64,000 nucleotides of DNA from Owenia fusiformis (Eukaryota > Annelida > Polychaeta > Sabellida > Oweniidae), in the NCBI GenBank assembly GCA_903813345.2, contig CAIIXF020000006.1:14572348-14636347 (forward strand). The letters are read 5' to 3'. The position numbers were made by a program, and so were the translations under genes. The notes beneath the pieces were generated by a model, which made no database searches, was not told the DNA's origin, and was given only the letters and a program-made list of their open reading frames with translations. Positions 1-64,000 of this stretch are shown here, one piece after another (position 1 is the stretch's first letter; each line of letters starts with the position of its first letter).

Positions 1-59
1 ACCATATCAGGAGAAATGGTCTGGCAAGGAATGTTCCTTAAAGCTATATTCCATTTTAA

Positions 60-331
60 CCTTTTGACTACATGGAGTGACAAGATTTCTCTTCACCTCA
101 GAAATGACCTTGAAACCAAGAGTGACGAGAAAATCTGTCACAAAATGTTTCATTAAAATTTTCATCCAATTTACAGAATTTTTTTTTTAAATGTGTAAAA
201 ACGAGCTCTGCCGTCTAATTTTACTAAAATGAGCATCTAAAGTTGTATGGGTATATAGTAAAATGTCGAAAGGTGCCAAGAATTAAAAATTCTCTGGTTT
301 CAACCAAATTTAGAGCCTGGGATTCAAGAGT
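60..331. mobile_element. TTAA-flanked MITE, family P1, copy 1 (decayed)
   Basis: The left end reads CCTTTTGACTAC after TTAA (56-59). The right end reads GGGATTCAAGAGT before TTAA (332-335). It is the same family as the better-preserved copy at 46020-46312 and shares the internal words CTGTCACA, TTTCA-TAAAA and AAATGTGTA. The TTAA target is typical of piggyBac-type transposition. No coding capacity. Confidence 0.6.
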
Positions 332-1521
332 TTAAGGGGTGTTCAATGGTGCCATTTTGCAAACCCAATCTTCACTATGATGGATGGGAGATGAGTGAAT
401 GAACATGAAATGGTGCTAGGTAAGGGGAAATAATATAGATTAACTGATGAACTATGCAAATGCAAGTGCATCAACCATATCTGAAGAATTCTAACACTAA
501 TTTATACTTTTCGAGTGAAGGGGATGCTGTAGGGAAAATTCAAAGCAGAAGTCACTTCTATTTTACTGGAGTTGTAAAGGCTAAATTTGATCCAGTGTAA
601 ATCTACATATATTCAAATATCCTAAGATAATTACATCACTACCGTTACCTAGTTACAAATTTGAATCATGTTTTTTCTTTATCAAAACCAGCCACACGAG
701 TACCATGACCAACAAGAGATTTATTTCTAAATATATCTACTCCAGAACATATCATTTTAAAGCTGTTTGTTTAGGGTAGGAAAAGTAGGATGTGCAGCCT
801 GGCTAATAAAATTGAGAATCTCTTTCCCTGTCAGCTTACATACTGACATCATGTTTTTTAAGGTCCAAAAAGTCATTCTTCTCAACCCACCTTAACGTGA
901 GGAACAAATGACACACCAGTGAGGGGTATTCCCATTTTGATAACTACTTATTGAATAGTGTATATATACAATAGGTTTTATCAAACACCATTACTAATAC
1001 TAGTATAAGGAAAAGCCAAAGCAATAAAGCATGTACTTGTATAAACATGTATAAACAACCAACAATGTACATGTGGCCAAAATAAATATATTACAGATTT
1101 AGTAAGCACTTCTAACGATATAAAAAAAAACACTGTCAAAATACTATCACTTATTTTATAATATTTCATTTCCAATACAATTTATAGTGACTGGTATATG
1201 GATCACTTAGTTTTGTTAAAACACTCTAGGCGCCATTTCCATAACATATCATGGAACTATAATTTGTGAATTCATTGAACATGACAGCAAATACCATGAT
1301 ACATTCAAGAAATGGTATCCTTTGAGGCGATTTCTTAAAAGTATTCTGCATTATAATTCTTAAGCTTCGACTGACCATATCACCATGGCAACAGTGTGAA
1401 GACAGTTAACTTGAATTCTAAGAATTATAATCTACAATAATTTAAAAGAGAATGGCCCCTGTTAATGAAGCTGTTATTTCAATTATACAATCATAAAAAT
1501 AAAAACAGATTTCGCACTTAC
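332..1521. other. DENND1 intron downstream of the last visible exon; nothing recognised
   Basis: AT-rich sequence without a convincing exon, RNA gene or bounded repeat on either strand. A short hairpin-like AAGAATTATAAT pair occurs around 1353 and 1418. The next DENND1 exon must lie left of position 1. Confidence 0.6.
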
Positions 1522-4500
1522 CTTTCTTAAATCATCTATAGTTCGTTTAAAATCCTTGTAGGCTTGCTTGCTCTTTGTCTTTACCTATAAAGTAAAATTT
1601 ATTCAAGAGTATGTTTCTACAATCTTTAACAAAGAAAGTGATTTAGAAAGTGTTTAAAATCAATGAAACTCATTAATATATCAAAAACCATATCTGAATT
1701 AAATTCATGAATTTCTCATCATACTGAAAATTTGATTTGCATCTGCATAAAACTGGAACACCCTGTACTAAGAAATTACAATGAATGTTCTATTTATTAT
1801 CATATCATTTGAGACTTTCTCTATTTCAGCAAATGAGAAAACAAATTAGAACGAAACTTAGTATAGTTGGTCTGCCTGAAAAATAAATCCACGTTGCACA
1901 ACCAATTCACCAGGTTATAAAGCAGTGTAATTATACATGTATCTAAGCAATACTCTTGTAAAATAGAGAAGAAACCATTCCAAAAATCCCCTCACTATCT
2001 AATTGTTGGCCCCAATATAATACAACCTTGAAAATGAAAGCATTTTCCCATTTGATGTTCACATCACTGCACCTTAACCCGATAATTGAGGATAATATGA
2101 TAAATAAGTAATTCATTCATAGGAATGAGTTCAGAAGAATACAAGAACACAAATGTGTACAAAATGTCCCCACCAAGTGGTGATCCCATGAAATGGTTAT
2201 CCTGAAAATGAGTAGACAAGACTTTACCAACACAATTTGAGGACGGAAAATCCAAAGTGGCCACCTTGAAATTTACCCAGAATGCCCAAAATTTAGTCAG
2301 TTCTAGATTTTCATACTAAGAACCACCCCTGAAAATTTGAAATTGATCCGTCACACAGTTAACCAGAAAACATGTAAACAAGACTTTACAGACAAGATTT
2401 CAGGATGGAAAATCCAAAATGGCTGCCTTGACATTTACCCAGAATGTCAAAAAACTAATCTGTTTGTAGATTTTCATACTAAGAATCATCCCTGAAAATA
2501 TGAAATTGATCTACCAAACGGTTCAACTGAAAACGGGTAGACAAGACTTTACAGACAAGATTTTAGGACAGAAAATCCAAAATGGCTGCTTTAACATTTA
2601 CGCAGAATGCAAAAAAACAAATCAGATGTAGATTTTCATACAAAGAATCATCCCTGAAAATTTGAAATTGATCTATCAAACCGTTAACCTAAAAACGCAT
2701 AGACAAGACTTTACAGGCAAGATTTTAAGACGGAAAATCCAAAATGGCTGCCTTGACATTTACCCAGAATGCAAAAAAACTAATCAGTTCTAGATTTTCA
2801 TACTAAGAATCATTCCTGAAAATTTGAAATTGATCTACCAAACAGTTCACCAGAAAACGAGTAGACAAGACTTTACAGACAAAATTTTAAGACGGAAAAT
2901 CCAAAATGGCTGCCTTGACATTTACCCAGAATGCCAAAAAACTAATGAGATCTAGATTTTTATACTAAGAATCATCCCTGAAAATTTGATCCACCAAACG
3001 GTTCATCTGAAAACGCGCAGACAAGACTTCACAGACAAGATTTTAGGACCGAAAAATCCAAAATGGCCGACAATAAAAAAGTCCTTATGAGTTTTTGCTG
3101 ATTTCTTTTTACAAAATTATCACATATAACTACTGTTAATAATAAAATAGGCTTTTACAACAAAGTACATCTGAAATTATTTATAAAGCTACTAAATAGT
3201 TAAAGTATGAAAACTCAAAAACACCATTCAATATGATACAAAGTATAATCGCGCGCTAACTTTTCTTAAGACATTCAAAATGGCTGACATGACTGAGCTA
3301 GCAGGTCCAAAACCTAAATGAAATTGTAAAGAATTGGTATAAAGAATTTAAAGGCATAATAAACAAGTTTATCCCAGAAAAGACAATAACTATAAGGCAA
3401 AATGATCTGCCATGGATCACAACAAAAATAAAACGTTTCATTAGAAGGCGGAACAGAGCTTACAAGATGGCAAAAACACTAAGAACAGACACGCTATGGG
3501 AAAAATACAAAAAGCTGAGAAATGAAACAATAACCGAACTCAGAAATGCCAAAGAAGAATACGAACTAAGACTCTCACAGAAATTGGTCAATGGAAAAAC
3601 TGGAACAAAGACCTGGTGGACTGTGGTCAAACAGTTCTACAACGATTTCAGGGCATCAGATAACAATGAAACACCCTTTCTTGTCAATGGTCATTCAATA
3701 TCAAACAACAAAGAAAAGGCTGAATTATTGAATAATCATTTTTTAGCCCAAAGCAGACTGGAAACTAATCAAGATCCACCAATTCTCCAAGCATCAACTG
3801 ACAAAAGTATAGAAACGGTAAGATTGTCAAATCAGACAGTCGAAGACATACTTATAAATCTGAATCCAGGAAAGTCACTAGGGCCTGACAATATAAGTCC
3901 ACGTGTTCTAAAAATGACTGCAAAATCAATAGCACCGATACTGGCACAAATATTCAATGCATCATTAAAACAGAATGTCTTCCCAGACATTTGGAAAGAA
4001 GCGAATGTAACACCAATATTCAAAAAAGACAGAAGAGAAATAGCAACAAATTACAGACCAATATCTCTACTGAACTGTGTAGCGAAAGTATTTGAAAGAG
4101 CAATGTATACTCATGTACATAACTACCTACACAAATGGAAATTGCTGTCAAAATTCCAATCTGCTTATTCCCCAGGAAACTCCACAACAACGCAACTACT
4201 AGAGATGTACAACTACATCATGGAGACAATGGAGAATAATGAAAACACAAGAGCCGTCTTTTGTGACATGTCAAAAGCTTTTGACCGAGTATGGCATAAA
4301 GGCCTAGTTAACAAGTTAGAACGGAAGGGAATCAAAGGAAACTTACTAAAATGGTTCAAAAGTTACCTATCCAACAGAAAACAAAGGGTCATTCTCAATG
4401 GCGAAACATCCAGCTGGGGGTATATCTCTGCAGGCGTTCCACAGGGCTCCATCCTAGGACCACTGTTATTTTTGGTGTACATAGATGATATCTTGGAAAA

Positions 4501-7500
4501 CCTAACTGATAAATGCACTGGAAGGATATATGCAGACGATACTACATTTCTTGCAAGTGGAAAAGAAAATGACAACATAATTGAAACTCTCAACGAACAA
4601 CTACGATCAACAAACGAGTGGGCCAATATATGGCAACTAACCTTCAACCCAGAAAAAACAGAAACAATGTTATTCACGAGAAAACACCAAAATAATGGAC
4701 AATTTCAACTCACTTTCAATGGAAAAGTTATCAAAGAAGTAACTAACCATAAACATCTAGGCCTGACATTAGACAACAATGGAACATGGGGATCACATAT
4801 AAGGAACATAACAAATAGAGCTGCCAAGATGATAGATGTCATGCGAGGACTTAAATATAAACTTGACCGAAAAACACTGGAAATTATGTATAAAGCATTT
4901 ATTAGGCCTATAATTGAATATGCCTCCCCAGTTTGGGACAACTGTCATAACTATGAAAAAGACCAACTAGAAGAACTACAACTAAAAGCTGCAAGAATCT
5001 GTACAGGGGCAAAAAGAGGAACAAGCCACGAGTTGATATACAAAGAAACAGGTTGGGCAAAACTTCAAGAGCGTCGAACAACACAAAAACTACTAATAAT
5101 GCACAAACTCATAAACAAAAAAATAACAGACTCGTTGAGCAATGTGATTGAATCAACCAAGAGAAGGTCTGACCATGATCTCCGACGAGCTAACAACCTA
5201 TTAATGCCTGTATGCAGAACTGAAGCGTACAGAAAATCATTTCTACCAGCCACAATAAAAGTGTGGAATGACGTTGATGCATCAATAAAAAGCACAAAAG
5301 CTGAGGAGCACTTCAAAAAACTGATAACAAACAAGAAGAAGGTACCAAATTACTATTACTATGGGAAAAGAGACACTCAAATAATACACACACAGATAAG
5401 ACTTAGATGCAGCGACTTAAACCAAGATCTACATCTCAACCATGTAAAGGACAGCCCCAAATGTGAATGCGGAAACCCAGTAGAAAGTGCCGAACACTAT
5501 TTCAAAGAATGTACTTTATACCAAAGACACAAAACAATTCTACCTAGGACAACATTGACAGAACTTATCCATGGAAATGCAAGGAAAACAGATGAAGAAA
5601 ACAAAGCCACATTCACTGCTGTTCACAATTACATAAGAGTTACAAAAAGATTCTCTAACAAGTAGTTTTTCCTCCTTTCACTCTCTCATTTCTTCCCAAG
5701 CCTCCCATCCTGCACAAATAAATAAAACTGTAATAATTCTCTAGGACAACCAAAGGAGAGGACTTAGAATAGGCGAAAGCCTCTTGTCCGATCCATTTCG
5801 TCCAATTGTATTAATATAATGTATGTAAAACTTATAGACGAATAAAATATTTTTAATAATAATAAAACCTAATCAGATCTAGAATGAAGTGAGCTGAACA
5901 AGATGTTAAAGTTTTAAAAGCAACTGTGAAGCCGTTTTTCTTAAAGTTTGCAGACAAGGATTTTAGCATTTGACTTCAAAATGGCCGACAGGAAGTAGGT
6001 TTCGAGTTAAATTTTTTTCATCCACAATGACAATATGGCCCCACACTATGTGGTGGGGACATAACAATATGGCCCCACACTATGTGGTGGGGACATAAAA
6101 AGGAGAAAGCATAGCAAAATATATCATAAGACTTTTAACTCAATCAACCATCTTCTGTAAAACATATAGCAACAGCGTATAGAAAAACAACAACTCCACA
6201 GAGTTACAAATCCAATTTGAACAAAACATGATTTATCAAATCAATATTTTTTCCAAAAATGGCAGCAATTTGGAATTCAGCAACCACCTTGAAAATTCCA
6301 TATTGGTGGTAATTTTGAATTGAGAAGCCATATAAATATTCAAACTTGGACACAGTTCTTTGCCGATATGACAGTTATTAACCTATAAAATTTGAACCAA
6401 ATATGTAACCTAGTATCATTTATCATTCTGACACATCTAAACAAATGAAATGGGAGTTCCTTAAAATAAAAATCAAGGAACATGCAATAAAATTCTCAAT
6501 AGACAAAAACAAAGTAAAAAAATTGGAACTTTCATCACTAAAGGAAGAATTAAATAACTTAGAAAACAATCCAAATTTAGATAAAAATGAGAAAAAAAGG
6601 GAACAGGAAATTCTTTTGATTTTTGAAAAACAACTTGAAGAAAAAACAAATGGTGCAATATTAAGAGCAAAAGAACAAAATGTAGAATTTGGTGAAAAAA
6701 ATTCAAAATACTTTCTTAGTTTGGAAAAATCACGTCAAATCAATAACACTATTACATCATTAAAGACAAGCAATAATTCTATTATCACTTCTGATAATGA
6801 AATTCTTAAAGAAGAAATAAAATTTTATACCGAACTATATTCCTCAAAAGCCCAAAATACAAATAAAGTAAAAGCTTACTTGGACTCTGTTGATTTTCCC
6901 CAAAAACTTAATGAGAATGATAATAAATTATTAGAAGGTGAAATTACCGAATCAGAATGCTCAGCTGTAATTAAAAAGATGAAATCTGATAAATCGCCAG
7001 GTTCTGACGGCTTGACATCAGACTTTTATAAATATTTTTGGCATGACATTAAACATTATGTATTAGATGCTATAAATGAATCTTTTTATACTGGCACATT
7101 GCCAACCTCATTTAGAAAAATCATCATTTCGCTGTTATTTAAAAAAGGTGATAGAGAATTGTTAAAAAATTATAGGCCAATAAGTCTATCAAATACTGAC
7201 TATAAAATACTAGCATTTGTACTTGCAGACAGGCTACAGTAAGTAGTTGGGAAACTTATTAGTTTACACCAAACTGCATATATAAATGGTAGATACATTG
7301 GTAACAGTTGCCGCTTAGTGTTAGATATTTTTGAGTATTTTAAAAATAATGACAAAGGGCAAGGATCAATTCTATTTTTAGATTTTACGAAAGCGTTTGA
7401 TTCTATTGAATGGAACTTCATGTTTGAAACTTTGAAAAAATTCAATTTTAACGATAACATCATCAGATGGCTTAAATTATTATATACAAATCCATTTATT

Positions 7501-10500
7501 AACATTAAACAAAACGGATGGCTATCACATAATATTCCAATGGAACGCTCATGTCGGCAGGGCTGCCCCGTTTCTGCAATTTCATTCATATTATGCTGTG
7601 AAGTTATGTCTTTGAAAATAGTTCAAAATAAAAAAATAAAGGGTATAGAAATTGATAACATAGAATATAAAATTTCACAATCAGCAGATGACACATCATT
7701 ATTTATCAAAGATAAAGCATCCATAAGTGAAGCATTAAAAACTATAAAACAATTCTCGAAATATTCGGGACTTCAACTAAATTTAAGTAAAACAGAAGGA
7801 ATATGGCTTGGAACCAATCGTACTTTTGAAAAAAAATTTGAAAATATTAATTTTACAGATGAACCTGTAAGATATTTAGGCATATATATAGGTCACAATG
7901 AAGATAAATGTTATGATTTAAATTGGAATGAGAAAATAAATGACCTTGAAAAAATTCTTGATTCTTGGAAAAAAAGACACCTTACCTTATTTGGAAAAAT
8001 CACTGTTATAAAATCTTTAGCTATATCAAAACTTATCTACTCAGCATCAATTTTATCTTATAAAGAAGAAATTATAAAGCGAATAAACAACTTGATATTC
8101 AACTTTTTATGGAATGGCAAGAAAGACAAGATTAGGCGAACTATTATGATAAACAATATAGACAATGGGGGTCTAAATATGCTGGATTTAGAATCACAGC
8201 TAAATGCTCTTAAAGCTGTATGGATTACCCGTATATACGACAAAAACAATATGTTTAACAAAATTCCATACTTTTATTTTGACAAACTTGCTCCAAGTTT
8301 GGATATTTTGTTAAAAATGAATGTATTTTCTAAAGACCAGCTTGAGGGATTACCTATTTTCTACAAACAAGTTTTGAAAGCATTCAATAGCTGTAAAGAT
8401 CTTGATGAAATAAAAAATCTGAAACACCATGAAATAGTCCAGCAAACCATATGGAATAACAGATTATTTCAATTAAAAGGCAAACCACTTTTCTTTAAAT
8501 CTTGGATAGATAGTGGTATTATTTATGTCAAAGATCTTATCATTCGAAATGATTTTTTAAATGTAAACTATATTCTAGAAAAATTGAGGAATAAAATAAA
8601 TTGGATTTCAGAATATTTTCAAGTCTCAATTGCAATGAAATCAATAAAAAAAAATCATTAACATAGAACAAGCAAACTTCACAAATATATCAAGAAAACT
8701 CAATTTCAAAGTAAAAAATGTTCAATTAGATTTTAGAGGCCAAAAATCCAATTTCTTTTATAACATATTGAAGAATAAAAAATCTGAAAAATGGTTTGTC
8801 TCAAAAAAATGGGAAAAAGATTTCTGTATAACAAATCAATGTAAAATAGATGAAATAAATTGGCAGAATTTTTTTGTTAGCAAGATCATCAAGATTAAAG
8901 ACAAAAAAGTTGCCAATTTTAATTTCAAACTAATTAATAACATACTTCCTGGGTTAACTGACTTATTTATCTATGGTATAACAAATTATTATCATTGTAG
9001 TATTTGCAATCACTTATGTGATTTGAAACATATTCTTTTTGAATGTTGTTTGTCAAAGGATATATGGAAATTTATATACAACACATGTGGTCTCAATATT
9101 TCGTATAGAAAAATAATAATTGGTTATAATGGCCAAGACTCTCAAACTAATTTTCTGAATTATTTTACAAGTATAGTTGCTTACAGCATTTACAAATCCT
9201 ACATTTTAGAACTGAATAGTAAAGAACAAAGAACATTTGAAAAGATACTTTTTATGTTAAAATATGAAATTAATTGTAGAAAAAATGTGTATTATTGTTC
9301 CAAATGGAATTTATTATCCAAACTACTGCAATGAGATTATGTAAACCTGTTTTTATAAATCATGTACTGTCTATATATTTAGTAAATGAATGAAATAAAG
9401 ACTATTTTAAAAGAAAAAAAAAAAATCATTCTGACACACAATGCTCCTCAATATCCCTGCCAAACTTCATTCCATGGGATAACAATGATACACGCATGCT
9501 TTTAATACTCAGGTAAAGATGAAATAAATGTTGTTAGTACACCAAACACCATGGAACTATCATATATCAACATTTATACAATGGTGTTAGCTTATGTGGT
9601 ATGAACAATAACAATAACAGAAGCAATTTTATTTTGTTCAATTCTTTGTACATTCAGGAAAAAACAAATTAACTTTGAAAGAAAGGAATCAATGATTACT
9701 TAAAGATCAGATCATTTGAGTGGTATTACGAAGCAGAAATGCATGGCCATAATGACCTGATTATATAGCATGCATTAAGCAGATTGAATGGTGCATGGCA
9801 TGCATTGAACAGAATACATGGTGCAGCTGACTTACTGCATTGGCTGCATGTTTTAATGCTGGATTGGCCTGGAGATGACAGAAACAAAATGAATGAGCAA
9901 TGAAATACCTGGAAGCATTCCTCCCCTCCCCTTCCCTCCCATCCCCTATAATTGATGATGTTTTCAGTGGTGAATTTCTATTGACCTATTGAATACCCAT
10001 AGTAGAATAGACCACTAGACCATGAGTGGCAAGATAATCTATCACAGAATTTTTCACTAGAACTGCTCTTAACTTTGACAATTTTAATCCAAGCCTATAC
10101 AAATTTTGTTTTCAAATGTGTAGAAAAAATCTACTTGAACGTCAAAAACTGGGAAAATGAAAAAAAAACATTTTAGAGTCTGCTGGTCAAGAAGTAAAAA
10201 GAACAGTCTGTAACTATTTTTTAAATAACCACAAAAAGGGTTTTAATTCAAAATGATCTTTTACAATAGACTTAATAGGCTTCAAAGATTTTTTCTGGAA
10301 ATATCAAGTCTTGAAAGAATTGCTCACATTGTTAGAAGCATAACAAATTCCAAATTGAATTTTACTACTCTCACCTTTTCAATTAGTTACAGAAAACGAG
10401 TCAAGTCATATATCCTTATGAATTAAAGCTTTTTGGGAATTGCAGAAAATAGGTCTTTCATAGATATTTTGGAACTTTTTTGCCACAGAAAACAGTGTGA

Positions 10501-13500
10501 ATGATACTAACATTTACCAAGTAGCACAGGGCATAAACAGGGCCTAAAATCTGTTGGTTCCTACAACAATTTATATCAACAAGGCATTAACATGCAAAAT
10601 GCCACAACCTGCCATTTGTTACAGACACCATATTTCAAACACCAACCATCATCCACAAAAAGTTGGATTTCAACAATGTGTTACCACATTATGGTGGTGA
10701 CATAAAAACAGATCACAGTAATTTGTGCATTCGGGGATGTTACAACATTACCGAATGTATTAGAATTGATGTCTATGAAGTTTTAGATGAAAATGAAGGG
10801 CCTTAAACCAAATGAGACGAAATCAATGACTATTAGAATTTTTTTCAGTTAAGTTGGTAAATGGAAATGTTCATGTTTTACAGTACTGCATGTATATCAT
10901 TTAGTTTACCATTTTGTTATACACATGAATTAAAATTGTCCCAATCAAATTCAGATTAACTCAACATATAGCAAGTTACTTCACCATAGCTTATTTAGGA
11001 ACAGGGCAATAAGGCAAATAACATGGAAAGCGTAACTGTTTAACTTAATATACCTGTCAAACCATATACTGTACGTATGTATCATATGTCAAAAGCTTTT
11101 CCACTGTTGTCTATTATTATCTACTATTCCTTTATTTATCAGGAATCTCTATGGAGTTTTCTGTAGAAAACTGTAGAAATAACTCTAGAGGTTGATCAGG
11201 TAAGCATTTGCTTGGTTACCATGGTGATTTGTCCTCGGGCCGAGTTAAGCCAGCACATTTTTCTGAAGTCCAGGTACCGTGAACTTGTGAAAATTTGATT
11301 CAAAATCTACCTCTGCAGAAGGATTCAGAGTAAAGATTAAATAAAATATATCTACAAGAATCATGGGCATACCCAGGTGGGAAGGGTGCATTATAAGTTG
11401 ATCAGGTAAGCATTTGCTTGGTTACCATGGTGATTTGTCCTCAGGCCGAGTTAAGCCAGCACATTTTTCTGAAGTCCAGGTACCGTGAACTTGTGAAAAT
11501 TTGATTCAAAATCTACCTCTGCAGAAGGATTCAGAGTAAAGATTGAATAAAATATATCTACAAGAATCATGGGCATACCCAGGAGGGAAGGGTGCATTAG
11601 AAGTTGATCAGGTAAGCATTTGCTTGGTTACCATGGTGATTTGTCCTCAGGCCGAGTTAAGCCAGCACATTTTGCTGAAGTCCAGGTACCGTGAACTTGT
11701 GAAAATTTGATTCAAAATCTACCTTTGAAGAAGGATTTAGAGTTATGATTAAATAAGAATCATGGGCATATCCAGGAGGGAGGGTGCATTAGATGCGAGT
11801 GCATCCCGTGTCCCTTTTTGAGCAAATTTTATTTTTCCGCAAGGATATTGTTCGAGATGTTGAGGAAAAGGATACTCGGAGGAAAAAGAACTATGTGCTT
11901 TGGTGAAAGAGGTGGTGAAGCTAGGTTTTAAGTGCAACTTATGTTGGAGACTTGTTTTTAAATGTAGACAACCCCCTCCCACGGAAAAATCCTGAGAATG
12001 TTTGAAAAATTACAATGCATTGTTACCATGAAGCCATTTAACCAGATAACATTTTGGATTGTATTCAAGGTGCTGGGACATATCAATGGATTTGAAAACA
12101 TCTTGGACTATAGGTGATCAACTTCACCAATAAATGACAGGCATTATTCAACAATGGGCCAAATTTTCCAAATATTGTTAAGTTACAAATCAGCCAAGTT
12201 AATTGTCTATTTTGCGAAAGAACAAATAATTGACCATTTGCGATCAGAATTCAGGTATTTTGTTTATGGATACTGTTGTCATGTATTTCGTCTTATTGGT
12301 GTGACGTCAGATAGAAATGATATTAGACATGATGGAATCACGAAATATTAACCAGGTATGCCGATTTGACTAGATCATGAGTATATCTATATATGTGCGA
12401 AGTTTGGGTGAAATTCATACTAAACATCGATGTGTATAAGCGCCCCCCATTTTCTTCAAAATCGGGGGGCGCTTAACCACTACCTAAATCATATCAATAA
12501 GATCTTAGACTTGGTATGTGCTTAGCATGAATGTTGATCTAGTCAAATCGAACGCTTTCGTGAAAAATAAATCAATAAAGCATGAAATATAGAAGATAAT
12601 CTCTCAAAATCAATCATCTAAAGCTGAGTGGCCTAATTGTGATGTCACTACAAGATAGAATCCATTCGGTGATCGCAAATCATCAATTTGCAGATCTGTA
12701 AATACGATCTTTGGAAAAAATGACCCTTGAAAATAACCAAAGACACAAAGAAGCTGAACTCAAGCCAGCCCAAATAAACCTGAATCATACTTGACCAACC
12801 TCTAGAAATAATAGACTCAGTACTCTAAAGCATTATGCGGAACTTAAATATTTGTGTTTGGAACAGAACTAACCGTATTTTGAAATATCTATGAAATAAA
12901 AGAAAACATTGATAAACAAGTCTAATATACAAATAGCAAATAAATACAGAATAATACTGAACATTTATTACTTTAATAAATAAGGTTCATCAGGAAAACA
13001 ATTAAGGAACTACATATACGTTGAAATATAATATGACATAAAATTATAATTATATTCATTGTAATTATGATCACAAAATTAACAATACCTTTCCTTTGAA
13101 GTCCATCCATTTCTCCTTTCCATCTTTTCTAAATCTCTTTCCTTGTTTCTAAAACAGAAAAACTTCAATCCTTATTTGCCCTTTTAATTTGAGCGAGAAA
13201 AGTGAAGCACATTTTCCAGATCTGCTCATAGACTGTAGTTCCTTGAAATGCTGTAATCTACAATGTATTGAGAATATCTTGTGTGAAATGTTACCCTGCT
13301 ATTAATAGGGAATACAACAGATACCTTCAAAATAATCATTTAGGGAGTTTATACCTGAAGAAATTGAAATATATAAGTGTACTTTTCTATGATCTCAAAA
13401 TATCTCTTTGATATTAAACAAGTGGAAACCAATAAGGCATACCTAGCTATGTAATTTGATCAACATCATTTCCTGACTCAGTTGTTCATTTAAACATCCT

Positions 13501-16500
13501 TTTATAGATATATCGTGTCTCATATTAACTAAGAAGATTAGCCTACAGGAAACCACACATGCAGTGAACAGATTTTTGCTCAAATTAATATTCTCATATT
13601 TTTTCCAGTGAAAGGTATTGTACATGAAGTCAGAAAATCGTGACACAACATATCCTGCCTATATGTACCTTACATTTTAATAAGGTTTGACTGCAAAATG
13701 ATTTTAATGCAAAAATACATGATTTAATAATCAATATGCAAGATAACGTCAAACTAACCCATCCTACACAGTGACGTTTATTCAATGTAATCACGGACTA
13801 ATCAACTATTAGAAATTAGTTATTTATGCATTCTCAGATCTTGAGATGAATTTCTTTGTTCAATTAACAACTTATTTTTAAACAGGCTGTCTGAATCCTG
13901 TGTGGAGAATGTCAGATTCAGAGCATATCTGACGTAACTAATAAGAAGGATAATAAACTAATTAATAAGATCTATGAATTTAAGATATTTATATACCATT
14001 CGTCAATGTCTTGTAACCATGAATATCTACACAATAATTATTGGTGTTGAGACTGACTAGATATTGAATGATAATACATGTACTACATTTAAAGGCCCAC
14101 TTTGCGAATTTTCAACATTTTTGGGCAAAATAAAGTCTTACATTTAAATTTCATAGTATCCCCAATGTATTGGTAAGAAGCTTATCTTTCATTTGACACC
14201 AACAACAGCTCAAACGGACCACATCAAAGCTTTCAATAAATTATCAAAAATATTTTCCATCTGTCAAGCTTTATATATCAAGTTTTTATCAATGCCATTG
14301 AAAGATGGCAAAGTTGTTCGTATTACATGATACATTCATTTTTATAGAAGTGTCGCCATCTTTTGAATTAACTGTAATTTAAAACATGCACTTTGTTTAA
14401 CATGTGCATGCATGTCTAATGATCTCTGAACTTTTTTTCTATGTTAGTTATTATTTTCTTGTTTCAATATTAAAGCAAAACAAATTTTGTGTCATATTTG
14501 AGCAAGTGTGTGAGTAACATGTTTCAATGATTTTTTTTTTACTTCTAAATTAAGTATAGTGGGCCTTCAAGGACAAGTTTTCAATTTGGGATTGCCCTAG
14601 TCTTTAGTGGCAAATACAATCATGAAACTATTTTCTAATCAATTTGTTACAAATGCCCAACCCATATTATACATTCATATTTTAGTAGGTTTTACCTCTG
14701 TACTTTATATGACCCCACCTAGGCCACTTGACCTTTAAGAAAATGTGGACTTTCACATGCAAGTAACAGCCCCTGTTATAATGATCTGATATCTTCAGGT
14801 TATATAATAAATAAAAAATCTGATGTCATAACTTCATCTCAATATTATTGTTTTATCATATTATTGGGTATTAAGCAGAACTATCCTGTTATCTTTACAA
14901 ATTTACCTTCATTTCATTTGTCCATTCTAGATATTTATTATGTGAGCTCATTTTATCCGCATATGCATTAGCCTCATTTTCAAACTCATCACGGAACCCA
15001 TGGCCTGCCATAAGTCCATCAAGACGGTCATTTATGAACTGAAATAAAGCAAAAAAATATATATGTTACACTTTCTTAACAATATCAGTGCCTCCATTAT
15101 GAAAGTTTGCCTCGCAGATAAGAAACATTTATTTGACCACTGCTATATCGATTCACATGTTTTGAGTGTCTTACTTGCTCAAACAATTGTAAATGCAATA
15201 TTTTCTCAAGGAAAGGTTGACTTGAGGTAGGGCGTGTCTGTATGAAGGCATCACGGTCAAATGTTATTTTCTCCCCCACACGGTACTTCAGGGCATCCCT
15301 GTAGCCACCTGGATATAGACATAAGAAAATATTTGAATGATATATTTTACAACTTATTGGGCACCAGGTTTTCCTACTTTGTATATGGAGGTATTTTTAA
15401 CTTTCAAGTTATATTGTTTTACTCAAAAATTTCAACGAGCTTTTCATATTCTAGTAAGTTAATGATAATATGTGCTGTGATATTTGATAAGCAACTTTGA
15501 TATGTAAATTACCTATGATTGCAGCAAGGCACTTTAGGAATGCTCTAGCGACACCATCCCCACTGAGCATAACTCCTTGTTTTATCCTATCACTCTGTTG
15601 ACTGCGAAGATGCTTCTTCAATGTGGCAACCTACCAAGTGGAATAGCCCCATTGAAATATCAGGCTCTTAGATGTGCAATTTATTGAAAATACATACACA
15701 TTGCATAATTATGTAGCCTTTACAAAACAAGACAGAAATAAGAACAAACTAATAGATTATCTATCATGTTAAAAACATCCTACTGTTAAGCCCATATAAG
15801 AGTCCAAATATCTTGCATGTTTCTTGTCATAAACCTATAATAAGCTTACCACATTATCTGGCATAGAGTTCAGGTCATCATGTTCTGAAGTGACTGTGTT
15901 CTTATCAGCATCAACTATTATAGCATCTCCCAACTCCATGTTGCGTGCCTTCTACAATCATGCACAAATAAACACATTACATTTACGTAAATACTAGGTT
16001 AAAAGCAGAATTATCACATTTCAGATTTAATAATAAATTTGAGCTCATATTAATTCTTGCAATTGCTTATTTTGAAGAATCTAAATAATAAATAAAAATC
16101 TATTTTGCTAATCAAACTTTATTGATTTTTGGAGTTTAACGTCTAATCCTGATCATTTCCAACCATCAAATTCACATATATACACCTATCTTTGACATTT
16201 TGCTCAAGAATCTCATTGAGTCTCTTACCTCTTTTAAAAGAAATATTAGGTCATAGTGATCAAAAATTTAATTGGATATTTTTGCTTAAAATCTATTTAG
16301 ATGAATATACCACAAAATTACACCCAGCAGTTTTTACCATTTCTGAAATTTGACATTTTGCAGTAAAATCTTAATAAACCTACCTCCATCAAAGAGGAAT
16401 GTATGCCTATTATAAAAGGCATTGGAGCGTAACAGTAGTCAATCAGGTGTGAGGGGAGTACAGGGATGTAGAGATGCTGCCAATGCATTGGGTACAACAG

Positions 16501-19500
16501 TGAGGCGGAACCATGAACACATGCTGTTAGACGACTCAACTTCTTGCTTGTAAATATAATCCTACGCTCATACAGCATGCTGGAAATATCAGAAAATATT
16601 CAAATTCGATGGCAAGTTCTATAGCTTGTATGTAAGTATAAACTAACAATTATGACTAAGTTTTACAGAGGCTACAATTGGGTGCAGGCCAGATTGGATT
16701 CTTTGAGTTTGGGATACGTTAGATAATGACAGTAGATTGATGGACAATGAATGATTTCTACTATAATATATATAATACTATAATAAGAGAACAATTCTGA
16801 ATCTGGGCTAGGAAAACTACATATCATTTTAGAGGATTTTTTGTGGACTGAAATTTGCAATTTGTTATATCTATATAAAGTTGTGTTTAGTCCTTACCTT
16901 GCAAATATAGTCATCATATTGTTGGCATCAATGGCATTGTAATACTCTGTCAAATTCCTCTGTAAAGTATATTATATAAAACATAAATTTCTTAAATATA
17001 TAAACACAAAATGATATTTTATCAATAAAGAAATTGATAATAAAAGCAATGGCTTAAACTGCTTTAAAATCAAGATTTTTCAATGAAAACTTTGTGATGA
17101 AAATCAATCCAATTTAGGACACTATTCAAAATACACAAAATTATTTCAAACAGAGCAGGGAATTGAAATCAAGCATAAAAATCCTTTTTAAAATAAGCCT
17201 ACCAGATAGAAATGTTCACTTACATTTTCAGGGATGGTTGGCAGGGTATGAAGATCAGGACAGAGAAAACTAAACTTCTGAAAATAAAACATGGAGAAAA
17301 TTAAAGCTCATTTCTCATTAGAACATTTGACTCATAATCCTAAAGCTCATAAATCTATAGGAAAGCATTGGACTGGCTGTAAACTGGATGTGGTTAACCA
17401 TATTTCTTTCATAATAGACCAAACTCACAAAAATGCAGATGTATTCATGATAACACAATGGCATATTTTCCTGATCCTGTCAACATTTTTCAATTCCTAA
17501 CTTTAATGGGTCTATATAAGAAATTCTTCAATTCCATGTTGTTCATAACTACTTGTTACGGTAACCAATACTGCCTATTTTCTGAAATATCTATAACATC
17601 ATGCCTCCAGATCGGTCTTACTCTCGTAGTTAGGTATTCATGTACATCATACATCATGACTCACCTCGGTGAAGTTTTTGGCAACTACTTCAACCTCATC
17701 CCCAGGTTTTGCTGAGTCACAGGTATACAAGGCCTGTAGTATTGGCTCTATGCTGTTATCATCTGTCTTGTTCAAGATCTCTGCCACATAGTTCAAGTAT
17801 TTGTAGAAGATCTCATACCATGGGCGATTGCTGGAAAAAATAGATTTCAATTGACCATTTTCTATATAGATGAATAAATAGATGGCAGAATGTGTGTTGG
17901 TCAGGCTAGATACCAGCATTTACAATTGAAACACTGATAAAAGTCACTTCATTTCTAGTTTTATTGAATATTTCCAAATGGATTATTGCAAAACTCCAAT
18001 GGAAATGTAAGAAATGGTTAGTTGGAAGTACATGTAGAGGATGACCTTAGATCATATATTCATATTAATTTTGTCGTTTCAGATAAAGAGTTTGTATTCA
18101 TGAATAAATATCAGGCATGATTAAAATTCACTGTGTGATTCCATTTTAGCACAAAACATACCTGACAATACAGAGACAGGTCTGGGCCCCTGTAGCATGG
18201 CGGCAGAAGCCAAACTTGTACTTGCCATCAATGTCTGTCAATACAAATGTGAAGTGATCAACTGCTGGGCTGAAAAGAAATTTGGCTATGTGTCATTAAA
18301 ATTAGTTCAGAAATACAAAAACAAGAATTTTATTATAGGAATACAACAAGTGATTTACCCCTGATTGAGCCCATGCCTATTGTTTAAGGAACTCTACAAG
18401 TGTTTCCATACTGAAACTATAATTTCAATTAATTCAGCCTGTTTTTTTCTTCGTTTGGGCTGTTGTCAAATATTCTAATGAAATTCCTGAAATACACCTT
18501 AGTTTGGAGAAATATTTTCTATAAACCTGACACTTATATATACTTCATACAAGAATCATATAACTAATCTCAGAAACATTTGAACACTCTGCCAAGATAT
18601 AAAAGATTCACAAAATATGAAATATAAAACAATAGCCAACAGTCACTATGGCAACAAATAAGCATATACTGTACATTTATTATGTATTGAAGCCACAATG
18701 CGTCGTAAGCATAAGGAAAATAAGATTTTCTACAATATGTTGTACTGAAATATATGGAAAATGAACCCATATTCTTGAAAATGGTCCTCTGACCAACCTA
18801 AATATGTCAAATCCAGAAAGTGAAGTAGATGGCTAATAGGTCAAGAATCTTGATGCAAGAGTTTTATATTTGCAACAATAGAAAATACATATAATTTTGC
18901 AAATATATACTGCCTATATTCTAATTGAAAACATGCTGCACTGTATAACTGTTTCTATAGCAACCATCCTCAAACATATGATCAATTGACTACATTACTG
19001 GTGAACGATGTCAAAAATGTAGAAAAACCTAGATAACAAAAATAAATTATCTATAACATCTGAAGAGTCATACAATGAAAGTGATCTTAAGGAGGAACAA
19101 GGAAGTTTAAACAGAGGGTTCAGACTAATCAAATCAAATATAATTGTAAAATGCTATGAATTAAACCAACAATAACCATAGTAACAAACCAATGGTAACA
19201 TGCTCAACAAATCTCAAGGACTATAATATAAACCAACTACCATATTCTTGTATAAAACTATACTAAACTTTACATATAAAATATGTGCTTTGAATCACTT
19301 CTCAGATGAGAGCATCTCTTTTGGGAGAATATACATATATGTATATTCAAAATGAAGTTTTTTTATCTAGACCATTTACCCCCTTTATTCTCTCTCTAAC
19401 TAGAGCTGATGGGTGATACAGGGAGTTGATGCAAGATTTCTCTTAAATTAACACCTTTCTAGATTAACTTATTATGTTACTCAAGAAGGATTTTCAATGG

Positions 19501-22500
19501 TAGATGGTTTATTTGTGTGACTATGATATAATAGACTATAGAGGAGGAGATAACCCACAATTCATAGTTATCCTTTTACTTGTTGATTCAGGGTAATGAT
19601 GACAGTCATGGTGTCAGACCAATGAAAAGGAGGATACATTGTATGTTGGTGTTCTCCCCCTCTTTATAGCCTATATATAAACTATGATGATACCTTATAG
19701 GACAATCACGTATGTAGCCCTCAAAGTCTCTGCAACTGTGCACACAAATACATTTCTTAATTTCTTACGTGCAATATAATTATCAATTCATCGATCAACC
19801 AATCAATGTTAAATTAATTAACAAGACACATGGTGATTTATATCACATTTGAAGAGCTAAATGGTAAATACCCAGCACACCCAAAACCTAATCAGACATT
19901 GGCACAAGACCACTTTTGCATGTGTAAATATTCTGCATTAAATGGATGAATAGTTTAGTTATCTTGCTGTTTTGATTTCTTGACCCACCCAACCATACAA
20001 ACATAATTGTAAGATGTCAAGAAATAGCACTTTTCAAGTTCATTAAAGTTATATTAAAACTATATTCATCACACCTTTGGATTGTACCAATTAACATAAA
20101 ACTTTCCAAAAACCATGGAATAAAAGTGAAAATTTAATGCAAAAATTAGTAGTTATAGCACACATGTATTCACTTTAATAAAGATTAGATAATACAGAAA
20201 CTTATAGCACCATCACATTATTTGCTGTTAGTTACAAATTTTTTAGCTCTCAAATAAAAAATGTACAATTAGACGTAATCCATCAGGAGAAACTGACAGT
20301 TTCTAAAATAGCATTTATTCACTCAAAAAGTATGCCCACTTAACCAAAATTAAAATGTGAAAAAGGCACAAAATTAAGTGAATTTCAATTTACCCAATTC
20401 TCATTGTAATGTCATCATAGAGGTTTCTATAAAATAATACATGATGAAACTTCATAGCAGCAAATAATTCAAATAAATAAAATTAAAAGGGCAGATGAGA
20501 TCATGTTACTTTGTGGGTACATATGATGGCCTATTTACAGTAGTCTGAACCAAAAGGGGCTTTCAAAGTACAATCTAATGTCATTTGAAATTTTTTTCTG
20601 AACAAATATTTTTTGTGAAATTTTGCCTTATGCCTGACTCAGCATCTGACATACTAGCTCTACCTGTAAGTATTGCAGCCATTATTTCACATCAAAACTC
20701 CCCTGAGAGCCAAAAGGCCAGTAAGGTTGTATTTGATACCAAACTAAAATTTGTTGTTGTCATAGGGTATTTTGTGGCTATCTATCTGAAAGGAATTCAG
20801 GATACACAATTGAAGAATGAGACATTGATAAAGTGAGAAAAAACTCTTACCTTTCAAACTTGCATGGAAATGTGAAACTTGGAATCTGCTTTAAAATATC
20901 CTGAAATAAGAAATGATGATGAATCAAAATTCATGTACAATAAATATGTGATAATTCATGGCTGTATTCTTACTTGCCCCAAAATAACAAATAATTCTTG
21001 GATTTGTGTCCTCTCATCAACTTTGATGCTTGGAAAGAAAAATGTATAATTGAGAATATCAGAAATTAAGTCATTATACTGGGTTGCCACAACGTTTTCA
21101 AAGTCTGTGATTTTCAAAAAAATCCCTGATCATTTTAACCATTTTTGAGAAAATTCTCAAATCCCCTAACTTTTTTTAGATTCGGGAAAACCGTTTGCTA
21201 AATTGTGACTTTTTGAAAATCATTAACTCATCGCTAGTCTTGTTGATCCTTAACCTTATAAATTAGGGCTGTGCCGGAACCGGTTCGGACGGTTCGGAAT
21301 CGGAACCGGAACTTGGTCTCACGGAATCGGAACTTTCGGAACCCATTCGGCCATTTGCACTTCGACGCCAAGTATAAAAGGCAACCAAAAATATAAACGA
21401 ATACGAAACTACTCGAGGAAAATCTGTCATGGGGAAGATAATTTCTTCTAAATCAATTAATCTGATATTGTAAGAGTTAAAATGTAATTAATTAACGCTG
21501 TTAGATTGTAAGACGTCATGGAAAAGTAAATTTATTCATTTATCTATGAGTATTTTCGCCCCGTCGATTCCTACTTCCAATGAAATCCGAAGGTCAAAGT
21601 TCGTAAAACAAAACTTGATTTCTGTTGATTTCTCCGCTATTTATTTTGTTTATGCGAGTAATACACATGCAAATTGGATGTAGTTTGAAGGAAAACATCA
21701 CTGGAGGAACAATGGTCACGGATATTAACGATTCAAAGCAAGTACTAAGGTAAGGGTCCGATATTGTTCCGAAACCCTTCGGAACATGATATTAAAATTC
21801 CGAATTCCGGTATTTTAACAAAAGTCCGCGGTTCGGACCGATTCCGGTCGAATGGCACGGCCCTATTATAAATAAACTATAACTACGTGTACTATAACTA
21901 TTATATCCAGATTTTTAACATTTAAAAGTTCAGTTACACTCTGTTTTGAAGTCTGAATGCTTAAATAAACAAATCATTATTCTTACCTCCTCTTCATAAG
22001 TATCAGGAAACTTCTGCAGAATAAAGGGATCTGGAAATATCAAATACATTCAGTTTTTATTTTACTGAGGTAGGATTGGACAAAACAACACTGTGTATGA
22101 GAAAGATGAGGGAGAGTTGAGACAAATGAATTTTCTAGCAATTGTGAGTCAATAGAAAAATCTTTTTTTAAATGGCACAAAATCATGCTCATACATAATT
22201 TCAATGCACACCACTTAATGCAAATGATATATAATATTGACCTTTACTGTCCTCTAAAGTTTCTGATGTTTCCCTATAAGGGATCATTTCCAAGGTATCA
22301 AGATTTCATGATTGAAAATGGGAGACTCCATTCTGCCGTCTTATTAAAATCTTTCGGATAATTATACCGAAGGTGCAAATCACCTCAGTTTTTCAGACCA
22401 GTCATCTGAACTATCAAATCAAATATTCGGGACTGTCAGATCATTCAGCAATCAAATCACTATTTTTACATTGGTCATTCACAATTGCCTGTAATTTCTA

Positions 22501-25500
22501 GATATTTTGAGCTGACAGCCCGGAATTGGGATTTCGGCCCAATTAAAGGCCCACTTTGCGAATTTTCATAAAAACAGCTAAAAAAACAGCTCAAATGGAC
22601 CACATCAAAGCTTATACAATAATTTCAAAAAAAATATATTTTCAATCTGTCAAGCTTTATCTATCAAGTTTTTATCAATGTAATTGAAAGATGGTGAAGT
22701 TGTTTGTATTACATGATACATTCATTTTTATAGAAGTGTCGCACTTTGTTTAGCATGTGCATGCATGTCTAATGATCTCTGAACTTCAAATGTTTTTTCT
22801 ACATGAGTTATCTTTTTCTTGGTTCAATATTAAAGCTAATCAAACTTTGTGTCATATTTGAGCGAGTGTGTGAGTACACTGTAAAATGTTTCAATGATCA
22901 TTTTTTCTTTTTTTTCTAAATTAAGGATAGTGGGGCTTTAAATAGTATCACCTGATTGAAGTAGTAAGTGAGTATGCCAAGGATATGATCTTCACATTTT
23001 ATTTAAAAGGAGGATGAAGATGTTCTCATTGCATACATTTCCTGATGAGTAACATCTTATCATTTATATTACAAACTCATCAACTTAAATAAAGGCTAGA
23101 GTATTTAAATACTTTGTTTAGCTTATGCATTTTACGTATTATACTTTGACTAATTATGTGTATTATAAACCATATTTATGGCAAATACATAATAAATTGG
23201 ATTTATTTTTCATAATTGCTGCATTGACCTTATCAATGTGGGATGGTATGTTAAACATTTTATTTATTCCTCTTAGCCTAACAGTTGTACAGTACAAAAT
23301 ACATGTGGGTTACCTAAAAATCGTTATCAAAATTAATATATTTAATATCTTAACCCCAGGGTCATCATGGCTATTTTTGCTTATTTCATATGTCCAATGC
23401 ATATTATGAAACTCAAAAGACTTAAAATTGATGTGAAACTGTTGAGGACTTTATTACATACATCATGGGCCTAGCACCTATTACACAAAATATGCACAGG
23501 TGTACCAAATGAATTTGAAAAAAATTAGAAATGTGTTCAAATGCATTCATTTATTTGCGAATTTATTGATAAAAACGCTTATATTCCATCAATTAACGTC
23601 CTTGAAAAAGATTTTCACGGGGGAGCATACCCCGGACCCCCACGATGCGCGTCCTTCGGCCACACAATTAAGCATCCCCGAGTGTGCGTACCAACTCAAA
23701 ATATAGCCCTACGCCCATGTACATATATTGCGATAAAGAGACAAATAGGGTAATCTCTATGTAAGCATTTAGTGCTTTATGTTCCAAATTCCATATCCTG
23801 ATTCACGTGATATAACATTTTGACATTTTCCTAGTCACTCTACTAATAGATTACAGATGTGTATGTAGGTTATAACGCAAAATATCAACTCCCTTACTAC
23901 AATAAATATTTTGCATTTCCAGTTTCATCATTTCTTAAATTGTTTTGTATTATCATTATACATACAGTATTCAGAAAGTAAATGTAAACTCTAGAAAAAT
24001 GGTCTTGAGTCTCATATTCTAGAGAGACCAGTTTTTGCACATAGCCATCCAGAATAAATAGTCTACTACATAAGTTTTCAAACTAAATCATATAAATCAA
24101 TTTGCAAGAAGCCCTTATACGTCTACCTTGCATGTCAAATATATAATGTAGACCCAACCCATAGCCAGGACGGGAGTTCAGGGCCCCCTGGCCAAAAAGT
24201 CTTTCAAATTCATGCAGTTTTTTTACCATTTTGAGCACCTTTCAAGTGATTTTGAGCCAAAATTATCAAATTTGAAACTCCCATGGTATTTTTGGAAAAA
24301 TGAACAACCCCTTGGCAAAAGCTGGCTCTGGGCATGTACCGAAGAAACCATATTTACAGCCCTTATGATTTGGGATGCATAAGGCAAACCATTGTTTCCC
24401 TTATACATGTAATATCATGTTTAACATACTATGCCTAGAACATGATAAAGCATGTTTATAAAAGGTACATGTATAACATTGTTATATAGTAGATTGTACT
24501 TGTAAAATAGCAACTATGTAATAGGTTAAGATGCCATAAATCACTACACTAGCAAGCAACATAATGTTTATACCTAAAAACATGCATCTATTAATAGTAA
24601 CTTAAAAAACAAACACTCAAAGTGTAAATATCCCAACAGAATGATTATTTTAATGAGTTATTTACTTTCTAAACCCAAGCAATAAAAAATCTGAGAAAAG
24701 CGCTGTTATATCAAATACAGAAACTGAATTTTTGGTCTATAAAAATTGAAGTATAAGACTAGATTGACATGCATCTTAACAGTAACAAATTTAGCTTCAT
24801 TAAGTTGCTAACTTCATTAGATAAATTATCTCATCTGGACATAGATTTGATAGCAGACACTACCTTCCAAAAGTTTGGAATTTTTTTCATTAACTACCTA
24901 GTGAAAATTGGGTTGGGATTGAACATGGGTTTTACTCCTCGGAAAATATGATATTGTCCTTGGGCAATATGATATTGACACTTGGTCGTTGCACTCCCTC
25001 AGTCAATATCATATTATCCTTCAGTCAATATCATATCGTCCCTCGGAATAAAACCCATAACCTATATCTATGAGAAATTCTTTGACAAAACATTATTACA
25101 ATACAGTACAAAAACCTTTTTTCAGACAAAAACAATCATGATTAAAACCTCTTGCTTAAACTGGTATTAGATAGACAAGAATGGTTTGGAACTTCAATTT
25201 TTGTATAAATATGTTTTGACTGAGAAATATCAAGATAGAATTGATCAATTTCTATAAAAAAACTGTTTTAAATTGTCTAAGTGGCCAGATCAGCTTGACC
25301 TTGGAGTTTTAACACAGGTTTTCAATTTCATGTTCCAAATATAGAGCTGTCAATCAAGATCTTTACTTTAAATGGAAGAACTACATAGAGGAGTAAAATT
25401 TATTTTTAGTTTGATTGATTTACATGATCTTTATCTTGAATTGTTCTCACAATCAGAATTGAAGTTTTGTAACAAATGTCAAAATTTAATTTGTAAGTAT

Positions 25501-28500
25501 TAAGAAAATGATTTTTGATAAATATATACAGGTCAGAATGACCTTCTTGTAACACGAGACACTGAAAAAATACAATTGCATTCATTCTATTTTAACTTTT
25601 TAAATTTTAATTGAATGGCTATAAGTGATTTTTTCAATGCTCTATTTCTATACGGCATAAGCATATAAAATCTGTCTACTCATATTTGAGTTATCTAACA
25701 TCACATTTGAAACAATAAATGGCAGACATTTTGAATGCGCCTATAGGACATGAGCCATGTCCCATGGCAAGAGAGACCTTCATGTCCTTCGCCCATAGAA
25801 CATAAGCCATGTCCCATGGCAAGGGAGACCTTCATGCATGACTTCACACAACCACAGAGGACTTCATGAGACTCAAAATGACTCAACAAGACCCAAAAGG
25901 ACTCAACAGGCCCATGAAGATATATTGGGCTATTGTGCAAGACACTTTGGTCTTCATAGGTCTCTAGAGGACTCAAAAAGGCTGGTGAAAAAATAGTGTA
26001 AGACCATTTAGGCATAAGCCTATAAAATCTGTCAACTGGTATTTGAGTTAGTCCTGGACACTAATAGACAGCTTCTCTACATCCTTATCGGACTTAATTC
26101 AATGGCATATTAATCCTTTCAGTGAGCCATACCTAACTAGTTTGGGTCTATTTACACCTTACGAGCATCAAAATTATATATTTATTTGTCTCACTCAGAA
26201 AGTAGTAATTATTACAATTAGCCTTTAGACCTCAGGGTAGGATATAAGAGGTGAATACTGTGTTCTGTTTAACATTATTGCTTTAATAGATAACATCAAC
26301 AAAGCAATAAGTACCTAATCCCCTCAGTTAGCCAAACTATACACTGACTATTTCAAACAATTTTAAAGTTTTGAACATTCTCAAATTGTAGCTACATATA
26401 TATTGCAACTGTGATTGTTTTAAATACCAGTTGCTTCAACAAAAATAGTTTCATCTTGTACCTTTATCTGAGTCCTCTGGTCTGGCCACCTCACAGAACA
26501 ACTCAAATATCTGCTTATTGTTCTTCCTGAAAAACATAAATAGTAGGTCTATATCAATAGATCAACAGGGTTTTACGAACAAGACATTGCTCTGATGCAT
26601 GAAAATATAATATTGGTATCCAAAATGAATAAACATTATTTTTAAGCCTGTTGGCTCTCAATAGTACACTTGGTTATTACAACTATTCAGCGACTCCCCA
26701 AACAGATGAACATTAATAGCTAATAACTCGTACTCATCACTCCTGGGAATTTTCAAAGAAATGTATATTGTTCAGAGTAGTGATTATTAGAATCATGTAT
26801 TTTACAAATACTTTATTTTATTTTCAAGCTTCATGGAATGGAAGATGCACATATTTTTATAATCAAGAAAACTTCAATTTTACAAATTATACTCTCATAG
26901 TAGTAGTTCAGACTAAATTCTTAGTGCATATTCATATGTTATTAGGTTATTTAAAAGCACTTCAGACTTCCTTGTTAAATAAGTACTAAAATCCAATGTT
27001 ACTGAGTGAGAACAAAAACAGAAACTGTAAATCAATAATCAAAATAATTAATATTATGTTTATAAATCTTGCACTTGAGATGTTCTAAATATAGCATAAG
27101 AATATTGAGGAAACTACTTTTACATGAAAAGATAAATTATCCTACTCCCTCAAAGTTCATGTAATTAAAGTTCAAAGCGTTTAAAAAGTAATGTGCTGAT
27201 ACTATTTTTGAATAATGACATACAAATACTGTATCACTGACTTATCTAATTTTTATGTGTGAGAAAATGTGTTATATAAATTCATTTTGACCATCTTTTC
27301 ATCATTGGCATCCTTTATGCATCTATACATTTGAAATAAAATCTACATAAATATCTTTAATTGAAAGAGAATATTTTCTTCCTTGACCTTAACAGGTGAC
27401 ACATAAGTTCCCTGTCTACCCTGTTAAAACCATTTTCTTTGACGTTTAACCTAGAAAAGCTGCAGGACAGAAAGTTGATACATGCAATAACATGAGGGTA
27501 TGCTGAACAGTTTGGCCCAATTTGGCTCAATTTAAAATATTGTTTATCAACACCATGGTTTTAGGTGGGGGTGTATATCAAGTTACAATGTTAGTATATT
27601 GTTACTAGTTTTTGAGTTTTAATTACTTTAACTGCCTGAGATTCAAAAGTTAGTCTCCAGTTTGTGACCATTCCCTGAAAATGGGAAATTGAAACATCTG
27701 AGAAAAAACAATGAAAATGTTGAGGCGCGATTCAATTTATAGATAATCTAGATATCAAACTGTCAGAGAGTTAAGAAGCTAACATTTTTGTAATTTAAAA
27801 TGGCTCATTTTTGTCATTACATTGAAATGTCAGGCCCCGGCTTCTCCTCTGAATCCATGCTTATGTATTTTCTATTTTATTTGAGTCCTGATGATATATG
27901 AATCAGATGTTTCAGAGGCAAGATAACAGAGAAGATGAATTTTTAATAAAGTAATGACTGTTATCAGTCAATGTGACCCGACAGTTCTAACACTCCCTTA
28001 TAATGGACCTTTCTAACCTAGATCTATTTCATACAAAACATATTTTCATGTTTAGCCAGAGAAAGTTAAACTAGATGATGGCAACTCCGCGGAGTAGCAA
28101 ATCCCAACGAACAAAATATCAATTACCGAATTCCAATCAATCATACTCATGACTTTGGTTAAAATTGAAAAATTTAGATTTCAGAATTGCGAATTCCTGC
28201 AAAGCAACCATTTTGAATTTTCTGAGGTACAAATCTGAAAAATAATACCATAATTGTGATCTACTCCAAAATTCCTTCAATTTGAGTATTATATAGCCAT
28301 ACGTTGAAGGGATCGAAAAATTATTGCAAAATTGTACATTAGACGGCCATTTTGAATTTTACGAGGCTCGAATCAGAAAAAAGATACAATATTTGCAATC
28401 TACTCTTGATTGCCTTTCATTTGAGTATAATAAAGCTATACTTCAGAAAGATCTAAAAATTAGTGAAAATTTCTGTTTTCCTGACCCCCCATACACGGCC

Positions 28501-31500
28501 CCTGGGGGTCAGGATGAAAAACACTGAATATGTGTGAAATAGATAGATGTTGCGAATATACTACCAAAATTTCAAACAATAATATTAATTACTCTGGTTT
28601 AGAATGAAAAATTTATGATTTTTGCGAAAAAGTCCCGCCATTTTTAAAGCGGGGGCCATCTTGAAAAAATTTTTTTTTGCGTAAAACTATTCATCAATAT
28701 ACATCTTTCCACCAAATATGAAGAAAATCCGTCAACTAATATTTTAGTTATCTTCCGGACGGGCAGACGGACGGACGGCTTCACTATATCCCTACCGAAC
28801 TTCGTTCGTTGGGATAATTCACCCAGTAAACATTCTATAGAAATATACCTAAACTATATTAAAGTTTATTCCAGGATATACATACATATGGTACTACCTA
28901 TCTTACATCTCAATACAATCTTACATGAACTGTTTTCAATAATACTCTACAAGTCACAGATAAATTAATTGATCATTCTTTATGAATCATAGATGCTGAT
29001 TTTTTAATAATGTTCATTTGCATTATACTTTATATTCCTGGTATTAGGTTTCAATCTAAATTGACATTCCAATCAATATTATTGATTGTTTATTCTGAAT
29101 CACATATTGATATAGACTAGTACAACGTGTGTATGTGAATACCTGAGTGAGAATCTTAAAATGTGAACACCTCTTTAAAGTGAGAATCTTAAAATGTGAA
29201 TACCTCTATGAGTATCTCAAAATGTGAATATCTTTTTAAGAATACCAGATAGGTTTTATTGTAGCGATTTCAAGCTATAAAAATTCAATACTACTAATAT
29301 CTAGCTATTGTTTACACAACATAACATGTAATAGAAACAGAATGCTTTGCTGAACTGTTATATGACAGGATGAAGATGAATCATAACCAATGCTATGTAA
29401 TTACCAGCAGATAACTGCTGGCCTGTTAATTATAGCAAACTGTCTCATCTTTTTGAGAGTAATTATAAATATCTACATAAAATTATATTGTAAAAATGAG
29501 TCCAATTTGTCGGTTTACTACATATACAAATCTGTATTTTGCAATAAGTGCATCACTGTATGAGCGGAAGTAGCGCATTCAAGTAGCATGGCACTGGGCT
29601 TCAGTGCCAGTATTGATATCAGATGCTTGATGTCGTGTGAAGACAATAGCATGTTAACGAAGAAGATGCTAATACCTTACCTCTCCCTTAATAAACTATA
29701 GCTGCTATCTGATTTTGTGTTGTTTTTTGTAAAACAACATCAATTGTCAAGGAAATTTTGCTAAATTTTATACCCGGAAGTGTTCGCTTCATTGCTCTTC
29801 AAATGGTCTTCAAACTAGAGGGCCGAAATGTAAATATCACTAGATTAGTTTTCTAACAGCTTAAACTTAAACTTCTCTCATTCCGACTCTCTTTTAATTA
29901 GGGCTGCCATCATTAGTCGGAACGTCGACTTGTCAGTCAAAATGCAAGTTCGACAACGAAGTCGACAAAATTCCCGTCATGTCGACAGCAAACGATATCA
30001 ATACTTACTTGAAAATATCCAAATGGCCCCAATACATTTCAATACACATTTCAACGTGTTATGTGCGCGTATTCTGCGGAAATATTGTTCACATTCATTT
30101 CATTTTCAAAAAATAAATTCACCCGGAAGTTCCCTTCATGACTTCTCTTCTCTCTTGCGAGACGTTGTACGAGATTTCGCCCGAGCAGTCGAAATAAATC
30201 CCGGTCGAAACATTGCAGGTATTTGTCCCATTTTCGTCTATAATATTCTATTAACTTGGCATTTAGTAACAATATTAGGCAATTACATACCAATATGAAT
30301 ATAAGTTATATGAAGCTTTTCCCCGATAGTGTATAAAGTGTGTTAATGAACCAGATAAAAATGTCAACATAAATTCTTCGCCTGTTCGATTGTCGACAAT
30401 ATTTTCGACAGCAGAGTTCGACTGTCGACACTGACATTTGAGTTCGATGGCAGCCCTACTTTTAATATGAGAGGCGAAACTTGAGGCACACAAAGAAGGT
30501 CAAAAGAATGTCAGAATTTGAATCAGACTTAGAATAAAAGGTCAAGAATAAGGTTTTCATCAAGGGATTTCAAATTTCAACATAATGAATCATATTTTTT
30601 GATTTTTTTTTAACTTTTTGCGACATCGGGTGTACATGATACCAGTACTGAAATTTGATGCCACTTGCAATGATCTCCTCTGATACTTAACCCATTTGAG
30701 AATAAGTTGAACAGATTTGAAAATTTTGCACCGAGTTGAGTATTTTGAAAGTCTTGAAGACTATGGTCGCAAAGGTAAGATGAGAATAATCAAGGGAGAA
30801 AGAGAACATTGTTTTGATAATTAATACATTTGTTTCATTTTAATTATTACAAACTGAAAGTCTAATATCTCTATGAGTCACTGTCATTAACATCATTAGT
30901 AGTATATAGAGGTTTAGTCACATTTTGTCAATTATTTGAAGTGTCTGCTGGTTGAGTAAAAGTTAGTCTGAATGTTACTGAACATGTATTAGTCATTGAT
31001 AAACATGTAGCTGGTTGTTGTTCAATAGTTGACTTCGTAAATCGTCTTACTGTATTACCTATTACTTATCTGGTATGGTAGAACATAGGAACTACATGTT
31101 TTCGATCTGATATGAGTTCTTTCAATATCAATAAAAGGGCTAAAACCAGGGCAATCAGTTATTTTCTATATTTCTCATTAAGTTAAAAATTTCCATCTGA
31201 ATGAATATAAGTTGCATCCCAAATTCGTGTAGACACCTTTTTGAATTAAAATCAGGGATTTTCTTGATTCTTGCCAACATGATTTGTACTTTTTACAGTA
31301 GCTATAATTCACACCTTTTAAATTTAGTTGAAATCTTACAGTAGGTTTAGATAACTAAACATGAATCATACCTCTATATATAAAGGGGTACCTAAATTAT
31401 TCTCACTAATTGACAATTGCCTCTTTTGAAAAGAAAATAACTTTTCTTGTAGGTTTCAATGCTTAACGCTAATATATTTTTCAGATTATAAACTAGCTAC

Positions 31501-31972
31501 AAATATAAGATCTTTTCGTGTCTGCATCTTGCAATGCATGCGTTGCATTCTACTCCAGTTCCTCATGTTACAAATCCAACTATGAGAATAACTGACTTTG
31601 GGTGCATCTCTAATTGACAAGTGTTAGATTGTGGTAAATAAAGAATACAGTTATGTGTACTTCCTTTGTAGATTCATGAAACTTACGGTAAAAATAACCA
31701 GATCCAAGAAGCCACATTACAATATACGTATCACATAGGCTATGAGATATTTACACAAAACTGAACTCAACACCCAGCTTCTGGATACTTACCTAGGATG
31801 CAAATCTGATCCTGATTGTTAACAAGTTGTCAGTCAATCAGTGCACAGAAAAAAATAAAGATTTGGAGGTGGACTTTGGAAAAAGTGAATATTTTAAATA
31901 GAATCCGTGTGTTGCTGGTTTTGATTCTTTGAATATACTTAGTGCATTTACTTACCTTAATCTTGACCCCAT
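1522..31972 (-). CDS. DENND1: DENND1/connecdenn-like Rab35 guanine-nucleotide exchange factor, 15 coding exons, 3' end off the window
   Basis: Family knowledge: DENND1 proteins load GTP onto Rab35 at clathrin-coated and endosomal membranes. Exons in transcript order: 31972-31956, 26526-26462, 22030-21987, 20900-20851, 18269-18162, 17830-17665, 17277-17224, 16959-16898, 16579-16384, 15951-15850, 15630-15513, 15308-15175, 15038-14907, 13148-13089, 1584-1522. All have AG/GT borders and compatible phases, giving 1371 nt (457 residues) without a stop. Diagnostic stretches are MGSRLR at the start, HFTFVLTDIDGKY (uDENN), TIPENRNLTEYYNAIDANNM, SMLYERRIIFTSKKLSRLTA and LYPMHWQHLYIPVLPSHLID (cDENN), and SGDGVARAFLK (dDENN). 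They align colinearly with vertebrate DENND1A/B/C; invertebrates usually have one DENND1. An in-frame TAA five codons upstream supports the start. The proline-rich, clathrin/AP2-binding tail and stop lie left of position 1. Very confident on family; which vertebrate paralogue is closest is not resolved. Confidence 0.95.
2204..3075. repeat. Tandem satellite, about 162-bp period, 5 copies
   Basis: The landmark (A)ACATTTACCC recurs at 2269, 2431, 2594, 2756 and 2918, a spacing of 162-163 bp. Each unit contains AGACAAGACTTTACAGACAA, GGAAAATCCAAAATGGCTGC and CTAGATTTTCATACTAAGAA. Units differ by several percent, so the array is not freshly amplified. Confidence 0.9.
3318..5863 (+). mobile_element. 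5'-truncated non-LTR retrotransposon (Jockey/CR1-like LINE) with intact RT ORF
   Basis: The element begins inside the linker upstream of the reverse transcriptase and ends in a short AT-rich tail (TTTTTAATAATAATAA) instead of a long poly-A, as in CR1/Jockey-group LINEs. AAAACCTAA occurs at both junctions (3309-3317 and 5864-5872), a plausible 9-bp target-site duplication. The 3' UTR (5666-5863) contains a small stem AGGCGAAAGCCT near 5771. It lies antisense to DENND1. Confidence 0.85.
3320..5665 (+). CDS. LINE ORF2 fragment: linker, reverse transcriptase and C-terminal Cys/His motif
   Basis: The frame is open from the truncation point ([12 protein letters not shown]) to the stop at 5663-5665, with Met at 3467 as the first internal ATG. 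Palm motif A is [16 protein letters not shown], motif B region [20 protein letters not shown], the catalytic box YADDTTFLA, and the thumb start [12 protein letters not shown]. The C-terminus has [17 protein letters not shown], a Cys/His signature common at the end of Jockey/CR1-clade ORF2 proteins. The endonuclease domain is missing through 5' truncation. No stop or frameshift is present across about 780 codons, pointing to recent insertion. Clade assignment beyond the Jockey/CR1 group is uncertain. Confidence 0.9.
   Translation, partial: [781 protein letters not shown]
6436..9424 (+). mobile_element. 5'-truncated L1/Tx1-like LINE with 14-bp target-site duplication
   Basis: ATCATTCTGACACA occurs immediately before (6422-6435) and after (9425-9438) the element. 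The 3' end is an AATAAA-type signal (9395) followed by an A-rich tail (about 9408-9424). These are hallmarks of target-primed reverse transcription. The insert lacks ORF1 and the endonuclease region and lies antisense to DENND1. Confidence 0.92.
6445..9334 (+). pseudogene. Broken LINE ORF2: L1/Tx1-like reverse transcriptase, one nonsense codon and one frameshift
   Basis: The first part (6445-7242) has SPGSDGLTSDFYKYFW and NYRPISLSNTDYKI, the start of an L1-type RT. It ends at TAA 7240-7242. The same frame resumes at once and stays open to 8661, with FLDFTKAFDSIEW, RQGCPVSAISFILCCE and SADDTSLF (the usual aromatic residue before ADD is Ser here). A frameshift in the A-run near 8646-8654 moves the remainder to another frame, ending at 9334, with a C-terminal CSICNHLCDLKHILFEC Cys/His motif. 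There are only two lesions, and the Ser in the catalytic box would be expected to weaken the enzyme. Non-functional as it stands. Confidence 0.9.
9985..10194. mobile_element. TTAA-type MITE family P1, copy 2 (relic)
   Basis: CCTATTGAATACCCA after TTGA (9981-9984) and CTGGTCAAGAAGT near 10190 resemble the ends of the copy at 46020-46312. The internal AATCTATCACAGAATTTTTC and AACTGCTCTTAACTTTG are shared. The flanking target has decayed. Confidence 0.55.
11191..11797. repeat. 206-bp tandem triplication
   Basis: GTTGATCAGGTAAGCATTTG starts at 11191, 11397 and 11603, a spacing of exactly 206 bp. Copies 1 and 2 are nearly identical. Copy 3 diverges after about 11720 and loses part of the 3' end. 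The unit contains GGTTACCATGGTGATTTGTC and AGTCCAGGTACCGTGAACTT. The apparent minus-strand ORF at 11749-11982 that overlaps its end has no family resemblance. Confidence 0.92.
12155..12727. mobile_element. Foldback MITE (about 570 bp) with a perfect GC-rich central hairpin
   Basis: The outer arms GGGCCAAATTTTCCAAA (12157) and TTTGGAAAAAATGACCC (12711) are inverted with a few mismatches. Further inward, CATTTGCGATCA (12235) pairs with TGATCGCAAAT (12670) and CGATTTGACTAGATCA (12362) pairs with TGATCTAGTCAAATCG (12534). At the centre TAAGCGCCCCCC (12437) pairs perfectly with GGGGGGCGCTTA (12464). The 65-codon ORF at 12154-12351 lies inside one arm and is not a gene. Confidence 0.85.
13149..14092. 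other. DENND1 intron, 5' portion, nothing recognised
   Basis: Single-copy-looking AT-rich intron between exon 14 (13148-13089) and the MITE at 14093. No exon-like or RNA-like signal was seen on either strand. Confidence 0.6.
14093..14566. mobile_element. TTAA-type MITE family P2, copy 1
   Basis: AGGCCCACT at the left (after TTAA 14089-14092) is inverted as AGTGGGCCT at the right (before TCAA 14567-14570, one base off TTAA). The body shares long stretches with 22547-22937, such as GGACCACATCAAAGCTT, GTCAAGCTTTAT and TACATGATACATTCATTTTT. It lies in the intron between DENND1 exons 13 and 14. Confidence 0.8.
14907..15630 (-). CDS. DENND1: DENND1 exons 11-13: dDENN domain (residues about 289-416)
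   Basis: Exons 15630-15513, 15308-15175 and 15038-14907. They carry VATLKKHLRSQQSD, SGDGVARAFLKCLAAIIGGY, RDALKYRVGEKITFDRDAFI, FLEKILHLQLFEQ and FINDRLDGLMAGHGFRDEFE, the helical dDENN half in the expected order. Two further exons (13148-13089 and 1584-1522) encode the basic segment after dDENN (KQGKRFRKDGKEKWMDFKGK, then VKTKSKQAYKDFKRTIDD). In DENND1A this is the lysine-rich start of the disordered tail. Confidence 0.93.
15850..17277 (-). CDS. DENND1: DENND1 exons 7-10: cDENN catalytic core (residues about 151-288)
   Basis: Exons 17277-17224, 16959-16898, 16579-16384 and 15951-15850. This is the most conserved block: TLPTIPEN, RNLTEYYNAIDANNMM, the 65-codon exon with LYERRIIFTSKKLSRLTACV and DYCYAPMPFIIGIHSSLME, then KARNMELGDAIIVDAD and DDLNSMPDNV. 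In known DENND1B-Rab35 structures this region together with dDENN contacts the GTPase. No frame disruption or missing block is visible. Confidence 0.95.
17665..26526 (-). CDS. DENND1: DENND1 exons 2-6: uDENN domain and linker (residues about 6-150)
   Basis: Five exons: 26526-26462, 22030-21987, 20900-20851, 18269-18162 and 17830-17665. They encode the N-terminal longin-like uDENN half, including FELFCEV, DPFILQKFPDTYEEE, PSFTFPCKFE, FTFVLTDIDGKYKFGFCR and NRPWYEIFYKYLNYVAEIL. The last exon carries an insert-like acidic linker (KTDDNSIEPILQAL, DSAKPGDEVEVV) where vertebrate proteins have a short variable loop. Intron phases are 1, 0, 2 and 2 between these exons, and the frame is kept through all of them. 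Confidence 0.93.
18270..20850. other. DENND1 intron 4, nothing recognised
   Basis: 2.6 kb of AT-rich intron between exons 4 and 5. I found no bounded repeat, RNA gene or additional exon. Short ORFs at 18570-18770 (-) and 20585-20836 (+) have no domain resemblance or splice support. Confidence 0.6.
21264..21865. mobile_element. hAT-like MITE (602 bp) with 8-bp target-site duplication
   Basis: TTATAAAT stands directly before (21256-21263) and after (21866-21873) the element. The ends are TAGGGCTGTGCC and GGCACGGCCCTA, followed inward by GGTTCGGA/TTCCG-rich imperfect inverted sequence. An 8-bp duplication and TAGGG-type ends fit the hAT superfamily. No transposase ORF. It lies in DENND1 intron 3. 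Confidence 0.92.
22547..22937. mobile_element. TTAA-flanked MITE family P2, copy 2
   Basis: Exact TTAA on both sides (22543-22546, 22938-22941). The ends are AGGCCCACT and AGTGGGGCT. It is shorter than copy 1 at 14093 because part of the left third is missing. It lies in DENND1 intron 2. Confidence 0.85.
23463..23729 (+). mobile_element. Short member of the ATGGGC(G/C)TAG terminal-repeat family
   Basis: It begins CATGGGCCTAGCACCTATTA and ends AGCCCTACGCCCATGTACAT, giving inverted termini around CATGGGC-TAG. Both ends match, in reverse orientation, the ends of the much larger region 32557-34873. The middle includes a GC-rich patch (ACCCCGGACCCCCACGATGC). The overlapping ORFs at 23500-23753 are incidental. 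Confidence 0.7.
24152..24330. repeat. Dispersed repeat with CCCATAGCCAGG / CCCCCTGGCC motifs
   Basis: It shares, in opposite orientation, several phrases with 61935-62125: the words around CCATAGCCAGG, the GGCCAAAAA(G/A)TCTTTCAAA-type stretch, TGCAGTTTTT and TGGAAAAATGAACAACCCC. It is a decayed member of an interspersed family whose exact class I cannot name. Confidence 0.6.
24925..25058. repeat. 134-bp inverted-repeat element with internal CAATATCATAT repeats
   Basis: ATGGGTTTTA (24925-24934) is perfectly inverted at 25049-25058. Inside, ATATGATATTG occurs twice on the left arm and CAATATCATAT twice on the right, with CCTCGG and CCCTCGG next to the ends. The whole segment could fold into a long hairpin. 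A small MITE or foldback relic inside DENND1 intron 2. Confidence 0.75.
25645..26130 (-). repeat. Decayed copy of the CCATCGAAC-type element with minisatellite inserts
   Basis: TATAAAATCTGTC-ACT...TATTTGAGTTA occurs at 25665 and 26021. The second occurrence is followed by a TTCTCTACATCCTTATCGGA stretch that parallels the end of the better copy at 28072-28822. Between them are imperfect repeats (GCCATGTCCCATGGCAAG at 25752 and 25808; GACTCAA(A/C) words at 25870-25980). Confidence 0.55.
26527..28071. other. DENND1 intron 1, distal part, nothing recognised
   Basis: AT-rich intronic sequence with no bounded repeat or coding signal that I could support. The ORF at 26768-26989 lacks any family signature. 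Confidence 0.55.
28072..28822 (-). mobile_element. Reverse-orientation relative of the five intron-2 elements of the CCDC18 gene
   Basis: Read on the minus strand it opens ATTATCCCAACGAACGAAGT, has a short CCGTCCGTC tract, internal units carrying ACGGCCATTTTGAATTTT (about 137-bp spacing, 28208 and 28345), and closes with GTTCGTTGGGATTTGCTAC. This is the same plan and ends as the plus-strand copies at 37254-52290, at lower identity. It lies in DENND1 intron 1. The ORF 28324-28527 is a shadow of it. Confidence 0.8.
29127..29240. repeat. Minisatellite, about 36-bp period, 3 copies
   Basis: The words GTGAATACCT, GAGAATCTTAAAATGTGAA and ACCTCT recur three times with small indels. Intronic; no function inferred. 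Confidence 0.7.
29899..30458. mobile_element. hAT-like MITE (560 bp) with 8-bp target-site duplication
   Basis: CTTTTAAT flanks the element exactly (29891-29898 and 30459-30466). The ends TAGGGCTGCCAT and ATGGCAGCCCTA are perfectly inverted. Inside, GTCGAC-rich sequence near both ends (29925-29985, 30390-30430) gives extended imperfect inverted repeats. The 122- and 80-codon ORFs on opposite strands here are not genes. Different family from the hAT-like element at 21264. Confidence 0.93.
30467..31955. other. DENND1 intron 1, 5' part, nothing recognised
   Basis: No repeat boundary, exon or RNA gene was recognised. As the region just downstream of the first exon it could contain intronic regulatory DNA, but the sequence alone gives no evidence for that. 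Confidence 0.5.
31956..31972 (-). CDS. DENND1: DENND1 exon 1 coding part (start codon, MGSRL plus split Arg)
   Basis: Only 17 coding bases lie before a GTAAGT donor, too short for ORF calling. Five codons plus AG join to the G that opens the exon at 26526, giving MGSRLR followed by KNNKQIFELFCEVARPED. Vertebrate DENND1A also opens with MGSRIK, which makes this the likely true initiator. An in-frame TAA stands 15 bases upstream. The 5' UTR and promoter should lie just above 31972; no clear TATA box could be assigned. Confidence 0.88.
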
Positions 31973-32689
31973 CTTTACTCGAACTTAAACAGTTTGGTCA
32001 TTCAAAATCACTCATTTTATAAAATATATGTGGAAAACTTCCCAACTTTGATATTGTATAAGGAGTGAATAAATAACCATCTCTGATTGGTTAAAAATAC
32101 ACTAAACGAAATAGAAAAATAAATTGTGTCCTCCCGGGCTTAGGCTTTTCAAGTTGTATTTTCTCCTTATTTGTGTATCCAGATCACACATTAATTGCTA
32201 GTTATATATATTATATGATCATAGTATATATTGCTCATAATTTTGCATCATTTGTAGGCGGCAGAAAGCCAGAATTAGAAAGTATTATCGAACCAATCAA
32301 AATAGCGGCGGGTTTCCTAACGATCCAAAATGGAGGAATGCTTTCCAAAAATTATAATCACTGCATTTGTTGCTTTTACTGATTTAATAGGAATACCTTA
32401 TGTTAACTATCATCCGTATTTTGACTAATGGACGTATATTCATATATGTGAGGTAAAATAAACTTATAGGTTATCAAAAAGAATGCATAAATACATCAAT
32501 TCCGAAAAAATCATTTGTTGTTTTGATTTTTTCTTTGACTTCCGAAGTAAGTAATTACATGTACATGGGCGTAGGGCTATATTTTGAGTTGGTACGCACA
32601 CAGTACTGTCAACCCCCAAAGATTTTATCGCGGGACAGATTTTTTTTAACAACTTTAAATGTTGACTGAATGGTAAACATACAGATACG

Positions 32690-32870
32690 GTAGTCTATAT
32701 CCAATAGACTGAATTTCCTGAGAATTCAGTCTATTGATCATTATGTCCACAGATATTGGCCAGATCGTTTTGTAGTAGGATCATAGGCTCAAAGAATAAT
32801 ATTTATTGAGCTTACTGATCCTACTACAAAAGAATCTGGCCGGGATCTATAATTATGTCCCTCCTGTGGG
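32690..32870. repeat. Two adjacent hairpins
   Basis: CAATAGACTGAATTTC (32701) pairs with GAATTCAGTCTATTG (32722). GGCCAGATCGTTTTGTAGTA followed by GGATCA (32759-32784) pairs with TGATCCTACTACAAAAGAAT and CTGGCC (32817-32842), interrupted by a loop with a smaller GCTCAA/TTGAGC stem. Probably small transposon remnants inside the larger element. Confidence 0.75.
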
Positions 32871-32952
32871 AAAAAACGGGAAATTTCATGCAAACTGTTA
32901 TCAATTTTAGGAAACTTCACTTCCCAAAAATAAGCATTATAACAATTCAAGG

Positions 32953-34543
32953 TACAGGGTGGTCAAAAAAATGGAAACCCTAATACCATTTCCCTCATAT
33001 CTTTGTCATTTTATGAAATAACTCCCTGATACTTGTGTACATCATTCAATTTTCTACCAGCCTACTTTATGTCATGACCATCAGATTGATAGTCACAATG
33101 TTACAGCACTATAAAGAACATGCCCAGTGGACGCTATTGCGTTGTTGGGAAACCTGTACTCATCTTCTAAAATGTCCCTACCTGTGGGGATATGGCAGAG
33201 ATAGAGTATATGAGAATGACCTCAGGACAATTGCAAACCTCAAAAGTGAGATCATTTGTGTCATTCAGGCCATACCTGCTGAGGAATGCATTCGGGTCAT
33301 TGACAACTGTGCTGTTTTGCCTACAGCGCGATAATGCACATGCTATCTATTGCAAGACTTACGCCTGCCACAACCGTCACCATGTTAATCAGTGTTTTTT
33401 AAGTAGCGCAAGGATCCTGCCATGACCGTGGTAGTGTTATCGTGTAAGCCTGGTATAACCGTGACAGGCTGATATAACCGTGACAATGCTGTATTCTATT
33501 GCAAGGCCTGTCATGACCCTGGAAGTGTTATCGTGGAAGCCTGGCGCGACCGTAGCCTTTATTGTGGCTTGTAAGCGAATGTGAATATTATGTATAGTAG
33601 TAATTTTGATTTTGACATGATTAAGGTAGTTAAACACCATGATCATAGTATTAAACTGTTTAATTGTAATGAGGATCACTTAAAATTGTTAAGGATATTC
33701 CTGGCATTAATGTCATACATATTTACTAGTCATTGCAATACATTATAACGGTCATAGTAGAACAAGCCTAAATCTCTACATTACCACCCTCAAACCTGGC
33801 CTTGCAATACGTATATTACATTGTCACGGTCATACCAGGCTTTGCGATCCCATAATACATTGTCATGCATGGTCATGCCAGGTTTTCAAATACACATTGT
33901 CACGGTCAATTAGCAATCATAAATTTCTACATTACCACTCTCATACCCGAACTTGGAATACTATATCACATTGCCATGGCGGTCATACCAAGCCTTGCAA
34001 TACTATATTACATTGCCATGGTCATGCCAGGCTTTGCAATACACATTGTCACGGTTATAGCAGTCCAAATCGTAAATTTCTACATTACCACTCTCATACC
34101 TGAACTTGCAATACTATATTACATTGTCACGGTCATGCCAGGCCTTGCAGTACTATATTACATTGTTACGGTCATACCAAGCCTTGCAGAACTATATTAC
34201 ATTGTCACGGTCATACCAGGCATTGCAATATAATACAGCATTGTCGCGGTTATACCAGGCTTTCACGATAACATTACCACGGTCATGGCAGGATCCTTGC
34301 GCTACTTAAAAAACACTGAATAACATGGTGACGGTTACGCCAGGCGTTAGTCTTGCAACAGATAGGGTCTCCGATAATGGCCAAATCTGAAGCATGTTAT
34401 TCAAAGTGCTGTGGTCATGAAATGTGGTAGGGTGGTAGGAAATTGAATGACGTACAAATGTATGAAATATCAGGGAGTAATTCCTTAAAGTGACAAAGAT
34501 ATAAGGAAAATACAGGGTTTCCATTTTTTGACCACCCTGTACA
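32953..34543. mobile_element. 1.6-kb foldback DNA transposon with minisatellite core, TA target duplication
   Basis: The ends CAGGGTGGTCAAAAAAATGG (32954) and CCATTTTTTGACCACCCTG (34523) are inverted and bordered by TA on both sides, as in Tc1/mariner-group elements. The arms extend inward for several hundred bases: CAGGGAGTAATTCC/GGAATAACTCCCTG-type pairs, then AAGTAGCGCAAGGATCCTGC (33402) against its inverse at 34288. The core (33420-34290) is a tandem array of GTCACGGTCATACCAGGC-TTGCAATAC-type units. It carries no intact transposase. The ORFs between 33035 and 34309 are shadows of the repeats. Confidence 0.88.
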
Positions 34544-35259
34544 ATTAAATGCTATAAAAAGTAACACAGCATATTGTCAAATGGAAATAAAGCTAGGGGA
34601 AGAAACAAATATGCAGATTAATTTTGAATGGCACTTTCTATGTAAACAAATAATTTTCAATCCCAAATTTTAACACATGTGGGCTATAGTCTGAATATTT
34701 TCATTCCAAATTTCAAAAAATTTCAGACTAGAGGATATGGTCTACAGATACAGTAGGAAGTATCAATAAATTTGCTAATAAATTAATTCTTTTTAACACA
34801 TTTTCAATTGTTTTCAAATTCATTTGGTACGCCTGTTCGTATTTTGCGTAATAGGCGCTACGCCCATGATGTATTGATTTTTATTTTAGACTGTGGAGTT
34901 CAGTAAGTCACCCCTCTCCCTTATACTCTCTATATTTCAATATAGATTTTATTCAGGTTTCACTTCATACATGTATGTCAACGTAGATCAGTATCATCAT
35001 CATGTTACATGATAGGCTACAATCATCTACTTTATTACAGGTACCTGGTAGGCCTACACTGTAGGTTAAGCTAGCCATACACTTGCCAGATATTGTCTGA
35101 CTTTGTCCGTTTTGTCTGGGTTTGTCTGCCATTGCCTGAGGTTAACCGCCGGACATCATCGGACAATGTTCGAGGTTGTCCTGTTTTGTTAACAGATCAA
35201 TTACATTTATTTTCAGTGCCATCCTATCTTGAAGTGAAATTGATTTATGATGAACAACA

Positions 35260-36956
35260 ATGTCTCATGTCAAAGATGAAGATGTCCTCGTACAAAATGT
35301 ATTTGAGCTCAGAAAGCGTTTACAGAAAACAGAGCAGAGCTTAAAGAAAATCAACTCTATTGAAAAAGGGTTAGTGATAGATGTTGTACATACATGTACA
35401 TTTACAGGCCTGTCAACTGTCCCGCAATTTGCGTATTTGTCACGCATTTGCTGAAGAATTTGAAGTCACGCCAGTTTTTTTTGCGTGACAGAAAATGTCA
35501 CGCAAATACGCATTTTACCTGGTAATTGTCAAGCAAAAATATTTCTGTAGAAATTTTTTCGAAATATGTTTACGATACGGTAAAAATACGAACGTCGGAA
35601 AAAAACCGAACGCAATTTGTTCGGATTTGTCACGCGAATCCCGTATATGTCACGCATGTTCATTGGAAATTTTCGTACCTACCCCCCCCACCCCCCCCAC
35701 CCCCCCCCCCCCCCCGTTGACGATATCGCGAGCGTAGGTAGCGCGAAAAATTTGAGGTGATCAAACTTTGGCCAAAGGTGTTTAAAAGTTGGCCAAAGGT
35801 GTTCAAAATTTGGACAAAAGTGTTCAGATTTGGATTTAGGTGTCCAACATTTTGAAGTCACTCGTATTAGGTGGTCCCAAGTTGACAGCCCTGCATTTAT
35901 GTGAAACTATTTTTGGTATTAACCCCAAGTTTACTGATAAAGATGCTTCATTCTTGTCCAACAATGATATAAAGAAAGAGAATAATATAATACAGATAAT
36001 AATTACTTGTGAAATACCCAATTTATAACATGATACTGCTTGGTATTTGTATCTTGTAAGTTACTTTGGAAGCTGAGAAACTTTATATTGTCCAATTTCT
36101 TTCTTTACTTGACATCTTGACATCTTTCACTGGCCGTTGCAGTAATTATGCAAATCAATAATAGAGAAGTTATTGTTTGCCTTTTCAAATTTAATAACAG
36201 TATGCCTGGATTATTATGACATTATTTAAGCCATTAAAGACTATTTACATCTGTGTTAGTATTACTTTTCCAGATAATGACATTTTGTAATGTTGATGCT
36301 TTCTATATGTCACCACCAATAACATTCTCAAGGTCAAAAAAGGTCAAAAAGATGTTTTTTCAACTTGCTTCAAATTGATCAATTTTTTTCAAAATCATCT
36401 CCAAGTTCTCAAAACTTGAACTCTGACTATAGATTTGACCTTAAATGACATCCTCAAGGTCATAAAAGATTTTACCTTTAGATTTGAAATTCCACCTTCA
36501 ATGACCTTCTCAGGGTCGATCAAAAAAGTCTTTTTTAACTTGCTTCAAATTTCACCAATTTTTTTTTCAAAATCATCTACAAGATCTCAGAAATTCAAAT
36601 CTGACTTAAGATTGAACAATATCATGAGCAAGTAGGTGGTGACATTTTGTCATGTTAATGCTTTGTTTTTATCATATTATGTGTATATCTTAAAAACTAA
36701 GTAATACTGCTACATACATGTAATGTCATCTATCTGTTTCAGTACACATTCCCTCAGACGTCACTCTCCTGATAGGGATCGTCCTCCTCCCTTGAGACTC
36801 GAGGACTTAACTCCCGATCACATGTCTGATTGGGATGCTGAGAGGACAGAATTATTGAGTGCTAGATCAACTGGCAGCGCCAGTATTCCACTAGGAGCAT
36901 CTTTCATGGACTACAAGAGAAATGCACCAACTTTTAGTACCCCAAGGGAGGGAAAG
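35260..36956 (+). CDS. CCDC18: CCDC18-like exons 1-2: N-terminal head (residues 1-108)
   Basis: Exon 1 encodes MSHVKDEDVLVQNVFELRKR and a short helix. Its donor is GTTAGT, after GG of a split Gly codon; an acceptor at 35215-35216 suggests an upstream non-coding exon. Exon 2 (36743-36956) encodes a low-complexity, Pro/Arg/Ser-rich head (HSPDRDRPPPLRLEDLTPDH, then SARSTGSASIPLGASFMDYK). Its donor GTTTGT is also weak. This head is the least conserved part of the match, comparable to the serine-rich N-terminus of the vertebrate protein. Confidence 0.8.
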
Positions 36957-39900
36957 GTTTGTGGCTTTTATATTACATTGAATGTCTAGAATTTTTTTTG
37001 CATTAAGTCTCTGGATTACTCTCTGGTCCCATATCTGTTTCACATTAGAAGTGATGTGTAAGGGGGAATCAAGCGCTTGAATTTAGAAATGATAGTAAAA
37101 TGTTCATTATAAAGAAGCACCTGTTTGGACAATCATTACATGACAAATGTAGAATGTTGAAGGTGAAAATTAACTGGATATGTCTTGTACAGCTATTCTT
37201 TTATTTGGTACCTATCTATGATACAATATGTATTAGCATAGGCATGAAACATTATTATCCCATCGAACGAAGTTCGGAGGGATATAGGGAACGCCTCCGT
37301 CCGTCCGTCCGTCCGTCCGTACGTCCGTCCGTCCGTCCGTCCGTACGTACGTCCATCCGTCCGTCCGTCCGTCCGGGCAATAACTCAAATACCGTTGGCG
37401 CAATTTTGTTCATATTTTGTACACATATACCCTATGGGGGTAGAAGTTCTGCTCGAAAGCCGATTTTCAAAATGGCCGCTCATTTCAAAATGGCGGCCAT
37501 TTTAGTGCCGATTTTACAGTAATTTAGGTGTAATATGTAAAACTGTAATAGCAATATGTTTTAAATGTAAAAAAATTATAAAGGACATTAATAATGCTAC
37601 AAATGTAGATATTAAAGAAGCACATGGCAGCCATCTTGAAAAATGGCGGCCTTTACTCGTCATTTTACGAATTTTGCTATAACTCAAAAAATAGTGGAGC
37701 GATTTTGTTCATATTTGGTATGTGAATACTATAAGCATTGCACACTGTCTAAAAACACTTTTGGTAGAAGGCGGCCATTTTGAAAAATGGCCGCCATTTT
37801 AACTTATTTTACTATAACTCGAAAAGTAGTGGAGCGATTTTGTTTATATTTGGTATGTGAATACTATAAGCATGGCACACTGTCCTATGACACTTTTGGT
37901 AGAAGGCGGCCATTTTGAAAAAAAAATTGAAAACGTATTTTACTATAACTCGAAAAGTAGTGGAGCGATTTTGTTCATATTTGGTATGTGAATACTATAA
38001 GTATGGCACACTGTCCTATGGCACTTTTGGTAGAAGGCGGCCATTTTGAAAATTTTTTTGAAAAATGGCCGCCATTTTAACGTATTTTACTAAACTCGAA
38101 AAGTAGTGGAGTGATTTTGTTCATATTTGGTATGTGAATACTATAAGCATGGCACACTGTCTATTTCTAATGACACTTTTGGTAGACGGTGGCCATTTTG
38201 AAAAATGGCCGCCATTTTAACATATTTTACTATAACTCGAAAAGTAGTGGAGCGATTTTGTTCATATTTGATATGTGAATACTTTAAGCATGGCACATTG
38301 TCTAATAAAACTTTGGGGAGTAGTTGGCCATTTTGAAAAATGGCCACCATTTTTATGTGTGTAATTTTACAAGTACGTGTGAGATTTTTCAAAAATTTTA
38401 GAGGTGGCTACTTAAAAGCATATTATTTCTTCTGATGACAACTTGGCTAGTGAGCAACCATTTTGAAAATGGTGGCCTTTCTGGTGTGTTGTTTTATGAT
38501 ATTTGCTATTCGTTTGTAAAAATGCCAGCCATTTCTGTTCGATGGGATTCGCTACGCTTTGGCGTTGCCGTTGTTCTGGTTTGTGTTTATTATCCTATCG
38601 AACGAAGTTCAGAGGGATATAGGGAACTCCTCCGTCCGTCCGTCCGTCCGTCCGTCCGGGCAATAACTCAAATACCGTTGGCCCGATTTTGTTCATATTT
38701 TGCACACATATACCCAATGGGGGTAGAAGTTCTGCTTGAAAACTGATTTTCAAAATGGCCACTCATTTAAAAATGGCGGCCATTTTAGTGCCGATTTTAC
38801 AGTAATTTAGGTACTGCATATAAAACTGCAATAGCAATATGTTTTAAATGTAAAAAAGTTATATAGGACATTGATTAAGCTAGAAATGTAAATACAGAAG
38901 AAATACATGGCAGCCATCTTGAAAAATGCTTGCCTTTGAAAAATGGCTGTCAATTTTACATTTTTTACTGTAACTCGAAAAGTATTGGAGCGATTTTGTT
39001 CATATTTGATATGTGAATACTTTAAGCATGGCACATTGTCTAATAAAACTTTGGGGAGTAGTTGGCCATTTTGAAAAATGGCCACCATTCTTATGTTGAA
39101 GATCACAGTAGAGTTTCCCATAGGTGGCCATTATAACATTTTACCCTGTATCTTATTAACAATTAGTATCCAAGCCTAGTGCAACATACCACAGTGTTCG
39201 GGAGAGACTCGCCTAGCCTGCTATAACAATCTTGCCATGGGTTGTCCACCGAATTTTTGAAATAAATAAACTTGAAGACACTAACCCCCTCTATCGTCAG
39301 ATTTCTCAGAGAATTCTGGTAAAATCACCAAGGTCAAAATCACTCCGCCGCCAGCTTAAAATGAGATTTCCCACTGAACTCTGACATGTTTTCAGATAAA
39401 TTAGGACCTACCCTATAAATATTTATTCCCGATTCACTTCCCAAACGCTAGATGGCGCTCCAATGGGGTAGGGAAGGAGAAAATGACTTTTTATTCAGAA
39501 AACCAAATCACTAACGGTAACCGCTAATGTCCTTACTCAGGACTTTATCCTAATAGTAAACTGAATTAGTTTGTTTTCTTCCAACATGGTTATATTAGCA
39601 TTGTAGGCATTATCCCGATCACAATGATATATAACAATCCTATATTTGAGAAAAAGCACGGAGGAAAATTCAATCCTTATAGACACAGGTCCTTTTAGCA
39701 AAATTCAGGAAATTTGATTTTGAGATTTCTTGAAATTTCTTTGGGGTAGGGGTACACCTTACAGATTGCATCACAGATTGAGTACACCCAACTGAGGTGA
39801 ACATGGCCATATGGGGTATCATTGGAAAGCGATTTCTACTACCTTTCAAGTGATATCCATGCCAAGGCGTTCAATTGCATCTTATGACGTCATATTGGTA

Positions 39901-42900
39901 GGAAGAAACAAAGGTTCATTCAAAACTGCCCCGAAAACAATTGAATGGCACGGGAGAATGGAATTCGGGGTACTTGGCACAGTGGCCTCGCCCCCAAAAC
40001 ACCAAAATTGCTTCAAAATGTCACGATTTTGGTAGCATTGTTCAGCTAAGATACAGCCCTTTAATATTGTATGCGCTATTAGGCTTCTCAATGAACTAAA
40101 AAAACTCAAAAAGGGATAAAACCTTCAAAATGCCCCAAAAAAGCGCCTTCTAATAGTAAACTGAATTAGTTTGTTTTCTTCCAACATGGTTATATTAGCA
40201 TTGTAGGCATTATCCCGATCACAATGATATATAACAATCCTATATTTGAGAAAAAGCACGGAGGAAAATTCAATCCTTATAGACACAGGTCCTTTTAGCA
40301 AAATTCAGGAAATTTGATTTTGAGATTTCTTGAAATTTCTTTGGGGTAGGGGTACACCTTACAGATTGCATCACAGATTGAGTACACCCAACTGAGGTGA
40401 ACATGGCCATATGGGGTATCATTGGAAAGCGATTTCTACTACCTTTCAAGTGATATCCATGCCAAGGCGTTCAATTGCATCTTATGACGTCATATTGGTA
40501 GGAAGAAACAAAGGTTCATTCAAAACTGCCCCGAAAACAATTGAATGGCACGGGAGAATGGAATTCGGGGTACTTGGCACAGTGGCCTCGCCCCCAAAAC
40601 ACCAAAATTGCTTCAAAATGTCACGATTTTGGTAGCATTGTTCAGCTAAGATACAGCCCTTTAATATTGTATGCGCTATTAGGCTTCTCAATGAACTATA
40701 AAAACTCAAAAAGGGATAAAACCTTCAAAATGCCCCAAAAAAGCGCCTTCTAATAGGTTGAAGATCACAGTAGAGTTTCCCATAGGTGGCCATTATAACA
40801 TTTTACCCTGTATCTTATTAACGATTAGTATCCAAGCCTAGTGCAACATACCACAGTGTTCGGGAGAGACTCGCCTAGCCTGCTATAACAATCTTGCCAT
40901 GGGTTGTCCACCGAATTTTTGAAATAAATAAACTTGAAGACACTAACCCCCTCTATCGTCAGATTTCTCAGAGAATTCTGGTAAAATCACCAAGGTCAAA
41001 ATCACTCCGCCGCCAGCTTAAAATGAGATTTCCCACTGAACTCTGACATGTTTTCAGATAAATTAGGACCTACCCTATAAATATTTATTCCCGATTCACT
41101 TCCCAAACGCTAGATGGCGCTCCAATGGGGTAGTGAAGGAGAAAATGACTTTTTATTCAGAAAACCAAATCACTAACGGTAACCGCTAATGTCCTTACTC
41201 AGGACTATATCCTAAAACTTTGGGGAGTAGTTGGCCATTTTGAAAAATGGCTACCATTCTTATGTGTGTTATTTTACATTTTTTATTATAATTCAAAAAG
41301 TAATAGAGCGATTTTGTTCATATTTGATATGTGAATACGTAAGGGTTGCATACTGTCTTATGACATTTTGGGTAGTAGGCGGCAATTTTAAAAAATGGCC
41401 AGCATTTACATGTATGTGTGTGCAATTTTTTAAAAATTTTATATGTGACTATTACCTCTTTTGATGACAACTTGGCTAGTGAGCAACCATTTTGAAAATG
41501 GTGGCCTTTCTTTTGGGTGTTATATTATGATATTTGCTATATATTTTGTTTTGTAAAAATGCCAGTCATTTCTGTTCGATGGGATTCGCTACACTTTTGC
41601 GTTGCCATTGTTCTGGTTACCATTAAATATTATGCAATGCTTATTATCTGTTAAGTACTTAAAAAGAAACAAACACTTAGAATGCATTTAAGTTAAGAGA
41701 AACATCTAATGCAATATACTAGTACTCAAAGTGAATACTGTAGTTGACGAGATCAAAGATATTGCCAGATCGGGGTCTGCGGGGTAGCAGATGCATGCAT
41801 GCAATACAATGCCTGGCTAAAGATAGTACACAAAGTGAATACTTAAGTTAATGAGAATAAGTTGATAGCCAGATCAGGGCCTGTTGGGTAGCAGGTACAT
41901 ATATACAGTATTTTACACTAGCTTTATAATAAATCCAACTGCTATGTCAGAACATTCACCAAAGTGCAAACAAGTGTATCAGTATCTCTATGGTTCTAAA
42001 AAATGCTGTCAGATTACTGGTTGAATAATAATAGATATATATCAAATAAGCTCAACTTCCACAAAATATGTCAAAAGATGGGTATCGATATGACGAACTT
42101 TTTGAACACACGTTTCTCTAAAATCAGTCATCAAAAAATTCTGAAAATTTTACACATTGTCAATTTAATGGTGATCTTTTGAATGGTAACAATATACTTT
42201 GAAATAGATCCATATACTTTTCTCTATATTGTTTTAGAAAACACATCGGACACTTCTTTTGTTCTTGGTATCATATGTTCGGAATGAAATGAAACATCTA
42301 TCCGAACCTCATTGGAACAAAATGACATAAACACAACGTTTTTTGTTTTAATTTTTTGAATACTTTTTCTAAAATCAACCAAAATTTCCTTTGTACAACT
42401 ATATAATATTGGGAAGTCTAAGAAAATGTTGTATATGCTATTTTGTTCAAACAAGCTTCGGAAAGATGTTTTGTTTCATTCTCAAAAATTGGTAAAAAGG
42501 AACAAAAAACAATTGCATTAAAAAACAAAAAATGTTAACAAAAACAGTTATACAAAATATATATAATTTTTTTCGCATTAAATTGTTGTCAATCAGTCAA
42601 CATTACATAAGGGACCGTATTTTTCTACAGAATGTTTTCAATAACTGGTTTAAGAGAAAAACATTGTTGAATTCAGTTCTCCATATCGATACCAATCCTT
42701 AACAAAAGTTGTCAAAGTTCACCTCAACCACGTGAATTGTGAATATTGAAATAAACTGCACGAGTGTCCTTGACCTAGAATCAAGGACAACAACATTGGA
42801 ATTAAAATATAAACAAACTTTGGAATCGGCTAAAATACACGAGAAATACACAATGGCATCTAATATTAATGAAAGAAGGGGTAAGTTAAACTTTTGTGTG

Positions 42901-45900
42901 ACCGTTTGAGTAAAAATAAAATGTAGCTAACTAATGTAACAAAACTAGAATCGAACAGTCATCACATTGACATATATTGCAATTGGATGCATCCTCCCGA
43001 TAGATATCTATCATTGGGTCCTTTTCACACAATTCTTAAGTAATTTTATACCAAAATAGTCTGAAATGAATGAATGAGTTTTGTTTTCACATTTTACCAA
43101 CTCGCGATCTTCAAGGTCATGTCAGGGTCGTGAACTTTTGCTTTTGTATAACATTAGATCGATATATAATGGTCTCTTGTAGAAATAATAAAGAAAATTG
43201 TGAAAAACAAGTCTTTCAATTCGTGGGGCACCAGTTGAAACCAGGAAGCGAGTATATTGTCGATGTATATTTTGCCTTGAATAAGTCATCGATGCAACAC
43301 GATAAACTTTTGATTTTAGATATCACAAATGAGTTTGCGTCACAGGAAACGCAGGGGGCTTTTTTCTGCGTCCTCTCCCAGAAATCAGCGTAAAATACGT
43401 AAAAACGTGGCTAGCGCGGCCTCTGTAATAGTCAATTATACATATAATGATATTCAACGATATTTATAAATATGACAGGTCTTTCATAATCTGAAATTCA
43501 GACTGCCCTTCAAAAAATCATAGAGCTTTTGGAACAATATTGGTGTATCAGTTATTGTACATTTATGCCAAATATTACAACCTGAATTATGTTTGTTCTA
43601 TAGATGCATTAAGTAGAATTAGTTTCATACAACATTGTTTGTTATCCAGGATTAAGGGTACTGAACCCTATTTAGGAATCACGCATTTAAACATGTGACC
43701 GGGTTTCATAATTGTCATAACAGGTTGATTGATGATTCTTGGTTTCATAATCGTCATAACAGGTTGATTGATGATTCTTGAGCTATAAGGACACCTAGTA
43801 TAAAATGGAAATATGAAAACCATTAACTCAGTATTCGACACACGGTGCATAAATGAGCAGTAAGATTCTATGGTCACTTATTTGGAGTAAATCTGTTAAT
43901 TGGAATATAATTATATATTTCGAGTGATGACCAACATATAACTGGACAAAATGACAAAACCAACCATAGATTACTTTACGAAAAATGAAAAAGTCGCTGA
44001 TGACACGAGAGACAAACAGACTTTTGGAGAGATGGTTCAACCTGAATCAAAAAATGAAACCGTTTCAATAAAGGAATATTTTTATCAATGGGTTGATAAT
44101 AGTGTTTTACATGGGATAAAAAATGTTCGTGCCAGCAAAAACATACCACTGAGAATATTTTGGTGTTTGGCTGTTTTGAACTTCACTGTCACATTTGTAG
44201 TGTTTGGCAAACACCAAATATTATTATTCGTATCGATGCCAGTCAAACAAGTTCAAACAATCGGAGCAACACAATTTCAGTTTCCAACTGTCACCATCTG
44301 TCCTTTAAGTGCCTACTCGAGAAGCAATAAAGAAAAATTTCAAGGAAACAGTTCAACAGCATCCAGTCTTTTTTTCAACTCCTTAAACAATTTTGCTAGT
44401 AGCCAGTATTCATTTTCAACAAGTATCATCTCATCAAATCGTCAGTTCACCTATCGAAATATACCTTATGCTGAGCTGCAGCAAATGGGGTATCAGGCAA
44501 AAGATTTCATTGTGTCATGTCGATTTAAAAATGCTAGATGCACATATGAAAACTTTGAGGTACTCGAGTCTGTCGCATACCAAAATTGTTTTAGCTTTGT
44601 AGCTAACAAAACTGTAGATGTCGCTGGTGAACTAATGGGACTCTCCGTTGTTTTATTCACTGAAGATGAAGTGCATTCAGATGCTATAAAAGGTGTTGAC
44701 AAGTACAAAACTATTGCATATACTGCAGCTGATAGACCATCTGATTATAGCGCTGGCGTGAAAGTATTCATTAACCCCCCTGGTACTCCTATTGATGTTG
44801 CTACTGGTGGAATCACTGCAGCTGTTGGCATGACAACAGATATTGGATTAAATGTTGAGAATGTAAAATGGCTAAATGATCCTTATCCTAACCAAGCATG
44901 TGTGCTATCAACTGAGATTGAACATCACCATAATGACACTTACAGCCAAGAGACATGCTTCTCTAACTGTGTTCAGGACTTCTTGATAGAGAGATGTGGG
45001 TGCGGGTCAGTATCATATGCATCAACTCCAAAGGAATCTCCTCCTGAAGATATGTGTGGTTATTTTGCAAATGTTACAATGCGATCCTCCATCTCTGCTG
45101 GTATTTTTGAATGGATATGCTTAGTGCAGAATCAGAAAATGTTCAATGCAACCACAAAGGCAGAATGTAATTGCCCTCCTCCTTGTGACCAGATCACATA
45201 CAAGCCGACTATATCACAGGGGGTGTTTCTTCCAAGCTCCTACCAGTACTCATTCCTAGAGAGGCTAACAGGCACTGCATGTCCAGAGAACAGTTCTGAC
45301 CTGCCCAAATATTACTCCCTCCTAATGGGGGCTGTGATGCATGAAAATGGAACAAAAGTTGACTGTAACAAAGCCCTGGAGACTATTTTAGCAGAGGAAT
45401 TGGTATCTAAGAACTTTCTAAGGGTGAATGTAAAGTTAGCATCCACTTTGGTGTCAACTACAACAATGACCCCTGACTACACAGGGTCTGATCTGTTCAG
45501 TGACCTTGGGGGAACACTGGGACTGTGTCTAGGAGGGAGTATGATAGGTGTGGTAGAAATATTCGAATTACTTGGAGGATTGTTTGTGAAGACTTTATGC
45601 AAGATAAAAGCAACAACAGTGAAACCAATGGCTAAAACATCAAAAACAGCATGGTAATGGAGAGATCATCTATGATCTTGGGGGCTTGCTTCAAGGCTAG
45701 ATTGATTGCATTTAGTACGGAGCAGTAACCTTGTAATTGGCCTATGATATTTCTCTGCTTACAAATATACAAATTTCAGTTTTCAGTCATTTCAGATTGT
45801 GGCAAAGCCAAAAATAAGATTTATTTTGAATTTTACAAAAATTGATGCAACTTACTCCAAAATTGAGGTAGAAGTTTTTTTTTTGTATTTTGCCATTTGA

Positions 45901-48900
45901 GCATGCTCACGCGGTACTAACTTTGACCATTAATTTGAATTTTTGACCTACCAGATGTTTGGAAAACAAGGATTGCAAGTCTCATACTGCACTGTTTTTC
46001 TTCAAACTTTATCCATTAACCTCTTGAATACCCAGAATGACGGATATATCTGTCACAAATAAAATCCATTTGGAACCCAGAAGGACAGATATATCTGTCA
46101 CAGAATTTTTCAATAAAACTGCTCTTACTTCGGCATGTGTTATCCAAGCTTCACAAGTTATGTTTTAAAATGTATGTAATGGGTCCATGTTTACTATTCT
46201 TATAAAATCGAACATAAAAATATTGTGTTTGTAGATGGAAATATCAAAAAACTGGCAAAAAATGAATAATGCTCTGGTTTCAAACCCTTTTTAGAGGCTG
46301 GTATTCAAGAGGTTAAAAGCAAAATAAAATTGCCTTTCTGTCGGTGCATTACTTTATTGTAAAGAATCCCTTGTTCTGGCAGCGTTTTGGTCCAGGGCAC
46401 GCCTTAAGCGTCGGACAGCTGGTCATTATCTGGTTACTTTTGATACTGACCAGTTGATTTTTTCACTGGGTATAGGAAAATAACATTGCAACTGGTCAGT
46501 AATGCCTTTTTGACCAGCAGCTCTGGAATCCTTAGGGCATACACTGTTTTGGTCCCCAGCTGTTAGAAGTCCTCCTTACAGCTGGGGACCAAAATGCCGT
46601 TGGAAGTAGGGACCCTGTTTAAGAGAATATTGTACCAACAGAAAGGGATTTTAGTTATGCTTTGAATGGAATAAGTTTGAAGATAAATGATGCAGTATGA
46701 GACTCTATCCTTGATTTTCAAACATCTGGTAGGTCAAAAATTCAAATTAACGGTCAAAGTTAGTACCGCGTGATGCTGCCATCTCTCAAGATTTCTGACA
46801 GGAAACGATGCCATTGGTTCAAAACAAAGGAAATCAACAAAACACCACCCTAAGCCTGGGAGATGATTTTACTGGCCATGTACTATATTCTATTGAATTT
46901 TAATTTAAGAAATATAGGATGCAGAATTTGAATTTTTGACAATATTAGAAATATAATTCGATCATAATTGTATTATATATTTTTTCATGTACTATTATAT
47001 GCAAATTAAGAGTCAATGATACCACATCCTGCTAGGGTTTCTTAAGCACCCTGTTGAAATGAGCAATAATTTTTTTGTATGATCTGTAAAATGAAGCCTT
47101 CTGATTGGTCAGTTCTTGTGCTGTACCAATCTGTATTGCTACTGAGATTGTCCCCGTTGATCTTCTCCGTCGCAATACAGAAAATATTGGTACGGAGGGG
47201 ACAATCTCAGTTGCATTACAGAAAATCACATGATAAAAACGTTATTGAATGATTTGAAGTGCAATACAGGATATATTCAGTCTCGATATTCTGTATTGGC
47301 ACTCGACTTCATCTTGTTCCAATACAGAATTTCTCGAGCAGAATATATCCTGTTTTTCACTTCAAATCATTCAATAACTTGTAAAATGGTCAATATATCC
47401 AAATATATTTTATGTGGTATTGATAGATTATTATAATCAGTTCTAGCAACCATATCAATACTGTTAGTCTATGTGTATTGTTATATTTTATCGTCTACTG
47501 TCTATTGTAGTTTATTCCTGTCATTTACATAGACATGTATAAGTACACTTCCCTCGATAAGTTTGGCAAATGGAAATTCTCTTTCAGATCACTTATCAAA
47601 GTGCTTAATATCCTGAACTCTTGTTATTAACAAAATCTAAATTCAAACAGGCATTTGATATACTACCCAATGATAACTTCCAGTGTATTGATTGTAGAAT
47701 GATTATTATAGATTCTTGATTAGATATGATTATCCCATCGAACGAAGTTCGGAGGGATATAGGGAACGCCTCCGTCCGTCCGTCCGTTTGTCCGTCCGTA
47801 CGTCCGTCCGTCCGTCCGTCCGTCCGTCCGGGCAATAACTCAAATACCGTTGGCCCGATTTTGTTCATATTTTGTACACATATACCCTATGGGGGTAGAA
47901 GTTCTGCTCGAAAGCCGATTTTCAAAATGGCTACTCATTTCAAAATGGCGGCCATTTTAGTGCCGATTTTACAGTAATTTAGGTGTAATATGTAAAACTG
48001 TAATAGCTATATGTTTTAAATGTAAAAAAATTATAAAGGACATTAATAATGCTACAAATGTAGATATTAAAGAAGCACATGGCAGCCATCTTGAAAAATG
48101 GCGGCCTTTACTTGTCATTTTACGATTTTTGCTATAACTCAAAAAATAGTGGAGCGATTTTGTTCATATTTGGTATGTGAATACTATAAGCATTGCACAC
48201 TGTCTAAAGACACTTTTGGTAGAAGGCGGCCATTTTGAAAAATGGCTGCCATTTTAACATATTTTACTATAACTCGAAAAGTAGTGGAGCGATTTTGTTC
48301 ATATTTGGTATGTGAATACTATAAGCATGGCACACTGTCCTATGACACTTTTGGTAGAACGGCGGCCATTTTGAAAAAAATTTTGAAAAATGGCCGCCAT
48401 TTTAATGTATTTACTATAACTCGAAAAGTAGTGGAGTGATTTTGTTCATATTTGGTATGTGAATACTATAAGCATGGCACACTGTCTATTTCTAATGACA
48501 CTTTTGGTAGACAGTGGCCATTTTGAAAAATGGCCGCCATTTTAACGTATTTTACTATAACTCGAAAAGTAGTGGAGCGATTTTGTTCATATTTGATATG
48601 TGAATACTTTAAGCATGGCACATTGTCTAATAAAACTTTGGGGCGTAGTCGGCCATTTTGAAAAATGGCCACCATTTTTATGTGTGTTATTTTTTTTACA
48701 AGTACTTGTGCGATTTTTCAAAAATTTTAGAGGTGGCTACTTAAAAGCATATTATTTCTTCTGATGACAACTTGGCTAGTGAGCAACCATGTTGAAAATG
48801 GTGGCCTTTCTGGTGTGTTGTTTTATGATATTTGCTATTCGTTTGTAAAAATGCCAGCCATTTCTGTTCGATGGGATTCGCTACGCTTTGGCGTTGCCGT

Positions 48901-51900
48901 TGTTCTGGTTATTCATGTAATGTCACTTGTATTTCTCATTTTGAAGCAATAGATGAAAATTAAAAATATTTTGAAATGTTCCTAAACTACATCATCAAAC
49001 ATTCTGCTCACATAGTCTAGTAAGATAACATTTAATGCCAGGCAACTGAATGAGTGGGGATTAAGAAACACCGATTGATAGCTATAAAAAGATGTTTGAA
49101 AAATATCCTTTCTTGATTGAGATTATTACTTGGTGTACCACCTGTTGTGATTCTATTTTTCAAATATGCATGAAAGTGTATTCAATTTTTTTTTGAAAAC
49201 TACCACCAAAATAAAGCAAAAATGATGAAATTTTCAGGAACTTTTAAAACCTTAACCTCATATATTGTTCACCATGCGGCTTGTTTTAATTCAGTAAATA
49301 AATACAAGCCTTCACACTGGTGATTAGTCGATTACTCTGGTTACCGAAATGGTTCGTTTCGGTAACAAAATGACGGAACGTTGAAGGTACGATTTTATGT
49401 TCTTGTGTGTTCTTGTGTGTTCTTGATACAATATCTTTTGCCTGATATATATACCTACACGTAAAGTGATAATTTGTCTCAATTGGTCTGTGTCAAGATG
49501 GGACAGGCACCTTGTCTAAATATCAAAAGAATAATACATCCCTTGTTATGTATAATTTGATCCCTGGGTAATTATCCCATCGAACGAAGTTCGGAGGGAT
49601 ATAGGGAACGCCTCCGTCCATCCGTCCGTCCGTCCGGGCAATAACTCAAATACCGTTGGCCCGATTTTGTTCATATTTTGTACACATATACCCTATGGGA
49701 GTAGAAGTTCTGCTCGAAAGCTGATTTTCAAAATGGCCGCTCATTTCAAAATGGCGGCCATTTTAGTGACGATTTTACAGTAATTTAGGTGCAATATGTA
49801 AAACTGTAATAGCAATATGTTTTAAATGTAAAAAAATTATAAAGGACATTAATAATGCTACAAATGTAGATATTAAAAAAGTACATGGCAGCCATCTTGA
49901 AAAATGGCGGCCTTTACTCGTCATTTTCCGATTTTTGCTGTAACTCAAAAAATAGTGGAGCGATTTTGTTCATATTTGGTGTGTGAATACTATAAGCATT
50001 GCACACTGTCTAAAGACACTTTTGGTAGAAGGCAGCCATTTTTCAAAATGGCCGCCATTTTAACATATTTTACTATAACTCGAAAAGACGTGGAGCGATT
50101 TTGTTCATATTTGGTATGTGAATACTATAAGCATGGCACACTGTCCTATGACACTTTTGGTAGAAGGCGGCCATTTTGAAAACAATTTTGAAAAATGGTC
50201 GCCATTTTAACGTATTTTACTATAACTCTAAAAGTAGTGGAGCGATTTTGTTCATATTTGGTATGTGAATACTATAAGCATGGCACACCGTCTATTTCTA
50301 ATGACGCTTTTGGTAGAAGGTGGCCATCTTGAAAAATGGCCGCCATTTAAACGTATTTTACTATAACTTGAAAAGCAGTGGAGCGATTTTGTTCATATTT
50401 GATATGTGAATACTTTAAGCATGGCACATTGTCTAATAAAACTTTGGGGAGTAGTCGGCCATTTGAAAAATGGCCACCATTTTTATGTGTGTTATTTTAC
50501 AAGTACGTGTGCGATTTTTCAAACATTTTAGAGGTGGCTACTTAAATACATTATTATTTCTTCTGATGACAACTTGGCTAGTGAGCAACCATTTTGAAAA
50601 TGGTGGCCTTTCTGGTGTGTTGTTTTATGATATTTGCGCTTCGTTTGTAAAAATGCCAGCCATTTCTGTTCGATGGGATTTGCTACGCTTTGGCGTTGCT
50701 GTTGTTCTGGTTGGTAACTTGTTTTCTGGCAACAAATTAGAAGTTTAATGATTATTTCTGTTATGGGATTCCAGGAAACCACTTAGATTTTAATTCAGAT
50801 ACTTCACAAGGAGGAATTGGCAGCCATTGTTCAAACTCGGTATTCTGTTGCCTAGCATGGAACAATTTAGTAAAAATATTTCTATAAGGTTCTCTTTGGA
50901 CCAAGTATTTCTTTGGAAGATAGGTACTAGGAATATTATTGTAATATTCAAGTTTCCTTGGCAATTCTAGTCTTCAAATATATCACTAATGTACTCATAT
51001 CACGTGATTTGTTGATCATTTATCTTTCAACCCTTTATTTGTAATAGTAATAGTGCTAAATGTCAATTACCAGTTATTGATGTAGATCAACAGTACCAAT
51101 GCATTCTAAGTGTTTGCTAGCATATTATAGGGTGCATTATATTTAAAGATGGCTTTATGAAATAGAACAAATATTGGAGGTTTCATAATTATCCCATCGA
51201 ACGAAGCTCGGAGGGATATAGGGAATGCCTCCGTCCGTCCGTCTGTACGTACGTATGTATGTCTGTCCATCCGACGGGCAATTACTCAAATACTGTTGGA
51301 CCGATTTTGTTCATATTTTGTACACATATACCCTATGGGGGAAGAAGTTCTGCTCGAAAGCTGATTTTCAAAATGGCCGCTAACTTAAAAATGGTGGCCA
51401 TTTTAGTGCCGATTTTACAGTTATTTAGGTACAATATGTAAAACTATAATATCAATATGTTTTAAATGTAAAAAAATTAAATAGGACATTAATAAAGCTA
51501 GAAATATAGGTATTAAAGAAGCACATGGCAGCCATCTTGAAAAATGGCGGCCTTTACTCGCTATTTTACGATTTTTGCTGTAACTTAAAAAGTAGTGGAG
51601 CGACTTTGTTCATATTTGTTATGTGAATACTATAAGCATGGCACACTGTCTAATGACACTTTTGGTAGAAGGCGGCCATTTTGAAAAAAGGCCACCATTT
51701 TAGCCTTTTTTACTATAGCTCGAAAAGTAGTGGAGCGATTTTGTTCATATTTGGTATGTGAATACTAAAAGCATGGCACTCTGTCTAATGACACTTTTGG
51801 TAGAATTTTTTTTCAAAATGGCCGCCATTTTTATGTATTTTACAATAAAAAAATTAAATAGGACATTAATAAAGCTAGAAATGTAGGTATTAAAGAAGCA

Positions 51901-54900
51901 CATGGCAGCCATCTTGAAAAATGGCGGCCTTTACTCGCTATTTTACGATTTTTGCTGTAACTCAAAAAGTAGTGGAGCGACTTTGTTCATATTTGTTATG
52001 TGAATACTATAAGCATGGCACACTGTCTAATGACACTTTTGGTAGAAGGCGGCCATTTTGAAAAAAGGCCACCATTTTAGCCTTTTTTACTATACTCAAA
52101 AAGTAGTGGAGCAATTTTGTTCATATTTGGTATGTGAACAATATAAGCATGGCACACTGTCTAATGACACTTTTGGAAGAAGGTGGCCATTTTGAAAAAT
52201 GGCCGCCATTTTTGCTATATACTTTTTAAAAATGCCAGCCATGGCTGTTCGATGGGATTTGCTACACTTTGGCGTTGCTGTTGTCTAGTTTTATAATTGT
52301 TTTATAATTGTAGAGGCCCAATGCGCCATCTGTCACATCCAGTATGATTGATTATGAAAATGAAACTTTACGCAAGAAGTTGCGAGTCCTCAGAGAAGAA
52401 AACTCTCATCTTGTATCGCAGAATGGCACATTACTTAAGGAACTGGAGAAAACTGGGATCCAACTGCAAGAATCCAGCATGCAGGTATTTACCCTTGGCA
52501 AGAACTTTACTTTGTCTCCACTCTCTATTATTGTGTTAATAGTAGGAGTCACATGTTGTTTTGAACTTGTTTTTCACTTTCCAAGTTGTATGTATCTTTT
52601 TTAATACATGTTTTAAATAAAGTCTCTTGCTCAACATGTCTTTTCAAACTTTTTTGTCTCGACATACATTTGGCCAAAATGTTTGCAAAAATAAGTATTC
52701 ATTCCGGTGGTGAAGAAATACATGTTTCAAGAGGATTAACAATCCAGGTAGAGATCTTGCACATATTATAAAAGTAAAACAATGAAGTTATAGGCAAAAC
52801 AATGAATCAAGATCTAAGAGGTGATTTATTAAAAAACTAAGTTCAAATCTCTTGTATTACAATGTTATGGTATCCTTCATTTAGATATTTGAAGGTGTTC
52901 TTAAGATTCTATCCGAAGTGAAGAGAAAATGTGTTTTATATTTTTTCACTAAAATTTGACTAACTTGTCTGTATCTATCCGAAGTTCACAATTTATTTAT
53001 TGATGTGTATAATGATAGTCTTCATTTATACAAAGATGTACATATGTGCTAAGTTAACCATATTAAAATGAAGATCAAGCACATTATATGACATCCTCAA
53101 AGTGTAAAATAGCAAAATACCAAAAGTTAAGTCTGCTTTTCAGGTTCGCCAGCTCAGCAATGAGGTTTCACTGACAAGAAGTATGAAGCCAGAATATGAG
53201 GAGAAAATAATAAGCCTTGAGGCAGAGACAGAAGCTCAGGAAAAAGCCTTGAGGTAAAGTTACTTTTTTCAATTTGAAATTCCTTTGATACTTCCTCTTG
53301 CCCTTAATCAAGACCCAAAGTTCAACAGAATTAAAAGATATGAATCAATGTGTGTTATTTTAAAATGAAAACTTTAGTCAAAGTTTGTAAAATGGAGCAC
53401 CTTTGCATGTGTAACATCTCCATACATATTACATGGAACACTTTAAGGTTCAGTTGAATCAGTTATCAATTAGATTTATGTAAAATGGATTTCAAAAGTG
53501 AAACACGATTTTAAGGTACCAGAGGCATTAATCCCCAATTAACTTACACATGACTTATTTAATATTCACAGGGATGCAGAAGAGAGGTGTGAACTATCAC
53601 AGAAAGAGTTATATGAGACGAAGAAATCCCTGCAATATATACACACTGACTCGCATACAACCAAACAGTGCCTACAGAAATTACAACTAGAATGTGCTGA
53701 TCTGAAGCGAACTGTGGATGAAGAGAGAAAAATCAGAAAAAGGTAACAAGTACTAATCATTCTATTGAATGGTTACAATTGAAATACAATGGACAATTTT
53801 AAGATTTGCCCATAGGATCCCAAAATCGTATACATGTATTTTTAATATGAAGTAAAATGTAGTATTTGTGACTTATTTAACACAGAGCATTGATGTCAGA
53901 CACTACTTTTTACAATAGATATATTTTTGTTTAATTTTCAGAGCAGAAAATCAGCGTGATGATGCACTTCAAAATGCTGAAGTTTTACAAGAAAATCTAG
54001 AAACTTATCAAAGAAGAAGCCGGGATAATATACAGAAGGTATCAGAATATTTTGAAAAATTAAAATCATCATTTGCTTATTTATTCGACGAAACCATATG
54101 TAGTGTGTACATATATTTTGGCAGCTATCCATAGTTCTAAAAGTACAATGTATATGAAAAGGAGCAACATTTGGACTGAATTGCAAATCTGTTGTTCTGC
54201 TCTCACTTATCTTTTTTTCAAATAAAAGTATAAGTTAACATATTTCATGAATGTACCCCATCATTTGCTTATTTATGAAATGAAATCATATACAATGAAA
54301 TCATATATAGTGTGTACATGTACATATATTTGGATCCCTGTTTTTTAAATAAGAGGTAAGATTAAAACAGATGTATATTGATGTAAGTCCACTCAGACTG
54401 AAATGTAGAAGTATTAGATTATGTTTTGGGGACTTTATTGTCATATTATCCCAGTCCCTATTCACAATTAGCAACATAGCACTGAGGACCAGCTGCGAGA
54501 CAGGCTAACTCAGGCCAACTCCAACCTAGATGATCTAAGAGAGAGACTTGCTACATCTACCAAAGAAAGAGAGGAGCTTAGAGTCAATCTAGCACAAGCT
54601 AATAGGGAGAGGGAAGACTTTAGAGTTAGCCTAGCAGAGTCCAATACTGAGAGAGAAGACCTCCTGGAGAATACCATGCAACTTAGATCTCATGTTACTG
54701 ACCTTGAAGAGGAACTGAGGTATGAGAAAAAGTTATTTTTCCTACTCTTACGAAGATGTGATATACATACCTGTATTAAATGAATATTAGGAAATGTGTC
54801 AATCTGATTCAGAGATATTTCAGAACAGTTAGCTCAGAATACAATGCAATTTAGCTCTGAGGTAAGTGATCTAATAACTATGATATCCATCTAAAATTAA

Positions 54901-57900
54901 AATGTTCTAAAGAATTCATTTAATATTGTAGAAGACATAGAGATTCCAGTGAAAGTGACAAAGAAGATAAAAGCAATCTAGAATCGCAACTCACAGATCT
55001 TCGTAATAAATTCAGCAAGCAATCAAAACATGTGGGTAAGAACACTTTCAAATAGTATACAGTCCAGTGCACAAACCCAAGAAATGTCTAAAACGGTTAT
55101 GTAAATTACCTAATAGAGCACTGTAGTAAATCTCATCACCTATTGTCGTGACCAAAAGTCATTCTTACAGTTTCCATCCAACTATTCTGGAGTTGAAATA
55201 ATAATGATTTCTTCCAGATCGGTTAGAAAATGATTTAAAACTTCTCGAAGACTTCCATGCTGAAAACACTGAACTTAGAGTCCAACTAGAACAGCAGGAT
55301 TCCATAAGATTGGAAAACACGGAGATAAGACAAGAAACAATAGATTTACGATCTCAGAATATTGAACTACGGACAAAAGTTGCAAATCAGCAGGAAAAAT
55401 TAGAGAAATGTCAGCGAGAAATAGACGACACACATATGCAATTACAACAACTTGAGACCCTTGCTTTGAGGGTACAAGATGTAAGTTTTACCATGGGCTT
55501 TCAAGATAAAAGAGAAAGCCCATGGTTTTACTTTAAATCACTTCTAGTTCATCAACTTTTTGTGTCTGATTAATATGAATGCTATAGAACTGTTAAATCT
55601 AAATTAAACTAGGAACCAAAAATGCAAGAGAATGCAGGATATAGCCTCAGGATATTGCAGTTAATAAGATTATAATGACCCTTACTAACTGGGCCTTAAA
55701 GTAGTTGTTCATTTTTATAGGTTTTATTTATCAACTTGTGTTATTCATTAGATGAAATATACACTAGCTGTTCCTATCATACAAAACAATGCGTTATATC
55801 TGACTTCCTTAATATTGTTGATATTTGAATGTTAAACAGGAGAGGAAGACAAACAACTCCAGTCCACTTCCAACCAAAGCAGCTGGAGACTCAAATATAG
55901 GGGACAATTATGATATCAACATTTCTCCATCTAAAGCTAAATCTACAATAGCAGACCTCAAGTGAGTTGTTCATTTTAATGTTTGTTGAAAATGAAATGC
56001 CAGTCGGGTATATGGTTCAGATTACACTGGACAAACTCACTGCCTTGGAATATGGCTTCTTATTTCCTTTTCACATGTGGACAATAGACCAACCAGGGGT
56101 TCACTAGAATTTCTCACAACAGGCTAAATAATTGAAAACAACAGGCAAAATTATTGGTAATCATAAAAACATAGAATAGTTGAAAAGTCCCTAAAAACAA
56201 CAGACGATTTTGTGAAAACAACCGATGAAAAGCGCCTGTTGCCTGCTCCTAATGAAACCCCTAGACCTTGAATAATATGTTTCATAGTTTTCTAGATCAA
56301 CATTTTTAAGTCAATTGTATAGGCAGATCTCAAAATTGATCATATGGAAAAGTTAAATTGGTTTGATGGCAAAATACATGAATTTCTTCTGTGTTAAAAA
56401 GTTTCAGGCTCACTTTTGTGAAATCCTTTCATACTCATACTTTTTATGGTGTTGGATGTTTGAAAATAAGCAGGAATGACAAAAAGGGAGATAAACCAAG
56501 ACAATTCTCATTTGATATTGTTTTTTTAACAAAATCACTTGGACATCAGTTAGCTTGACAACAATGACTATAATAAAGTCAAGAATCTTCAGTTTACAAT
56601 CTTTGGGGAACACCTATACACATGTTATTTATATTCTTTATTTCTAGGTTAAAACTGGCTATGAAAGAATCTGAAGTGCAGCAGCTTCAGGCAAGTCTAC
56701 AATCTCGGTCTACAAGCGGTGACAGGGCACAGTCCCAGATGGATGGACTTCGTAGTGAACTCATTTCAATAGTTGAGAAAAACAGGATAGGTATGTAGTA
56801 ACATAAATATATACTTATTATTGTGATCAATATTGTTGAAAAACTAAAGAATTGCTAGTATAGGAATTAATTTCAAAAATTTGAAAATAGTTTTAGAACT
56901 TTGTTTTAGAGCAAATAAAGCAGCAAACATAGCAACTGAGTGTCTCCAAATTTTCTTAACTTTTAGTATGACACAACAAATACATGTCTATAACTGCAAT
57001 TAACAAAAATTAAATACACAATATTGGGGGTTGAGGCAGAGCAACTTTTCTATATTTTATGCTATTAAGGCAAAATTATTTTAGGTGACAGAAAAATGCA
57101 AGAGCTAGAAAACATAATCCAAAGAATTGAGGCAGAGAGAACACGTCAAGCATCACAAATCCTGGAACTACGGGGTCATCTCCTTGACAAGGAAGCCCAA
57201 TGTGAATCATTGGAACAAAGACTCACTCAGAAAGGTGTTCAGTTGACAGAAATCCAGGCTGAGTTTGGTGAGAAAAGTACTGACATGACTAGCCTGGAGA
57301 GAGAGGTAAGTTATGAAATTTTGAATATTTGAAGTAGTTCACAAATTGCAAGTAAAAACAACATGTATTTTAATACTAGTTGTGAGTTTGTCCTTGAAAT
57401 TGCATTTTATTGTCCCAACACTTATGTTTTAACCTCTTGACAACCCAGAGTGTTGAGAATACTTGTCATTGACCCGAAGTCAATTCTACTGTGACTTGGA
57501 GTCATAACGTAATCTCTCACAGACCATTTCGCTAAAATTGTCTTGACTTTGGCAGTTTTAATTCAATCTTTATAAATTATGTTTTAAAATGTGTAGAAAG
57601 GATCAATGCTGACTACATTGACTTAATTGAGCTTGACATATTGTTTATATATCTTGGTTATGTTAAAAACTGGCGAAAAATGCTCTCATTTCAAAGAGCT
57701 TAGGAAGTCAAGAAGTATCCTGGAAATTCCAATAAACAAATTTGTCACTAAAAATATTATTACATTTTTGAAAGAAAATCTCAAACAATTCATTGTTTTA
57801 GTTACGAAAAAAGACAACACAGATTCTGACACTTGAACATCAACTTGATGAAAAAGTAGCTGAATTTACGCAACATGTCACTAAACTGTCCGAATTAGAG

Positions 57901-60900
57901 GAAGAGCTGTCTGAACGAACCAATGAGCTGAAGAAGCTTCAAGCTGAATCAAGCGAGAGGAATCATGAGTTAATTCAAGCAACTTCAATGATGTCAAAGA
58001 TGAAAGAGTTACACTCAGAACAATGTCAGGAGTATGAGTCCTCAATAGACACTGTGAGTTATAATAAATACATGGTTATACATATGGTTCTTGGTGATGC
58101 AGTGTTTTGCACATGGGGAATAGAGACTTAAGTTATAAATTCATTTCAATTTTGTGAAGGTATTCTTAATTAAGTTCATATGTATTACAGTTTGTTATCA
58201 AAGGGGTTAAGTTTATATGTGTTACAGCTTGGTATCCAAAGAGTTACATTCATATGTGTTACAGCTTGGTATCCTTTGAAAACTACTCGTCAACTAGATT
58301 CTCATTTTCACAGTAATGGTAAAATGTGTTACCTCTTCCTCCAAAGCTTACATTTTTGGCCCCTGATCTCTTCAAGATTATGGAAATAAACCTGGTTATA
58401 ATTAGACCAACTAGCTTTTTATATTAACAAACAAATTATAAGACATTTTAATAACCAAACATATCAAAATATTTATTTCAATTTATATCTAAACACTGTC
58501 TTTCTTTGTAAGTCACCAACTTTTTGTGGATGATGTTCTGTGGTTGGTGTTTGGCAGTTGATGTTAAGCAGTCAGTGTCTGACAAATGGCAGGTGCTGAC
58601 ATTTTGCATGTTAAATGTTGTTCTTTAAGCAATTACTATGTGTGTTGCAGCTTCAAAAGAATCTAGAAGAACAGACTGCCTCTAGGCTGGCCCTGGAAAG
58701 TCAACACAGACAAACTCAACAGGAACTTTTAGAGAAATCTTTACTATTTGAAAAATCAAAAGAGAAACTTGAATCCACTGAACAGGTGAGAATTTGTTGT
58801 TTTGTTGTTGCGAGGGTGAATAAGAATCTATGATGACAGGTTCAGAATACCAACACTAAAAACTATAATATGGGTTTTTTAGTTCTACTTTAAACACAAT
58901 GTTAAACTTCCATTGTGAAGAAAAAAATTCATCAATATAAAGATACATTAGTACTTATTTAATAAAAAAACAGAAAATATTGTGCCCCAGAAAATCTGTA
59001 CTTCATTAGGTGTCAATCTACATTTTATGCTATTAGCATTACAGAAAATGTTGATGTCAAGATGGATGTCAAGATGTGGAATACAGTTACATCAGAGTGG
59101 AGTAAAGATTTTGTATTACACAATGTAAAATCACAGTATGTATTTCATTCCCAAGGGCAAATCAGATTGCGAGAAACGTCGCTATCCTTGAATAAAATAT
59201 TCAACTCAAGTATATTATAAACTGAAGGCAAAAACACATTATTTATATCAGGAGCTTGAGGCAAAGACCAAGAACACATCAGAGGCCCTTGTATCATTAG
59301 AGGAGCAAGCAACTGTGGGGGCAAACAAGATCAGATCATTAGAGACTGCCCTCACAATGTGTAAAGATGAATTGAAAATCTACATTGACCAACTGGATGA
59401 CTCAAAGAGTAGATATGACCGGGAAATGGCCAGAAAAACTGAGGAGGTATTTTTTATAGAATCAGATATTTTCACTAGCACTCTTCCTAGTATAAGAACA
59501 ACCAGTTGTCATTAAAATTCATGAATAACATGCCATAATGTTAAAAATCTGTTTGTACCTTCTCACAAGGATGAATACCAAAATTGGTACAATTTGTTCA
59601 GAAAACACCTGGAGAGTTCAATGTATTGTACTGTATTGTGTGATATTGCTCTGAAATGAATTTAAAATACCATGATTATAAACCAAAGCCACCCAAATAG
59701 TAGAGCTGAGAAAACAAATTCAAACGTCAAATTCTTATCAATGTATTAACCAAAGATAAGTTATCCTCATATCTTTTAAATTTTGATTAAAGATATCCCA
59801 CTTAGACAAACTCCTTAAAGACAAGCACAGAGAGTGTATTGATAAAGATGGCCAGATCTTGGAACTTGACCGTGCCCTACAAGAAAGGCTACATATGCTT
59901 CAGCAAAGTAGCGGTAGAATAGCAGAACTAGAGGATAGCCAATCAGAGCTCGAGAACCAGGTAATTGAGCAGCAGTTAGACTTATTGATTCATATTAAAG
60001 GATATGATTTAGAATTTACAACAATCATGTTTTGTGTAGATGTTTAATTAATTACTGTACATGCTAGTGTTGCTTAAGTCTTTATTATGGTATTTATTGT
60101 AACATTTTCACCCCACAAGAGATTGATAACTTAGAGAGAAAATAATAAGCCTATGTCTATATTCTGTAATTACTCACCAGAGTTGTTTTTCAAGTTCCTT
60201 TATAATTACATAGGTATCCAAGCTACGACAAGATCTCCTAAAGGAGAAGTCAGCATCCAATGAGGAGATTAACAACTTAGAGAGAAAGTTACACCAAGCC
60301 TGTATGGATATAGAAGAGAAATCATCTCAACTAGGAACCCTGAGTGAAAGAATAAGGTACAGGAGCCCTGTTATGTCACCACCATAAGTGTGACATATTG
60401 TTATAAAGTCTCCAACTTTTTTGTGGTTGCGGTTGGTTGGTGTTTGGCATTATGATTAATTTTGTAAGATGAACATTGTGATTTTAGTATAATTTAAATT
60501 GTAATTAATGTACGAACATGACTATCATATTATAATTCATGTAAGAATCATGGTATGTCTAACTATGTAAGAAGATGCTTTTAAAAATTATCACATTCTA
60601 TTTTTTCATTCGTAAGAACACATTCCGATTTGTATGATATTGTACTCGTACTTGTTTCTTGTACGTCACATTGATTAAAAAAGTCACACTTACAATCATT
60701 TTTCCCACACCTCATACTGCAGCACCTCATGATGGCATGATTTGTAATTTCTGTGTTCCATTCTGTAACCATTTGCAGGTGGTGAGATTTTGTCCTGTTC
60801 ATGCTTTGTTTATAATTTAACAGAGATCTAGAAAGTGAGAAAAGGGAAATGGAAGATGAGAAATCTGAGATAGCATGTGAACTTGACCAGATGAGGAAAG

Positions 60901-61302
60901 AGGGAGAGAATAAAGAGACCAAGATAGAGAGTCTGGAATTGGAGTTAAGAGAGGCCAAAGCTTATATGGAGCAGAGGGTGGATAAATGTAAGTGATACAA
61001 TTATAGAAGTATAGCTAGCTGCTAGGTGTATAAGTGAGTAGGGGTGGATTGTGTTGAAATAGAAATAAGACGAAATTGTAGTATATTGTGATATTGCCTC
61101 TGTGATTTTAGAAAAATTATTATGTACTTGTGATACTTGTACACATATACCTGTACATCATCACAAGGCAACATAACAGCAATGTGACTTTCTATTTTCT
61201 TCAGTGGCAGAGGTTGAAGATTTACTGCATAGATCTGACGCTGACTTGAAACAGAAGTGCCAGATGGTAGAAACAATGGATATAGAACTGAGGAAAGCAC
61301 AG
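35260..61302 (+). CDS. CCDC18: CCDC18-like coiled-coil protein, 19 coding exons seen, 3' part off the window
   Basis: Exons: 35260-35369, 36743-36956, 52314-52484, 53144-53253, 53572-53742, 53942-54038, 54472-54719, 54932-55035, 55218-55480, 55840-55961, 56648-56790, 57085-57305, 57802-58053, 58651-58785, 59252-59446, 59793-59960, 60214-60356, 60824-60987, 61205-61302. Phases agree at every junction, giving 3129 nt (1043 residues) with no stop. An in-frame TGA precedes the ATG by two codons. From residue about 120 it is almost entirely heptad-repeat coiled coil. Colinear matches to vertebrate CCDC18 include LRKKLRVLREENSHLVSQNG, IELRTKVANQQEKLEKCQRE, DLKLKLAMKESEVQQLQASL, ALTMCKDELKIYIDQLDDSK and IAELEDSQSELENQVSKL. 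Vertebrate CCDC18 (about 1450 residues) is poorly characterised. The family is clear; the molecular role is not established here. Confidence 0.9.
35405..35893. mobile_element. MITE with CAGGCCTGTCAAC/GTTGACAGCCCTG ends in CCDC18 intron 1
   Basis: CAGGCCTGTCAACT at the left is inverted as AGTTGACAGCCCTG at the right with one mismatch. CATTTA flanks both sides (35399-35404, 35894-35899), a possible target duplication. Inside there are several GTCACGC words (35440-35660), a 35-base poly-C tract (35681-35715) and a run of (G/T)GCCAAAGGTGT-like repeats (35770-35845). Confidence 0.75.
35681..35716 (+). repeat. Poly-C tract
   Basis: Almost uninterrupted C with two A interruptions, strikingly unlike the AT-rich surroundings. 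The complementary strand is a run of G with quadruplex potential. Confidence 0.9.
36307..36645. mobile_element. 339-bp TIR element with two internal tandem units
   Basis: ATGTCACCACC (36307-36317) is perfectly inverted at 36635-36645. The interior is about two copies of a 177-bp unit (CAACTTGCTTCAAATT at 36360 and AACTTGCTTCAAATTTC at 36537, each followed by CAAAATCATCT). The stretch GACATTTTGTAATGTTGATG before the left end resembles GACATTTTGTCATGTTAATG after the right end. It lies in CCDC18 intron 1. Confidence 0.75.
37254..38580 (+). mobile_element. CCATCGAAC-family TIR/satellite element, copy 1
   Basis: It opens ATTATCCCATCGAACGAAGT, followed by a long (CCGT)n tract (37298-37375), and closes with GTTCGATGGGATTCGCTACG and TTGTTCTGGTT. 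ATCCCATCGAAC and GTTCGATGGGAT are exact inversions. The body is a chain of units marked by TATGTGAATAC at 37719, 37854, 37985, 38131 and 38272 (131-146 bp apart). Each unit has GGAGCGATTTTGTTCATATT and a CCATTTTGAAAAATGG hairpin. No transposase; non-autonomous. The ORF with Ser-Val-Arg-Pro repeats is a translation of the CCGT tract. Confidence 0.88.
38588..41618 (+). mobile_element. CCATCGAAC-family element, copy 2, interrupted by the A-B-B-A insertion
   Basis: It starts ATTATCCTATCGAACGAAGT only seven bases after copy 1 ends. It carries a shorter CCGT tract (38630-38659) and fewer internal units, and ends GTTCGATGGGATTCGCTACA near 41575 with TTGTTCTGGTT. The segment 39096-41213 is foreign to the family. 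Without it the copy is about 0.9 kb. Copies 1 and 2 thus form a head-to-tail tandem. Confidence 0.85.
39096..41213. mobile_element. A-B-B-A composite insertion: 456-bp direct terminal repeats around a 600-bp tandem pair
   Basis: A1 (39096-39551) and A2 (40758-41213) differ at about three positions. B1 (39552-40151) and B2 (40152-40751) are exactly 600 bp each and differ at one base seen (40099 vs 40699). CTAATAG stands at the A1-B1, B1-B2 and B2-A2 junctions. The flanks 39045-39095 and 41214-41264 are a 51-bp direct duplication of host-element sequence with one mismatch. The twin 74-75-codon ORFs inside B are the same non-coding-looking sequence read twice. The class is unknown; direct terminal repeats recall a non-autonomous LTR element, but TG..CA ends and a primer-binding site are not evident. 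Confidence 0.9.
42853..42880 (+). other. Possible short first exon or upstream ORF (MASNINERR, GTAAGT donor)
   Basis: ATG with an acceptable context (CACAATGG) is followed by nine codons and a perfect G|GTAAGTT donor at 42881. It precedes the DEG/ENaC gene by 1.1 kb. Because a TAA stands in frame at 43939-43941, it cannot simply extend that ORF. It may be a 5'-leader exon with an upstream ORF, or chance. Confidence 0.3.
42881..43950 (+). other. Upstream region of the nested channel gene
   Basis: It contains a 107-codon ORF (43070-43393) with no recognised domain. A short tandem duplication around 43698-43775 has GTTTCATAATTGTCATAACA, then GGTTGATTGATGATTCTTG, repeated about 47 bp later. The local CpG density around 43330-43420 is higher than in the flanks. 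No TATA box or transcription start could be assigned. Confidence 0.45.
43951..45657 (+). CDS. DEG/ENaC/ASIC-family sodium channel subunit, intronless, nested in CCDC18 intron 2
   Basis: 568 residues. Family knowledge: trimeric plasma-membrane Na+ channels, amiloride-sensitive, gated by protons, peptides, bile acids or mechanical force depending on the member. Seen: cytosolic HG gating motif (VLHGIKNVRAS, H54-G55); first membrane helix about 68-95; FPTVTIC (111-117) just outside it, as in the family FPAVTIC motif. A large extracellular domain follows with Cys-rich CFSNCVQDFLIERCGCG (336-352) and CNCPPPCDQITYKP (406-419). The second helix is about 520-545, with the G-x-S selectivity filter (GGS 528-530) and the conserved Glu of GVVE. 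Length is typical (500-650). An in-frame TAA four codons upstream fixes the start. The ligand and closest subfamily cannot be told from sequence alone. Intact, and on the same strand as the host gene. Confidence 0.93.
   Translation: MTKPTIDYFTKNEKVADDTRDKQTFGEMVQPESKNETVSIKEYFYQWVDNSVLHGIKNVRASKNIPLRIFWCLAVLNFTVTFVVFGKHQILLFVSMPVKQVQTIGATQFQFPTVTICPLSAYSRSNKEKFQGNSSTASSLFFNSLNNFASSQYSFSTSIISSNRQFTYRNIPYAELQQMGYQAKDFIVSCRFKNARCTYENFEVLESVAYQNCFSFVANKTVDVAGELMGLSVVLFTEDEVHSDAIKGVDKYKTIAYTAADRPSDYSAGVKVFINPPGTPIDVATGGITAAVGMTTDIGLNVENVKWLNDPYPNQACVLSTEIEHHHNDTYSQETCFSNCVQDFLIERCGCGSVSYASTPKESPPEDMCGYFANVTMRSSISAGIFEWICLVQNQKMFNATTKAECNCPPPCDQITYKPTISQGVFLPSSYQYSFLERLTGTACPENSSDLPKYYSLLMGAVMHENGTKVDCNKALETILAEELVSKNFLRVNVKLASTLVSTTTMTPDYTGSDLFSDLGGTLGLCLGGSMIGVVEIFELLGGLFVKTLCKIKATTVKPMAKTSKTAW
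45897..46785. mobile_element. Foldback element (about 0.9 kb) with a MITE nested in its left arm
   Basis: The left arm from GCATGCTCACGCGGTACTAA (45901) pairs with the right arm ending TTAGTACCGCGTGATGCTGC (46760-46779). Pairing continues inward through TTTTTGACCTACCAGATGTT and TGCCTTTCTGTCGG / CCAACAGAAAGGGAT. The left arm is split at 46016-46316 by a TTAA-flanked MITE, after which pairing resumes. The centre has a second palindrome, TTTTGGTCCCCAGCTGT (46549) with ACAGCTGGGGACCAAAA (46578). Lies 240 bp downstream of the channel gene stop. Confidence 0.85.
46020..46312. mobile_element. TTAA-flanked MITE family P1, copy 3 (best preserved)
   Basis: Exact TTAA on both sides (46016-46019, 46313-46316). 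The ends CCTCTTGAATACC and GGTATTCAAGAGG are perfectly inverted. The inside carries a doubled GACGGATATATCTGTCAC / GACAGATATATCTGTCAC word. Removing it restores the inverted-repeat pairing of the surrounding foldback, so it inserted later. Confidence 0.92.
47095..47400. repeat. Two neighbouring long hairpins
   Basis: Arms 47241-47278 (GTTATTGAATGATTTGAAGT...) and 47341-47378 (...ACTTCAAATCATTCAATAAC) pair over 38 nt with about three mismatches. They enclose a second stem (GATATTCTGTATTGG / CCAATACAGAATTTC). Upstream, ACTGAGATTGTCCCC (47151) pairs with GGGGACAATCTCAGT (47199). Probably one foldback transposon remnant; a hairpin RNA precursor is possible but unsupported. Confidence 0.75.
47729..48909 (+). 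mobile_element. CCATCGAAC-family element, copy 3
   Basis: Same ends as copy 1, with a CCGT tract at 47771-47829 and internal TATGTGAATAC units at about 48174, 48307, 48455 and 48597. It closes with GTTCGATGGGATTCGCTACG and TTGTTCTGGTT. High identity to copy 1 unit by unit. Confidence 0.88.
49571..50711 (+). mobile_element. CCATCGAAC-family element, copy 4
   Basis: ATTATCCCATCGAACGAAGT is followed by a short CCGT tract (49614-49637), four to five internal hairpin units, and the GTTCGATGGGATTTGCTACG end. The reduced CCGT tract shows length variation among otherwise similar copies. Confidence 0.88.
51188..52290 (+). mobile_element. CCATCGAAC-family element, copy 5, abutting the exon 3 splice acceptor
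   Basis: It begins ATTATCCCATCGAACGAAGC with a degraded CCGT/ACGT/ATGT tract (51231-51275) and ends GTTCGATGGGATTTGCTACA, TTGCTGTTGTCTAG. About 250 bp (51471-51719) is duplicated at 51847-52094 with few changes. Its 3' end lies only about 23 bases before exon 3 of the CCDC18-like gene (52314). Confidence 0.85.
52314..61302 (+). CDS. CCDC18: CCDC18-like exons 3-19: long coiled coil (residues 109-1043)
   Basis: Seventeen exons of 97-263 nt are spread over 9 kb after the giant intron 2. Exon 7 (54472-54719) contains an internal quasi-repeat on a 14-15 residue pitch (RERLATSTKEREELRVNLAQ, then ANREREDFRVSLAESNTERE). The charged Glu/Lys/Gln-rich heptads have no membrane segment or catalytic motif. 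All acceptors and most donors are canonical. Exon 19 ends in phase 0 at a GTAATG donor, so translation continues past 61302 in exons I could not find before 64000. Confidence 0.9.
52485..53143 (+). other. CCDC18-like intron 3, nothing recognised
   Basis: Ordinary AT-rich intron with a GTATTT donor and TTTTCAG acceptor. The ORFs at 52586-52771 and the read-through of exon 3 to 52604 are incidental. Confidence 0.6.
57433..57716. mobile_element. TTAA-type MITE family P1, copy 4 (decayed), in CCDC18 intron 12
   Basis: CCTCTTGACAACCCAG after TTAA (57429-57432) matches the family left end. TTATGTTTTAAAATGTGTAG and GCTCTCATTTCAAA match the interior. The right end (TCAAGAAGTATCC) is degraded. Confidence 0.65.
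58503..58645. repeat. Fragment of the GTCACCACC / GACATTTTG family
   Basis: AGTCACCAACTTTTTGTGG, then GTGGTTGGTGTTTGGCA and GGTGCTGACATTTTGCATG, correspond to the two ends of the copy at 60372-60820 and to the right end of 36307-36645. Intron 13 of the CCDC18-like gene. Confidence 0.6.
60372..60820. mobile_element. TIR element, ATGTCACCACCA family, in CCDC18 intron 17
   Basis: ATGTCACCACC at 60375 is inverted near 60777 as AGGTGGTGAGATTTTGTC (one or two changes). The right-end continuation TGTTCATGCTTTGTTT parallels TGTTAATGCTTTGTTT after 36645. The minus-strand ORF at 60581-60958 overlaps this element and exon 18 and is not a gene. Confidence 0.6.
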
Positions 61303-61934
61303 GTAATGTCACATTAATTAACATTCCCTCAGTCAGGTTTGTCTCAGTTCCATTGGTCAGGAGCTTTAAACTGTTTTGCTTGATTAAAAGACTGGGGAAA
61401 TCATTTTGTGGTACACTTCCAGAATGTCTGTTTCCTTAAACAAGGATGGGGAGGTTTTGTAATTAACAGAATGAATTTTGTGTACAATTTAGTGTGAAAC
61501 TTCTGAGAAAAAATGAACAATTTCAACTGGGTTAGTCCAGTTATATCACTTGTCATTGCACTTAAAGATGGCAGATGCATCAAACCCTCCTTTTCAGTGA
61601 TTCCATTTGGTCACCTCTTTAGAATCACCTGCCATATTAAAATTGAGAGGAAAAACAAAGTGAAAATGACTCTGTTGCGGCTAGACATACTATATATGAG
61701 GAAAACGTGAAACAAAGGGTAAAATAGGAAAAAATAGATTATTCCGGTGTCGAGGCTCATGCTGTGAAAATTATAATTAAGCATGACGTGGTTAGCCATA
61801 CCCTCTCCATCTCTATCCTTCTGGATCTGCAGTGCAACAGAGAGAGATGCTATGAGTATCAGAATGATAATTAAGCATTAGTGGTATTTATGTGTTCATT
61901 TCATATTTACAAAAGAAGAAGATACATGTGGCCA
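61303..61934 (+). other. CCDC18-like intron 19, first part, nothing recognised
   Basis: Begins at the exon 19 donor. A CTGCAG acceptor-like site at 61830 is followed by only 14 open codons with no donor, so I do not call an exon there. Confidence 0.5.
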
Positions 61935-62125
61935 GCCTGGAGCCAGAATTTGCCAAGCGGGGGTTCACTTTTTGAAAAATTCCAGGGTGGGGGTTCACTT
62001 GTGACAAATCACTTAAAAAGTGCGCAGAATGGTGAAAAACTGCATGATTTTGAAAGATTTTTTGGCCAGGGGGGGGTTTGCTCGAACCCATCGAACTCCC
62101 CCTCCCCTGGCTATGGGCCTGTGTG
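61935..62125. repeat. Dispersed repeat with CCCCTGGCTATGGGCCTG end
   Basis: GGGGGTTCACTT is present twice (61961, 61990). GGCCAGGGGGGGGTTTGCTC and CCCCCTCCCCTGGCTATGGG follow. It is an opposite-orientation relative of 24152-24330. The two ORFs here on opposite strands are incidental. Confidence 0.65.
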
Positions 62126-63410
62126 GGCATTAGAACGCCCCAAACATGAATGTCCCAAACTTTGTATGTCTGCTATATTATCTGACCCGAGTTAGCCACC
62201 TGGTGGTGTAACTGGTAACTAACTTCTTGCACCTAGGTACTCATCTATCTACACATATTCATCTTTAAAAATTAGAATGTGACAGTATAAACCTTAAATA
62301 CAATATTACAATTATTAAAATCAACTCTCTTAATAAATACATGTTGATCATTGATAATATACTCATTATCTAAAATCCTTGCTATTTTGATCAATCTTGG
62401 TCTCATCCATTACTATTACACTATTAAATAATTTATTGTTACTGGTAAGATGAGATATTGTGAAGTACAGACTTTCTCAGTATATTTGATATATATACCA
62501 CTCACCACTCATGACTGACAGTAGGCAAGTGGATAATTCATTCATTCATAGCTACAGCGGGAGACAAAAATTCACACGTCAAAGTCTTTTTTTATTATGG
62601 CAATTTTACCATGATTTAAGCAAAGTAAGTTATGATTTGTTGCACCATGGAAAATTTGTTATAATCTCCATGGGACGCAGTTTGTTTAAAGAGAGAATCA
62701 GATATAGCGAGCAGGCCAACAAAAAATTGTTTCAATTTTAGAATGTTTCTGGCTCATGTCATTCCTTGGCTTGTCTATTTTCTAAAAATATCAAAAGTGC
62801 TCACTTTATTTCAGGAAAACTTAAGATTTTTACAATAATGTATTATTTTTCTATAAGAATGGTTACCATTCTTATTATTTGGGAGAATTTAAACATTTTT
62901 CACCCATTTCTGCACTTTGAATCGATAATAACTTCACTAATTTATGACGTATTGTGAATATTTTTGGAGATATTGTATTTGAGACTGTAAGGAATAGATT
63001 AGGAGGTAAATTGTACACATGGCTAGCCATTTTGTCAACCCCATAGATCTGATTCTGCCTATGCAGATGCTACATCATGTGATATTGTTGGGAAAGATTT
63101 TGAGGAGAACTCAGATGTAACATTTATGGGGAGTGATGTGGTGCTAATGAATGGTGCCGTGTACTGATCCCTTGCTTCTTGTATCATGTTTTGTGTGAAA
63201 TTCTTTGAAAAGGGTGTATTCAATTTGGATATTTTTTTGATGTTTGTTTGAGTAACGTTTTCTGGATTTGTCGGAGATATCGTCAAAATAGAAGTCAAAA
63301 ATAAAGCGTGTTCAATTGTGGAAGTTGAATTCCTGTTATGTGCTCTATCATTTGATATTGTAGGGAAAAATTTTGTGGATAACTCAAATGTGACAGTGAG
63401 CCTATGGGAT
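62126..63410. other. Window 3' region inside the CCDC18-like gene, nothing recognised
   Basis: AT-rich intronic sequence. The words TGATATTGT-GGGAAA-ATTTTG-GGA-AACTCA-ATGT recur at 63079 and 63353, an imperfect 270-bp-spaced direct repeat. No exon with correct phase was found. Confidence 0.5.
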
Positions 63411-63475
63411 CGACCAGGCATCCGTCCGTTGGTCCGTCCGTCCGTTGGTCCGTCTGTCCGTTGGTCCGTCCGTCA
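63411..63475 (+). repeat. CCGT/TTGGTCCGT microsatellite
   Basis: CCGTCCGTTGGT is repeated about four times after a GGGATCGACCAGGCAT lead-in. It resembles the CCGT tract of the CCATCGAAC family, but the flanking ends of that family are not recognisable. Confidence 0.8.
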
Positions 63476-64000
63476 ACATTGGCCGCACAAATTAAAACTG
63501 CTATTCGGATTGAGTCATATCCACATTCATTTTATGCATATCCATAATGCCTATTTGACCTATCATCGCCATTACCCAAGTTCGCCCGGTTTCCGAGAAA
63601 TTGCGGATTTTGACGTCAAAAAGTCAAATTTTCTATAAATACTAGACACTTTGTTGAAGTAGAACTTTCAAATAACTTTTAGTAGTTGCTGTATATGCAA
63701 CTTATGTCCTCTGAAATTTTCAAAGCTCTTGGAATTACAGTTTTTGGTTTTTACTCTATAAAATTTGACAAAAAGTAGGACTTTTCAGGAAACTTTCTCA
63801 TGTATAAAGTCAATGGCAGGTTTTGTGATTGACAAGTTTCTCAAAGTTTGCCTTATACTTGATCATTTCTTGCAATGAATTACATCATTACTAGATTTAA
63901 GCATTCCCTACATATTGCTCAATATATGTCAGCATCAAATTTTTACAGTTTTTGAGATATTTGACGTCAACGTCAACTTGTTTCAATTTGACCAATTCTT
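63476..64000. other. Right window edge, nothing recognised
   Basis: It has TGACGTCAAAAAGTCAAATT at 63610 and TTTGACGTCAACGTCAACTT near the right edge, which look like pieces of a further interspersed repeat. No coding signal. Confidence 0.4.

Follow-up and report, generated by a model that had tools for sequence, protein, structure and literature searches.

A probable family of non-autonomous Helentrons with a satellite-like core in one predicted intron of Owenia fusiformis

Five copies of a repeated element found in a 64,000-nt stretch of Owenia fusiformis DNA (contig CAIIXF020000006.1; hereafter the window, within which all positions are numbered) constitute, very probably, a family of HINEs, that is, non-autonomous Helentrons, which are rolling-circle DNA transposons and which in this case carry a short satellite-like array. 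The assignment was made from the letters of the DNA, where a 5' inverted repeat, a (GTCC)n tract and a satellite-like core, with no target-site duplication to be seen, correspond to the anatomy published for HINEs. The element looks like an ordinary new family in a known class and not like a new kind of element.

An earlier note on this DNA had described five same-orientation copies of something that was "not a standard MITE", and both statements were borne out: all five copies lie on the + strand, with sharp ends and unrelated flanks, and the element is of a mobile type whose ends are fixed and which has inverted repeats, a microsatellite on its 5' side and a core resembling satellite DNA. 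Four of the starts coincide with those claimed, and the second copy begins at 38589 instead of 38588. Two copies (c1 and c2) do stand head to tail, separated by 7 bp (38582-38588), and the reversed, diverged relative (r6), claimed at 28072-28822, was also recovered, at the limits given in Table 1. Its location within a "neighbouring gene" was not confirmed, no exon being recognised around r6 in the list of ORFs. The insert that breaks c2 is separate from the element; it contains direct repeats ordered A-B-B-A (A of ~460 bp, 99.1%; B of ~607 bp, 99.8%) and a 53-bp stretch of c2 is directly repeated on either side of it (39044-39096 and 41213-41265, 52/53 identical).

Table 1. Positions of the element copies, of the parts of copy 1 and of the surrounding features within the window
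Feature	Position	Strand	Remarks
Relative (r6)	28069-28818	-	Diverged; end architecture as in c1-c5; different two-copy array of ~139 bp
Predicted intron	36957-52313	+	15,357 bp; coiled-coil gene; contains all five copies
Copy 1 (c1)	37254-38581	+	1328 bp; 5 monomers, U0 and a degenerate tail
5' subTIR of c1	37257-37268	+	Pairs with 37272-37283 as 5' inverted repeat
(CCGT)n microsatellite of c1	37296-37374	+	
U0 of c1	37376-37508 (approximate limits)	+	Adjoins the microsatellite
3' subTIR of c1	38537-38548	+	
3' hairpin of c1	38551-38568	+	GCTACGC-TTTG-GCGTTGC; its distance to the 3' end (CTGGTT) is 13 bp
Copy 2 (c2)	38589-41618	+	Most diverged among the five; 2 monomer cores remain; broken by nested insert
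Nested insert in c2	39097-41212		~2.1 kb
Copy 3 (c3)	47729-48910	+	1182 bp; 4 monomers
Copy 4 (c4)	49571-50712	+	1142 bp; 4 monomers
Copy 5 (c5)	51188-52290	+	1103 bp; 4 monomers via internal duplication
FaNaC-like channel ORF	43951-45657	+	Intact, single-exon, 568 aa; start codon read; between c2 and c3, outside the element

Ends of the element and its class

All six copies (c1-c5 and r6) read ATT-ATCC at their 5' end, where the subTIR comes directly after ATT; its 12-mer, ATCCCATCGAAC, is exact in four of the five copies and has 1 mismatch in c2. In c1 the 5' inverted repeat is ATCCCATCGAAC-GAA-GTTCGGAGGGAT, with a DNA fold of -6.6 kcal/mol. The string CGAAC-GAA-GTTCG is exact in four of the six (c1, c3, c4 and r6), and the fold-back forms in every one of them, at -2.8 to -6.9 kcal/mol. 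The 5' (CCGT)n tract had been said to vary in length, and it indeed covers 23-79 bp across c1-c5 (79, 27, 59, 23 and 46 bp, in that order), r6 having a short tract.

At the other end, the 12-mer GTTCGATGGGAT is exact in the five copies, and it pairs with the 5' subTIR at 12/12 positions in c1, c3, c4, c5 and r6 and at 11/12 in c2. The 12-bp inverted termini of the earlier note are thus present as a 12-bp repeat that is terminal at the 5' end only, since beyond the 3' repeat there is further element sequence (33 bp in c1-c4, 32 bp in c5 and r6), comprising a hairpin and the end CTRG-TT, which is read in all six copies. The hairpin is short (6 pairs, one mismatch); it folds as expected in four of the six (c1, c3, c4 and r6), takes another fold in c2 and has all but disappeared in c5, and its stem shows one double change between the c family and r6 (G-C to T-A). 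When the six copies are compared in pairs, their mean identity at the 5' end is 86% between -3 and +36, against 28% in the 57 bases outside, and at the 3' end it is 84% for 44 bases, against 28% in the 59 bases outside, both outside values including the mutually facing flanks of c1 and c2, which contain the other element. Degenerate patterns of the end repeats, composed after the copies had been seen and fitting r6 too, occur 6 and 6 times, compared with 0.007 and 0.003 expected under a first-order Markov model. No target-site duplication was visible by eye in the flanks of the six copies, and TT stands at both ends of each, the boundary being read from occupied sites.

According to two papers (PMC7492417, PMC4067079), HINEs have on the left an 11-12-bp subTIR, an adjacent complementary IR and a microsatellite, often GTCY/GTCC; in the centre, repeats of 140-180 bp on average; and on the right flank, a 3' subTIR and a palindrome, with a preference for TT and no duplication. 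In the Owenia copies we found subTIRs within the range of 11-15 bp (the 5' one near the terminus, the 3' one tens of bp inside), an adjoining IR, a left microsatellite and a 3' stem-loop. The rule of PMC4067079 is that a family shares 11 identical subTIR bases and a subfamily 80% identity over the last 60 bp. Over those 60 bp, c1-c5 are 84-100% identical to each other and r6 is 64-67% identical to them, while the r6 subTIR has 11 of 12 bases in common with theirs, not 11 consecutively; by this rule, c1-c5 would be one subfamily and r6 would belong to the same family at most.

No Rep/helicase ORF was found by Pfam in 17 of the 18 window ORFs of at least 110 aa. This protein would be supplied from another place in the genome by an autonomous Helentron and would recognise the 5' subTIR/IR and the 3' subTIR with its hairpin, nick, displace a single strand and stop at the 3' hairpin; the displaced strand would then be pasted into a T-rich site, where no target-site duplication would arise, and the satellite would be copied as part of the element.

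Two other classes were weighed. Derivation from a canonical Helitron instead of a Helentron is very unlikely, even if A/TCC...CTRG/T can be read in all six copies, where 10-11 nt separate the hairpin from that end, and PMC4067079 describes canonical Helitrons as having A/TC...CTRR/T letters and, at about 11 bp from their 3' end, a hairpin. Against this derivation, conservation extends 3 nt beyond the A of the TC and 2 nt beyond CTRG, the paired subTIRs with a 5' IR are the layout of HINE/DINE-1, and both the microsatellite and the satellite core match those of HINEs. Moreover, canonical Helitrons are not known to have terminal or subterminal inverted repeats, whereas the 12-bp subTIRs of these copies are paired and have changed together at one position, being ATCCCATCGAAC/GTTCGATGGGAT in the c family and ATCCCAACGAAC/GTTCGTTGGGAT in r6. 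There is scarcely any chance that the element is a cut-and-paste MITE that captured satellite DNA: its perfect or near-perfect 12-bp inverted repeat and its size of about 1.1-1.3 kb (the c2 insert discounted) would suit one, but a TIR MITE is defined by terminal inverted repeats with target-site duplication, and here the 3' repeat is not terminal, the element continuing beyond it for 32-33 bp that include a hairpin, and no duplication is visible in any of the six. MITE is also an older label for pearl-like elements.

The satellite-like core

The internal units, previously given as 131-146 bp, are spaced 131-147 bp apart in c1, c3, c4 and c5 (the interrupted c2 being excluded), save for two deviating steps, namely that from U0 to U1 (299 bp) and one of 242 bp in c5. 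The palindrome that each unit was claimed to carry is often broken: this 16-bp sequence has nine exact copies in the window, and its arms are perfectly matched at 10 of 27 hand-listed sites, some of which are alternative registers of one junction. Compensatory maintenance of the palindrome was considered and rejected, as the changes are unpaired (CCATCTT, AAAAAGG) or fall in the 2-base centre.

In a tree of 19 monomers, grouping by position was observed for c1, c3 and c4, the three youngest copies: the U1s of c1, c3 and c4 fall together, and so do their U2s, further groups being c1U4 with c3U3 and c1U5/c3U4/c4U4 (with c2U1). Strong support was obtained on only 4 of the 16 inner branches, and c4U3 stands apart from its counterparts. 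Later gains of units by individual copies, c1 and c5, can be assigned to A-rich stretches; in c5, the internal duplication matches 51469-51832 to 51846-52213, with 94.9% identity over 369 columns.

U0 has 19-45 bp in common with the monomers and is found in r6 as well. Because the monomer and the 5' region of the element have a segment in common, which r6, with its different array, also contains, the comparison favours an array born from the element's own sequence rather than captured. The shared segment is a point of modest interest.

Host intron, ages and orientation

That the five copies occupy one intron was upheld on a phase-consistent gene model joining two + strand ORF segments, from which the intron is predicted with donor AAAG/GTTTGT after 36956 and acceptor TTGTAG/AGG before 52314, both phase 0. 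The spliced gene model matched no Pfam family. The last copy ends 23 bp before the predicted acceptor exon; its conserved CTAG was considered as a splice acceptor and discarded, since from there, 25 nt upstream of where the exon starts, the reading frame would be shifted. The ORF nested in the same intron belongs to the amiloride-sensitive / FMRFamide-gated sodium channels (Pfam ASC, E = 1.3e-68, full profile), its best PDB match being an FMRFamide-gated Na+ channel (4.7e-34).

Identity is 96.5-98% among c1, c3 and c4, about 92% for c5 and 86-88% for c2. Because these are three divergence classes, the copies are, to judge from their sequences, separate insertions of different age and not one tandem spread.

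From the common orientation, the earlier note had derived either local or tandem spread or selection against antisense copies. The orientation is not significant (two-sided p = 0.06 for five of five copies; p = 0.22 for five of six, with r6), and such selection is without statistical support here. Selection against antisense copies, or else strand-specific insertion, would account for orientation only and would fit the HINE reading; all five intron copies run parallel to the inferred gene and to the nested channel ORF, but these p values and the report that Cg_HINE elements occur in either orientation in the genome of the oyster (PMC7492417) make it unlikely. A specific form of strand bias, to which we likewise assign a low probability, is that single-stranded intermediates of Helentrons are inserted only into one strand of a transcribed intron, for instance the non-template strand while it is exposed, thus aligning copies of different age with the host gene. 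Tandem or segmental duplication carrying one insertion across the intron would agree with the shared orientation and the 7-bp gap, but is already largely refuted and hardly credible, as the flanks are unrelated (28% identity), the divergence classes are three, and c1 is 87.7% identical in the 5' core to the adjacent c2, against 97.9% to c3, 9 kb apart.

Relation to known elements

The coupling of an inverted repeat to satellite DNA, pointed out in the earlier note, is not new, being already known in Cg_HINE, pearl, DTC84 and DINE-1, and the HINE class is described from molluscs and insects (PMC7492417, PMC4067079). Cg_HINE of Crassostrea gigas (PMC7492417) is similar in its left subTIR, IR and microsatellite (GTCY/GTCC in several Cg_HINEs), in its array (140-180-bp repeats, mostly up to 5) and in its right subTIR and palindrome, and is described as preferring TT and making no duplication; compared by description and not by element sequence, the Owenia element differs in its monomers of 131-147 bp, which share a segment with its own 5' region. 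Among bivalve families (PMC7492417, PMC5139131), pearl has short internal arrays of up to six ~160-bp repeats and DTC84 a conserved palindrome near its repeat junction, whereas the Owenia palindrome is often broken, the comparison again being by description only. PMC4067079 gives 12-15-bp subTIRs, a 3' stem-loop and a T-rich target for DINE-1 (Drosophila) and HINE-Mo (mite), and for DINE-1 also a microsatellite and an IR whose 5' side sits in the 5' subTIR. However, the inner repeat of mite HINEs is about 38-60 bp from the 3' end, as opposed to 32-33 bp in Owenia, and autonomous partners of DINE-1/HINE-Mo are known (PMC4067079), while none was found among the scanned window ORFs.

Exact DNA searches gave 0 matches for the 5' end pattern in viral contigs and for the 3' hairpin tail and the microsatellite plus U0 in viral, bacterial and archaeal contigs, animals being outside their scope; the last pattern matches three of the five copies in the window itself. 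When the subTIR strings were searched in papers, the family's letters were not found in print, the sole match being on kiwifruit. With E values of up to 1 allowed, Rfam matched nothing inside the elements; elsewhere in the window, two miRNA families were matched three times, each time below threshold.

The copies offer a clean local example of rolling-circle elements bringing satellite monomers into genes, to which the origin of the array from the element's own sequence and the gains of units would be modest additions to the known picture. If entry on one strand were true, this 15-kb intron, with its five insertions in three divergence classes, would have recorded strand-specific insertion.

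Ends and internal organization of the elements

All five + strand copies (c1–c5) were found at the positions reported in the earlier note (table). When these and a diverged, reversed relative (r6) were anchored on the 12-bp inverted repeats near each end (subTIRs) and set side by side ungapped at both ends, the boundaries proved abrupt: mean pairwise identity at the 5′ ATT-ATCC was 86% over the 39 bases inside and 28% over the 57 bases outside, and at the 3′ CTRG-TT 84% inside and 28% outside, these means including the facing flanks of c1 and c2, which contain parts of the neighbouring element. The two degenerate 12-mer forms, written after the copies had been seen, each occurred 6 times against an expectation of <0.01. 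A target-site duplication was visible in none of the six copies in the flanks of this alignment.

From 5′ to 3′, the element consists of ATT, the subTIR, a second arm forming a fold-back (CGAAC-GAA-GTTCG, with outer ATCCC/GGGAT), a short spacer, a (CCGT)n tract (23–79 bp in c1–c5), a segment beside this microsatellite (U0), a spacer, 2–5 satellite monomers (U1, U2 and so on by position; spacing 131–147 bp, measured in c1, c3, c4 and c5), a degenerate tail (c1–c4), the 3′ subTIR, an 18-bp hairpin and CTRG-TT. The inverted repeats had been described as terminal; this module order places further element sequence beyond the inner repeat on the 3′ side, and the element is asymmetric. The same end layout encloses a different two-copy array in r6, in which one base of the 5′ subTIR and the matching base of the 3′ subTIR are both changed relative to c1–c5. 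Its 3′ hairpin (GCTACTC-CGCG-GAGTTGC) preserves the stem through one double change, a small number, and the alternative fold in c2 and near loss of the hairpin in c5 count against pairing.

Features of the window
Feature	Position	Strand	Remarks
c1	37254-38581	+	element copy
c2	38589-41618	+	element copy
Insert in c2, with its flanking repeats	39044-41265		insert ~2.1 kb; direct repeats ordered A-B-B-A
c3	47729-48910	+	element copy
c4	49571-50712	+	element copy
c5	51188-52290	+	element copy
r6	28069-28818	-	diverged relative
Amiloride-sensitive / FMRFamide-gated sodium channel ORF	43951-45657	+	intact, single-exon; between c2 and c3 in the predicted intron
Reverse transcriptase ORF	3302-5665		RVT_1 match; open across 787 aa
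Reverse transcriptase ORF	6409-9334		RVT_1 match at 7243-8661; broken over frames
Tandem array	2201-3067		~162-bp units, AAAATGGCTGCC motif
Tandem array	11186-11756		206-bp unit, 96% matches
Tandem array	33769-34260		39/153-bp units
Apparent inverted repeat	24925-25058		sub-threshold MIR6135 matches, both strands
(TCCG)n tract	63421-63474		isolated

Spread of the copies and history of the array

The common orientation had been attributed to local spread or to selection against antisense copies. It has p = 0.06 for five of five and p = 0.22 for five of six, the sixth copy being r6; given unrelated flanks and three divergence classes, neither a single local spread nor selection is demonstrated. 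Over 285 columns of the 5′ core, c1, c3 and c4 are mutually 96.5–97.9% identical, c5 matches them at 91–92%, and c2 matches the other four at 86–88%; the tail, present in four copies, is concordant (96–98% among c1, c3 and c4; 84–86% for c2). Although separated by just seven bases, c1 and c2 do not form a closest pair.

A tree of 19 monomers, strongly supported at only 4 of its 16 inner branches, groups the U1s of c1, c3 and c4, their U2s, c1U4 with c3U3, and c1U5 with c3U4, c4U4 and c2U1; c4U3 finds no resolved place, and c2U2 lies beside the U1s without real support. On the plainest reading, the array would predate the movement of these copies, c2 would have lost inner units, and later gains would be confined to single copies: c1 carries one extra unit, with its junction within an A-rich stretch, and c5 a ~370-bp duplication whose junction bears an A7 tract.

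In six of six compared pairs, U0 and a monomer outscored every one of 500 shuffles, over alignments of 19–45 bp (for example, 36/45, scoring 45 where the best shuffle reached 24). Despite its different array, r6 has a U0 segment at the same place (47/61 with c3U0, 34/41 with c3U1). Most simply, the monomer would have arisen from the element's own 5′ region; alternatively, U0 could be a degraded initial monomer left over from an earlier array, consistent with r6 resembling U1 about as closely as U0.

Predicted host intron and other repeats

Two + strand ORF segments of a coiled-coil gene, to which Pfam gave no family name, predict a 15.36-kb intron (phase-0 donor after 36956, phase-0 acceptor before 52314), of which the five copies, the c2 insert included, occupy 7,785 bp. 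The end of c5 sits 23 bp upstream of the predicted acceptor exon (52290-52314), so its tail may supply the branch-point region. On either side of the insert (A of ~460 bp at 99.1%; B of ~607 bp at 99.8%), 53 bp of c2 sequence, the monomer palindrome among them, are directly repeated; a flanking duplication of this length matched no element that we could name. The two best PDB matches of the channel ORF are FMRFamide-gated channels from a mollusc and an annelid, pointing tentatively to a lophotrochozoan origin for this DNA.

Elsewhere, the reverse transcriptase ORFs presumably belong to non-LTR retrotransposons. The 2201-3067 array is possibly the core of another element resembling a HINE (a non-autonomous Helentron, a rolling-circle DNA transposon), the (TCCG)n tract perhaps a remnant of another HINE left end, and the region with the MIR6135 matches may be a MITE-like element or a small foldback.

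Probable relationship to known Helentrons

Each feature first considered striking (inverted repeats joined to a satellite, the GTCC tract and the unit palindrome) has a precedent among HINEs. PMC7492417 describes 11 Cg_HINE elements of the oyster Crassostrea gigas that are built from the same modules, with 140–180-bp repeats in arrays that mostly contain up to five, insertions in both orientations and a preference for TT. PMC4067079 defines HINEs and DINE-1, and reports similar elements in sea urchin and molluscs, the sea urchin and some insect ones formerly annotated as MITEs. According to PMC5139131, DTC84 has a conserved palindrome close to the repeat junction, and a review (PMC12628747) treats rolling-circle replication and microhomology as routes of array growth. 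Compared with mite HINEs, the 3′ repeat here sits a little nearer the end, which, with the weak monomer tree, slightly reduces confidence in the assignment. The copies c1–c5 are a genuine and sharply bounded family that very probably belongs to a known class, the HINEs, a membership well supported by anatomy.
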